This document shows, in pieces, positions 1-64,000 of a stretch of 64,000 nucleotides of DNA (position 1 is its first letter; each line of letters starts with the position of its first letter). A program made the translations under genes and the position numbers. Below the pieces are notes generated by a model. It was given only the letters and a program-made list of their open reading frames with translations. It did not search any database and was not told the origin of the DNA. The stretch comes from Dastarcus helophoroides (Eukaryota > Arthropoda > Insecta > Coleoptera > Bothrideridae), in assembly GCA_028583605.1 (NCBI GenBank), contig CM053325.1, positions 38,367,435 through 38,431,434 of the forward strand, read 5' to 3'.

Positions 1-211
1 TCGTCTCGTTTGTCCTGCAAATTACAGAAAATGTTTTTCGAACAAGAATCGGTTGATGTGTTTTACACTTTTTAAAGAAAATTATTTTTTGAAAACTAAG
101 TCAGTTGTTAGAGTAAGGCAAACACAATGTCCTAAATATTAATTATGAACTAAAATAATTAAAATTCAAAAAAATAAACAATTTTATTAGAGTTTGTAAC
201 ATGTAGGTATG

Positions 212-655
212 CCCAACGGTTTGTCGACCAGAGATGTCCAAATTTAGTGGCATTCTTCAGGTTGTAGCTAACTGGAAGTACAGAATACGAGAAAAAGGAG
301 CGTAGAAAACCAACGATGCATGAAGAAAACCAAGTTTCAGTAGTGGCTGTTGCTGTCCAATATCCGCACTTAAGAACCAGAAGAATAAGTGTGACATTAC
401 AAATAAGCCAAAAATCGGTTTCATGATTGTTGTGTAAAAACAAGTTTCATCCGTATCACACCTAGCAAGTGCAAGAACTCAATCAAGCTGACTAACAATC
501 GATGCAGTTGTGTGAATGGACGTTACATAATCTGCAGGAACAAAATGACCGTTTCGGACATTGTACTATTTACCGACGAATGTACAAACATTTTTTAGGA
601 ACCGCTTCGTGGGAAGGAAACGATACACCACGATACTGAAAATCATCATTGGATT
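212..655 (+). pseudogene. Mariner/Tc1-type transposase fragment (decayed)
   Basis: The + strand reads as an N-terminal and middle transposase segment: AQRF, then GSTEYEKKERRKPT, HEENQVSV, KNKFHPY and VQELNQAD. Several stops and small frameshifts interrupt it, and it stops before the catalytic C-terminal half. It matches the better preserved copy at 759-1809 segment by segment. It is dead as a gene. Open frames on the opposite strand here are antisense shadows. Confidence 0.7.
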
Positions 656-758
656 TCAATGTAAAGCATTAAAGAAAGTAAATAAACAATAAACAAATCG
701 GTAACAGTAAGTTGCAACAAATATTAAGAAGAATACATAAACAATGGTAATAATAACA

Positions 759-1809
759 TTAAATTAAATGTTCAACATAACCACCAGCTTCACGATGGCA
801 AATGCGCAGTCTCTGTAGCAAAGAATTGTTCACATCCACCAAGACGTTTTCATTGATATTTTGGAAAGCAACACGAACCCGGTCCATCATGTCTTCTCGG
901 GTAGTTGGTGGTTCCTGGTACACAACTTGCTTAACATGACCCCTAGTCTAGCTTAGTTAAATCCGGTGATCTTGCGGGCCAGGCCACTGGACATCCTCTT
1001 CCTATCCACTTGTTAGGGAATTGTGTATTGAGGAACTCCCTTACATCCCTTCCATAATGTGTCGGTGCCCCATCATGTTGGAACCACATTTGCCGCACGA
1101 CAGCAAGAGGCAAATTGTCTATCATTTCGGGCAATTGATTTTGTAAAAAATGCAAGTAATTGTTGGCATTCAAATGTTCATTGAAGAAGTGTGGTCTGAC
1201 AACAAATCTTCCTATGACACCACTCCAAACATTCAGAGATCACCTGTGCTGATGGTCTAAGGGCCTTATCCAATGAGGATTTTCAGTGTGGTAGTAATGG
1301 GAGTTGTGTCTTCCCACGAAGCCGTTCTTATGAAATGTACATTCGTCGGTAAATAGTACATTGTCCAAAAATTCATTTTGTTCTTGTAGTTTTCGTAACG
1401 CCCACTCACAAAACTGCATTCGGTTGTTGAAATCAGCTTGATTGAGTTCCTGTACTAGCTGGACACGATACGGATGAAACTTATTTTTACGCAAGATTCG
1501 TGAAACCGAGGTTTGACTTATTTGTAATTCCGTGTTTATTATACTGGTACTTAAATGCGGATCTTGGGCAACAGCAGCCGCTACTAAAACTTGGTTTTCT
1601 TCATGCGTCGTTGGTTTTCTACGCTCCTTTTCCTCATATTTCGTACTACCAGTTCGCTCAAACCTCTCTCTCAATTTAGTGAATGCCGCTGAATTTGGAT
1701 GTCTCCGATCGGTAAAGCGTTGGGCATAAATTCTTAAGGCAAGAAATGGATTTCTGTCAGCACTGCCCAAGGCGTAAACCATATCGACCAATTCTTCTTG
1801 AGAAAACAT
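759..1809 (-). pseudogene. Mariner/Tc1-superfamily transposase, one stop and one deletion
   Basis: This is a nearly complete transposase read on the minus strand from ATG 1809. The N-terminal half is a helix-turn-helix DNA-binding region (start MFSQEELVDMVYALG). The catalytic half has LFTDECTF (first catalytic Asp region), WFQHDGAPTHY (second Asp) and WPARSPDLTKLD (third acidic region). This matches the DDE-type transposases with a DUF4817-like N-terminus that are common in arthropods. One in-frame TGA at 1240-1242 interrupts it. Right after LTKLD a small deletion shifts the frame; the C-terminus resumes as GHVKQVVYQEPPTT and ends at TAA 759-761. The usual FFLWG word after the third acidic residue is lost. 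It probably encodes no functional enzyme. Confidence 0.8.
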
Positions 1810-2362
1810 TGTCTTTCAGTACTAATACCAAGACCTCGCGACAACAATGAGATAAACTGTCAGTTATTGCCGGACAAATGAGACGAAACAAAACCGCGAC
1901 ATCCAGGGCTAACGCGATAATACGAAATTAATTAAAATTTTTACAAAATTCTAAATTTCTCAAAAATTGTTGGACGGAGGTGGCAATACCTGGTATCAAA
2001 AAAAAGGTAATTTAATTTCGCATCCGATAAGATAATCCAAGATAGGTGGTTCTATTTGAAAAAATTAAGTTATGCATGTTTGAACAACTAAAGAATTGAG
2101 TCGACGGATGTGAAGAAATTTAAGAAATCTTGCTAACAGCAAAGACGTAAACAAATACTCCATTTCTTCCTGAATCCTAAACCGTATGCTACACAACTCT
2201 GAGTCATTGCGTTTGAAAAATATCGTTAATGGCGTCAAGTTCGGAAATCGTCAAATTTAGCCAAAAAAATTAAATTACGCGAAAACGGTTCAACTAAGGG
2301 CCTATGTCGTCTTAATAAATTCATATTCATTTTTAACAAGAAATCCAAATATGTAAAAATAC

Positions 2363-2550
2363 ATAGGGTGTTCTATTTAAAATAAGAAAGTTGTGTTCAT
2401 TTCCGGTGCAACCGGAAGGCCGCCATATTTGGCAATAATTTTAGGTTGTGGAGAACTTTATTTCGAACAACTTTTATTCGAAACATTTTTCGATATTTTG
2501 AACGATACGCCTACCAAAGACCGATTCCCGCTTAGTGACTCACCCTGTAT
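2363..2550. mobile_element. Small inverted-end element (MITE-like)
   Basis: The segment begins with AGGGTGTTCTATTTAAAATA and ends with CACCCTGTA, so the ends are short inverted repeats. The start word, AAATAAGAAAGTTG followed by a CCGG-containing hairpin, recurs inside both arms of the palindrome at 47.3-51.1 kb, so the two are related. No coding capacity. Confidence 0.4.
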
Positions 2551-2739
2551 TTGTAAGATTTCATAATCGCAAGCTTATAAAAATTATTTTTACAAATCTC
2601 GACTATTTCTTAAAACAAGTGCAAATTTGGATTCTTCAATTATTTTTAATTTTGCAACAAAATACCAAATAAAATATCAAATAAAAATTGTATAGTAAAA
2701 AGCACTATTGCAGAAATTTAAAGTTTAAATTTCATATCT

Positions 2740-4440
2740 TATGGCTAGACTAAAATCGAAATGCAGGGATTACGGTCAAAAAAACTTTTAAATTTCGATA
2801 AAACTGTTTCTCAAAATTTCGAGAAGAAACTTCAAAACGTTTTAAAAAATTGTTTCTCCAGATTTAGACTCGAACATCCCAATTTCTAAATTGAAGCATA
2901 ACATTCGTTTGGTGCTCTCTTTTCAAAACCCCTATTTAGATTTTAAACTCGAAAATTTTCCTAAATTTCGATTTTTTTAAAACTTTTCAGTCTAAACTTA
3001 AAAGTACACTTTTTTAAAAAATCAGCTTTAAAATTGATATTTAGTTAAGTCTTGCAATTTAGAAAGTCTGATTCTTCAAAAAAAATTTAAATTTTTAGAG
3101 CAGGCAAATTTTTTAAAAAGTCACTGGAACTTTCGAGAAAAATGTCAACATTGTAAAATAAATTTAAAAAAAAAGGTAAAAATTGTCACAGAAAATTAAA
3201 ATTTAAAAAAATAAAAATAGAATTCCAAAAAATTATAACTTCGAGAAAAAGTCAAAATGTTGATTATAAAATGTGGAAATTTTCAAAAAAAAGTGAAAAT
3301 TTTGAAAGAAATTTGAAAATTTCAAATATGTGGAAGTTTTGGGAAAAATCCAATTTTATAAAAAAGTGAAAATTAAAAAAGTCGAACTTTTCAAATTAAA
3401 CTCCAATTTTAAAAAATCTAAATTGTCAAAAAAGTCAAAGCTTCGAGAAGTTGTCAAAAGTTTGAACAAAGATGAAAATTTTCAAAAAATCAAATATTTC
3501 AATATAATATTTATAGACATAAATCCAAATTTCGAAAAAACTCACTCAAAATTTTGAGAAAAGGTCACAATTTTGTGTTAAGATTTTCAAAAAATTCGAA
3601 ATAAAATCAAAATTTTAAAGAAAGACGAAATTGTGAAAATTTCGAAATTTATAAAACAAGCTAACATTTGAAAAAAGCGTAACTAAAAAAAAAATGGAAA
3701 ATTTGAAATTCGAAGTTTTTAAAATATAATGTTTAAAATAGTCGAAAGCCAAGATTTTCAATAAAAATCCAGGTCAGACTTTTTAAAAAATCGTCATTTT
3801 CAGATAGTGAAAATTTTGAGAAAATAAAATTTTGAATAAAGTTGAATAAATATACGTCAAATTCCTCAAGGGAGTCAATGTTTTCAAAAGTTGAAACTGT
3901 CAAAAGAAATCAAATTTTCAGAAAGAATTGAAATTTTTTGGAAAAATTGAATTGAAAAACATTCAGATTTGCAAAAAAGTTGAAATTTCAAAAAGGTCGA
4001 CATTTTCAAAAATCAAGCCAAACATTTTAAAAAAGTCAAAATTTTCCAAAAAACTTCAAAACTTCGAGATAAGTCAAAATGTTAAAAAAATTGAAATAGT
4101 GAAAAGGAAATTTCCAAAAAAGTTGAAATTTCCAAAAAACGAAATTTTTAATAGACGAGAATTAATAAAAAAGTAAAAATGTTTCAAAAAAAATCAAAAT
4201 ATATCCAAATAAGCTAGAATTTAAAAAAAAAACTGGATTTTTTTAAAAGACAAAATTTAAAAAAAAATTGAGGATTTGGGTGGGAGTCGAATGAAAAAAG
4301 GTCGACATTGTGAAAAAGTGGATATTTTAAAAATGCTGAAAATTTTACAATAAATCAAAATTTTCAATAAAAATCGAATTCTTTAAAAAGGTGATCCAAG
4401 AAATTTTTCTTTTCTTTTATGTAGATAAAGGAGCGAATGT
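2740..4440. repeat. A-rich degenerate array (GTCGAAATTTT-type), copy 1
   Basis: About 1.7 kb of loosely periodic purine-rich DNA built from variants of AAAAAGTCGAAATTTTCAAAA. It has no fixed unit length that can be read by eye. Its right end passes into a unique tail (GGTGATCC..., then an ATGTAGATAAAGGAGCGA-like stretch). That tail is shared with the array ending near 30640 and, inverted, with the one starting near 10036, so it appears to be part of a dispersed element. Short open frames here are artefacts of composition. Confidence 0.6.
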
Positions 4441-4766
4441 TCAACTAGTTGCTCTTATCTCGCATATGTGCTTCCATTAACTGAAGGTTTCCAAACCTCT
4501 TTATGCTAGCTATACTCAAGGCTTCTTGGAAATCTACTTTCTCTAAGCAAGGATTTCTCAAAGTTTTTCTACTTTAGCACACTTTGTAAATCACAGGTTC
4601 CCAACTTTTTTTACGTTGTGCCCCCACTGAGTATGAAAAATATATTTATGACCCCCGTTAACATTTTCCAAAAAAAGGTCTAAAATTCAAACAAAAACAG
4701 ACAGTTGAAAATCCAAAATTTTCAAAAAAAAATGACCGTGTCTCTAAATAAAGTTTTTATTTTAAG

Positions 4767-4903
4767 CTACCTCTTGTGATATATTCCTCTGTTTACTCTA
4801 ATATCCAACGCTTGGATGGTTATGATGACTGCGGAAATGTATGCGGCGTCTCCAACAGCTACCAAAATGTTGAATGTTCCGGCAAAGACATGTCGCTTAA
4901 ACC
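4767..4903 (+). CDS. CTL gene 1, coding exon A (first in window)
   Basis: The exon starts after a TTTTAAG acceptor in phase 0 with LPLVIYSSVYSNIQRLDG and continues GYDDCGNVCG, the family signature of the first extracellular loop. It ends in MSLKP, with two bases of the last codon before GTAAGT. Phase 0 at its start fits the phase-0 end of exon 2 in the downstream paralogue. Confidence 0.85.
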
Positions 4904-7900
4904 GTAAGTTCTGAGTCACTGATATAAGAAAAATTGCTTACTTTTGACCGTTTTTAGCTACTTGGCCTTGAAGCAACAGGACACACTAGAAATAAAAAAA
5001 GAATGCGTGGACACTTGCACCCACAAGTAGTAAGTAATTGGTTCCCACACATATTTTACGGTCATGGGAATTGTATAAAAAAGCAATAATACGCTTCTTG
5101 AAAATTTTGATAACGAGCTTATTTTTCCCGCCTTTTACTTATTCAGAAGTCAAAATTATGCGATGCTAAAGAAATTTAACGTTACGGGGACAATTTGAGA
5201 ATAGTTTTTAAATTAGTTTCTTTAGTATTTTTAATTAAATTTATTATTGTTTGATTTATTTTTTATTTCTACATATTAACTTTTTAATATTTTTTTATCT
5301 ATATTTTGTTTTTATTATTTTTCATTTCGGTTTTTATTGTTTTTATATAGATATATGAAATTAATAAAAATAATATTATAAAACCCACACTCGTGTCAAA
5401 AAATAGCATTCAAAAAAAAGTTTAATGCTTCTGAAGATAATAAAATTTTCAAAAAAGGGTAAACGTTTGGCGAAATTGAAATATTGATGTTAATGTTACA
5501 TGCCTCCCCGATCACGGGGAGGTTCTTTAAGAACTCGAAAACGGAAACAGCAAGAGTTTCATCTCTGGTATGGATGATATATGCCAGGAGTGTCCAAACT
5601 ACGGCCCGCAGGCAAAATCGGCCCTCCAGTCTCATCAATCGAGCCCGCGACAGCTAATGGCCTATCGTTGTTTCTGTTGCTGTGAGAATTTAGATAAAAA
5701 AAACCAGGGCTTGGAACCGGAACTGAACCGAAAACCGAAAAAAAGCCGTTATTTTCGCCGGAACGAGACCGAAAAAAATATAGTTTTCTTTCGGTTCGTC
5801 GAATTTATATACTTAAAACAGTTTTTACTTTATACTTAACATTGGTTTTTTTTGACATTTTAATTCTTTTTCAAAAGTTTACACAATTCCATGCAACTTT
5901 CTTCTCATCTTCATCTCTCATTTCTGATTTGATTAAATTCGAAACTCACCATTTCCACATTTTCTAGAAAATATTGACTTTATTCTCAAAATTTTAACCC
6001 AAATTAAAATTTTAAATTTTAACTTGAATCTTTTTTCAAGATTTTTGACTTTTTCTTGAAATTCTGACTTTTATCTGGAAATTACTCGAAATATTTCTTT
6101 TCTTCTCCTAAAATTTCGAATTTAAAATAAAACTAATTTCATCTGTTGTATCAAGCTAGGGAAACTCGGTTTTTCTTAGAATTTTTTTTGCAAATTCGAG
6201 TTTTTCTGGAAATTTTTCTGGAAACCTTTTTTAAAAAATTCCAAATTTACTTCTTTCTTTAAATTTTAATCTTCTTTTCCTAATTTGATATCTCTATTTT
6301 TTGAAGATATTAATCAAATTTTCCATATTTTGTGAATTTTTTCCTTTAAATTCCACTTTGGTGGAACGGACTGGTTCTTGGTTATCTTCGAAAATTGAAA
6401 AACAAATGTTGTCCCTTGAAACCAAGGAAGATTAAAAAATAGAACAAAGGCTGCTCTAACGCATTTCGATAGCCAAGATATCATCTTCAGATGGATAGTA
6501 ACATTTTAGAATTAGGTGTTAGCATCTCTCTGAAGATGATAGCTTGGGTATCGAAACGTGTTAGAGCAACCTCTGCTGTGTTTTTTAATCTTTCTTGGTT
6601 TCAGGGGACAAGATTTGTTTTCCCGTTTTCAAATTCCACTTTGATTTTAGTATTCCAATTTTTTTTCGAAATCCCAAATTTAAATTCCTGCTGCCGACTT
6701 CCTAAATCTTGCAAAAATTCCAAGATAAGATTTTTTCTCAAAATTTTCGCTAAAATCTCGCAGTTTCAAATTTAACCTAGAAATTTTTAAATTTCAAGTA
6801 AAAATTGCAGCACATAATCCAATATGATATTCCAATTTAAAGTCGGGATTTTGACATTGGGATTGAAATTTTTACAGTAAACTTGAAACGGTGGCATATT
6901 AGAAAATGTATAATTTAAACTTGCAATGATTTTGTTTACGTTAAAATAGTAATTTTTATTTTGAAGGCTGTGATTTTTTTTTCAAGATTTCGACTTTAGC
7001 CTCATAACTGTGATTTGTTTAGAATTTAGAAGTCAAAATTGTGTGTTCTCTTACATATTAGGTAATTGCTTTCGCTAAACTTCTGGTATAAACTCGAAAC
7101 TTCGGTACTTTGCAAGTTCCGGCCGTCTGCTCCTTGAGCTTTTGTGTCAAAAACCCGTTCTAAAAATGGTAAAGTTATTGACAAATTTTTTAACTATAGC
7201 TGAAATTATTTCTAAAATTTCGTCTTTAAAATTGAAATTCGCTTACATTTTTTTTTAGAAAATTGTCGTTGAGCTTAAAATTTCAATTTTTTTGTAGAAA
7301 ATTTAAGTTTAGAAATATTTGAAATTGCAGTTTTTGTGGAATTTTTCTCTTTTATTCTTAAAATTTACATTTCCATTAAAAATATCAACTTTTTGCTGAA
7401 AATGTTAGCAGAAGTTGGATTTTAAACACAAAAGTGCTAATTTGAATTAAAAATTTTATGTTATTTTTTATTTTGAATAATGATTTAAAATCTCGAAAGG
7501 ATATCCAAATTTCAAAAAAAGACAACATTTTTGAAAATGTTTAAGTTTTGAAGAAAAACAAACTAAATTTGTGACAAACAATTTTTAAAAATTAATCTCA
7601 AAATTTCGAATCCTTAAAATTTTGAGTTTTCGAGTTAAGGGTCGAATATTCGATAATTCCAAATTTAAACTTATATTTGTCAATTTCTTATAGTCCACAT
7701 CTCAACTAAATAATTTCGAGAAAAATGTCTATAATTAAAAAATTAAAGTTAACATGTCGATAAAAAGGATTAGGGGGTTGCTAAAGAAAGGCTAAATTTT
7801 GTTTAAAATCGAAATTTTAGAAAAAAAAAATAATAAAAAGTACGTACAAGTTTAAATTTAAAACTTCAGCATAAAAAAGTTAAAATGTGGAAAAAAAAAG

Positions 7901-10900
7901 TAAATACATTAAACAAAACTTTCTAAAAAAATTTATTTTTTCTAGAAATGTTGAAGTTTTCAGCAACATTTTCAGAAAAAAATCGAATATTTGGGTTTAA
8001 AGCCAAGACTTCTATTCGTGTAGAAATTTAAAAACTCTTTTTTTAAATAACTTTGAAGTTCTTTTTTGAAATTGTGAGTGTCCCGCAAAATATTAATTCA
8101 GAACTTTTTATTTTATAATTTTTGGTCTTTTTTATTTTCATTTATTTTTTTAATTTGATCCTTTTAATCGAGAGTGCTAGAAAACAAAGTACAAAACAGT
8201 AAAAATCAATTTTATTAGAAAAACGAGTAAAAGTCAAAACTTCCATAAAGAACCAAAATTATGAAAGAAAAAAGTCTTTTATATTTTCGATTTTAATCGC
8301 CAAAGTTCGTATATTCTAAAAATTTTCAACTCTAGGGTATATAATTTAAGATTTTTATGAAAATTTTGAGTTCTAAATTTGAAATATCTAAACCTGAAAT
8401 TCCGATTTAGTTTTTTATAAAGTTTAGGTTTTCCTTGAAATTTGAATTCAAATTAAACTCAAAATTCACAATTTCGGCATGAAATTTTAAAAAATATTTT
8501 CCTTCAATTTTAGGCAAGGTCAGAGTAGTTACGTGTTGTGATATTAAAGAAAAAAAGACATAACATTTTCTAAATTATGTTCACAAATCAATTTTTAATT
8601 CGAAAAACTTTTAATAATCAAAAAATGAGTTACCCGAAACTGAACCGAAAACCAGAAAAAACCATTATTTTTGTCGGAATGAAAACCGAAACTGAATCGA
8701 TATAATATTTTTGCCGGAACGAAAACCGAAAACCGGAACGAAAGAAATAGCGATTCGAAGCCCTGAAAAAAACACAGAATAATAATAACTTGGTTTTATT
8801 TACTTGCTAAATAGAGCTTACTCATGAATATAAACGCAGAAAATTTAACTTAAATATAATAATTAACTTCACTGCCCTTGTAAAAAATATTAATTTTTAA
8901 TTGTTACTGTGCTCGAAGTTGCCAGATGCCCTAAGAGCTTTTCTACTAAATGACGACTAAATGACTAAAATAGCATAAATTTTAATAGTCTACTAAATTC
9001 ATTACCAAATTTATTGTCATCGCAATAGATGCGTCTGAAAATTTTTGATAACCAAAAGAAAACCAAGTTCGCCCCAAAAGGTTCTACGACTAAAAAAAAC
9101 TCAATATTTCCATTCATCTGCTCGTTTCTTCGCGATTATTTTATTATTTTCTAATAAAATCGCGACTAAAAAATATTCAATCAAAAAATCCGTATTAGTA
9201 TGTCATAAAAGGATAACAAAAGTTTTACTAAACGACTAAAAATTCTACTAAATGTAATAAAAATTTTACCAAACTTTTCTTATAAACAAATTATTATTCT
9301 ACCAAACTTTCTACTAGAAGCCAAAAATTCTACTAATCTGGCACCACTGACTGTGCCTTCGAAAGTATACTACTAGTGCCACCTGTTAGCGTATGGTTAC
9401 AGTATATTTTCGCTTTTGGCCACCAGGTTTTCGGAAAATTAAAACGATTTTAGCCCTGAGAACTTGCTGCAGCAATCAGTGTGGGAGAATAGTTTGGAAA
9501 CTTCTGATAAGTTACCTCGTTCTGTCTCGATTTTCGCTTTCGTTCCTAAAGAAGTCTGATAAAACGTCCAGCACTAAGTAGTTGTCCCTGACATGATCCA
9601 ATCCTGAAAAAGGTAACACTACTCGAGGAACATTCTTAATGAGTTACAATCTTTTCTAGTACCCTAATCGACCATTTTTGCATACCTAATGGTGATCCTG
9701 ATCTCGTCAAAGAAGTAAGAGATGTACTGGACTTCTGGAAGGTGACTCCGTTTGAATATTTAAAGACTGAACGTAATATCTTTTTTATCTGTTTGCAGGA
9801 TATAAGGAAAGATATCAGCAACGCATGGTGGGCTATTTTCGTTTCTGTTCTTATATCACTTGGTGAGTAATTATACATTTATCATGTGGTGAATAACAAG
9901 AAGACTAATAATCTTCTTGGCTCTATTTTTCTAGCAATTGATGAATAACTCTGTAATCATGAGTCATGAGCTTTTTGTAATTTTGTCATTTTACAAAAAA
10001 GTTTTATCATTTTATTGAATTGGTGAGTTATTCTGTAAGTAACTGATACCCGCGCCTTCGTCTATGTGTCTACGTGAAAGAACAGAAACGGTTCTAGGAT
10101 TATCTTTTTGAAAATTTTCACTTTTTTTGAAGAGTTCGATTTTTATTGAAAATTTTGACTTATTTCGAAAATTTCGACATTTTAAAATATCTACTTTTTT
10201 CGCAATGTTACCCTTTTCTCGTTCGTTTGATTTAATTTTGAAAATTTCGATTTTTTTCTTTTGAAATTTTGACTGTTTGAAAACTCAAACTTCTTTAAGA
10301 TTCTATCTTATTTGGATATATTTTAATTTTTTTGTCCTAATTAAACATTAGCTTTTTGCTTTTCAATATGTCATTTTTTTTAGTATTTTGACGAAGTTTT
10401 CAAGTTTTTAGTACATTTTGATTTTTTCCAAATATTTAATCTTGTTTTTTGAAATTTTCACTTGAAATGTTAACTTTTTTGCAAAGTACTGTTTTTAAGT
10501 TAGATTTTTTAAAAACATTTCAATTTTTTTTTTTAATTTGAATTTTTTGATAGTTTCGATTTTTTAGAACATTGATTCTTTTAAAGTGCTTAATTTTTTT
10601 AATTCGACTTTTTTAAAATAATCATGTCTTTTTTTCGAAAATTTTGACTTTCTGAAAATAAGGACCTTTTTAAAAAGTCTTACTTCATCTTTATTGAAAA
10701 TCTTGGCTTTTTTTGAAGATTTGCGACTTTTTTTAACATTTTAAATTTATAATTTGAAAATCTCACATTTAAAATGTTGCATTTTTTTATTTCTACTTTT
10801 TTCAAATGTCAACTTATTTTATATGTTTCAACATTTTCACAATTTCGGCTTTTTTTAGGATTTTGATTTATTTTCGAATTTTTTAAAAATATTGACACAA

Positions 10901-13900
10901 AATTTTGATCTTTTCTGAAAATTAAGATTTTTTTCAAAATTTCAATTTTTTTCTATCTTATATTGATTTTTGAAAACTTCTAGCTTTTTTTTAAATTTTC
11001 ACTTCTCAAAGTTTTTGATGAAAATTTCGACTTTTTCTCGAAGTTTAGACTTTTATGTAGTAAATTGGACTTTTTTTTGAAAAATTCATCTTTTTTTCCT
11101 TTTGTGGGGGCAGATATAGGCCCTGTCACCTAGATTTCAAATACTTTGTAACTTTGTAAGTTTGTTCAAGTCTAAGTCAGCATTATATATCCCGGCCTTT
11201 ACAGCCAGGCTCAACATCTGACCTACACTCATTTTTTCCGGATGTTCTGGTCTTTATGTTTCTTTGTCAGTCAGATTATACACATCAGGAAAGTCAAACA
11301 CTGTCCATAGGAAGAATGTTAATGAGAGCTAATAGTGGGATAGATGGGCGGCGCCTTGTATTCTCCTACAACGGTGTAAACGATTCAACGCAGAGCGCAG
11401 CGATCAGTGCTGGTGGAGATTTCAGTAGTACATCATAGCTTCTAATGTGTTTTGTTGCGGGATTTCTACTGGCAGGCAACAATTTTATTAAAATTTGCGT
11501 ACCACATGTTGTTCGTTCTTTTAGTCCGTTGATTTATTCAACATCTGAGGTAAAATAAAACTGATATTTTTTGGTAACCAAAATAAATAAACGAGATTTC
11601 TTAAACAAAATAAATAATAATTCTTATCAAGAATATAACATAATAACTCTTTAAACATTACAATATAAGGAGTTCAAATAGGCCGCCAGAGTGTGCTGAA
11701 CAATATTCCAGTCTGTTGTTAAACTCTCGACGAGTTTTTTCTAACATCTAAACTGGAAGATACGAGCATACTGCGTCAAAGTAGGGGAATACGTTCAGCG
11801 GCCGTAGAAAACTATGGAAGGGACAATTCTTAGCGTTTTACATGGACAATGAAAATTTTTCCTTATCTGTATATGTATCTGGCAAGGTTTGGACAAGCAC
11901 ACACGATATGTAAACTTGTTTCCTTTTCAGTCCCACACAGTCAACATCGATCGCTTTCTGCTAGGTTGAGTTTAATCAGGTGTCATTTAAAGTTCCTTTA
12001 GGCAGTGAGCAGACCTAGTGCTTTGCTTAGTTTGCTTTTATTCATTGCAATAAGTGCCTCAGCCCTTGATTGCAAGGGTTTATTCTTCAGCAGTCTTGCT
12101 TGTCTGTAGGTGGTTGTTCCTCCACCGGTTCAAATGATCCCGTTCGAGATTTGTTAATATGATGTTTTTGCCTACAAAAATAATTTTAAAATTTGATTTT
12201 CTTTAAATTTCGACATTTATAAAATTTTAGAACTTTTTCCAGAATTTTCACATTTTTTGGAAACGTCGACCTTTTATCATCAAAACTTTGACTTTTTCTC
12301 GAAGTTTTAGCTTTTTTTCAGAATTTCATTTTTCCAAAATTTCTACTTGTGAAAATTTTCATTTTAAAAAATTCTTAATTTTTTTTAAATGTTGATCTTT
12401 TATTCGAAACTTTTTGAAAAATTCGCCTGTTCCCGAAAATTTTGAATAAATTTTTAAAGCAAATTCGAGAGTGACTTAACTTAATTTAGATTTTTAAAGT
12501 TGTCATTTTAAAAATGAGTTCAATTTTCGAATTTAAAATCAAATAAGAATTTTGAAAAAATAGTACCAAGCGAAATGTTGACTTCAATTTATAAATTACG
12601 ATATTTAAGTCGAAATGTGGAGAAACATTTTTTTTTTAACATTTTGAAGTATGTTCTCGAAATTTCGACATTTCTTTCAAAATTTTATGAAGTAAATATT
12701 TCGAGAAATAATTTTGTAGACATTTCAAAGTCAACTTCAGTATAGAAATTTTAACTTTAGATGTGAAATTTCAACTTTAAATTTCGAAAATAATATTTTG
12801 TTATTATTCAAGGTGATTCTAGAAGTAGTACCATAAATTCAGGTTCGCATTTTAAAGCCCAAAATAAGACAAAAGTCTATATACACCAATATCGTAAAAC
12901 GCTTCGTTTCCGAGTTACAGTGTGTGGAAGGTTAGTTCCTGATTATAGTTTTTAAATAATAGTTGCGAAACGTGTACAGATATTTGAATTAAATTTCGCA
13001 CAATTCCATATCTTTTTGGGTCCCTTCCAAAAATATAAGGATCAATTAACAAAACTTAACCAGTGACGGGTATATCCAGAGGGGTGGTGCTTAAAACGTG
13101 CCTTATTTATATTGTGTGCACCTTTGTCGCAATTTAGTTACAAAAATACAAACTACAAACGTTTTGACATAGAAAAGGTACTGTTACTGAGATTTAATAC
13201 TGTCAACAGTTTTCGAGTAAAATGCATTTTTAAATTTCGATGCATTAAAAACGCTCGCCAAAAAATCTCGAATGTGACACATAGTTGGCTTTGAAATGAA
13301 AGAAAATAAAATTAGTTAAAATGTACTTTAGAAACAAATTATTTTTATTTAGTATTTAACTTATTTTAACTAACATGAAAAAAAATGTCTCGTAAATATT
13401 TAACAAATTTAAAAACATTAGCTTTTATTTACTGAAATTGCTCAAAGTGGCCACCAGTGACAACATGGAAATGTCAATGCTATTTATTATCTTTCATTTC
13501 AATGCCAATTATCCTATAATTCTTGGCGAATGTTTTTGCGATATAAAAATGCATTTTATTCGGAAACGCAAGTGCTAGAAAAGTGCACACAAAATATATA
13601 AAGCACGTTTTAAACAATAGTTTCCCAAATATATCCTGTGTTGTCTTAATTAATTCTTGGATTTTTGGAAAGGACACGAAAAGGTGTGAAGTTGTGCCAA
13701 ATTCCATTCAAGTATCTGTACACGTTTCGCAACTATTAATTAAAAACTAGAATTAAGAACTAACCTTCCACACCCTGTTCGGAAACGAAGTGTTTTACGT
13801 CATATATTTACATAGACTTTTTGTCTTATTTTGGGCTCAAAAATACGAACCTGAATTTATGGTACTACTTTTAGAATCACCTTCTTCAGTGTTTAATCTG

Positions 13901-16900
13901 GCATATTCACATTCATACAAAAAAAAAACTCTTCTGAGTTTCGCTTCTGGTATGGTGGTCATACTGAGTTACCGTGCTCTTCTGTCTAAACTTTTTTATC
14001 CTTTGTACCAATTTTCAATTCAGAAGAGTTTCGCCTCTGGTATGGTCGACATACTGAGTTATCGTGCTCTGATGTTTTGAAATTGGCCTTTTCATTCTTT
14101 CATTTTTGCATATTCCCTTATATTTCTCTTTTCATTTATTGTTTCTTTTCTTTGTTCCTGAATAAGGCCCCTACGATGGTGGGCGAAACGTCGAACACTT
14201 TTAGTAGTTCTTTGACACGGTCCAATCCCGGAAGAAGTATATCCTGTATAGACACTTTATTCCCTAGGTATGTTTCTCTCTGACATAAGTATCAACTATC
14301 CTGAGAGAAGTTATCCGAGACTTATCTCACAGCTAGGAGGAGCTAGCTTCTCTCAGGGTAATTGACATTTATGTCAGAGAGAGAATATATTTTATGTCAG
14401 AGAGAAATATGCGGAATAAAGTGTTTAATCTAAACGCACCCTAAACCATCCTAAGAGAAGCTATCTGAGACTAATCACACAGCTACTATAAATTACACGA
14501 CATAAAATGTCGATACAAATTTCAGCCAGTGGCTGACATATATCTCAGAAGTTGTAGTCGTCTACTTTCGAGGTATTTTATGCGATTAACTATTGTATAT
14601 CACTTATAATATTGAGATACTATTCCATGTAAGTAATTTGCAAATTTAATTAGACAAATTTTGATTGTTTAAAGTAGTAGACATTTTATATCGACACGTT
14701 ATTTCAGTTAAAAGTGTCAGCAATTTTATTCAGTTATATTTGTGTCATAGTGTAAACGGGCAAGAAAATTTAGTCTCAGATACCTGAGATTTCTAACATG
14801 AAATAAGTCTCTAATCTAAACGCACCCTTAGAACTTGAATTTTGAAAAATCCTCTCTTAGTGCTCACCTGCGTATTGTGGGGAACACCTGTATGATATTT
14901 CATGATCCTAGATTTACCGGTTTAGACTGTGCGTTGTCTGTCAGTCTGTGCTTAGGGATTTATTAAATAAATATTTTTGTTTCCAGGTCTTACGCTTTTT
15001 ACCGTCGCCTTGTACAGATATTGCGTATCTTTCGTCGTTTGGTTCGTCCTTATTGCGTCTTTGGTGTTATTTTACCTTTTAACAGCATCCTTATGGTAAT
15101 TATAAATATCAAGTTGTCCTCATTCATGTTAAACGTGGATCTTCTGGCTACAGTAATAATTCATAAATTATTCTAGGTATCTGTATCTCACTGTCCCCAC
15201 CGAGGAGAGTAAAGGTGGCTTGACAACTGGATTATTTTGGGCAATAATAATAACAATCGTATCAGGGTTTTTCACGATGATGCTTGTTGGTTTACACAAA
15301 AAGATCCGCTTGATAATTCAGCTGTTCAAGGAAGCGTCCGTAGCGATTTTAGCTATGCCCTCTATATCATTATTGCCAATTGCGGTAAGTTTTTTTTTTT
15401 AGTATTGTTAATCTTCAGAATGCCTCACTATTTCTTGCACACAAATACAACCTACCTCAATTCAGACTTTGATAACTAGTAGCCAAACTATATTATCGAA
15501 GTTTGCGCAACAGGATCTTAATTATATTTATTTGCTTTTTATTTTTTTTTTATATTTCTTAACTGTATAGAAACAATATAAAATTAGATAAACGTTTTGT
15601 GGAATGCTGAATCAAAATTTTCTTATAATTTTTTTGTACGTGCCGCCCCGAATCCTCATCAAGAATTAATTCGAGTTATTTTTTAGGGGTCGATTTTGCA
15701 AGTTTTGTTTGTGACAATTTTCGTCTCGGTGGTAGTCGCTTTGATTTCCGCCGGTACTTTAATGGAAGTACAACCAGGGGTGTACGATTACATCCCCAAT
15801 GCTGCGATGGTCGTGACCGGAGGGATTAGCTTCTTCCTGTTGGTTTGGTACTGCCAGTTTGTCATCGATTGCCAATACATGATTGTGTCAGGAGGAATTT
15901 CCTCATGGTTCTTTACATCGTAAGTGAATTTTTAACTCACAACTGGTCACTTTTTTGAGCGAAAATGTTTTTAGCTGGCATGTTCTCAAAGATCTTCTGC
16001 GTTGGTTTTAAATAAAAGTCAAAGTTTGCACAGCTAATTTAATAAGTTAATTGAAGAAGAGAGCATCGCTTTCGAAATGCGAACGTACTTTCTATTTAAG
16101 GTTGGGAACGAGTTATTTTTTTTTTAATTCTCAACTGGGTTTCAGCCGAAAAGTTTTACATTCACTTCGATACATTTTTGATGAAACCTATCCTAGAGCA
16201 CAGCTTACGCAATTTTTTCTGGGGCCGATCATTTATAGGGCTTCGAACCGAAACTAAATAAAAACCAAGAACAACCTTATCTCTTTAAGAATAAAAGCTG
16301 AAGTTGATTCAAAAATTATCGACTGATTAAGTGTTTTTTGAAATTATGACATCTCTTGATTTGAATACTGAAATATTAGAATGCAGAGGACTCGAAATTT
16401 ATATTTTTTCTAGAAATGTTTAGTTTTTTCGGCCCTAATTTGGAAAATTTCAATTTAATTTTTAAATGTCTACCTTAATTTGAAAATGTTAGATTCTTGT
16501 CTTGTAGCATCATTTTTTTTTAAACTTTAACTTTTGAGTTTGAAGTTTTGATGGCCGGTACTGGACACGGGCAAATCGGGCAAATGTCCGATGGACTGAC
16601 CTAGTTGACAAGCGCAGAAAAAATTGTGCTTTATGAAAAAAAATCATTGAGTGATTTCTTTACTTCACTTTAAACAGGCAATAATTTCACACCAAAATAA
16701 ATTTTTCTATTTAATCACGAACTATTTATGTAAAATACAGTCACTAATAAGAGTGACAAATATGCCAGTTGCATGTTATCAATGAAAGCACAGTTTTCCT
16801 TGCACACTGAAAATGTACCTCACGTGTGGTGGCACTCCAAGTACTGCACATTCTTTTAGGTTTTTCTTTCAAAGATGCTTTTCAAGGAATATTGAGACTG

Positions 16901-19900
16901 AATTCCAAATTTTCCCGAAAGCTATTAGTTTCTTTTCATAAAGTTCTAGTTTTTCTCTAATTTTTTCATAAAAATCTTTGTTTAAACTGATCATTTTTAG
17001 TTGTGTCTAATATTTCGGCTTTATTTTCGAAACAACCATTATTTAATAAATTTAAGTCTTCTAGAAATTTTAATTTTTTAAAAATTAACTTCAACAAAAT
17101 TCGATATACTAACGATGCAATTGTTTTATGCAAGTAGAATGCAAATTCATGCAGCCCTTCAGGCGTGTATAGTGAATCATAGGTAGCTGAACTACCAACA
17201 GTTGAAACACTGCCACCTAGCGAAGCGGTTGCTCTCTAGGAACAATTTCCCAGAAGACAAGGATTCTAATGCACAGACCAATAGGTGTGAACATTTATTA
17301 GATTCGAAGTTTGGAAACCAAAGACCGGTTTCAATATTGTTAGATCTCGTCAGTTTGGTATATCCAACTTGAATGCTAACAAATGTTCCGACAAGTAAGT
17401 ACTAAAGAATTCACAGACGTCAAGCGTGTGACTCTTATTACTACCACCTATTGGTCCATAGAGAAATTATGGCCATCGCCAACAGTGTCGTATGCAAGTA
17501 GAATGCAACCTAGAGTACAAATTCATGCAGCCCTTCAAGCGTGTATAGTGAATCATAAGGTAGCTGAACTACCAACAGTTGAAACACTGCCATCTAGCGA
17601 AGCGGTTGCTCTCTAGGAACAATTTCCCAGAAGACAAGGATTCTAATGCACAGACCAATAGGTGTGAACATTTATTAGATTTGAAGTTTGGAAACCAAAG
17701 ACCGGTTTCAATCTTGTTAGATCTCGTCAGTTTGGTATATCCAACTCGAATGCTAACAAATGTTCCGACAAGTAAGTAATAAAGAATTCACAGACGTCAA
17801 GCGTGTGACTCTTAGTACTACCACCTATTTGTCTATAAAGAAACTATGACCATCGCCAACAATGTCGCATGCAAGTAGAATGCAACCTAGACTACATGCA
17901 ATTGTTTGTTTAATCTTTTGCATGAATTTGCACTTAAAATTATTATTATATGAAATTTCAACATTAAAATCGAAATTTCGACTATTTTTTTAACGTTTTG
18001 TATGTTTTATACCCCAAAATTCTGAACTTGAAATCAACATTTTAAAAAAAAAAGTAAAATTTTGTAGTTTAAGTCCATTTTGAAATAAAAGTCGAAATTT
18101 AGATAGTAAACCTTAAATGGCGACTTTTTTGACAACATTCCTAATTTAAGCTTTCATGTGTTGGCTAGCATCTTGACTTTTTCTGAAATTTTTGACTGTT
18201 TTGAATTTTTGTCAAATATTTGTAAGTTAAAGTCATAACTTCGTTTTTTCTAATATATTTCGCTCTTTGTTCACTAAATATTTCAGCTATTTTTTAAAAC
18301 GTCCACCGAAATTTCTTTTCTAGAACTTTTGAGCTAAATGTTTTTATAAAGCTCAATGTTTTCCTCAATATTTTGACTTCTTTATTAAACTTTTTACCTG
18401 TATGTGAAAATTTTTTATTTTTTTCTAAAATGTCGTCTTTAAAATTAAAACTTTGACTATTGAAATTTTGTCCCGAAATTTCAATTTTCTTCTAGCAAAT
18501 TTTTCGCTTTTTTTAAATTTTTTAAATTTGGAAAATTGTTAGTCCAAAATATCCACAGGGTGGACCATAAGTAATGCTACACAAAGCAATGGTGGATTTT
18601 TCGAATAAAAATAATGTTATTTAGCTACATTTACCTTATACCAAAAGTTGATATTAGAGATACAGGGTGTCAAAGTTGAAACAAAAATTTAAATTTTTTC
18701 GTATAATTATGGAATGGATTGTAATATACGAAATTTGGCACAAGGGAATTTCTTAAGTCGACAAACTCTAATTTGCCAACATATTATCAATAGCTGCATA
18801 GCATCATAACTTTTTTGTGCACCCACGTATATTAATTTCAAATAGGTTATTTTATTACCCCATTTCCTTTACGTAAAAAAGGTGTACTTTCTGAAAGTTG
18901 ATACGAGCAACCGTTTCCAAGATATTTGCCTTTAAAACTTGACGTGCCTTGGTTTTACTGAGATATTAAATTTCCGAAGTAGGCTTGAAAAAAAGTAATC
19001 ATAAGACAGCTTTGAAACTTATTTATGTCAAATATTACTTTGATGATAATATTATTACCTAAATTTTGAAAATCTCAATAAAGAAAATCCAAAAAATTAA
19101 GACGTAATTTATTTTCTAACATAGAGATGTGAGATATGATCTCTGAGTCCGCACAAAAAAATTTTAATAGTCTGGGTGGTCAAAGCAGATATTTGGAGAC
19201 AAATTTCAATAAAGAACAGCCAGATTTTTCATTGTCTACAATCCCTTTACATGAAAAAGGTCATTTCCCACATGCTTATTTTTGAAAATAAATTTTGTTT
19301 TGGTATTTTATTTAAATTTCTTGATTTTTCTTTTTTATATTTTAAACATTTTTTTATTTTTTTTTATTTTTCAATATTTCTTCCTCATTGTTCCCTTTCC
19401 ATGTTATGCACTGCTGACAAGCTCAAATGAGAGCGAAACATCGATGTCCAGTGCTACAACCTTTTTTATGTATTTTTTTATAATTTCCTAATTTATCAAG
19501 AAAAAAAAACAAATATTTATTTTTTCCATATCTAATTTTTTGTCTTCTATTTTTCATTATTTCTATTCTATGTAAAGTAAACTAACCTATTAATTTGTGA
19601 ACTGTCATGAAGTGACGTTTGCAATAAATTTAAATATCACGTAGTCGCATTTCAAAAACTGTTTAGAAAATTGTCAACAAACCATAAACATTTAAATATT
19701 TCCAAACTGGGCCGAAGAAATGTTAAATAAATTAAAAAAAACATTAGAACTCTTTGTTGACTCGAAATGGTAAACAATTAGTTTTCTTATTATACAGAAT
19801 GTTTACGAACATTGGTGACCTAGATCTGGGGCATCCTAACCCTTTTTTTCATTGTCATTGGTCCTTTACGCTAGTGCCGTGATTTTTTTTTAATTTTATT

Positions 19901-21080
19901 TTTTTACAGAAAAGGCCATTCTTGTAAATTTCTCGTAAAATGGACCATTTTTAAGGAAACAACATATACAGACATTAATGTTAAAAAAACAACAAATTTC
20001 ACTCGATTATATATTATTGCATTCAAATCATAATAGAAACCCTAAAATAACACATCTTTATGACTGTAGCCACACCTATACGCTCCTAATATCTACAGAT
20101 TCCGTATTTTTGGTTTGGTCAGTAAATCAGTCTAGTCTTTGGGTCAGTACTCCATCTAATATAAAATCTCTAACTTAACTGAGTGACTGAACCTGCGAAC
20201 CTAGTTAATTAAAATAGCAACTATAGGTGCACCGGATTCTGCGAATGAACTAGGTGCAAGAGAACAGGTCCGCGGTTCGCTACCCATCTCTAGTAAAATC
20301 CCAATTAAAATTGAAGGGTGCAGGCAAAAAAAGCGAAAAGTCAAAATAAGTAGTTTTAAGAGGTAGATTCTCTATCATTTTTCTAATTATTTCTTATTTC
20401 TTTAATAAAAGAAAACGAAAATGTATTAGAGCTCGATTGTTTCTAATTTTGTGCATTTTTAACAAGTGAATTTAAATCAAATGAAACTTTACACCGTTGG
20501 CTAGCAGATGATGCAGGTAACTCTATTTTGGAAAAAATTGACTTATGATCTTCTTTGCCTGTACACTTCAATTAAGTACTAAAATTAACGGTGGAAATTA
20601 AACAAAAAAAGTCTCAATTCATTTGCAACTCGCAGTTCATTTTTTAGAATATTCTTAAGGATCATTTGTATTTTAGGTCCAAACCACAAACCCGATCATC
20701 CCTCGTGACCTCCGCTAAAAACGTATTCAATTTCCATTTGGGTACAGCAGCGATTGGGGCTCTCATTTTGGTACTGACGAGAATGATCAAGGTCATTCTT
20801 TTACTTCTGACAAAGAACGAAAGGATGAGATATCTCATAAATAGCTGTTTGTCCAATATAGAATCGGTTCTTAAATTTTTTTCCAGAAATGCTTACATCC
20901 TGACAGGTAATTTCGTAGTTTCGCTGTAAGTTAGGATGATGATGTCAGATTGTGGTACTACACTATTGACTTAAGTACTCTTATACAACCTTAGACCATA
21001 TGTACTGATGGTATGTATGTATGTATGTACTGATGGTATGTATGTATGTATGTATGTATGTATGTATGTATGTATGTATG

Positions 21081-21114
<34 letters not shown>

Positions 21115-24100
21115 TGTATGTATGTATGTATGTATGTATGTATGTATGTATGTACGTATGTACGTATGTACGTATGTACGTATGTACGTATGTACGTATG
21201 TACGTATGTACGTATGTACGTATGTACGTATGTACGTATGTACGTATGGACGTATGTACGTATGTACGTATGTACGTATGTAGGTATGTACGTATGTACG
21301 TAAGTGCGTACGTGCGTATGTACGTATGTACGTAGGTGCGTACGTACGTACGTACGTATGTACGTATGTACGTATGTAGTACTTATGTACTTATGTACAT
21401 ATGTATGGTATAAGGGGGTATAAGGATACAACAGTGTAGTAAATTTGACGTCACCGTCACTTGAAGTGTACATACAATAAAAATGTTTGAACCATTTATA
21501 TTTCGATTGGAATCTGAAAAATATTAGATAATATACTTGGTTTTTTTTATAGCGCTTCATGGCGAACCCTTCTTCAAATCGGGAAAGAGAGCCGCCAAGC
21601 TTATGTATGGTAATTTAAAAGAAGTTGTCGCTTTAAACAGTCTGGGACATTTAGTCCTTATAATGTCGGAGGTGCTAATCGTAATGATCAGCGGTATTAT
21701 CGCCATTTTTATTTGCATGGTAAGTAAATTATTCCATTGATTTTCTTTAATATTAAAAAAGTAATAGGTTATATTACATTATTTTCTTAAAATTTCGACT
21801 GTTTTTAGAAATTTTAAAAAAAGTTAAATACTTGAATTAAAGCCAACATTTTGTGATTTAAATAAAAAGAGAACTGGTCGAATGAAGAACTCAATCATTA
21901 CCGCAATGCCGAAACTACTGAAGTCAGAAACATGAAATTTGGGCAGTAGATTTCTTTCATGGCAAAGGTGTGCAATAAGAAGGGATTTTTGGAAATTCCT
22001 ATACTAAAGGGTTAAAAAGGGAATGAAACGATGTTTCGAAATTAGTATAGGACAAGATTAATACTGCATTCTATAACCTAAAATTTTGTGTAAACAATCT
22101 ATGAAAAAAATAATTGGATACGTGTTTGGTCGATTTTAATGATTCAACCCCACGATAGACTAGTCCCCCAAGACTGTTTTTGATCATTGCGTACTGTGCG
22201 CAGGTCAATAATGGGCACAACACGACAGAAGTTGTAGACTTGATAGAACAAGACTTGTCATGCGATGCCATGGCCGTGGAGAGAGAACGTATCAGAGTAT
22301 GTATCATTGTGGATGTATCTAGCTAGCAGCGTAGGAATATAAATTAATTAGGCTTGATATACAGATTGACAATAAGGTTTTAGTTTTTGCAGTGTTATCA
22401 CCAATATTACCTCGCTTTATCTTGAACAAGATCCGTAGCAGATAAAAGCAATGATTAAACACAAAGGATTGTATGTATGATTAGATACTTTTATTTACTG
22501 TCAATGAAATATATTTCAATTTTCAAAATTTTAATTTTTCCATTTTTACTAAAATTTTGTCTTAAACATTTTTCAAAAGAATTAGCTTTATGGCCTTATT
22601 GTCAAACTGAAATGTTTTTATTAATTTTCAAATTTAAATCAGAATAATCACAAATGGGACATTTCTTTATAACACCTGATTTATCTTCTAATGATGTCGA
22701 CGTAATTTCGTGACTATGTCTCAGATGAAATGAGATCTGATTCTTTTGATTAAAGTTTTTTCAGCAAATGTCACATATATGAATTTAAAGTGGGTTGGTT
22801 TAGATTTTAACAAAGGGGCCCTCTTCAGCTGGATGCTTTGTTCTCAGATGTCTTCTTAAATTACTGTTACTAGTAAATGTAGACTTACAACTGAAAATAT
22901 TTGAGATCTTTTTGATCCATGTTTATTTAGAGAGAAATGCCAATATTTAGAGAGAAATTTTAAGAAAGTTAATGTTTATCTGTATCGTCAATCACTCGTA
23001 TATTTTCAAACTCACAACATTTCACAAAAGATCGGAAGTTCAGACGGTTAAGTGAAATAAAAAGTATTTGGAAATATTGCCCTTTGCGGTGTTGGCGCGC
23101 TTTTACGTCCGCTTTCACGCCTACCACTGGCATGCGCACAGCACGCAATGATCAAAAACAGTCTTGGGTACTAGGCGCTCGTAACTTACGCCAGTATGTC
23201 CATGCGCATGTTGTGACGTAGTACGTGATGTAAAAGCCTAGATGTTTACATTATACCGTGCTTCCCGTAGTACGAATAAATTCTATAAAACCGCAAACAA
23301 ACATATTTAAAAAAAATGCTCGAACCGGTCGTTTTTTATTTCTAAAACCCCACTTCTTCACCCCTAAGAGCTAGCAACCCCAACTTTAAAAATTCAAATA
23401 GCAAAGTACCCGTTGCGATACCACGAATAGATCTTTTTATACTGAATGCAACAAAAGTTTTTTTTAATCGGTTAATAAATAACGGAGATATTTGCCAAAG
23501 TGTTAGCGTATTAGCAATGTTCTGTATCACATATTTGCTTTGCAATTAACGCAACCTGCGCGTATGGAACGAATTTGCGTCAAAATCTCAGCATACCGGT
23601 GTAAATCTATCGTGTTCAACCCCTAAGAGGATAAAAAGGGATGAAAGGGAGTTTTGAAATTACGATGAAACAAGAGTTAATAATTCGTTTGAAAAACTAA
23701 AATTTTATGGAGGTAATCTGTGAAATAAATAATTAAACAAGTATTTGGCCGATTTTTAAAATTCAATTCTTAAGTGAGTAAAAAGCTTATCACAAATGGC
23801 GTGTAGAAAATTGCCAAATACATTTTATAATCCTAAATTTCGTATGAAGAATATATGAAATAAATATTTTGGTCGATTTTAATAATTGAACCCTTAAGGG
23901 TAGCAAAAGGGGTATCACATTTTGAATGTAACAAAATTAAAAAAAGTATTTATAACCTAAAATTCCATATAAAGAATATATGCAAGCAATGACTAAACAT
24001 GTATTAGATCGATTTTGAACATTCAAGTCTTAAGCTAGGGTTTCCTACAGAACGGTAACGTAAAAGAGCGCCCGTAATGTTACGTCGAGTGATGTCACCT

Positions 24101-27100
24101 AAAACCGTGCACGTGCTTCTAATAGGCAGTGTTTTCCTACAGAACGTTAGGGGCTACCGCTGCGAAAAAGTACGCCGACCACAATTTCGAAGCGACCGCT
24201 GTGTACGGTGAGGATACTGCAAGCACGATTTAATACGTTACATTGCCATTTTACGTTGGAATGTAGCTACTATAATTTATTTAACTTTTTTATTATTATA
24301 TGCATATGCAGGATGTTTTATATAATATTATATCTCCCTTTTATATTATTCAATTTTTATTAAATAAAAAGTTTGAAAATACCAAATGACATAGAATTTG
24401 TTCTTCAATATGATGAAAAATTTCCGTACTTTTCGAAACAATTTTAAAATTTTACAGACATAATCTTTAAACTAGAAGACTAAGAACATATTTAATAAGG
24501 AATATGTCAGTTTATAAATTGACATATTTAGAGTTTTTATTCGTGTTTATTGCAACATTACATTCTGAAGAATTTTTTGTTGAAAATTTTGTCAATACCT
24601 CAGTCTTCTCTAGGAATTTCAATGTAATGTAAACAATATTTAGAAATAATTACCATAGCAAAAGTCCCTTGGCCTGCGGGGATTCTGATGGTTCTAAACA
24701 AGCAATTACGAGTATAAGAACAAATCTGTTCTGAATCATTAGAGGTTATCAATTTTAGAAAGAAATTTTGTCTTGCAAAACAACATACTTTATACGTTCA
24801 TGAGACAGATTTTTAGTTTTCAGCTACGTTGCCAATTAAAAAAACATCATGACCAAAAATGATTTTTGCCGATCAAAAAACCTCTAAATACCCTAAAGCT
24901 AATATAGTTTGTGACTACTAAAAAAATTATAGAAAGTTAGAACAATACAGCTCGAATCGTGACAATTTTACAGCCCTAGTCTCGGCCGACGTACTCTACT
25001 GCAACGCTTTTCTTACTTTACATCAATGTTCACCGTCAAGGCGACCGTTCTGTCCTCCACCGTTGCGTGGCATAAAGCGGCGGTCAAATAACGGCCGTTC
25101 TTTTACGTTGCCGTTTGGTAGGAAACCCTAGCTTTAAGGAAGTGAAAAATCTGTAACTGAATAAGGAAGAGCATGTAAATTCGACGACGAAGGGGTATCA
25201 GCTCTCGGAGTAGTTGTTTCTTGTGGATCGGGCTTCAAATATTTAAATTTTTACCACCGTAAATTATTGATGAAACGTCTATTCATGTTAAAAAAAAATG
25301 TTTATATATTTAAATTTTTTATTTTTAAGTATTTCTTCCTGATTGTTCCCTTTCCATGTTTTGCACTGCTGACGAGCTCAAATGAGAGCAAAACTTCGAT
25401 GTCCAGTGCTACAACCTTTTTTATCATAATTTATCAAAAAAACAAATTTTTTTCAAATCTAATTTTGGCCTTCTATTTTTCATTTTTTCTTATTTTATGT
25501 AAAATAAACTAGCCTATTTTTTGTCAACTGTCATGAGGTGACGTTTTAAATAAATTTAGATATCACGTAGTCATATTTCAAAAAGTGTTTTAGAATATTG
25601 TCAACACACAATAAAAATTTAAATATTTCCAAACTGGGTCGTAGAAATAATAATAGTCCACCATGAAGAATCAATCTAAATATTTAAAATGCTCCTGCTC
25701 CAATGCTGTATTATTTAAAACTATTTTTGTTCTGACTGGGTATTTACCTGAGAAAGCCATAGTCCTAGTCTCATTTGTTGATATTTACATGTCGTATTCT
25801 TGGCAGATATTTTGTAAGGCATACATGTGTCTGTGTAGATGGTTTTCTGTTTCTGCAAAAAGAACTAGGTCATCGGCATATAAAGGGGAATTTAAGATGA
25901 TATACCGATCTAGGTATATTCCTATAAAACGTTTCATTTTCCATTCTGTTATAATGTTGTCTATGTATATTTTGAAGAGAGTTGGCGATATGCAGCAGCA
26001 AAATTCAAAGTTTCATGAAAAAATAAAAATTTTAAGAAAAGGTATAATTTTTTAAAAAGTCGAAAATTTAAAAGGTCAAAGTTTTCAAAATGGATCGAAA
26101 TTTTGAAAAAATATAGACATTTTGAAAAAATATAGAAATTTTAAAAAAATCCATACTTTAAAAACAGCTTGGAGAAAACGGTCAAAATTTTGATAATAGA
26201 AAGTCGAAATTTAAAAAAAAATTGCAAATTGTGAAAAAAGTGGAACTGAAATTTTTAAAAAAGTCAAAATTTAAAGATCATATTTACAAGAGTTGAAATT
26301 TAGAAAATCAAAATTAAAAAATATATAATTTTCAATAAGAAGGGGATTTTCAAAGAAATAAAGAGAAATTTTCCAAAAAATTCGAAACTTCGGGGAAGTC
26401 AAAATTTTGAAAAACGGTGAAATTTTCATAAATTTTTAAAAAAGTCGAAATTTGTAAACTAGGGGGAGATTTTGAAAAAGGTTCAGATTTTCAAAAAAAA
26501 AACCGAAATTTTCAAAAGTTCGAATTTTTCAAATAACAGTTGAAATTTAAAGAAAAAGTGAAAACTTCGAGAAAAGGTTGAAAATTGGAAAAATGAAACT
26601 TTCAAAGTGAAAATTATGAAAAGGATCGAAATATTCAAAGTTGAAAAAAATAAAAAATCCAGGATAGTTGAAACAACAAGAAAAAATGTCTAAAGTTCGG
26701 TAAAAAAACACTATTTGAATTAAAATCCAATTTTCTAAAAGGTCAAAATTTTGAAAGATTCGAACTTTCAGAAAAGTATAATTTTCCAAAAAAGGTAGAA
26801 TTTTTCCAAAAAAAAAATTAATTTTCCAAAAAAAATTAAATTTTTCAAAAAAATCAAGGTTTTCAAAAAAAGTAAAAACATTTTGAAAAAAAATGAAAAT
26901 TTTAAAAGTCAATATTTTGAAACAAAAATAAAAATTTTCAGAATATTCGATAAAAGTAAAAATTTAAAAAAAAGTTGAAATTTTCAAAAGTCAAAATGTT
27001 TAATGGCTCAAGATTTTTAAAAATAAGCCGAAGCTTGAGAAAACGTCGACATTTTTAAAGAAGTTAGAATTTAGTAAAAACTGAACTTTCAAATTTGAAA

Positions 27101-30100
27101 TTTTTAAAAGAAGTCAAAATTTTCACAAAATGAAAAAATGGACATTTTTAAGTTTAGAAAAACGAAATTTAAATGATATGTTGAATTTAAAAAAAGTCAA
27201 TATTTCAAGAAAAAAATGAAATCTTAATAAAAGCGGAAATTTTGAAAAATCGAAAATTGCAAATTAAGTAAAAATCTTCAAAAAAAGGTAAAGATTTTCA
27301 AAAAAAGTAAAAATATTGAAAAAATATTGAAATTTTTTAAAAAAGCAAAAATATTTTTGAAAAGTGGTTTTGCGTTAAAACTTTGAAAAAAGTGAATATT
27401 TTTGATAGTTGAAATTTTTATAACTGAAATTTTGTAAAAAACTGAAAACTTTCAAATAAGGTGGAAATTTTTTTAAAAAGCAAGTTTTTTTAAAAACGTG
27501 AAAACTGAAAAATGGCAAGTTTTAAAAAAGTTAAAATTTTGAAAAAAGTTAATATACATACAGTCGACTCCCGCTAAAGTTGCGCCCGTTAAAACTGTCC
27601 GCTCGTTAAAGTTGTCAGAATTCGATCGTTGAAGTTGCGCGGATATTCCCACACTCTAATTTTCGATCAACAAATTGTACTTTCGAGTTTTAGCGCCACT
27701 TTTTAATAATCCACTCAACTGATCAAGGAACAATAAAACATATATATTTTTCTACAATGGAAGGGATAACGGGAAGAAGCAACTTTAACGGTCGATCCGC
27801 TACGGTGAACGCAACTTTAGAGCGAGTCTACTGTGATACCTAAATAATATAATATACAGAATGGACCATAAGTAATGGTACACAGAGCAATGGTGGATTT
27901 TTCGAATAAAAATAATGTGATTTAGCTAGATTTACCTTATACCGAAAGTTGATATTAACAGAGATACAGGGTGTCAAAGCTGAAAAAAAATTCGATTTTT
28001 TCTTATAACTATTAAATGAATTGTAATATGGTCACGAAATTTGGCACAAGGGGGTTTCATAAGTCGAAAAACTCTAATTTGCTAACGTATTACCAATAGC
28101 TGATAGGGGGCGCTACCTGCGATATCCTGCATAATTCTAAATCATCATAACTTTTTTGTGCACCCACGTATATTAATTTTAAATGGGTTATTTTATTTCT
28201 CCATATTTTTTACGTAAAAAAGGTGTACTTTCTGAAAGTTTATAGGAGCAACCGTTTCCAAGATATTTGCCTTTAAAGCTTGACGTGCCTTGGTTTTAAA
28301 TTACTAAGATATTAAATTTTCGAAGTTTAAAAAAAAAGTAATAATAAGACAGTCTTGAAGCTAATTTATGTCAAATATTACTTTGCTGATAATATTATTA
28401 CCTAAATTTTCAAAATCTCAATAAAGAAAATCCAAAAAATGGAGACGTAATTTATTTTCTAACATTAGAGATGTCAGATATGTTCTCTGAGTCCGCACAA
28501 GAAAATGTTAGCAGTTTGGGTAGTCAAAGCAGATATTTGGAGATAAATTTCAATAAAAGACAGCCAGATTTTTAATTGTTTACAATCCCTTTACATGAAA
28601 AAGGTCATTTCCCACATACTTATTTCTGAAAATAAATTTTGTTTTGGTATTTTATTTAAATTTCTTTTAGAAATTTAAAAAACATGTGTAATAATAATGT
28701 TAGTAGAGTAATATTTGATATAAACTAGTTTAGAGTTAGTTTTATTACTTTTGTTTTGAAACCTACTGCGAAAAGTTCACATTTACATAACTTAAAACAA
28801 ACGTACGGCAAACTTTGAAGGCAAATATCTTCAAAACGGTTGCTTGTATCAACATTTAGAAAGTATCCCTTTTTTTTCGTAAAAAATGTAGGTAAATAAA
28901 TATATTTATTTAAAATAAGTGTACATGAAGGCACAAAAAAGTTATGATGCTTTAGAATAATACAAGATAGCGCAGGTGGCGCCCCCTTCGAGTTACGACA
29001 ATCTATTAGCAAATTAAAATTTCTTAATCAAAGAAACTTCCCTGTGCCAAATTTCTTGTCGATAGTGAAATGTGTTCATCAGTTATGCGAAAAAATCACT
29101 ATTTTTTTTAACTTTGACACCCTGTATCTCTGTTAATATCAACTTTTGGTATAAGGCAAATGTGGCTAAATCACGTTATTTTTATACGAAAAGTCTACTC
29201 TTGCTCTATGCACCATTACTTATGGACCACCCTGTATATTACATATTTTCGAAAGTTAAAATCTTCAAAAAAGTAGAATTTTAAGAAAAAGTAGAATTTT
29301 ACGAAAAAGGTGGTAGATTTTCAAATAAGGTGGAATTAAAAAAAAGATCGATATTTTTTTCAATAAAATAAAAATTTAAAATTTTCAGAAAAACATAATA
29401 TTTCAAAATAAGTGAAAACTTCTAAAAGTTCAAAAATTTTTGAAATTTGTAAAAAGTCAATGTTTTTAAAAATGTTAATAGTTTTAAAAAAGCAGAATAT
29501 TTCAAAGAAAGTAGAAATTTACGATAAAATAAAAATTTAGAGAAAAAGACAAAATTTTGAAAAAAATTTTTAGCAAGCACCAAAACTTTTAAAAAAGTGG
29601 AAATTTTGAGATAGTTGAAATAAGACAAAATTTCGCGAAAAAGTTTAAAATTAAAGAAAAATTGGAAAATATGAAAATGAAAAATTTAAAATGTCAAAAT
29701 TTTCAACTAAGTCGATATCTTCATAAACGTAAAAACTAACAAAATTAAAATTTCAAAAAAAAGTTGAATTGTGAAATTTTTTCAAGGGCTCAATTTTCAA
29801 AAGCAGAAATTCTAGAAAAGTTGAAATATTTAACTGGGTAAACTTTTCAAAAAAAAGTCAACCAACTATTTGAAAAAGTAACATAATTAAAATTTAAAAA
29901 AAAGTTTTATATTATTTTTTAAAAAATTCAAATTTAAAATTTTGAAGAAAAGAGTGTAAATTATTTATCAAAGAATCTTTTTAAGTTGGAATTTCTCAAC
30001 ACTCAACAGAAAGTCAAAATTTCGAAAAAAAAGATATTTTTTTTTAAAGTCGAATTTATTAAAAAATAAAAATCAAATTCAACAATTCAAGAGAATTAAT

Positions 30101-31164
30101 GTTCTCAAAAGTCCAAACTTTCAAAAAATTCAAGTTCAAAAAAAGAAATAAAATGTTTTTTAAAAATCAAATTTAAAAACAGTCAGACTTGTAAAAGAGT
30201 TCAAATTTCGAATTAAAATTTCGAAAAAATGTCAACATTTTCCAAAAACTTCAAAATTTCGACTTAAGTCAAAATATCAAAAAAAAAAATTGAGATATTG
30301 AAAAGACAATTTTCAAAGTAGTTGAATTTTCCAAAAAAGCAAATTTTAATAAAGACCAAAATGATTTTAAGAAAGTAAAAAAGCCAAAATTTAAAAGAAA
30401 TTGAAATTTTTAAAGTCAAAATTTCTAGAAAAAATTAAAATTTTGGGAGTCGAACAACAAAAGGTCGACATTGTGAAAAAAGTGGATATTTTAAAATGTC
30501 AAAATTTTCGAAATGAGCCAAAAGTTTTAAGAAAAATGGAACTTTTCAAAAAAGTGGGAATCTTCAAAAGGGTGACCCGGGAATCTTTTTTTTTCACATA
30601 GAAGAAGGCGCGAGTATCAGCTAGTATTTATATAAATTTCTATGAATTAGATTTGGGAACATTAGTAATGTTATAGTGAGTATACCTTCCAATGAAGTAT
30701 TAATCAGGTTAAAGTCGAGTATGCCAAATTGACGAGATCTAATAAGATCGAAACCAGGTTTTGGCTTCCAATCTATGAATCTGATAAATCTGCCCACCTA
30801 TTGATCTATGCTTTAGAATAAATTGTCAGTTTTTATATATAATAATTAGCTAATAGTAGATTTAGCAATGATCGCTGTGATTTCAGGCTACTGGGGTGAC
30901 GTACTATATGGCACCCGCCTTGATTTGCGCTTATGCAGCAGCTCTGATTGTTTCCTGCTTCTTCAGCGTCTATAAGGTAGGTTATTCCACTTAAATAAAA
31001 TTTTAAAGCAACAGAAATGTGTGTTTTAGTCCTCCGTTGATACGATCTTCATATGCTTCTGCGAGGATACTTTGCTTCACGATGGCATGACCAAGCCTTA
31101 CGCCATGCCAAGAGGTCTGATGCAATTCATTGAAGATTCCAAAGCTGTATTGAACAGTAAATAA
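4767..31164 (+). CDS. Choline transporter-like protein (SLC44/CTL family), 11 exons, 5' end missing
   Basis: Eleven exons join in frame with GT-AG introns to give 499 residues and a stop: 4767-4903, 4958-5029, 9660-9714, 9799-9862, 14987-15095, 15177-15384, 15687-15919, 20677-20906, 21553-21719, 30887-30976, 31030-31164. The reading is diagnostic of the CTL family (Pfam choline transporter-like): GYDDCGNVCGV near the start, a CIP motif before the second membrane segment, then strings of hydrophobic helices, and near the end FICFCEDTLLHDG and PYAMPRGLMQFIED. Family members are multi-pass plasma or organelle membrane proteins that move choline or related cations; the substrate of this paralogue cannot be read. 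The N-terminal cytosolic stretch and first helix must lie left of the window; the next gene (56196) shows what they should look like. The cysteine-bearing loop is short (ECVDTCTHKY then IDHFCIPNGD). The introns, up to 9.2 kb, are packed with mobile DNA. Confidence 0.9.
4958..5029 (+). CDS. CTL gene 1, coding exon B
   Basis: Reads YLALKQQDTLEIKKECVDTC followed by THK, the cysteine-bearing part of the large first loop. The acceptor is TTTTTAG. The donor GTAAGT lies inside an apparent TAGTAAGT, so the last two bases (TA) are completed by the next exon to a Tyr codon rather than a stop. Confidence 0.8.
6362..6640. repeat. Palindromic Penelope-associated repeat, two arms
   Basis: The left arm (6362-6495, minus orientation) and the right arm (6512-6640, plus) are inverted copies of one another. 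Each runs from a hairpin CTGAAGATGA...GAAA, through a GTTAGAGCA word and CTTGGTTTCA, and the left arm continues to a GGAACGGACTGG-like end. The same unit flanks the Penelope-like element near 54194-54330 and recurs near 59456. Confidence 0.65.
6526..6566 (+). ncRNA. Hammerhead-like hairpin, extra-base variant
   Basis: The order is stem I CUCU, core CUGAAGA, one extra U, a helix GAUA/UAUC, then GAAA, short stem III ACG/UGU, U, and stem I AGAG. This is the type I hammerhead order except for the extra base between the core and stem II. Activity is unknown. The minus-strand sister at about 6453-6490 is more decayed. Confidence 0.4.
8774..9650. other. Intron sequence without recognised gene
   Basis: AT-rich and partly TACTAAA-repetitive (8940-9350). 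Bases 9530-9615 are homologous to 14150-14245 and include a decayed copy of the same hammerhead-like hairpin. The open frame at 9393-9581 shows no recognisable protein. Confidence 0.5.
9660..9714 (+). CDS. CTL gene 1, coding exon C
   Basis: A 55-base exon after TTTTCTAG, reading (Y)TLIDHFCIPNGDPDLVKE up to the donor GTAAGA. CIP is the conserved cysteine motif at the end of the extracellular loop. The phase fits exon B directly, so no extra loop exon is needed in the 4.6-kb intron. Confidence 0.75.
9799..9862 (+). CDS. CTL gene 1, coding exon D
   Basis: Reads DIRKDISNAWWAIFVSVLIS, then LG. It holds the conserved D...W region and the start of a membrane helix. Acceptor TTTGCAG, donor GTGAGT. 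Confidence 0.85.
10036..11105. repeat. T-rich degenerate array, inverted copy of the GTCGAAATTTT family
   Basis: The reverse complement of this stretch is the same A-rich array seen at 2740-4440 and 29245-30640. Its unique end (here at 10036-10112, inverted) matches the tail at 30570-30640, including the word GAAGGCGCG.GTATCAG. A CTTTTGTGGGGGCAGATA boundary follows on the other side. Confidence 0.6.
11700..12132 (-). pseudogene. LINE ORF2 C-terminal remnant
   Basis: The minus strand reads KLSKALGLLTA, then a frame break, HLIKLNLAESDRC, LCGTEKETSLHIVCACPNLA. This is the post-reverse-transcriptase region of Jockey/R1/CR1-like non-LTR retrotransposons, normally of the form LTGH..L..HL..L......C..C......ET..H...C. 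Stops and a missing GH show it is dead. Confidence 0.6.
12180..12790. repeat. Low-complexity AT-rich array
   Basis: Degenerate TTTTGACTTTTTC and AAATTTCGAC words in both orientations, of the same general composition as the longer arrays. No gene seen. Confidence 0.45.
12810..13883. mobile_element. 1.07-kb long-inverted-repeat element
   Basis: The left 200 bases and right 240 bases are inverted copies. They start AAGGTGATTCTAGAAGTAGT and end with its complement, and both contain GAAGGTTAGTTC and GCGAAACGTGTACAGAT-like words. The middle has no recognisable protein. No clear target duplication could be read. Confidence 0.65.
13936..14070 (+). repeat. Two direct repeats, 90-base period
   Basis: The 45-base block starting GAGTTTCGCTTCTGGTATGG recurs 90 bases later with about five changes. 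Function unknown. Confidence 0.6.
14154..14196 (+). ncRNA. Decayed hammerhead-like hairpin, extra-base variant
   Basis: GUUC, then CUGAAUA, a GCCC/GGGC helix, GAAA, ACGU as stem III, C, and GAAC closing stem I. The order is that of a type I hammerhead, but the core G8 is U and extra bases precede stem II, so activity is unlikely. A relative lies near 9540. Confidence 0.35.
14276..14840. repeat. MITE-like sequences with AATCTAAACGCACCCT ends
   Basis: A 110-base palindrome (14276-14384) with CTCTCTGACATAA/TTATGTCAGAGAG arms is followed by AATCTAAACGCACCCTAAA. That word recurs at 14815-14832 in the same orientation. It looks like overlapping or partial MITE ends. No gene. Confidence 0.45.
14987..15095 (+). 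CDS. CTL gene 1, coding exon E
   Basis: Almost wholly hydrophobic: LTLFTVALYRYCVSFVVW, then FVLIASLVLFYLLTASL. It completes one helix and makes most of the next. Acceptor TTTCCAG, donor GTAATT. Confidence 0.85.
15177..15384 (+). CDS. CTL gene 1, coding exon F
   Basis: Contains WYLYLTVPTEESKGGL, a helix (FWAIIITIVSGFFTMMLVGL), a basic loop (HKKIRL) and IIQLFKEASVAILAMPSI, a conserved family stretch. Donor GTAAGT. Confidence 0.9.
15687..15919 (+). CDS. CTL gene 1, coding exon G
   Basis: Contains two long hydrophobic helices and the conserved WYCQFVIDCQYMIVSGGISS region followed by WFFTS, which aligns with the WxxxFIxACQxxxVAGAVxxWYF signature of the family. Acceptor TTTTTAG, donor GTAAGT. Confidence 0.92.
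15920..17114. other. Intron stretch, degenerate repeats only
   Basis: AT-rich intron DNA. A solitary hAT-like end lies near 16239 (GGGCTTCGAACCGAAACTA). The open frame at 16051-16257 has no recognisable product. Confidence 0.4.
17317..17359 (-). ncRNA. Type I hammerhead ribozyme, retrozyme unit 1
   Basis: On the minus strand: stem I ACCAAA, core CUGACGA, stem II GAUCU-AACA-AUAUU (one mismatch and one GU pair), GAAA, stem III ACC/GGU, cleavage base C, stem I UUUGGU. Predicted cleavage lies between 17323 and 17322. All invariant core bases are present; the stem II mismatch may weaken it. Confidence 0.75.
17694..17736 (-). ncRNA. Type I hammerhead ribozyme, retrozyme unit 2 (intact)
   Basis: Minus strand: stem I ACCAAA/UUUGGU (6 pairs), CUGACGA, stem II GAUCU/AGAUU with loop AACA, GAAA, three-pair stem III ACC/GGU, cleavage after GUC (between 17700 and 17699). 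Every catalytic position matches the hammerhead consensus. The distance to the first ribozyme is 377 bases, the predicted RNA monomer length. Confidence 0.85.
18556..19314. mobile_element. Fold-back element, left half, cut by another repeat
   Basis: Matches 27857-28660 base by base with small differences: the start CAGGGTGGACCATAAGTAAT, GATACAGGGTGTCAAAG, CTTGACGTGCCTTGG and TATTTGGAGA. It runs to the centre of the element (GGTATTTTATTTAAATTTCTT) and then changes abruptly into the hammerhead-bearing repeat. A 40-base gap in the left arm lacks the GGGGGCGCTACC word of the other copies. Confidence 0.75.
19315..19745 (+). repeat. Hammerhead-bearing composite repeat, copy a (headless)
   Basis: From a T-rich lead through TTCCTCATTGTTCCCTTTCC, the ribozyme, and the conserved tail (AAGTGACGTTT, ATATCACGTAGTCGCATTTC, CAAACTGGGCCGAAGAAATG). 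The tRNA-like head found in other copies is absent. Confidence 0.75.
19408..19454 (+). ncRNA. Hammerhead ribozyme, copy a, core mutated
   Basis: Same fold as 58977-59023: stem I GCACUG/CAGUGC, stem II GCUC/GAGC, stem III ACAUC/GAUGU. The core reads CUGACAA instead of CUGACGA, so the essential G8 is A. Predicted inactive. Sense orientation in a CTL intron. Confidence 0.7.
20311..20571. mobile_element. MITE, TTGAAGGGTGCAGGCAAA ends, copy 1
   Basis: A 261-base element with inverted ends TTGAAGGGTGCAGGC...GCCTGTACACTTCAA. The interior shares TTAGCAGATGATGCAGGTAA-like sequence with the copy at 32525-32723. No coding capacity. Confidence 0.65.
20677..20906 (+). CDS. CTL gene 1, coding exon H
   Basis: Contains FNFHLGTAAIGALILVLTRM (the family HLGTVAxGS motif), the loop NERMRYLINSCLSNIESVLK and FFSRNAYILTG (the NAYI/N-A-Y motif). 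Ends with one base of a Gly codon before GTAATT. Confidence 0.9.
21009..21408. repeat. Tetranucleotide microsatellite (TATG)n then (TACGTATG)n
   Basis: About 400 bases lie 100 bases after a CTL exon. The left third is pure TATG. From about 21154 alternate units become TACG, then an impure end. Long open frames on both strands (MYVCMYVC..., THIHTYIH...) are repeat artefacts, not proteins. Confidence 0.98.
21553..21719 (+). CDS. CTL gene 1, coding exon I
   Basis: Reads ALHGEPFFKSGKRAAKLMYG, then NLKEVVALNSLGHLVLIMS and a helix EVLIVMISGIIAIFICM. This is the conserved region F..AAK.A...L. Preceded by a poly-T acceptor ATAG; donor GTAAGT. Confidence 0.9.
22160..23174. mobile_element. 1.0-kb element with about 42-base inverted ends
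   Basis: The left end CTAGTCCCCCAAGACTGTTT (to about 22201) and the right end (23134-23174) are inverted copies of about 42 bases, sharing TTTTTGATCATTGCGT.CTGTGCGCA. The interior holds a decayed zinc-finger segment on the minus strand. The class is uncertain. Confidence 0.65.
22600..22900 (-). pseudogene. Zinc-finger (C2H2/BED-like) fragment inside a transposon
   Basis: The minus strand reads FSCKSTFTSNSNLRRHLRTK then HPAEEGPFVK, a stop, ICDIC, a stop, KNFNQKNQISFHLRHSHE and KKCPICDYSDLNLKIN. These are decayed Cys2His2-type fingers; SNLRRHLRTKHP is also typical of BED fingers in hAT transposases. In-frame stops make it non-functional. It may be the transposase N-terminus of the host element or a captured gene piece. 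Confidence 0.5.
24032..25134. mobile_element. 1.1-kb element with about 45-base inverted ends (AAGCTAGGGTTTCCTAC)
   Basis: The left end AAGCTAGGGTTTCCTACAGA, then ACGGTAACGTAAAAGA, is mirrored at 25090-25134. A second internal TTTCCTACAGAACG occurs near 24134. The interior is AT-rich with no coding capacity. The flanks (TTAA left, TTTAA right) suggest, but do not prove, a TTAA target. Confidence 0.65.
25140..25660 (+). repeat. Hammerhead-bearing composite repeat, copy b
   Basis: A partial head (AAGAGCATGTAAATTCGAC, CTCTCGGAGTAGTTGTTTCT, GTGGATCGGGCTTCAAATAT), the middle, the ribozyme, and a tail to CCACCATGAAGAAT near 25670. It follows the 24032-25134 element directly and runs into a LINE fragment. 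Confidence 0.75.
25363..25409 (+). ncRNA. Hammerhead ribozyme, copy b, core mutated
   Basis: Stem I GCACUG/CAGUGC, CUGACGA and stem II GCUC/GAGC are intact, but the invariant GAAA is AAAA (G12 to A) and stem III has a mismatch (ACUUC/GAUGU). Predicted inactive. Sense orientation in a CTL intron. Confidence 0.7.
25672..26001 (-). pseudogene. LINE reverse transcriptase fragment
   Basis: The minus strand reads CISPTLFKIYIDNIITEWK, then LYADDLVLFAETENHLHRH, MYALQNICQEYDM, a stop, ISTNETRTMAFSGKYP and VRTKIVLNNTALEQEHFKYL. This is reverse transcriptase motif B (G/CISPTLF), the catalytic YADD box and the following conserved region of an insect endonuclease-reverse-transcriptase type LINE. One in-frame TAA and truncation on both sides mark it as dead. 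The 130-codon open frame on the opposite strand is its shadow. Confidence 0.8.
26035..27550. repeat. A-rich degenerate array, copy 2
   Basis: About 1.5 kb of AAAAATTTTGAAAAAGTCGAAA-like variants on the + strand. The 121-codon minus-strand open frame (Phe-rich) at 26547-26912 is a composition artefact. Confidence 0.6.
27561..27833. mobile_element. pogo-like MITE, 273 bases
   Basis: The left end CAGTCGACTCCCGCTAAAGT and the right end CTTTAGAGCGAGTCTACTG are inverted copies with a few changes. CAGT termini and internal TTAAAGTTGC words are typical of pogo/Tigger-derived MITEs. The left flank is TA; the right flank is TG, so a TA duplication would be imperfect. Confidence 0.65.
27857..29234. mobile_element. 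Complete fold-back element, 1.38 kb, TATA flanks
   Basis: The ends CAGAATGGACCATAAGTAAT and the complement CAGGGTGGTCCATAAGTAAT are outermost. The two arms stay recognisably inverted for about 500 bases, with shared words GATACAGGGTGTCAAAG, GGTGTACTTTCTGAAAG-like and AAAAGTTATGATG, around a unique centre of roughly 300 bases. Both flanks are TATA (27853-27856 and 29235-29238), consistent with a TA-type target. No protein. Partial copies lie at 18556-19314 and 32731-33841. Confidence 0.8.
29245..30640. repeat. A-rich degenerate array, copy 3, with unique tail
   Basis: The same word family as 2740-4440. It ends with GTGACCCGGGAATCTTTTTT, ACATAGAAGAAGGCGCGAGT and ATCAGCTAG, a tail shared with the other two full arrays. 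Confidence 0.6.
30705..30815 (+). repeat. Single diverged retrozyme copy
   Basis: Homologous, in reverse orientation, to 17265-17370. It matches through the ribozyme and on into TTCCAATCTATGAATCTGAT and CCACCTATTGATCTATGC. It is a truncated monomer without a second unit. Confidence 0.7.
30723..30765 (+). ncRNA. Degenerate hammerhead ribozyme (retrozyme copy 3)
   Basis: Stem I GCCAA/UUGGC and stem II GAUCU/AGAUC are perfectly paired; relative to the 17.7-kb copy both show compensatory or pair-improving changes. The core begins UUGACGA instead of CUGACGA (C3 to U), so it is predicted inactive. Sense orientation, 120 bases before a CTL exon. Confidence 0.65.
30887..30976 (+). CDS. CTL gene 1, coding exon J
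   Basis: A 90-base exon reading ATGVTYYMAPALICAYAAAL, then IVSCFFSVYK, the penultimate membrane helix. It lies after a 9.2-kb intron filled with repeats. Acceptor TTTCAG, donor GTAGGT. Confidence 0.88.
31030..31164 (+). CDS. CTL gene 1, last coding exon K
   Basis: Reads SSVDTIFICFCEDTLLHDG, then MTKPYAMPRGLMQFIEDSK and AVLNSK stop. The DTIFICFCED and YAMP...L..FI words are the C-terminal signature of CTL proteins. The stop TAA is at 31162-31164. Confidence 0.92.
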   Translation, partial: SSVDTIFICFCEDTLLHDGMTKPYAMPRGLMQFIEDSKAVLNSK

Positions 31165-31342
31165 GAGTAACATTATTCCCTATTCGTAATTGTGAAGAAG
31201 CAAATTTTGGTTGAAATGAAACGCTATAATGGATTATATAGAAGTACTACAAATTACAAAAACTGCCGTCTTTTCTATTTTTTTAATGTTTTAAATCTGA
31301 AGTTGATTTAATTTGATAAAAATGTATGTAATGTGTATTTTT

Positions 31343-31348
31343 AATAAA
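31343..31348 (+). promoter_or_regulatory. Poly(A) signal of CTL gene 1
   Basis: AATAAA lies 179 bases after the stop codon in AT-rich sequence, the first good signal downstream. Confidence 0.6.
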
Positions 31349-31984
31349 AACACCTTTAGTGAAACGTTTTATGAATATACTAGTAGTGCTCCCAAAGTTC
31401 TTTAGACGAAATCTATGGAGCCACGTGACAGTTCTCAAGGAACTCTTATAACTTTAAAAATGGTGTACTTCCCACTTCCCATACAAACTCAAGTCTCTTA
31501 TTTTACCCCCTTAAGGGCTGAATTTCCAATAACCTTTAATTATAAACAGTAGCCTAGACACGAATTTTTATATTTCTTATTTCAAAAACTTCCATACAAA
31601 TTTTCATCCCATATTTGACACCCTTAGGGGAGGATTTTTTCCATTTCTTCACAAAATTTCTAGTTTAATAGTTCATCTTTTAAATTGACAAATTAATCAT
31701 TTGAGGGAAATTTTGACAGTTTCCGTTTACTTAAGTTTAGATTTTAATTTTGCATCGCAGATCTTTTCCCGGTAATTTAAGAAGGGCTTTTTAAATTCAC
31801 TCGTGACTTACTGAAATGCTTATTTTTTATTTTTAATATTTCGCTTAAAATTTCAATTTTTTAAATAATTGTTATTTTATTTTCTCGACATCGAATTTAT
31901 AGAGGTTTTTAAAATATCGAGGTTACATTTTTCGAAAATTTTGAAAATACAGTAAAACTTCTCCGTAGCGACCACCAAATATTG

Positions 31985-32125
31985 GTGGCGCTACAAAAGG
32001 ACGCGGACATTTGGGCGCGCGACAATAGGACGCTGACATTTGGACGCGCGAAAAAGGTCGCGAACATTTGGTCGTACGACAAAAGGACGAGGGCGACAAA
32101 TGGTCTCGGGATAATTGAACTCACG
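31985..32125 (+). repeat. Subterminal tandem repeat, about 31-base unit
   Basis: About four units of the type GGACGC.GACATTTGG.CGCGCGACAAA. One related unit lies inverted at the other end of the host element (near 34280). GC-richer than its surroundings; possible transposase-binding repeats. Confidence 0.6.
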
Positions 32126-32524
32126 AAATAAGGTCGCATGTAAGTAGAATGTTATAGCCAGAAGTAAATAAAATAGATTATTTAAATTATACAGGTTTAA
32201 CCTCAGGTGATACAAAAAAATGGCGCACACTAGGCGATTTTGTTTTCTTTTTTGTCACTTTTTGCATGTATTCAACTTGATGTAGGGTCTTTTTAAAAGG
32301 GTGTACGAAATAAAATTTTATATTTTTAAATAGAAAACCAAATATATTTGGTAATGGGCTATACAGCAAGAGAAAATACCATTAAATGTTAAATAATTTG
32401 AATTTAGGCTTGTGAATGGTGGTAACTTTAAACACGTTAATTTAAGCTGTTTTATTTTAATTATTATAATATTTTGTTTGTTATGCTAGCGTTTCAACTC
32501 GTTTAATCACACAGAACAAGTAAA

Positions 32525-32723
32525 ATGAAGGGTAGAGCCAAAATAAATAGTTTTGAGAAAAGCCAGTTCTAAGATGTAGATTGTCTATCATTTCTTCATT
32601 ATCACTCCTAACTTGGTGGTTCTAGACCAAATAAAACTTTACTCCATTGGTTAGCAGATGATGCAGGTAACTCATTTTTGGAAAAATTTGACTTATATCG
32701 CCTTCTTTGCCTGCACCCTTCAA
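32525..32723. mobile_element. MITE, GAAGGGTGCAGGC ends, copy 2
   Basis: Homologous to 20311-20571, including AGCAGATGATGCAGGTAACT and the right end CTTTGCCTGCACCCTTCAA. The left end is diverged. Confidence 0.6.
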
Positions 32724-32730
32724 ATATTTT

Positions 32731-33841
32731 TTATAATTCTAAATCAGCATAACTTTTTTGTGGACCCACGTATATTAATTTTAAATGGGATATTTTATTT
32801 CACCATATTTTTTACCTAAAAAAGGTGTACTTTCTGAAAGTTGATACAAGCAACCGTTTCCAAGATATTTGCCTTTAAAGCTTGACGTGCCTTGGTTTTA
32901 AATTACTGAGATATTAAATTTTCGAATTAGGTTTGAAAAAAAAGTAATCATAAGACAGCTTTGAAACTAATTTATGTCAAATATTACTTTACTGATAATA
33001 TTATTACCTAAATTCTGAAAATCTCAATAAAGAAAATTCAAAATATTAAGACATAATTTATTTTCTAACATAGAGATATCAGATATGATCTCTGAGTCCG
33101 CACAAGAAAATTTTAATAGTTTGGGTGATCAAAGCAGATATTTGGAGATAAATTTCAATAAAAGACAGCCAGATTTTTAATTGTTTACAATCCCTTTACA
33201 TGAAAAAGATCATTTCTCACATACTTATTTTTGAAAATAAATTTTGTTTTGGTATTTTATTTAAATTTACTTTAGAAATTTAAAAAATTTGTGTAATAAT
33301 AATGTCAGTAAAGTAATATTTAATATAAACTATTTTACAGTCAGTTTTATTACTTTTATTTTGAAACCTACTGCGAAAAATTCATATTTATATAAGTTAA
33401 AATAAACGTACGCCAGACTTAGTAAGGCAAATCTTTTGAAAACGGTTCGTTGTATCAACATTTAAAAAGTATACCTTTTTTACGTAAAAAATGTAGGTAA
33501 ATAAAACTATCTATTTAAAATAAGTGTACAAGAAGTCACAAAAAAGTTATAATGCTTTACAATAATACATGGTAGCGCAGGTGGCGCCCCCTATGAGTTT
33601 CTGACAATTTGTTAGCAAATTAGAATTTCTTGACCAAATAAACCCCCCTATGCCAAATTTCTTGTCTATAGTGAAATGTGTTCATCAATTATGCGAAAAA
33701 AATCACAATTTATTTTTCAACTTTACACCCTGTATCTCTGTTAATATCAACTTTGGTATAAGGTAAATGTGGCTAAATCACGTTATTTTTATACGAAAAA
33801 TCTACTCTTGCTCTATGTACCATTACTTATGGTCCACCCTG
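32731..33841. mobile_element. Fold-back element, left end truncated
   Basis: Matches 28128-29234 of the complete copy, including the right terminus (GGTCCACCCTG at 33841), but lacks the first 270 bases of the left arm. It abuts the MITE at 32525-32723. Confidence 0.75.
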
Positions 33842-34589
33842 TATAATTGATTAATTATGAAAAACATTATTGTTCACTTATTCTTCCGCTCATGGCAAAC
33901 TGATGCCATAACAACATAACCTCAACTTTTCTTCATATCTTTTGAATAACTTGTCGTTGGCGATCCTAAGGACATCTATCAAAATTATCTTTTAGGTACC
34001 TGCTAGATGTCAGTGATCTGTCGACTAAGAAAAGTTATCTAAATCTTAACATTTCTGTGGCTCTAAAGTCATCGCTATAATGATATCTTCAAGATATTTT
34101 TCTGATTTAGGTGCTGTACGGGAACCTATTTGACTGGTGTTGCAATTAAAAGGGTGTCAACACTAGCAAAACTAAACAAAAAATAGTTAAAATTAAAATT
34201 AAATAATTTACATTAACTTAAATATTCAAAATAACCGTCATTCACAAGTCAAAATTACTTATCACTTATTATTGACGTTTGCGACCAAATGTCTGCGTCC
34301 TTTTGTCGCGCGACTAATTGTTTACGATCTTTTGTCCTAGAACCCCAAAGATTTCATGGAAATTTGGCCGCTAGGAGTGGTAACTGCTTTGGAGGGAAAA
34401 ATGAAATAAATACACTAGTTTTACCACAGTTAATTCAGTAAAAGTATGTCTACACATATTATACTTTTTGGATTTAAGACAGCTTCTATTTGATTAATTA
34501 TGCCAAGTATTCAATAAGAAAACTATATTGTATTTCAGTAACTAATATAGGAGAATACGAGGGTAAATCAAATATGAATCGAAAATTGT

Positions 34590-35108
34590 TTTTAAAAATT
34601 TATTGGTACAAGATACATATATGAAAGTTATTAACTACTTTTGTACACAATCTCCTGATTTTGTTATATATTTTTCCCAACGGACTGGAAGTTTTTTAAT
34701 GCCATCATCATGAAAAGAAGGGAGGCGTGTTTGCAGCCAATTGTGCACAAACGTCTTCAACAGTAGAATCATCATGGAATCGCTCACCTCCTAGAGCTTG
34801 TTTCAGCGACCCAAACATATGATAATCCCATGCTGATAAGTCGGGACTCTAAGGAGGGTGTTCTAATGTTGCCCAATGCATTTCCTCTAATTTTTGATGT
34901 GTCAGATTGGCTGAGTGGGAGCGACATTTCTGACCGAAAATTCGCGCCTCTTCCGACGATATGCACGTTTTGCTTTATCCAATAGCTGGCAGTAGTAGGC
35001 AGCATCATCTTCCAAAAGGCATTGAACAGCGTTAATCTTGTCCGCAGTCACATTGGTCCGAGGACAACGGACATGGGGTTCATTTTCAACTTGAGTGCCT
35101 CCTTTCAA
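34590..35108 (-). pseudogene. Mariner transposase, internally deleted
   Basis: On the minus strand an N-terminal piece (MKGGTQVENEPHVRCPRTNV, then TADKINAVQCLL) is joined near 34919 directly to a C-terminal piece reading KLEEMHWATLEHPPKSPDLS, then AWDYHMFGSLKQALGGERFH, DDSTVEDV. HPP.SPDL..WDYH.FG is the mariner motif around the third catalytic Asp. The central catalytic domain is missing. A terminal repeat-like sequence (ACGAGGGTAAATCAAATATG) follows at 34557-34576. A shared 25-base block occurs at 35190 and 35276. Confidence 0.7.
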
Positions 35109-35149
35109 AAATTTTTTGTGTCATTCATACACTTGAGTTTTCTTCAAAC

Positions 35150-37684
35150 AAGTATCCCCAAACTATGCTTCTAGTCTACGAACATTTTCGGCGGGCTTTA
35201 CAGTTTCAACGGCAAGAAATTTAATAACAATGTTCTGCGCAACGTGCGAATGAACCTCTTACTCACTCAAAATTTTCGGCGGGCTTTACACTTTATAACT
35301 GACGAACGGCGAAAACGGAATTTGCTTGATATCATTCACGTGATATGACGCGGACGCCACTTATGCAAATAGAGCAAATATTTTTCCCCCAGAAAATGCG
35401 CTCTAATGTCTAGTTATTATCTACTGAAATTTAAAAAAATATATTTCGAACGATTTCTGTGTATTTAAGGAAAAGCCAAAATTTTGCTTAATTTTCAACA
35501 CCCTGTATCTTAAAAATAAAGCGGTTTCGGACCTATGTTGATATAAACTTTTTTTCTTAAAATCGTTCACAGATTAATTATGCTCCTTCAGTATTAGCAT
35601 CTTATTGGAAAACACCCTGTATATATTTTTTTGTAATATTCGATAAAAGTTGTTTAAGCATTTTCTTTTAGAACAGTCCCTTTCACATTATATAGTTTCA
35701 CTGAGAAGTTCCTTTTATTATATCTTTCAGCTTCTAAGGGGAAATATATCAGCGGAAAGAGGTTATCAGGAACCGCGTAAGTCCGACTTTGCGTAAGTCG
35801 AGGTATTACTATATCATATTTCTTTACTTTCGTGACAATTTCAACTTATTTTTGATATATGATTAATAAGAAATTTAAAAGATTATTTAAAATCATCTCA
35901 TGACATCAACATAAACAAAAAACTATTAAGCTAAATTCGCTAAATCCTATTCAAGAAATATAAAAATAAAAAATAGCATGTTAAAAACTTTGACATACGA
36001 GTAGATAAAATTTTAAAAAATAATTAAGGAGACATATAAATGGAAAAGTTGGAAGGAAATTATTGGATTCGCATTTGACAGAGGCTAAATAGACTGAAGT
36101 TTGAAGCTTCTCGCAACGCGCTTTTATTCCTTAACAGACCTTTGCGAAGATAAAATCGGTTTTTTTTAGCAAATAAGCATTACATATGAGATGATGTATT
36201 GTGGAACACTGTCGGAACAAAAGTGGACCTATTGGTGAAAAAAAATCAAGAGTTTCGTTCTTTGGGTAGGTAAAAATGAAATATATAAATATTCAATTGA
36301 ATCGGTGAGATTAAGAACAATACAAGTCCAAAATTTTATATTTTTATCTATCATAGCCATTTTGTTTTAAATATGAAGCTGAATCGAATCAGTAGAAAAA
36401 CAGTAGTAAAGCCATATATGTAATACTTCTATATGGCCAACTCCCTATTCTCTTAGCGAATTTATTCCGCCCAAATCGGATAAAGATGGAACATGGGCGA
36501 TTGGAGAGTATTGCGCATGAATGAACGAAATGCGCCAATCGCTATGCGCGGGTTAAACCGGTGTTTGTGTTTGGCCGGACACAGCTGAGTTTGGCCATGC
36601 ACAGATGATTTGTAACACCTGCGCATTGTGACTCATCACCGCTCGTGAAGGTCAGCGAGAAAGAGAAGTCTTTCCCACAAGAAACGAGGAACTGGATATA
36701 TAGAACTATTATATATATGAGTAAAGTCACCTTGTTAATGCCCTTTCCAGAGTTTGTTGCACTGCATTGAGTATTCTCAACATATGGCTGTTTGGAATGA
36801 TTTTTGATCGGGCCTAGCTGCTTTAGTGGCATTTGGCTGAAAAAAATTAATCAAAAGATATGATCCTATATACCTTCCAGGTAAATATGAGGCAGTGACT
36901 GAGAATTCTAGAAAAAAAAACACTTACTGTAAACTATCACTTCATATAGACCCATCTATTTGATTTAAAGAATTGTGGTCTCCAAACTAAACAAAATCTG
37001 TAGAATAATAGTAAATAAAATAAATAAAACTTATACAACAGTTTGTGTGCGGTGCATTATTTCCAAGCTATGTTAAATGCTTAGATTTTAATGATTAATT
37101 CTTATTCTTTAAAGTTACCAAAACAAAATCAAATTTTTACCATTCAAGTCTGTTTTCAACCAGTGCCACTTAACAAGAAGAAATTGAATGATATAAAACA
37201 TATTATAATGAAATACATGGAGGGAGAACAGTAAGAGTTTTCTTATTCTATAATATCATGGGGAACCACTAATTTGGAGAATAGTGATGATGCTGGTAAC
37301 TAAATCTGATTATTTTTGTTTAATAAAATGTGCTATTTACCATCGTATTCTTATTTTTTTATGCAAATTTAACGCAAAATTCTAATAGGTACTGTGGTGA
37401 GTCGAGTTCTACTAAACTGTTCTATTTCCTCGTTTGTTTATTTAATTGAATTTTATTCAATATTTTCTTGAAAATATTAAATCTACAAATACTGTATTAT
37501 AAAAATTCTTTGTAACATAACGTTTTGCGTGAGAAACAGATTTCTTAGCAGTTAACAAATTAGATAAGGGTTATTTGTTAGACCTGGTTTGTTTCAAGTT
37601 TAATTACCTAAACTGAGTAAAATAACATGTTAGTTTTGAAGGACCGCTGAAAGTCCGATATCGTAAATTATTGCACTAAAGCTG
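35150..37684. other. Intergenic stretch, no gene recognised
   Basis: A MITE-like end (CACCCTGTA) lies at 35617-35625. A GC-richer patch at 36470-36700 contains a GCGATTGG...CCAATCGC inverted repeat. The open frame at 36542-36832 resembles no known protein. Confidence 0.4.
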
Positions 37685-37687
37685 TTA

Positions 37688-39060
37688 GGCCTAGCGCTGA
37701 CATGCAATTTTCAGTTGCGCAATTGTTTGGTTTCAAGACTGACTTCTATGGGTTTATATGGTAGCGCGCTCACATGCAACTAAAAGTTGCAGCAACTAAA
37801 CAGTTTGTGTTTTGTCACAAACTAAACGATTGCAAAACTACCTGCAACTGGTTTGTATCGCATTGAGTTAAATGCAATGGCGCTGACTTGCAACTGAAAC
37901 CATGCAATTTGTACAATATGATCATCGCAGACGACTGAGGGTGTAATTTAATTTCTAGGTGTAAAGTACTATACTTCTAACATTATTAACTTATATTAGG
38001 GTATAATGTTATTTCTTTGTGTAGAAATTTTAAACTTGTTGCATCAATTGGTTCCGGTAATAATGTTGAAGTACTCTTGTTATGTATAAGCTTGATAACC
38101 CTTGATTTTTGTTCCATTGCCACTATTCTCGTAATTCGAGGCGAGGGTAATTTTGAGTACAAGAAAGAGATTTGGGTTGTAAAACTTCTACAGTTAGGAG
38201 ATTTGACATAATGAACCATATCGAGCCATTTCCCTTTCAGTTCCTAGAAGATAGTGGTGTTTTTTTTTTATCTTATACAGGAGAAAAAAGGAACTTTGGT
38301 ATTTCTTAACGTACTTGCAATCACAACGGTTGTCTTGTATCTAATTTTTTGTATTAAACTCATTATATTACTTGTGTGTTTTGTCAAATTAACCACCCAT
38401 AGAACTTAGAGTAGTTGATGTAAACAGTACGATTCGAATTACTTGACAAGTCGATATGATTTCTCCAGAACCACACGGTAAGAAACAATTTTTATACATA
38501 TTTAATTTAGAAGCTCTCAATCATATAAAATGAAGTGCTGCACAGTCGCTGTGCTGCGCCACATTAGTGGACAATTAATTTTTTAAATTACCCTACTAAT
38601 TAGAAATTTCCCCAACTGAAAAAAGGTTTCTTTGACTTTAAACTTCAACTATAAAGTATACAACCTGAACTTTTGTACTTAAGTTATTATTCAATATTCA
38701 TCCTATTATAGTTCAAAAAAGACCGTATCACAAAAATAAACAAACAAACATTAATTATATTCTGAATGACTTCGCAAGCAAGTCTTCGTGCAATTTATAA
38801 AATTGCCCTTTTATTAAATGATGGCTTGTAAGGGGATGTAACCAATATCGTTTCCTAGGCTTTCCTTTTTTTTCTTTTACTTAATTCGAGAGCACATACA
38901 GTAGCTAATTCGAAGACGTCCATATTGAAACTAAAAAGTTTCAGTTGCATGTGGGCTCGCCTGCCTGAAACCAAACTGTTTGGTTGCGTAAGTGAGCGCG
39001 GTTTACTAGACAACGAACCAAATAGTTCCGCAACTGAAAATTGCATGTCAGCGCTAGGCC
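37688..39060. mobile_element. Harbinger-like non-autonomous element, TTA target duplication
   Basis: The ends GGCCTAGCGCTGACATGCAA and TTTTCAGTTGCG are mirrored at 39026-39060. Both flanks are TTA (37685-37687 and 39061-39063), the 3-base target typical of PIF/Harbinger. The subterminal zones carry many copies of CATGCAACT/AGTTGCATG and GCGCTCAC. The open frames at 37986-38219 are non-coding. Confidence 0.7.
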
Positions 39061-39063
39061 TTA

Positions 39064-41600
39064 AGTGTCAATAACGGAGACCGTAGCAAATCTTTCGGCA
39101 AGACCATGTGGTGGTAGACTGGAGGAATTTGACGTTCAAAAAAACGCCCTTATAAACACGTACAATTGTAAGTTATTTAAATTTCAATTATCGAAGTAAA
39201 ACTTGCAAGATAAAGGGACGACATTATTCAAAAGGGGTTTGCAGTTTGATATGCACTTTAAGAATCCATTTCAAAATTTATTTAAGGGTTAATTTGGATT
39301 AGAAATATTTAAATTAGTAGGAATTCTGCATCCTCATGCCCTCTAGCGAGATGCAGAGGATGTCTTTCGGCCCCCAGAAATTAAGGGTAGGGGAATAAAA
39401 AGATAAAACACCGTAAAGAAATTTACAGGGTAGTCAAATACTGAACTTCGATGAAATTAGTTTAGAAATTATGGTCAACTTCCGGACTTATAAAAACGAG
39501 TACGAAATACGGGAGTTTAAAAAAAACTGCTTCTGTTTGTGCTAATTAACGTGAATGAACACAAAAAAAAACAATTTCTGTTGAACGTGAAGTTCTTGTG
39601 CCATTTGTGTGATGTTTGCTACGGAAAAAAAAATAGGCAAGTAAATTTTAAATTGTCCGATGATTTTATTTGATGGTTTTTCGCTCTTATATGATTTAAT
39701 TAAATTTCCTAAAATTTGAGAAATTGTTATTCCTAATTTTGATCAATATGGGGTTGGGGGGGCGTACACAAAAAAAAAGAGAAAGGAATTTAAAACTTCC
39801 ACAACAAACCGAATGAATGAGAAAGTCGTTGTTAGAAAATTATTATAGGGCCAAAAACCCTACCGCTGACTGGTGCAACTACCAGTCTCAGTAAAACAAA
39901 AAAAAAGAGAGAAAAAAAAACAAACACAAAGAGAATAGAATGAAAAAGACGAAAACAAATAAAGCAAATTTGCTTCGAAAATCTTCTATTTTCTTAAGGT
40001 CGTTCTTCGATGTTCTGCTGTTGGAAACTGAGTTTCCAGGGGTTCAAAAAATCAATCACACCCATCACAACAGGCTTGGTAACTAACAGCAGGCATCTAT
40101 ATTAGGATTTGCTGATGATGTACTGTAAGTTCTCGAAACGTGAAAAACAAGGAAAACCGGAACCGGTGTTGTAAGAAGGTTGTCTGAAGAACTTTCCAGA
40201 CATAGACAAAGTCCCAACACATGTGAACCCCTGGGTGTGCTCCGCGGGAACGTACGCCTTAACACCCTAGAAGGAGTAGTAACCTCTTCTGGTTCTTGTT
40301 CTAGTGTACTCGCCCGGTCTGCCTTATCCGTGGGTCCCCTCATCGGTTACACGTCCAAAACAAAAAGGACCCCCTATATAGGCCACGGAGAATTACAACA
40401 CCGCGCGTCGCGATCGGGAAGCTTTTGCAAAATTACTAATCTATATTCGCATGCCTAGATTTGCTGTCAACATAAATTTACTAACGTAGGCGGACGAGCA
40501 GTATCAGCATCAGCTCTCGTTAGGGAGATGTTTTGATGAAAGAAATGAGAACTTCTTGCCAGTTTCCCAGTTTCTATCTTTAATTTCAATGTTTGTTCTA
40601 AGTCAAGCTTAGCCAATTTCTGAGCCAGGAAACGCCCCTTCTATTAGACTAGTAGCCGTAGAAGTAGATGTAGTGTTGGAAGGGAAATTCTGCTCAGAAA
40701 GTTTCTACGAAATCTGAACAATATTTCTAGTCTATTTTATGACACTGGTTTAAGTTCGAGTGATTGAGTTTGGTATGAGAAAAACAAAAAAAAACAAAAC
40801 AAAGGAACAAGGTAACAAAGGAAAGAAAGAAAGTGTGAGAGAACGAGAGATCTGTAAGATTGAATCAACATTAAAAATTTGATTTATTACGATAAATCAC
40901 AACTTCATTTCCAAGCTTGAGCTCCATTTTATCTTAGCATTATCCTTTGGATATTGTTAGTTCAAAGCTTTCAGCAGGAAACTGTATCCTATGTGAAGTA
41001 TGCTTGAATATAGAAACGACAAAAACACAAGAATTTGGGAATAAAAAACAGACACCTGAAAATAGTTTGAGAACCTCTGTGTACAAGTAGCGAATACCCA
41101 CCGATAATCAGGTACAAAGTTAGCTGCATTTGGTTTGAAAACCTTTGAGTACAAACTAAATGGCTCAACTGGGGAAAGCATTCCACTTATTAGCGTTAAG
41201 ATAAACTTTGGGAAATTTATAACTGACCTACTATATATGAGCGAAAGAGTTAAACAAAGAATGTCAGATTACTTGTGCGTAATGAATTCTCTTAATTTTC
41301 TAAAGAAATATTTCTCTCAAATCTGTGTCCAGCAAATTTAAACAAGTTGAAACAAACAGGTTCACTTTATTTTGTTGTATTATGTTTAAGAACACTTGAG
41401 AATCACAAACTTGAAATTTTGTTGATTTATTTGTTGACCTATTGTAATAAAACGTTGAGGTCAATTGTTGTTTGAATTTGATAACACTTCTCTGTCGACT
41501 CTACGAAATGGGGTTACAATTTAATAGAATAAAATAATTTTAAACACAACGTAGACAAATTGGGTCCGAAAATCGAAGGTAAATTATTCTTCGAACATTT
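39064..41600. other. Intergenic stretch; possible retroelement scrap near 40090
   Basis: Mostly unassigned AT-rich DNA. At 40093-40123 the + strand reads SILGFADDVL, resembling a reverse transcriptase FADD box, but nothing downstream supports it. The GC-richer block 40080-40460 is open on both strands without recognisable protein. Confidence 0.3.
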
Positions 41601-41670
41601 TTAAAGATGAGCAAAATTCGACAATTTTGAAAAACTGCATAGAATCATTGGTCCTGGTCGCTCATCACAT

Positions 41671-41684
41671 TTGGTGCCGTGACC
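41671..41684 (+). other. Possible LTR-retrotransposon primer-binding site
   Basis: TTGGTGCCGTGACC after CACA is the junction word seen just after the left LTR of BEL/Pao elements. No gag/pol follows and no LTR pair could be traced, so this would be a solo or truncated remnant. Confidence 0.4.
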
Positions 41685-41899
41685 AGGATACAATCACGAC
41701 AGCTGCTCATCACAGTACCAATATTGAGATTAAGAAGAGTACAAGTGCAGATTTGTTTTTTGTGGATATTAAAAAAATGAATGAACTAATAAATTTAATT
41801 TTTTGTTTGTGCCCAAAGAAATACACTAAAACTTGTCTGTACATACTAAACCTGTAAGAAGCATAACAAACTAAATAAACATATTTTCCCAGCATCCAA

Positions 41900-44200
41900 A
41901 CATTTGGATTTGTACTGTTCTTAATCTCACCGATTTAATTATTGATGTGTGCAAATAACCGTTTCATTGCAATCATCACATATTTGCAGCAGGTTTAACA
42001 ATATTGTGCACACCTGTCTCTTATTGAAAGTTTCATCTAAATCGATAGAACCGTTAGCGAATAGTTTAACATTTTAAATTTGACTTAATTCGGCAGTATA
42101 AAGAGTACGCGGACACCGAGTTCTCTCTTCCCCGCATTTTACATTCAACGGTTCCCATGCTACGAGATGGAAGCGTTTAGTCCATTTAGCCTCTGGCATT
42201 TGAATTTATCAGCATAACAACATGCAACGAAAATTAAGTAAAAGAGGAGAAAGGAAGCGGCAGTCAAAACTTAAGTGACAATATTTTAAACATGTTTTTC
42301 TCAAAAACTGCCACTAAAGCATTAGTTTAACAATATAAACAAACAACACCCCTTATACAAACATTATGTCTAATTTCAAACATGTTTATTTAAATTTTTA
42401 CATAAATTTAAGGGCTGAGTTTGATCCATTACTATGTACTTAATGCGGTTTTAAATTTCCCATAATTCATAGAAAAATACGCATTGTTTGAAAGAAGGGT
42501 TGATTTATTCTTGGTCATAAAGACTTTATGACCGTTATATAGGAGAGAATTTCCATGTAATTTTGCTAAATAATATAAGTTAAAGTGACTGCGACCGGTT
42601 TGGAGAGATTCCGTTAGAGGGGGGTACCTTCTTAGAGAAGTTGGCATTTTAACAAGCTCAAAAGTGACCGTTGCGGGGGGTGGCCATATTAAGTTTTACT
42701 GTCATTTTTCACACATTTTGAGCTGTACCGTTGAGAACATTATTAAAGAAAAATATTCTAGGATCCTCAGAGGTAGCTCTTTCAAATGATACCTCAAACG
42801 ATATATTAACTCAATCTTGATTTTTGACTGACTAAATTAACCCCTCATTTTATTATAAAATGTTTTCTTTTTATTGATCGTGGACTGGCGTTATTTACGT
42901 GGGTCACTTAGAACTAACGCTGTGCAAAATTTCAACTTCCTACGTTACATAGTTTCCAGAAAAATCTGGATCGACACGAGAGTAAAATTATATGGGTTTC
43001 GTTTTTTCCTTTTAGGGCACGGAACCCTAAAAACCTAAACCCACTAGAAACTGAACCGTTATTTTAGCCGGAATGAACCGAAACGGGTTTGTTTTAATTT
43101 AATAATGATAAAAATAACAGTTGTAACTATTTATAGCGGTTAAAAAAGACGCCGGTTTCCAGATAATTCATTTATGGGTTACACTCATGGGGGGGTTTGA
43201 TCCCCTTGATCTCTACTGTCTGCGCCACTGGTGCTCACAATTACACAATTCGCAAAAATTTAATTAGCGCTAATTATAAGATATAAAACGTACAATCAAA
43301 TGGAATAAATGTTTATTTCTCATTAATTTTATACGGACTATTGCCGTCTTTATTTGCAGCTTTAATTTTTTGCCAATACGAGACAAAGAGAGAACCAAAC
43401 TGATCTATAATGAGATACCCAATTCTTGGTAGCGACGGACGGTTACGTCACTGCGCGAATTTCATCGACGTCGCGTCGCATAACCAGCTAGCGAAATCGC
43501 CCATAGTCTCGACTTTCAAAACATTTCCGGCTGGTATAGTTGGTGCAAACTCGTTTTTTATAGAAGTGAATATTTTTAGTGTTCTAAGGCACTTTATTTG
43601 TAAGTAAAATACATTACAATCTTAATCGTGCTCTTAAAAATTTTTTATTTTGGTTTTTTTTTATCCGGCCAATCGCCTCACTTTAAAAGAATCATTTGCG
43701 TGTTTATTCAAAATATTTATAACCGTAACTTTGACTTACAACATATTATGTACTGTTACATATAAGTAATCATAAACAATATTAGGAATAGAAAAATATT
43801 TAATTCTTTTTCGCCAGTCTTGATCTTTATCTGAATAAAACGTGTTGGGACGATCTTTGCCTTTTGGACAGAATTAACATTGGCGAGGTTAGGATTGCAA
43901 ACGTTCCAGCAAAATATGAATTTAGCGCCCACCAAAAGGTTGCAAGTATAAAGTTGGAAACACTTAAACACAAAAATACAAAATGCGCCCCTGCGAGCAA
44001 GGGCAAGCTACGACGCTGAGAATTAATCCGCCTAATTGATTTCTCCCAGCCCATCCCCAGGTATTATCCCAAATAATTATACATACAAATAACTGGCGAC
44101 CTAAACTATAATATTCCTAAGCTTGTCAGCAAAAATATTACACTAGTGGAAAAATTAAAAGATCAAAAACAATCTGGTAATGCTCAATCCCATCACCAAC
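41900..44200. other. Intergenic stretch, scattered repeat ends
   Basis: Includes a TATAAAGAG word near 42100, a hAT-like GAACCG region at 43020-43090, a GTCTGCGCCACTG element end near 43213, and a GC-richer patch at 43400-43610 ending in a potential donor (GTAAGT). No gene can be supported. Confidence 0.35.
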
Positions 44201-44214
44201 CCTTATAAAGGTAA

Positions 44215-45258
44215 AAGTTTAATACTATTTCACTTTCACTGCAAAATATATGTCAGAAAAAGCATTATAGCAATAAAATTAAAACCATATGTTGTGTTTA
44301 ATTATTCATATCATTCTACAGAAAAAAATGACTCTAGGAGTAAATCACCCTTTCCGATGCTTTTTTTTGTAAAATCCCGAGACAAGTCAATTTTATTTTT
44401 TTATTTTCTTAATGACATTGCCAAATTCCATAAAATTCAAGGGTGTAAAAGTTGGTATAAAAGAAAAAATTAAACTCATCCCTATTCAAATTAGGGGTTG
44501 CTGCAACCCTTTGGCAAAACTGATACGTTTTTAGAAGCACATTCTTGTGGGAAATAAAGTAACAATGGTTTTACAGAAAAAATCCAATTTATTCTTGAGA
44601 TATTAAAGAAAAACTATTTTTGGGGGTTATCTTTAGGGGGTGGAAGTTCACCACCTAAATCACAAATTTAGCATCTAAAGAAATTGTTGATACATTATTT
44701 TGATGACATATCAACATATAATAAGTTAAAGGTAAAAAAATAAATGTTTTGATTCTCCGAGGCTCCGAGGCTCATAAAAATAGGGGTTTTATGTTATTTC
44801 ATTGTTAATGCAAAATATATGTCAAAATAATCATTATAGAAATAAAATTGAAAACATATGTTGTGTTTTACTTTCCATATCACTGTACAGAAAAAAATTA
44901 ACTCAAGGGGTAAATCACCCCTTTCAAGGATTTTTTTTGCAAAACCCCGAGACAGGTCAATTTTATTTTTTAGTGTTCTTAATAAAATTGTTAATTTTGA
45001 TAAAATTCAGTCAAAAGTTGATATATAAAAAAAAAAAATGAAACTCAACCCCATAAAAATTAGGGGTTGCAACTTTTTAACATAACCAATATGTCTTTAG
45101 GAGCGCTTTTTTATGAGAAATAACATAGCGTTTGTTTCATCAAAAAATTCCAATTAATTCTTGAGCTATTAAAGAAAAACTGTTTTTTGGGGTTAACTGT
45201 AAGGAGTGGTTTCACCACTTAAATCGCCGAGTTAGCATCTAAAAAAAAATACGTGTCC
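44215..45258 (+). repeat. Tandem duplication, 569-base period
   Basis: Anchors such as CAAAATATATGTCA (44242, 44811), TTAGGGGTTGC (44491, 45060) and CTTGAG.TATTAAAGAAAAACT recur at a constant 568-569 spacing. The two units are about 75-80 percent alike by eye. Parts of a third unit may follow near 45300. Confidence 0.7.
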
Positions 45259-45299
45259 AATGTTTTGTTATGTACTATAACATATCACAAAATGAAAAA

Positions 45300-46230
45300 A
45301 ATCGGTGGGGTACACCTCGGGTACTTTCCTTGTTAGTGAAAAATGGTTGTACAGAAAATCTAAATAAACAAATTGTAGGTTTATGTATCTAGTTTTTGGA
45401 TCTGAACTTCAAAACTTATTGGCAACAGTGGTTTTCAAGTAATTCTAAGAAAATAAATAGGAAGAAGACAGTTTTCTTTTAGACATTTTTTGTCTTTTTT
45501 TTTATTTACGGACTTTATAACTTAATTGCCATATGAACCTGATAGACTGTTCATTAAGCTTTAATTTATTATTTTAAAGACCTTGACAGGATCACTTCTC
45601 GCCGAGATGTCGATCCTTGAATGAAAAATGATTATTTTGTCTTTGATTATTTATATCTTAGCAACCAATGATTGCACAGTAAGTTTCGACATCCCTAATA
45701 AATTCTCTACCAAAACTAGCCCATAATTTTTCGACAAAAAAATGTTTTTTTATTTTTGTTTATATTAGTTTGAAAAAGCAACAAAAAAGGTCTTTTGGTG
45801 GTTTCTTGGTAAATTAAGCGCTGAACCGAAAATATGGAGGAAACCACTAATGTTATGTGTGCCTTTTTATAGTTCAATATATCTACAAAAACCTCAATTC
45901 AGCTAGCCGTTTTTTTCGTTTTATTCGATTGAATTTTTGAACAAATTAAAGGATCGCGTGTTTTGCTCTAAAAGGCTCATGATCTTATAACAAAATGAAA
46001 AAAAAAATCATCTCAACTTTTTTCACATTTTTATCGCAAATAGCGTTTAAATTTTTGAAAAAAAACTAAAAACTAATGACTTCAGGAAATCTAAGAAAAC
46101 AACGCCAAATTATTTCTAATGCTATTCCGTCGCTGATTCTGCTGATCTTTTTCTAATTAAATTAAAAATAAAGTTGTTCACGCGGTTTTAGAGACTGTTT
46201 TTCGATATTTTTTGTGAACCCTTAGCAAAC
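45300..46230. other. Intergenic stretch, nothing recognised
   Basis: AT-rich DNA without repeats or reading frames that I can assign. Confidence 0.4.
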
Positions 46231-47313
46231 AGTTTTTTTTTTCAAAAATACCCTCTTTGCTTTGCTCAAAATTCGTCATTTATTTTGTAAATTTAACTTT
46301 TTATTCAAAATTTGCCTTTCTTTAAGACATCTTGACTTTTTTTTAACTCCAATTTAGTCCTTAAAATTTCCCTATTTTTTCTTTAAAATTTACCCATACT
46401 TATTCGGCTTTTTCAGAAATTTGTACTTTTTTCAATTCGATTTTCAGGAAGTTTAGATTTGTCCATCAAAAATTCGCATTTTACTAGAAATGTAATCTAT
46501 CTTTTAATAAAATTTAAAATTTTGAGATAAATCTTTTAAGGCTGTTCCCATTTTTTCTCAAAATTCATCTTTTCTTTTTTTCACATTTCGACCTATTACC
46601 AAACTTTGACTTTTTTTAATAAGTGACTTTTTAAATCTTTAAGTTGAGACTTTTTCCCCGAGATGTTGTTCTTTTTCTTGAAACTTAGATTTTTCCGAAT
46701 TTCGTCACTTTTCTCAAATATCAGTCTCTGAAAATGTTGACTTTTAATTGATTTCAACTTCCTACAAATTTTACTTGCTTCCCAACATTCGAGGATTTAT
46801 GTTTTTGCAAAATTTGACTTTTCTCTCGAAATTTATCTTTTTCTCACCAGTTTGATTTTATTCCCAGAACTCAATTTCTTTAAATCTGAGTTAATCGGAA
46901 AATTTTCAGTTATCACATAATTCGAAATTTCTAGTTTTTTTTAATCATTTTCCTTTTCCAAATTATTTTATTATTTTTCTCAAAATTCCCATTTTTTTGA
47001 AAGTTTCGATTTTCTTAATTCGTCTTGTTCTCGAAATTTCGAACATCTTTTAAATTTCTTCTTTTTTTTATAATCGAAGATCATTTATGTAAACTAACAA
47101 AGTTTAATTTTTTGCGTAAAATACCTACTCTGGGAAATTTTTGACTTTCTTCGTCTTTTCTCAAAATTTATTTTCCAAATTTACGTTTTTGTCAAAATTA
47201 TACAATTTTCCTCAAAATCCAATTTTTAGAAAATTTTAATCCTTTAAATTCGTTTGTTCTGGGTCAAGCTATTCTAAAGATTCAATTTTTTTTATCACAA
47301 TCAGAAATTCTAC
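46230..47313. repeat. T-rich degenerate array
   Basis: Variants of CTTTTTTCAAAATTTCGACTT over about 1.1 kb, ending at the left arm of the palindrome. The same class as the arrays at 10.0 and 60.1 kb. Confidence 0.5.
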
Positions 47314-47899
47314 CTTTCAAAAATATTTTCAACTTCCTCCCACTTCCGGTTATACCGGAAGTATACATCAACTTTCTTATTTTAAATAGCAACCCCCAAA
47401 TTTTATACTTTATTTGGATTTTACGTAGAAAAATAAAGTGAGTTTATGTAAACACATGTTTATTGCTATCTTTGATAGTTTTAAAGATATTTCAATTTTT
47501 TGAAAAAAAAATGACAGAAAAGAGGGTTATTTTGACTCTTCGTATCTTTTTTATTATTTGCAATAAAAACATGAAATTTGGGTTGAAGTCATGGAATATT
47601 ATGGAGACTATAATAACGTAATGAAGTTTTACATTTATTACACAGGATGACACAAATTTTATGATCTTTATTATTTTTGTTTTATTCAAAAAAACTCTGT
47701 TTTTTTTTAAATGGGAACTATGTATTTTAATCATTTTTGGATTCCTTACGTAAAAAGAAGAAAAAAGTTATAACGTTGCTCAATTTGAAATCTTCAAATA
47801 TGCCTTTAAATGTATTGAAACAGAAGATCGTCCTTGTTGTTCTTGATGTAAATTTTTTGTCAATTATTTTCGTTTCCTATTACTTATTATGTTTAATTA

Positions 47900-50508
47900 C
47901 ACAGGCCCACAAAAAAAAAAGTGGTGTGTGCTGGGTGTCGGACCCACATAGTCTGGCGTATTTTTTTCCGCTGAACACGAATCTGTAGTTTAAATTGGGG
48001 GTCAAACTGCTAAAAGTGGAGAAAAACCAAAAAAACCGATAAAAATCACGATCTCGTATTTTTTTCTGTATGATATTATCATCTTGCAGTTTCTACTTGT
48101 TTCTCTCTGTAATATCCAACCGTAATGTGCAAATACGTTAATTCACTACTTATTGTGTCTTATTTAAGTGTCACATAGATGATATTTTGTTTTTGACAAA
48201 AAATAAGGAAATGGTTAACTAAATCGGTACATTTACCGGCAGAAACCTGCTACTCCGGAATGATTGGACTACGATGACAACTGCCCTTTATCGGGATGTG
48301 TAGAATGATTCGCTAGTCAACATTTCGGCGTATCGAAGCCAGCGAAGGCGCGCTGTTTTGCAGGGAAGCGCTAGAATATGAGAATGATGCCGTAGTGTGT
48401 CCGACGACGAGTTGACATTGTCCTTGTCAAAGTCGGAAAGCCCTCATACTTAGGCCTAGGTATTCTAGCGTGCGGGGTTTATTTATTTTCATGGATTCTT
48501 CTACTGAAAATTTTGCTGGAACTTCTAGTACTCGTGGCAATCACAAATGTACTGGAAATCCCAATGCTTTTTGCTACGTTTGTGCAAAGTACATAGGGAT
48601 AAAAAATACAAAGAAACTAACAGATCGTTTCGTGACTTTGTATGAAAAGTGCTTCAATATGAAAGTTTCCCTCGATCTCAAAAATTGGATACCCAATTTT
48701 GTTTGTGGCTCATGTTATAATATGATCAATAGATTTGAAAAGCACCAGGTCAAGGCGAATCTTAAATTTAAAACTCCAGCGATATGGAAAAAGCCACTTG
48801 ATGCAAGTAATTGTTACTTTTGCACAACAAATGTCAACACTGTGGGCCGAATGCATAAGGATAAAATTTCTTATCCTTCTGTGTCAAGTGTTCAACAACC
48901 AGTTGCAAACTTCATAGAAGGTTTAGAAGATGACACGTCACAAGACAGTCTGACTAGTGGATTAGACACAATGGAAGTCGACGTCGATCCTGAAAATTCA
49001 GCTTTTATTGATAAAGAGTTTGATACTAGTAGTGAAAACATTTCTAGCGAATCTGAGGAAGAAGAGTTTTCGAGCAATGAAGAATACAGACCTATTGGTG
49101 AAGATCGGAAGCCGGAAAAATACGATCAAAAACATCTGAATGATTTATTCAGAGAGGCTAAACTCTCAAAAGAAGCGGCTGAAATATTGGCTTCGAATAT
49201 GAAAAAGAGAAATCTATTGACAAAAGGTACTAAAGTTTCGTTTTATCGGAATCGAGAAGAAGCCTTCCGTAAATATTTTGAAAAAAATGAAGATTTACTC
49301 TATTGCACTGATGTAAAAGGACTTATCGATGAATTTAAGCCAAATTTATATGAGCCAGAAAATTGGCGGTTATTCATTGATTCGTCTCAACAGAGTCTTA
49401 AGGCAGTCCTTCTCCACAACACCAACAAATTCGCTCCTCTACCTTTAGCCCACTCCACTGTACTTAAAGAAGAGTATTCAAACCTCGAAGTTGTCCTAAA
49501 GAAAATAAAGTACGAAGAACATAAGTGGCAAGTATGTGGTGATTTAAAAATTTTGTCCATGATCCTTGGACAGCAATCTGGATTCACAAAATATCCATGC
49601 TATTTGTGTATGTTTGACAGTAGGGATCGAAAAAATCACTACGTAAAAAAAGAATGGCCTTTACGATCTTCATTTAAGGTTGGATCACATAATATAATAA
49701 AGAAACCGCTTGTTGATCCAGCCAAAATTCTCATTCCTCCTCTTCATATAAAACTTGGCTTAATTAAACAGTATGTCAAAGCTCTTGATAAAGATGGTGA
49801 ATGTTTTACGTACCTGCGTACTGTGTTTAAAAAAAAATCTGATGCTAAACTAAGGGAAGGCATCTTCGATGGACCGGAAATCCGAAAGTTATTCAAAGAT
49901 GAAGGGTTTGTTGCAGTCATGGATGACCAAGAAAAGGCATCGTGGTTAAGTTTCAAGGAAGTGTGTACCAAATTTTTAGGCAATACCAAGGATGCTGATT
50001 ACAAAAGCATTGTGGCAAATATGATAAGAAATTTTCAGCATTCAGGTTGCCTAATGAATTTGAAAATGCACTTCCTTGATTCGCATCTTGACCAATTCCC
50101 GGAGAATAACGGAGACTTCAGTGAAGAGCAAGGAGAAAGATTTCACCAAGATCTCAAAGAGTTTGAACGGCGGTTTCAGGGACAGTGGGGAATAAATATG
50201 TTTGCAGATTACTGTTGGATGCTACACAGAGAAACTCAAGAAAAAGGAACAAAACGTAGCAGAAATCCACTTCACAGGTCATTTGAAGAAAAAAGGGTCA
50301 GGAAAAGACGAAAATTATAAGAATGATAATATCAAACAGAAAAAAATACGAGATCGTGATTTTTATCGGTTTTTTTTTGGTTTTTCTCTACTTTTAGCAG
50401 TTTGACCCCCAATTTAGACTACAGATTCGTGTTCAGCGGGAAAAAATACGCCGGACTATGTGGGTCCGACACCCAGCACACACCACTTTTTTTTTTTGTG
50501 GGCCTGTG
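47900..50508 (+). mobile_element. Intact TIR transposon, 2.6 kb, TTA target duplication
   Basis: Terminal inverted repeats of about 185 bases (47900-48083 and 50323-50508) differ at only about five positions plus A-run lengths. They begin CACAGGCCCAC. Both flanks are TTA (47897-47899 and 50509-50511). One uninterrupted gene (48491-50320) fills the inside, its stop three bases before the right repeat. High repeat identity and an open gene indicate recent insertion. The superfamily is not certain. Confidence 0.85.
48491..50320 (+). CDS. 609-residue probable transposase of unassigned DDE type
   Basis: An open frame from ATG 48491 (an in-frame GTG 21 bases earlier is less likely) to 50320. I recognise the family as one repeated in many arthropod genomes and usually annotated as uncharacterised. 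Visible parts: an N-terminal zinc-binding pattern with C28-x2-C31 and C72-x2-C75, spaced like a treble-clef (ZAD-like) domain; an acidic linker at about residues 170-200 (SESEEEEFSSNEEY); then a catalytic-looking domain. Candidate acidic triad: D297 in LFIDSS, D351 in CGDLK, and E549 in EEQGERFHQD. Shortly after D351 come C370-x2-C373 and H383, resembling the C/D(2)H signature of several DDE transposase superfamilies. The C-terminus is strongly basic (KRSRN...EEKRVRKRRKL), like a nuclear localisation signal. It presumably binds and moves its own terminal repeats. The triad assignment is inference. Confidence 0.75.
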   Translation: MDSSTENFAGTSSTRGNHKCTGNPNAFCYVCAKYIGIKNTKKLTDRFVTLYEKCFNMKVSLDLKNWIPNFVCGSCYNMINRFEKHQVKANLKFKTPAIWKKPLDASNCYFCTTNVNTVGRMHKDKISYPSVSSVQQPVANFIEGLEDDTSQDSLTSGLDTMEVDVDPENSAFIDKEFDTSSENISSESEEEEFSSNEEYRPIGEDRKPEKYDQKHLNDLFREAKLSKEAAEILASNMKKRNLLTKGTKVSFYRNREEAFRKYFEKNEDLLYCTDVKGLIDEFKPNLYEPENWRLFIDSSQQSLKAVLLHNTNKFAPLPLAHSTVLKEEYSNLEVVLKKIKYEEHKWQVCGDLKILSMILGQQSGFTKYPCYLCMFDSRDRKNHYVKKEWPLRSSFKVGSHNIIKKPLVDPAKILIPPLHIKLGLIKQYVKALDKDGECFTYLRTVFKKKSDAKLREGIFDGPEIRKLFKDEGFVAVMDDQEKASWLSFKEVCTKFLGNTKDADYKSIVANMIRNFQHSGCLMNLKMHFLDSHLDQFPENNGDFSEEQGERFHQDLKEFERRFQGQWGINMFADYCWMLHRETQEKGTKRSRNPLHRSFEEKRVRKRRKL

Positions 50509-51318
50509 TTATTTAAGCTTTTATTGCCTACAGTTAATTTCCTACTTGAACAAAAAAGAGATGTGTGATTCTTTTTATTTTGAAATTTATGTAAAATACC
50601 CCTGTAACGGCACAAAATTTTAAAAAATAAGTAATATAACTTTTTTCTTCTTTTTATGTGAAGAATCCAAAAATGATTAAAAAACATATAGTTCCCATTT
50701 AAAAAAATAGAGTTTTTTTGAATAAAACAAAAACAGCAAAGATTATAAATTTCTATCACCTTGTATAATAAATGTAAAATCTGATTACGTTATTATAGTA
50801 TTTATAATATTCCGTGACTTCAACCCAAATTTTATGTTTTTACTGCAAATAATAAAAAAGCTACAAAGAGTTAAAATAACCCTCTTTTCTGTCATTTTTT
50901 TCGAAAAATTGAAATATCTTTAAAACTATCAACAGTAGCAATAAACATGTATACATAAACTCACCTTATTTTCTTACGTAAAATCCAAATAAAATATATA
51001 ATTTGTGGGTTGCCATTTAAAATAAGAAAGTTGATGTGTACTTCCGGTATAATCGGTAGTGGGGGAAGTAGAAAATATTTTTAGAAGATAGTTTAACCCC
51101 GATTAGCCCCATCGACAAAATCAGTTTGCCTTTATAATAAGTAGTACTCTATATAAAGGTAACCTCCCAACTAAAAAAAAACACCCAGTATACTAAGAAT
51201 ATTCACTTCGTGCATAATCGACCGCATCCGAACGCGCATGCGCATCTAATCATACACGTCGTAGTGTCACAATTCCTTATCTATCAACCTTAACTATTTT
51301 TAACAGCCCAGCGCAACC

Positions 51319-52729
51319 CAGGGTGTCGGAACTGGGATTTGTCTGCGCAAGTAGGCGTTTGAGTACTAAGAGATGGCAAAAGATGGTGCTGATATCACAA
51401 CAAAGATATGTGCATCTCTTTCTATCACATTGTTAATTTGACATTAATGACATTTAATATAATTGACATTTACTATGTCAATGTCAAAAGCTGTTGTCAT
51501 TTAAAACTTTCATCAATAGATGTCTCTTTCAATGTAAAATCTGGGAATTTATAATTTTAAACGTTGATTCATTGGTAATATTGTTTGAATGTCATTTTAA
51601 AAATTGCTGACCATTCAAATTTTGTCTTCCATTTATTGCAGTGTATTCTTTGTTTATTTTGATATAAATATTCTTTCTGTTTGTCTTAAATGTTGTTGTT
51701 TTTCGTAATTGAAAACTACTTTACACTCTTATTGAGTTTATGCGTTCAACAATAGAACTGACGCCTGCTACAAGGTAAGAAATCTTAATAATTGCTCACT
51801 GAATTCATAACATTTATATGCTTTATGGGAAAGAAAATCTAACAATAAAAATTGCTTTAGGTGAGCGTACTAGCTGAAAATTGTGTAAGGAATATTAGAG
51901 TTGGAGAATCAATAACCAGGAGGCTGTTTGAAATTGAAAAGGAGAAATTTATTCAAGGAGCTACCACTAAAACTTAGGAAACTTATACTGCTAACGTTAA
52001 ATTTATCAAGTTAGTATCTAAAAATGTGTTTTAATAATGATTACTTATATATTTTAGTACTTTAAACCTATTTAAAAATAGCTACACGTAATTGTCAACA
52101 GAGTTTATATTATATCATAACAAAAATTCTATCAATTATGAAACAAATTATGCCGAATCCATATCAATAAAAATTTGTGTTGTTACGTTTTCCACACAGG
52201 GTCAATTGTTTTGTGATGTTAATGTGCGTTCTAATCCCTTCAAATACAGTGCAAAAATCGTAAATATAACCTAACTTTTTGTGCAAATACAACATACATT
52301 TTTATTTATGTGCATCGAGCTTTAGATATAGTAATTTAAAATAAAATGTTGAAATAATGTCAAAAATAAATAATTTTTTAATACATAGAATTTTATAAGT
52401 GACTGCCTTATAATTTGCCTTATATCCATAATATAAATCCAAATTTTTATAGTATTGCACGGTATTAAATATTTGTGATTTAAAATATGTGGCCTAGTAC
52501 ATTTTATATATGTATAACATATTTTAAATATACAATTTATTCTGTGCAATATTCGAAATAATTTTAAAAATATTTTGAAGTTCCCGCGTTCTGAAAAAAA
52601 GCTACAGTTTCCTGTAATACTGACATTGACAGTTAAGATATAGGGATAAGAGATTCCCATAGATGGCGGTGAAAACAGTATCTCATCTCTTTCTAAAGGA
52701 GTAGGGCATCTTTTTTGATCTTGTCTTTG
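51319..52729. mobile_element. hAT-like insertion, 1.41 kb, 8-bp duplication
   Basis: The ends are CAGGGTGTCG and, inverted, CAAAGACAAG. The eight flanking bases are identical on both sides (GCGCAACC at 51311-51318 and 52730-52737). Removing it restores the left arm of the Penelope element, which pairs with the right arm. The interior has no transposase; the open frame at 52322-52735 is not recognisable. Confidence 0.75.
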
Positions 52730-52759
52730 GCGCAACCATTCATAAGGTTGTCTCCAGCC

Positions 52760-53989
52760 TTATGGATGGCCAATTAACATATAATTCTTATTTACTACTC
52801 TTAACACTTTAATATTATTATCTATCCTACGGTTTAATTCAAAAGCATGTCTAGCCACACTTGACTTCTCAGTTCTTCCGTACCTCAAATGAGTCAAATG
52901 CTCCTTCAGTCGGATTTTAAGACATCGTCTAGTTTGCCCGACATACTTTTGAGGACAATCCCTACATGAAATTTGGTAAATACCGGACTTATCCGTTTGC
53001 TCTACTTTATTCTTTAAACTACCCGAAAGCGAATTTAATTTTCTGTTAGAACTATAAACAACCCGAAAACCCTGTTTACATAAAATTCCACCCAAACCAT
53101 GCGTAAGCGAGGGTTCAAATGGAAATGAGACGAACTTGAAGTTTTTGTTTTCATCAGCTCAGAAAGTTGTGATATTTACCAATTCACATTTGAATTTTTT
53201 CTTATTAATAATTTTATAAATAATATTTGGATCGAATCCATTAACTTCAGCTATATGTTTAATTGTCTACGACTCTTTTCCGAATCTTTCCCTATTAAGA
53301 GGAAGAGTCAGAAAGCGATGGGCAAGAAAGTTGAAGCTTGCCATTTTGTGTTGTATGCAATGGTTTGAATCAGAAGTTATATAGCGAAAGGTATTAGAAT
53401 CTTTTCTGTATACATTAAATTTCAATCTATTTTTATTTCTAATAACTAAAGTGTCTAAAAATGGCAAGCTGCTTCTTTTTCCAACTCTATGGTGAATTTA
53501 ACTGTTGGAAAACGTGAATTTAATACATCAATGAAATTATCTAAATTTTGATTTGTTGTGTCAAAAACAGCAAAAATGTCATCTACATATCTAATCCCAT
53601 ACCCTAGGAAACAAACTACATTCATTTTTAAAACGATTTTCAAAAACACTCATGAAGAGCTCAGCCATGAAAGGTGACAAAGGATTTCCCATGGCTGCAC
53701 CCTCAAGTTGTTGATAAAACTCGTTATTAATCTAGAAATAATTTTGATCCATACATATTTTCGTTAATGAAATATATTCGTCAATAATTTTACCTGATAG
53801 GTTATTAAATTCCAGCAGATCTCGAAGGTATAATAAGGTTTGTGGTATGGGTACACTGGGAAAGAGGGAAGAAACATCAAAAGAAACCAGCATTTCACCC
53901 TCCGACAACTCTTCATTCTGAATTTTCTTCACATACTCTTGGAAATTCTTGACTGACAAAGTGAGTTGTTGGAATTCCATGCCATCCAT
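52760..53989 (-). pseudogene. Penelope-like reverse transcriptase with GIY-YIG endonuclease
   Basis: Reading the minus strand from 53989: MLVSFDVSSLFPSVP (RT motif A), EGAAMGNPLSPFMAELFM (motif B), a frameshift, YVDDIFAVFD (catalytic motif C), then FLDTLVIR and a further break. The C-terminal domain (from 53095) reads SGIYQISCRDC, KYVGQTRRCLKIRLKEHL, which is the GIY-YIG nuclease unique to Penelope-like elements. The product would be a target-primed reverse transcriptase. Stops after NYF near 53732, a frameshift near 53640 and a break near 53460 inactivate it, and the N-terminus is missing. Confidence 0.85.
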
Positions 53990-54193
53990 AAGGCTGGAGA
54001 CAACCTTATGAATGGTTGCGCCGGGCCTTTAGGCCATTCGTCTCTGTTAAAAATAGTTAAGGTTGATAGATAAGGAATTGTGACACTACGACGTGTATAA
54101 TTAGATGCGCATGCGTGTTCGGATGCGGTCGATCATGTACGAAGTGAATATTCTTAGTATATAAGGTTAAATTTTAAGATTGGGTGTTAGTAT

Positions 54194-54234
54194 CTCTCTG
54201 AAGATGACAGCTTGGCTGTCGAAACGCGTTAGAG
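54194..54234 (+). ncRNA. Hammerhead-like hairpin beside the Penelope element (best copy)
   Basis: Stem I CUCU/AGAG, core CUGAAGA, extra U, stem II GACAGC-UUG-GCUGUC (six perfect pairs), GAAA, stem III ACG/CGU, cleavage base U. Only the extra base departs from a type I hammerhead. Sister copies are near 6453, 6526 and 59499, where stem II keeps its pairing despite base changes. Confidence 0.5.
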
Positions 54235-54846
54235 CAACGTTTGTTGTGTCTTTTAATCTTTCTTGGTTTCAGGGGATAAGTTCTGTATTTCAATTTTTGA
54301 AGATAACCAAGGACCAGTCCGTTCCACCATCATTATTTCTTTCATAAATTATTTTCCGAAAATTTGAGTTCATAAAACGCATTAGGGGAAGCAGAGGTAT
54401 TGGAGTTCAATTATAAAAACGACATAGAAAAATGTCATGGGGGTCGAAAGGCGGGGGGTTTACTGTAGAAATAATAAAGTGGGTGTGTTTGTTTGCGGCT
54501 TCCCTCATCTAAATTTTGTCAATTAGTTTTTGGCAATAAGTCCATAATTTTAATAATTATTTATTATTGCTACTAATATTTTAGGTATGAAGGCATTCTA
54601 TTTAACCATGACGTAAATACTTTTCAATGATTTTAACTACATGTTTTTGGATTTCAACTTTAACACAAAATGATCGTTTGGCGTAATACCGTTCAAGTGA
54701 CCCTTAAGCGATGTTTTACATTTTTTCAACAGATATATCCAGAAACTAAAGGAAATCAAAAAGTAATAAGCCTAGAAAAAATTACAAAAATAATATAAGT
54801 AATAACAAAAAAAGCAGTAAATTATAAGAATAAGAAAGAAAAATTT

Positions 54847-55048
54847 TACAGACGTAAAGCTTCGCAGGAAAGTTCTTCGGAGACCGAACATGAAGAAAAT
54901 CAAAATCTTTGTAATAGTGGTGAAATGGACGTGGACGATGAAAACTATAATAAATGCAATATTTACCAAAGCTTTGGATGAAATAACGAAATATGGTATC
55001 ACTGTATTACATATAGCTCATGCTATATGTTCTGCATATGGGATAGTA
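54847..55048 (+). pseudogene. pogo/Tigger-type transposase C-terminal tail
   Basis: Reads YRRKASQESSSETEHEENQN, then LCNSGEMDVDDENYNKCNIY, QSFG, a stop, NNEIWYHCITYSSCYMFCIW, DS. The acidic linker followed by C..C..FG.NNEIWY.C..C..W.H..C is the PHD-like tail common in pogo-type (DDE_1) transposases. Several cysteines are lost and one stop is present. No upstream catalytic domain was found. Confidence 0.5.
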
Positions 55049-55059
55049 TCCTTTTCTTA

Positions 55060-56189
55060 AGAGCACATCTATGATTTGTATGATTACTCATACCTATTAT
55101 TTCCAGTAAAAAAAAATTATGCGTAATTGTAAATGTAGACTTTAATTTGGTTGCTTAAAGTCATAAAGTCGATCTCTTTACTATTTTACAAATATCTCTA
55201 TAACATTCAAGCAATCCTCCTTGAAGGTCATTACCGCGTTACCTAATCGGTATTACGCATAGTATGGGGTAAATTTGTTTTTTTTTTAATAAGTTTTATT
55301 ACTAATTTTTGGTAGAAATACGTTTTGTACTGAAGCGTTGATTATTGAATAGTTAAAGTTTTGTTATTTTGTCAGACTTTAAGTATAGATCAAAATATTA
55401 AAAAAATAAAGCGCTTTTTCTTTAAGTGAACGGCATTCCCCCTGCTTCCTCTAGTAACTTTGTTCCATATCAAACTTGAAATTCGATTTTACTTTGGAGA
55501 CTGAATTGATAAAATCGCTCAAACACGAGTGTAATAATTTTTTTCGTAAAATATTTACACGGAAATGTAGGTTTCAAAATGTGTTATTAATTCTGTTCCA
55601 TGCTAATTTCGAAACTTCATTTCACCCCTTTTAACCCTTCTAGAGGATGAATTTCAAAAAAATTCCTTTCTATTGCTCATATACACTAATAAGGCAATGT
55701 TCTGTCCAAATGTTGTGTTTCGAACTTCAGCAGTTGTGCGTTGATGATTAGATTTTTCAGTCGACCAGAAGTTTTCTCTTTATAATATTAGTATATAGAT
55801 ATAAACACTGGAAATAATAATTTTAATTTACAAATTATGAAATTTTTATTTTTGATATTATAAAATTAATTTGAAAATTCTAAAAAAGACTGTTATATCA
55901 TTGTTTTGAGTTTTCACTTCTATCGGCAATCCCTAGAATGGCCCATTTTTAAACTTTTTTTCAATCGCATTCAAAATCTGTAGAGCTGTAAGTTCCTAGG
56001 CTAAATATGCGCTGAACCAAAATAGTATTACATTTTCGCTTATTTTTTGGTATTGGATTATTAAAGTAAGGTAAAACTCGGATGTAAAAGGTCAAAAATA
56101 TAAATACTGAGGTGCACGATTACTATGCAAATGTTTTATAACTCAATTTTAATTTCAGCTCATCTTTTTTTTGACAAACCGCCTTCTAG
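55060..56189. other. Upstream region of CTL gene 2
   Basis: AT-rich. It contains TTCACCCCTTTTAACCCTTC-type dispersed repeat words (55620-55650). An acceptor-like CCTTCTAG lies at 56182-56189 just before the start codon, so a 5' untranslated exon probably lies further upstream. No promoter can be identified. Confidence 0.4.
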
Positions 56190-56195
56190 TTCCAG

Positions 56196-56234
56196 ATGGA
56201 CGCCCAAGAAAGTCAAGCGGCCACTATGGAAGAG
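56196..56234 (+). CDS. CTL gene 2, first coding exon
   Basis: ATG starts MDAQESQAATMEE, followed directly by a donor GTTAGT; phase 0. Preceded by a polypyrimidine tract and TTCTAG. Short cytosolic N-terminus of a second choline transporter-like gene. Confidence 0.75.
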
Positions 56235-56697
56235 GTTAGTAAACTTTTGACATATTTCAGAAAAAAATTATTTCATAAATTTTGAGCATTTTTCGAAATT
56301 TGAATTTTAATCAGTCGGACACAAATGCAACAACAAAAACGCTTTGTGTTGTTTAATTAAAATCTTTCCTGGAATTTGATTTTAAACCAGTAATAACAAT
56401 CAGGCATCCTCCTCGTTTTATAATTAAAAAATTGTTTTGGTCAATTAATATAAGATTGCTGTTAAGCGAAAGTGGTCCAGTCGAGATGATAAATGAACGA
56501 ATATTTACGAAATTGTTTACTGTTTTTTTATACAGATTGTTAATAATACGATAATTTAGTTTTCCGTGGTAAATTTTTTAGGCAATATCATATTTTTTTA
56601 ATCAAACTTCAAATGCTCATTACTGTCAGTTGCCAACGCAGATAAAACAAAAGCGATCTATTTGTTCTTATAACGACTAACTTGAATTTATTTTCAG

Positions 56698-56823
56698 TTA
56701 GCGAAATTCAGGAAAGTGCCCTTTACCCCAATGATGGAATTAGAAATTCCAACACCTCACCAGTACAGGAGATTTACCGATAAAAAATATTTTATACTGC
56801 TGCTTGCAATTACTGCGATTTGG
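56698..56823 (+). CDS. CTL gene 2, second coding exon
   Basis: Reads LAKFRKVPFTPMMELEIPTP, then HQYRRFTDKKYFILLLAITA, IW, with phase 0 at both ends. The R..TDKK..ILL pattern is the CTL N-terminus running into the first membrane helix. The next exon should begin like exon A of gene 1 (LPLVIYSSVYSNIQRL), but none is visible before 64000. It is a tandem paralogue of the gene at 4767-31164, or an alternative 5' end of a further copy downstream. Confidence 0.8.
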
Positions 56824-58394
56824 GTAAGTATTCGACATTGAATTTGGAATGTTTTTTTCCGCTCGTGCCATTCACGTGAATAACCGACGCGCGACGTCGC
56901 AATTGAGTGGGTATACAATCTTGTATAACACGACGCTTCACCTAGAAATTCAAGGACACACGAGACGTAAAGTCAACGCCCCTTCTCAATAGGTGCGTCA
57001 TATCGTAATTGAATTAATCATCAGTGGCGTACGTTTATTTTTTAATTCGATGTATTCAGATCAGTAGATTCACCTCAAATTTTAGGACTATGTGTACTTA
57101 ATTATTTCATGTGATGAAATACATGTTAAAACTATGCTACTTTCTATATCTTTGTAGCATATGCATACTACATGTAGAAAACTACCAAAAACCGAAAAAA
57201 TGTATGAAAAAATTATTGGTGTTTTAAATATACTTACGAAAGTAGTGAGCAAAGAAAGAGATAAATTATCAAAATTAAATAATTCAATTAGACGCTATGA
57301 TTTTTGTCCATATGTGTGTGTTTCCTTTTATTCGATACAGCCTTCATATAGGATGCCCATTTTTCGACTCTCATCGCCGGTCATCAGAGCTTTACTTATT
57401 TGGAGAGTTCGAATGTTGGTTACATTATGGCAAAGTTCATAACTATTAAACTTTATTAACGATTAAAACAACAACAAATGTCAATATGGCAAAGTTGCGT
57501 ATTTTAATGTTTAACGATACTCAAAAAAAAATATTAAGTAAAATGATACATTTCGAGTTATGTACTTGCAAATAAAAATGAATAAACAAAAACCAATGGA
57601 ATTTACTCTTTTGCCCCTTTCAGTGGCGTAACTAGGTTCCTTCTGCAAGAAATTCTATTAAAAAAAAATCCCCTTTTTATTTTATTTGGGCTTATTGCCA
57701 CGCATGTTTTCATGCCAAACCTAAAAAGGGTGTTGCGATTTTTTTAAAATTATATAATAGGAGGTTCAAGGACTGTTTTCTGAAATTTCGGCAATTTTAT
57801 TGTATAAACTTTGACAATTTTAGGAGAAAGTTAAAATCCGAAATTAAATTCAAAGTTTAAAGGTTCCATTTAAAACTTGAAGTTTCCAGAATGAAAGAAA
57901 AATTAAATGAAGAATTTTTTAGAAATGTTGCATGTTTTTTTTTTCAAAATCTGGCAATTTCGAGTTATACATCGAAATCTCTGGTTGAAAATAAACAAAA
58001 ATTCCGTAAGTGGTCTTTTAATCTTGACATTCCAATCGCCCATGTCACACTTCCTCACAAGTCAATTGAGTCAATTTTTTTAACATTGAGTTAATTGACT
58101 TGCAAGGTTAATTAAATTGATCCCTGCCTAAAATAATGTCACACCTAACTTAATTCTTCCAAAATTTACATTCTGTTACTGGGCACAAAAATATAAGGTT
58201 TTAAAAAAATTTCCGCTTTTACGCTGCATGTCTCCGAAAATTGACTAAAAATCAAAAATTTGCCTGACCTTATTGTATCAGGCCACTCGCAATTTCACGC
58301 GTAGTCCCGTTTTGCACATATCCATTATGCCTGAATGATGTATATAGACGTTGAAATTTCGAGTGTGAAATAAACCTCTCTAGATATTTCCGAC
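56824..58394. other. Intron of CTL gene 2, no feature recognised
   Basis: A GC-richer patch at 56870-57010 and CAGTGGCGTA words at 57025 and 57621 look like transposon ends. No coding exon was found. Confidence 0.4.
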
Positions 58395-58407
58395 ATATTG
58401 AAGATTT

Positions 58408-59353
58408 TTTTCAATTTATTTAACATTTCTTCGGCCCAGTTTGGAAATATTTAAATTTTTATGGTTTGTTGACAATTTTCTAAACAATTTTTGAAATGCG
58501 ACTACGTGATATTTAAATTTAATGAAAACGTCACTTCAAGACAGTTCACAAATTAAGAGGTTAGTTTTTTACATAGAATAGGAATAATGAAAAATAGGAG
58601 ATCAAAAATTAGGTATGGAAAAAATTTAAATTTTTTTTTGTTTTTTGATAAATTAGGAAAATGTAAAAAAAATACATAAAAAAGGTTGTAGCACTGGACG
58701 TCGATGTCCCAGCGGTTAGGGACAGTAGTCACCAAGAGCATGTAAGTTCGACCCACAAGTGTAGTTCAATGCCGGAAGGGGTATTAGCCCTCGGAGTAGT
58801 TGTTTCTTGTGGATCGGGCTTCAAATATTTAAATTTTTAACACAGTAAATTTTTAACACAGTAAATTGATGATGAAACGTCTATTCATGTTAAAATTTCT
58901 TTATTTTTCTTTTTTATATATTTCAAAAATTTTTATTTTTAAATATTTCTTCCTCATTGTTCCCTTTCCATGTTATGCACTGCTGACGAGCTCAAATGAG
59001 AGCGAAACATCGATGTCCAGTGCTACAACCTTTTTTATGTATTTTTTTTACATTTTCCTAATTTATCAAAAAACAAAACAAACAAAAATTTTAATTTTTT
59101 CCATATCTAATTTTTGATCTCCTATTTTTCATTATTCCTATTCTATGTAAAATAAACTAACCTCTTAATTTGTGAACTGTCTTGAAGTGACGTTTTCAAT
59201 AAATTTAAATATCACGTAGTCGCATTTCAAAAATTGTTTAGAAAATTGTCAACAAACCATAAAAATTTAAATATTTCCAAACTGGGCCGAAGAAATGTTA
59301 AATAAATTGAAAAAAACATAATATTTCCGGTCAATAAGGGTCTACCATGAAGA
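58408..59353 (+). mobile_element. Hammerhead-bearing composite retroelement, copy c, 13-bp duplication
   Basis: Order: an inverted tail arm (58408-58706); a tRNA-like head with AGCGGTTAGGGAC (A-box-like) and AAGTTCGACCC (B-box-like); GGATCGGGCTTCAAATATTT; the ribozyme at 58977; and the tail to CCATGAAGA. The same 13 bases (ATATTGAAGATTT) flank both sides (58395-58407 and 59354-59366), showing insertion as a unit. No protein. The left arm is the inverted copy of 59005-59300 and stops inside the ribozyme's stem III palindrome. Duplication length and inverted arms resemble Penelope-type insertion. Confidence 0.8.
58977..59023 (+). ncRNA. Type I hammerhead ribozyme, copy c (intact)
   Basis: Stem I GCACUG/CAGUGC (six pairs, with an outer GUU/AAC helix beyond an internal loop), core CUGACGA, stem II GCUC-AAAUGA-GAGC, GAAA, stem III ACAUC/GAUGU, cleavage after GUC between 59017 and 59018. 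All invariant bases are present. It is the best preserved of five copies here. Confidence 0.9.
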
Positions 59354-59455
59354 ATATTGAAGATTTCCTTGAAATTCTCAATTTGTTTACGAAATATCGA
59401 GTGTAACCTCAACACGTTTATTAAAATATCACTCTAAAATTAAAATACAAACCTT

Positions 59456-59585
59456 AACCCCTGAAACCAAGAAAGATTAAAAAACACAAAAAACGTTACT
59501 CTAACGCGTTTCGACAGCTAAGCTGTCATCTTCAGAAATATACTGAGCTACTAAGTATCTCTCTGAAAATGATAGCTTGTCACAT
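59456..59585. repeat. Penelope-associated palindromic repeat, truncated
   Basis: A minus-strand arm with CTGAAACCAAGAAAGATTAA and the hammerhead-like hairpin (59499-59540, stem II GACAGC/GCUGUC perfect, stem I lost) faces a truncated plus arm (CTCTCTGAAAATGATAGCTT, 59554-59580). Same family as 6362-6640. Confidence 0.6.
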
Positions 59586-60149
59586 TTGTGTATTGTTATT
59601 TCTACAGGGAGGTGAGAATTAACTAACTTTTTTTCAAATAAAATGGTTTGTCTTGTGACCCCTCTTCAAAGAAATTTTGGGACCCTATATCACTTTCTAG
59701 TTTTGTAATTATGTGATTATCAGTGACTGCGCCAAGCTGTCGCATCTGGGAGGCCACGATGAGGCACCATATTTTTGGTGGGCACAATTGTTTCGAAAAA
59801 AAAGGGACCCATTCAGTGTTTGTTGGAGAACACGGTATGTTTATAATTAATTTTAAAAAATCATCAGAAATAATTTATAATGCAAAATTATACATCAGTA
59901 ATTTAGTATAACAAATACCACATTTGATGAGTACCAATAAAGCTAGGCTAGCCATACATCCCGTAAATATAGGACTTTCACCCTATTTCGCCGCTTAGTC
60001 CCGTATTATCGCTTGTCCAGTTTTTATCCCGTATATTCCTCAAACTCTGCAAGAAGAAATTCCATTCATGTGCAATAAATCTTTATCAATAATAGTGAAC
60101 AGATGTACTTTGTTTAAGAGAACAGTTCTATATTTCCAGCTTCTGTACT

Positions 60150-61905
60150 TTTAGATTTTTTAAAAATGTCAAAATGTTTTTTTTTCTTTATTTGGTCTAC
60201 ATATATTTTTGACGAATTTGCGAAGAGAGTTATAAAAAAAAATATTTTTTTAAAGTTTCACATTTTTTGAAAATTGGACTCTAAAAATTTCGACATTCTA
60301 AAATTTCCGCTCTTTTCAGACTTTTCAATATTTTACCTTAAAGAAAGCTTTTACTTTTTCCGAATTTAGGATTTATATCGAAATTTCGACTTTATAACTT
60401 AACAAAAAATTAAAAATTTTGACATTTCGACTTTTTTTAAAGTTTTTGTTTTTTTAAAAAATTTCCCTTTTTTTGCAAAGTTTTACTTTGAATAAAATAA
60501 AATATTTAGATTTTGAAAGCTACGATTTTTTTTTAATTTCGATTTCCAACATTTCTACTTATTAGAAAACTTTGACATTTTGAAAATTTGGACTTATTTT
60601 TTCGAAGGATCAGTTTTTTCTCTCGAAATTTAGACTTAAAAAATCATTCTTTTTAAAACTTTACATTTATAAAAATTTTTATTTTTATTTTGAAAATTTT
60701 AATATTTTCAAGATTGTTCTTCTTTAAAAATGTCTATCTTTTTCAAAACTTCCAACTTTTCTCGAGATTTTACTTTTCTTAGTGTTTTAGCTTTTTCTGA
60801 AAATTTTTTTAAGAAATTCAACTTTTTTTGAAATTTTTGATTCCAAAAATTTTGATTTCTTTTAAAAACTTCGACTCTTGAAAATATTGACTTTTGAAAT
60901 TTTAGATTTTTCAAAACCTTTTGTCATCAAGCAAATGGTACACGTTGGAATATCATTGGTGGTATTATGAGGTCCGGGTCTCTTACGTTCTATGTATTGG
61001 GAGCAAAACGACATTACATAAAAAAGAAGGTTAATCTAATTCAAAATTTTCGTTTTGACGAATAAAATAAAATATAAAAATTCGGCTTTTTTAAAAAATT
61101 TCAACTTTCTTCAGAATTCAGATATTTTAATTTAAACTTTTTTAAAAATTTTAACTTTAAAACTTCGATATTTTTGAGAATTTCGCCTTTATTCAAAATT
61201 TATTTGAAAATTTTTAGTTTTTTGTTAAATTTTCACTTCTATTGAAAATTTCGACTTAATTCAAAATATTAACCTTTTCAAAGTTACAACTGTTTTTGAA
61301 GCATTTGATTTTTATTGAAAAATTGCTTTTAAAAACAAAACTTTAACTTAGACAAGTTGTTTTGAAAATTTCGTTTTATTTTTAACTGTTGCAATATCCG
61401 CTTTTTTTTTTCAAAATTTCGATCTTTTTGCGAAATTTTTAGTCATGTTTGAAAACCTCGAGTGTCAAATTTCGACTTTTTCTCGAAATTTTTAAATAAT
61501 TTTTAAATTTTGGCTTTTTCTGCCGTTTCCAAATTTAAATTTAGACTCCTTTTCAAAATTTAGATTGTATTTTGAAAGTTTTAAATTGTTTTTTAAATTC
61601 ATCTTATTGAAAATTTAGAAAATTTACACTTTTTCGCAATTAAGTTTTTTTTCAAAATTTTGACATTCCTTGCAAATTTTAACTTTTATGTTAATTTGTA
61701 AAAATGTTCAAATTTTTTGAATTGACAACACTTTTCGACTTTTTCTCAAAATTTCGATTCTTTAAATTTTTTTTCTTTCTAAATTCGATTACCTATTTTA
61801 ATTTATTTTTTATTAAATTTCAACTTTCCAGTAAATTTGATCCTTTTTTAAAATATTTTACTTTGTTTTTGAAAATTTCTACTTCTTTGAAAAATTCAAC
61901 TCTTT
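60150..61905. repeat. T-rich degenerate array, longest in window
   Basis: About 1.75 kb of TTTTTCAAAATTTCGACTTTT-type variants, briefly interrupted near 60930-61040 by unique DNA. No gene. Confidence 0.55.
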
Positions 61906-62575
61906 CCGGTCAATAAGAGTTCACCATGAAGAATAAACCTATTTTATAACGGAAGGAACGGACTCCGCAAATGGTGAGTGCTTCTAACTACCAAGCTGAA
62001 GAGATTTCGGCGGTTAGGAACAGTAATCACCAAGAGCATGTAAGTTTGACCCACAAGTGTAGTTCAATGCCGGAAGGGGTATTAACTCTCGGAGTAGTTG
62101 TTTCTTGTGGATTGGGCTTCAAATATTTAAATTTTTACCGCAGTAAATTATTGATGAAAGGTCTATTCATATTAAACATTTTTTAAATTTTTTTTCAAAT
62201 TTTTATTTTTAAGAATTTCTTCCTCATTGTTCCCTTTCCATATTATGCACTGCTGACGAGCTCAAATGAGAGCAAAACATCGTTATTCAGTGCTACAACC
62301 TTTTTTATGTATTTTTTATATTTTTATATTTTCATAATTTATCAAAACAACAACTTTTTTTTTTATATCTAATTTTGGTCTTCTATTTTTTTTTATTTTT
62401 CCTATTCTATGTAAAATAAACTAACGTCTTATTTTGTTAACTGTCATGAGGTGACGTTTTAAATAAATTTAAATATCACGTAGTCAAAAACTGTTTCAGA
62501 ATATTGTCAATAAACAATAAAAATTTAAATATTTCCAAACTGGGCCGAAGAAATGTTAAATAAAATTAATAAACA
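61905..62575 (+). mobile_element. Hammerhead-bearing composite repeat, copy d
   Basis: Begins with the tail-end word TTCCGGTCAATAAGAGTTCA and CCATGAAGAATAA, then a unique leader (AACGGAAGGAACGGACTCCG), the tRNA-like head (GGCGGTTAGGAACAGTAATC), the middle, the ribozyme and the tail. Tail-end sequence in front of a head suggests tandem or circular-template origin. Confidence 0.7.
62247..62293 (+). ncRNA. Hammerhead ribozyme, copy d, core mutated
   Basis: CUGACGA and stem II are intact, but GAAA is AAAA (G12 to A) and the 3' side of stem III is damaged (GUUAU), so it is predicted inactive. Confidence 0.7.
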
Positions 62576-63370
62576 TCTTTTTAAACATTTTGAACTTTTT
62601 CCATTTTTTTTTGTTGAAAAATTCGAATTCTGAAATTTTCGATTTTTTTTTAAGAATCTGACATTGTAAATAATAGATTTAAGGCAGATCTTTTAAAATT
62701 GAGTATTTTTTAAGTGTTAGTTGTAAAGTTTAAAAAAGTCGATATTTAGAATAAGAATTTTCTAGTTTAAAATGTAAACAAGAAATTTTCAAAAAAAAGC
62801 ACGAATTTTGAGTAAACATTTAATGTTACATAAAAAGATCTTATTTTTAACACTTAATTTCGAGAAAAAGGAGCCTTTAACATTTCAATTCACTCAGTAC
62901 TAACCGGGTCCCCATAAAGCGCAGAAACTGGGAGATTTGCCACCTTTGCCCCCTTCATTTGATGGGCCTACTCGTTAATATTAAAATCTACTTTTAAAAA
63001 TGTTTTTCTATTTTTTTCTTATTTTTGCCTTTCATAATCACAAAACAAGAATGTGTACTGTCATCGCCCTAAAACTTTTTTTTCAATAATTGATCAAAGA
63101 GGCAATAGAGAAAATTTTATTCAAAAAAATCTTGAATATGACTTTTTATCCCCCTGTAGGAGAAAAAAAACTACTCTAAAATCGACCCGTTTCAGAAATA
63201 TTAGAAGAAAAATTTTGGTTCAGTTTTATTCAATTTATACCAATTAAACTTATCACCCTCTTTGTAGATGTACCTAATAAGTAATAAATATTGAGTAACA
63301 TCAAGTTTCCAGTTGAGACTTTTTGACAATTTGAAGATTACAGATAAAGATCAAATTTCAGAAAAATTAC
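62576..63370. other. Intergenic or intronic stretch, nothing recognised
   Basis: Low-complexity AATTTTCGA-type words to about 62890, then AT-rich DNA without assignable features. Confidence 0.4.
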
Positions 63371-64000
63371 TCTTCATTGTGGACTTTTATTAGTCGGAAA
63401 TATTACGTTTATTAATTTTATTTAACTTTTCAACAACCTAGTTTAGAAATATTTAATTTCTTATTAATCAGTCTTGACAATATTCTAAAACATTTTTTGA
63501 AATATAACTACGTAATACCTAAATTTATTTAAAACGTTACCTCCTGACAGTTGTTAAAAAATAGGTTAGTTTACTTTACATAGAATAGGAAAAAATGAAA
63601 AATAGAAGACAAAAATTTGATATAAAAAAATTTTTTTTTTGGTAAATTATGAAAATATAAAAACAAATATAAACAATATAAAAAAAGGTTGTAATACTGG
63701 ACATCGAGGTTTCGCTCTCATTTGAGCTCGTCAGCAGTGCATAACATGAAAAGGGAACAATGAGGAACAAATACTTAAAAATAAAAAAAGTGAAATACAT
63801 AAAAAAATGTTAACGTGAATAGACCTTTCATCAATAATTTAAGGTGGTAAAAATTTAAATATTTAAAGCTCGATCCACAAGAAAAAACTACTCCGAGGGC
63901 TAATACCCCTTCCGGCATTGAACTACACTTGTGGGTCGAACTCACATGCTCTTGGTTTTAGAATATTGTCAACCTTGATTAATAAAAATTTAAATATTTC
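63371..64000 (-). mobile_element. Hammerhead-bearing composite repeat, copy e, continues past window
   Basis: Minus-strand copy: tail 63371-63690, ribozyme 63694-63740, middle, and the head to CATGCTCTTGG near 63956. It is then followed at 63957 by an inverted piece of its own tail (AGAATATTGTCAAC, AAATTTAAATATTTC), the same two-armed design as copy c. Confidence 0.75.
63694..63740 (-). ncRNA. Hammerhead ribozyme, copy e, core intact
   Basis: CUGACGA, stem II GCUC/GAGC and GAAA are intact. Stem III (ACCUC/GAUGU) and stem I (GCACUG/CAGUAU) each carry a mismatch. Possibly weakly active. Confidence 0.65.

Follow-up and report, generated by a model that had tools for sequence, protein, structure and literature searches.

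The locus and its features

The window, a stretch of 64,000 nucleotides from contig CM053325.1 of Dastarcus helophoroides, contains an insertion of 769 b which is identified from its sequence as a copy of an animal (non-LTR) retrozyme family (Table 1). TRF reports a tandem repeat at 17128-17896 with a period of 377, 2.0 copies, 94% matches and a score of 1396, and the two flanking copies of ATGCAATTGTTT are identical at 12 of 12 bases, while flank pairs taken from different insertions share at most 7 bases (n = 200 pairs). A first-pass annotation of this DNA had described a dimeric insertion with a 12-base target duplication, which these results bear out. Its description of two 377-base units holds for the period and is corrected for the total, as ~2.07 units span the 769 b because the first unit lacks, in the alignment, 12 nt near the RNA 3' end; this gap sits just before that end. 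Read in its RNA sense, which is the minus strand, the copy has its 5' end at position 180 of the unit and its 3' end, after one full turn, at site A, one of two fixed family sites described below, and it is classed as a direct copy with an A end (L001; L numbers denote the sampled loci). The ends of the insertion do lie away from the ribozyme cleavage sites, as had been noted, and the RNA 3' end is a fixed start site of the family rather than an arbitrary stop.

The GC content of the retrozyme is ~0.40-0.41 (0.41 in the insert) against 0.31 in the window. The insertion holds no stop-to-stop frame of at least 90 aa, so it has no RT or GIY-YIG coding of its own and is ruled out as a Penelope-like element proper, and no LTR, PBS or PPT was noticed on reading the 377-nt unit. 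A second, older retrozyme fragment lies at 30720-30819 on the plus strand (unit positions 337-372 followed by 1-60, ending at site B, as mapped by blastn), where the first C of the hammerhead core CUGA is altered and the hammerhead is damaged.

Plus-strand matches to the choline-transporter-like family (CTL, PF04515) flank the insertion, and their order suggests that they are exons of one gene. The retrozyme most likely sits in an intron of this gene, in antisense; the first-pass annotation had placed it in a CTL intron, where the gene family stands and the intron status follows from the order of the matches. Transcription of the CTL gene would not make the ribozyme, as the hammerhead lies on the opposite strand. 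CTL in the sense of C-type lectin is rejected, as PF00059 has no match in the window and 4 in the genome, and a regular-expression search for lectin motifs gave no match. Stop-bridged frames between 13.0 and 22.9 kb on either strand have no Pfam match, while the profile search of the genome did find PF04515 there. A long GTATGTAC tandem array at 21011-21405 overlaps the end of one CTL match.

Elsewhere in the window, a plus-strand open frame of 634 aa (48416-50317) shows a weak zf-AD match below the cut-off and has 923 relatives, two of them from named ants among the 120 listed; it may belong to a mobile element or a multicopy family. Broken remains of a Tc/mariner-like transposase occupy 943-1815 on the minus strand, where 1240-1815 contains DUF4817 over its cut-off and a Tc3-type HTH below its cut-off, while 943-1239 has no Pfam match and is grouped with these remains by eye.

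Table 1. Features of the window discussed in the text (HH9 E values were computed for the 1,001 bases searched).
Feature	Position	Strand	Evidence
Penelope-like fold-back, site 2 / site 1, 13-bp duplication AAATTCCACTTTG	6360..6629	.	fold-back analysis, 1 of 17 fold-backs left out
Upstream choline-transporter-like (CTL, PF04515) match, profile 1-113, probable exon	15244..15567	+	E 8.3e-5 for genome, 2 stops inside
Left target duplication copy, 12 bp, ATGCAATTGTTT	17115..17126	.	exact match to 17896-17907
Retrozyme insertion, 769 b, RNA 3' end = site A (..CTACTTGCAT) at low-coordinate side	17127..17895	-	TRF, alignment, blastn, end class
Type I hammerhead, unit 1; predicted cleavage between 17323 and 17322	17300..17371	-	Rfam HH9 26.7 bits, E 3.1e-4
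Internal site A, unit 2 (unit position ~207)	17486..17498	-	blastn mapping, family ends
Site B region, unit 2 (unit positions 54-66), no end here in window copy	17634..17646	-	blastn mapping, family ends
Type I hammerhead, unit 2; predicted cleavage between 17700 and 17699	17677..17748	-	Rfam HH9 (RF02275) 32.8 bits, E 3.4e-6
Right target duplication copy, 12 bp	17896..17907	.	exact match to 17115-17126
Downstream CTL (PF04515) match, profile 113-318, probable exon	20615..21178	+	E 1.3e-5, 3 stops inside
Further CTL (PF04515) match	21534..21719	+	E 2.2e-7
Penelope-like GIY-YIG endonuclease fragment	52760..53158	-	Pfam GIY-YIG E 1.9e-4, 22.1 bits, just under Pfam cut-off 22.6; scored on longer stop-bridged piece 52322-53158
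Penelope-like RT fragment	53732..54028	-	by eye, without Pfam match
Penelope-like end: minimal hammerhead (stem III palindrome ACGCGU), site 1 (..TATTTCAA), site 2 (..CCGTTCCACC)	54189..54328	+	hammerhead by eye

Hammerhead ribozymes

Each unit contains the minus-strand type I hammerhead that had been predicted, and both match the Rfam model HH9 below its gathering score of 52; nothing in the whole window, these two hammerheads included, reaches an Rfam gathering score. The core (CUGACGA and GAAA) and the cleavage triplet are present, as are stem I, formed by ACCAAA/UUUGGU together with an outer helix, and stem II, in which unit 1 carries one mismatch. Stem III had been given as ACC/GGU and is to be redrawn: these six bases are contiguous and form the palindrome ACCGGU, so that one hammerhead by itself can make no more than a single A-U pair with a CCGG cap, while two hammerheads can form a common six-pair stem III, and the hammerhead is therefore predicted to work best as a dimer. 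When the core is constrained to stay single-stranded, the fold energy is -33.1 kcal/mol for the dimer versus 2 x -12.8 kcal/mol for two monomers. Counting against this, unconstrained minimum-energy folds pair the core and do not form hammerheads (-16.4 kcal/mol for one stretch, -35.2 kcal/mol for two). Among 119 unit junctions of the family, core, palindrome and stem I are exact in 63 and the core is intact in 94, and HH9 in 8 scanned loci out of 72 gives 26 matches of 28.4-37.3 bits, all below gathering.

Copies in the genome

The exact hammerhead core pattern (CCAAACTGANGAG..GAAACCGGTCTTTGG) has 591 matches in the genome (539 Mb, 50 contigs searched) versus 0 for the reversed pattern. Two samples were drawn, neither of them random, one of the copies closest in sequence to the dimer in the window and one of the first 30 hits of the pattern along contig 1; together they comprise 72 loci, or 66 after 6 overlapping loci were dropped. 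After 4 chains cut by locus ends were left out, 69 insertions were classified, where L037 and L038 are one duplicated locus counted twice and the direct entries include the composite loci L050, L051, L059 and L064. Fold-backs with outward 3' ends make up 38/69 of these insertions, and a direct dimer such as that in the window is among the simpler arrangements that the family shows. The direct copies (n = 31) span 0.34-4.57 units, some of them below one unit. At L047, L051 and L059, retrozyme fold-backs have apparently been re-amplified as local tandem arrays together with flanking DNA.

Target duplications also occur at other genomic copies. With 9 composite or cut insertions left out of the 69, exact flanking repeats of at least 9 bases surround 26/60 insertions (fold-back 21/35, direct 5/25), whereas mismatched flank pairs reach a maximum of 7 (n = 200). 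The duplications are 9-16 bases long, where some lengths may include a few element bases, with a pooled GC of 0.26. Such a repeat is missing from 20/25 direct copies and 14/35 fold-backs, which counts against the mechanism proposed below. Ordinary satellite DNA, meaning long head-to-tail arrays without target duplications, is rejected, as the copies are dispersed and have duplications.

Two fixed RNA 3' ends

In the 66 loci, 103/107 RNA 3' ends fall into one of two windows, A or B, each of 29 nt, together 15% of the 376-nt unit and set after the first ends had been seen. Site A (192-220 of the unit) lies mostly directly after CTACTTGCAT at 207, and site B (41-69) lies after GTGCAT to GTGCATTAGAATCCTTG, ~54-66 nt past the cleavage site; L029 at 41 and L067 at 192 are window-edge cases. 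The direct copies end at A in 20 cases, at B in 10 and elsewhere in 1, while their 5' ends are scattered from 1 to 336. Extra bases, at least two of them (TA, TAG, ATTAG), occur at or beside GTGCAT of site B in L010, L020, L021, L022 and L034, and look as if the enzyme had stuttered on starting.

The two ends of a fold-back follow an A/B rule. An A end stands opposite a B end in 35/38 fold-backs (22/23 in the similarity sample, 13/15 in the pattern sample), A/A and B/B pairs number 0 each, and the remaining 3 have one end elsewhere. All 35 of the 35 assignable pairs are thus A/B, for which a hand calculation gives P ~3e-11, as independent ends would give a probability of A/B of at most 0.5.

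In young copies, the arms of a fold-back also share a template. Private variants are common to units of the same arm at a frequency of 0.194 (165 pairs), to units of opposite arms at 0.215 (41 pairs, 13 insertions) and to units of different insertions at 0.037 (13,618 pairs), with 7 loci and all segments under 120 nt left out of the counts, and in the young copies L010 and L020 most private variants are common to both arms. These common variants would most simply be read as the outcome of copying a single monomeric circle from the two strands of the target, with later homogenisation of the inserted units as a less simple alternative; in 4/13 fold-backs the opposite arms have no private variant in common, which counts against the single circle. 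For the family as a whole, repeated rounds of copying on a circle would be the best reading.

A satellite-like origin is highly improbable, in which DNA recombination would have spread and inverted a tandem repeat whose hammerhead has decayed and which no longer passes through RNA. The local arrays at L047, L051 and L059 and the many damaged hammerheads would fit such an origin, while the dispersed insertions with exact target duplications, the fixed 3' ends and the private variants common within an insertion speak against it.

Predicted fold of the putative circle

Folded as a circle, the consensus forms a stable rod of -133.7 kcal/mol versus -90.1 +/- 5.6 kcal/mol for 100 shuffles, in which sites A and B pair with each other. 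The two helices of this A-B pairing are predicted in 37/58 and 35/58 units, respectively. Compensatory changes are absent from the A-B helix, the whole structure has 2 compensatory cells versus 4-8 in slid controls, and RNAalifold picks another partner for site B. The facing of A and B is kept out of the main explanation because the pairing is limited to 37 and 35 of 58 units and shows no covariation; it is the bold part of the concerted two-site reading given below.

The same pairing bears on another explanation, in which the template would be a linear multimer or another linear RNA whose 3' ends at A and B are produced by a double-strand nuclease cutting the A-B helix. This we regard as improbable: the consensus fold does pair A with B, as such a nuclease would need, yet the pairing is predicted in little over half of the units, and the arms of more than 2 units and the near-identical units of young insertions (L010, L020 and L021) point to a single monomer that was copied again and again, although units homogenised later within their locus would give the same picture. 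Copying round a circle is the reading followed below.

Penelope-like elements in the window and the genome

Penelope-like remains occur at several places in the window, including a third end at 59433-59579. Rfam reported no hammerhead at the Penelope-like end at 54189-54328. The GIY-YIG fragment has 3,985 candidate places for relatives in the genome, of which the best 150, query included, were scored, but no relative in viral contigs and none among PDB sequences at E up to 1; open frames reach at least 824 aa among the best 150 of the 3,985 places. The exact hammerhead pattern of these elements (PLEs) has 2,639 matches in the genome and its reverse 0.

Across the sampled loci and the window, the Penelope-like copies have two fixed 3' ends ~35-40 nt apart, with 7 and 1 loci left out of the end counts. 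Site 1 stands opposite site 2 in 17/22 fold-backs, site 1 opposite site 1 in 1 and site 2 opposite site 2 in 0, while 4 have one unassigned end. Among the best 150 places listed, neighbouring Penelope coding places within 6 kb are arranged -/+ (outward) in 32 cases, ++ in 2 and +/- in 1, where one stretch of contig 7 is apparently duplicated and the counts are partly non-independent. Adjacent Penelope ends in the sampled loci are -/+ in 26 cases, +/- in 4, -- in 3 and ++ in 2, so that not all point outward, which counts against the mechanism proposed below.

The local alignment of the Penelope start region with the retrozyme scores 16, which is reached by 246/300 shuffles, and 18 on the reverse strand, reached by 103/300 shuffles; the two thus show no similarity beyond chance, which counts against the retrozyme as a passenger of this Penelope element. 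Near retrozymes, 2 exact Penelope hammerheads occur in 271,400 letters versus 1.3 expected, and no enrichment is claimed. One Penelope copy lies inside a retrozyme exactly at site A with a 14-bp duplication (L009:2610-2845), and another inside a retrozyme at site B with a 9-bp duplication (L060:1307-1386). Penelope insertion aimed at retrozyme site A is not claimed as a rule, as the exact pattern, searched genome-wide, matches L009 only. At L037:2030-2056 and L038:2024-2050, a Penelope tail (from site 1 to site 2) directly adjoins the A end of a retrozyme; such a junction may have arisen when the RT, copying Penelope RNA, switched to the retrozyme as its template or, alternatively, from an old nested insertion.

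LINE twin priming yields 5' inversions and duplications of similar length, and its second start is scattered. An ordinary target-primed reverse transcription by a LINE-type or another non-Penelope RT, with the fold-backs as the products of such twin priming, would therefore give inversions and duplications like those seen here, but it is an unlikely source of them, as the second retrozyme start is the second fixed site opposite the first in 35/38 fold-backs, the resident Penelope element obeys the same two-start rule, and no poly(A) or simple repeat was seen by eye at the retrozyme 3' ends. LINEs are named beside PLEs as candidates for the enzyme that moves animal retrozymes, with PLEs called a strong candidate (PMC7229834; this and the other papers are cited from excerpts), and the in vitro use of two internal start sites by purified Penelope protein (PMC11167929) again favours a Penelope-type enzyme.

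Proposed mechanism

The size of the family, the fixed 3' and scattered 5' ends, the A/B rule, the target duplications, the one template of each young insertion and the Penelope parallel can be read directly from the letters. They are probably explained by a retrozyme that travels as a circle-borne passenger, on which a Penelope-type RT/GIY-YIG protein acting in trans starts at A or B and yields both fold-backs and direct copies; the circularity, the self-cleavage, the joining of the cDNAs and the Penelope family as the source of the enzyme are what we infer.

Tandem copies would be transcribed, and the ACCGGU palindrome would bring neighbouring hammerheads together in a dimer that cleaves, after which a host RNA ligase could close the 376-377-nt monomer into a circle, which would be stable because the lone hammerhead in it is weak. 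The Penelope-type RT/GIY-YIG endonuclease, supplied in trans, would cut both target strands ~9-16 bp apart, and one of the two fixed sites of the circle, A or B, would serve as the start of reverse transcription. If the two target strands are primed at different sites, their cDNAs would run round the same circle until they meet and are joined, leaving a head-to-head fold-back with A and B outside. If one strand only is primed, a direct copy of 0.3 to 4.6 units would result, and the window insertion, with its A end, about two units and 12-bp duplication, may be such a case.

A more specific version is possible and is put forward tentatively, in which the rod of the circular RNA presents two opposed start sites, both target strands are loaded onto them by a dimeric Penelope RNP, and the two cDNAs are made in concert on one circle with the fold-back as the usual product. 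The retrozyme would then relate to the Penelope element as a SINE does to a LINE, except that its template would be circular and two-headed.

The signature of A opposite B is a footprint which can be checked in any retrozyme genome, and it resembles the two internal starts of the purified Penelope protein. The site 1/site 2 rule likewise offers a simple reading of head-to-head Penelope copies, for which a 2013 paper tentatively invoked self-priming on antisense RNA (PMC3846280). Should the circle be demonstrated, the family would exemplify in nature a reverse transcriptase that runs round a small circular RNA.

Comparison with known systems

The closest known elements are the metazoan non-LTR retrozymes, whose published circles measure ~170-400 nt (Cervera and de la Pena 2020, PMC7229834). 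The family shares with them the type I hammerhead, the tandem units, here of 377 nt, a GC content below 45%, a predicted circle that is strongly self-paired, target duplications longer than 4 bp and the coexistence of Penelope elements (PMC7229834), and it lies within the unit length of 150-450 bp and the GC content below 50% that define the kind. It differs in that 38/69 insertions are fold-backs and the 3' ends are two fixed sites, whereas tandem copies are described, and fixed starts are not mentioned, in the excerpts of PMC7229834 and of a review (PMC7761336). The literature searched, as far as its excerpts extend, yielded no description of fold-back retrozymes or of fixed RT start sites in retrozymes; the kind of element is itself known, and it is the two-ended, Penelope-like integration for which no description was found there.

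Most invertebrate hammerheads have a stable helix III (PMC7761336), which the retrozyme hammerhead of D. helophoroides lacks. In this respect it is like the hammerheads of axolotl HHR_Amex1 and newt satellite 2, where stem III has one pair and a palindromic tetraloop, and which are weak alone and efficient as a dimer (PMC7229834), while sequence and host are different.

Plant LTR retrozymes are also non-coding, contain hammerheads and have a proposed circular RNA (PMC4918200). They possess type III hammerheads, LTRs, PBS/PPT and 4-bp duplications (PMC7229834, PMC7761336), unlike the present copy, where the type I topology and the 12-bp duplication rule out a plant-type LTR retrozyme.

The mode of integration finds its parallel in Penelope-like elements. 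The purified Anolis Penelope protein cuts and extends both strands (Frangieh 2024, PMC11167929) and starts at two adjacent internal RNA sites with a 'tail' between them; no difference in its start site is reported between the strands and the assays contained no circle, so that these results do not extend to the one-of-each rule (PMC11167929). In Adineta vaga, a tail is optionally present on one inverted Penelope repeat (PMC3846280), and such a tail would come from the site 1/site 2 rule. The retrozyme lacks a long open frame and a pLTR, resembles the Penelope start region in sequence no more than chance would give, and has its start sites ~150 nt apart in sequence versus ~35-40 nt in Penelope. 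The two kinds of element are alike in the two internal RT starts, the cutting and extension of both strands and the head-to-head inverted copies, to which the 8-10 bp duplications and the optional tail on one inverted repeat are also likened (PMC11167929, PMC3846280), and a palindromic stem III is common to the retrozyme and Penelope hammerheads of this genome.
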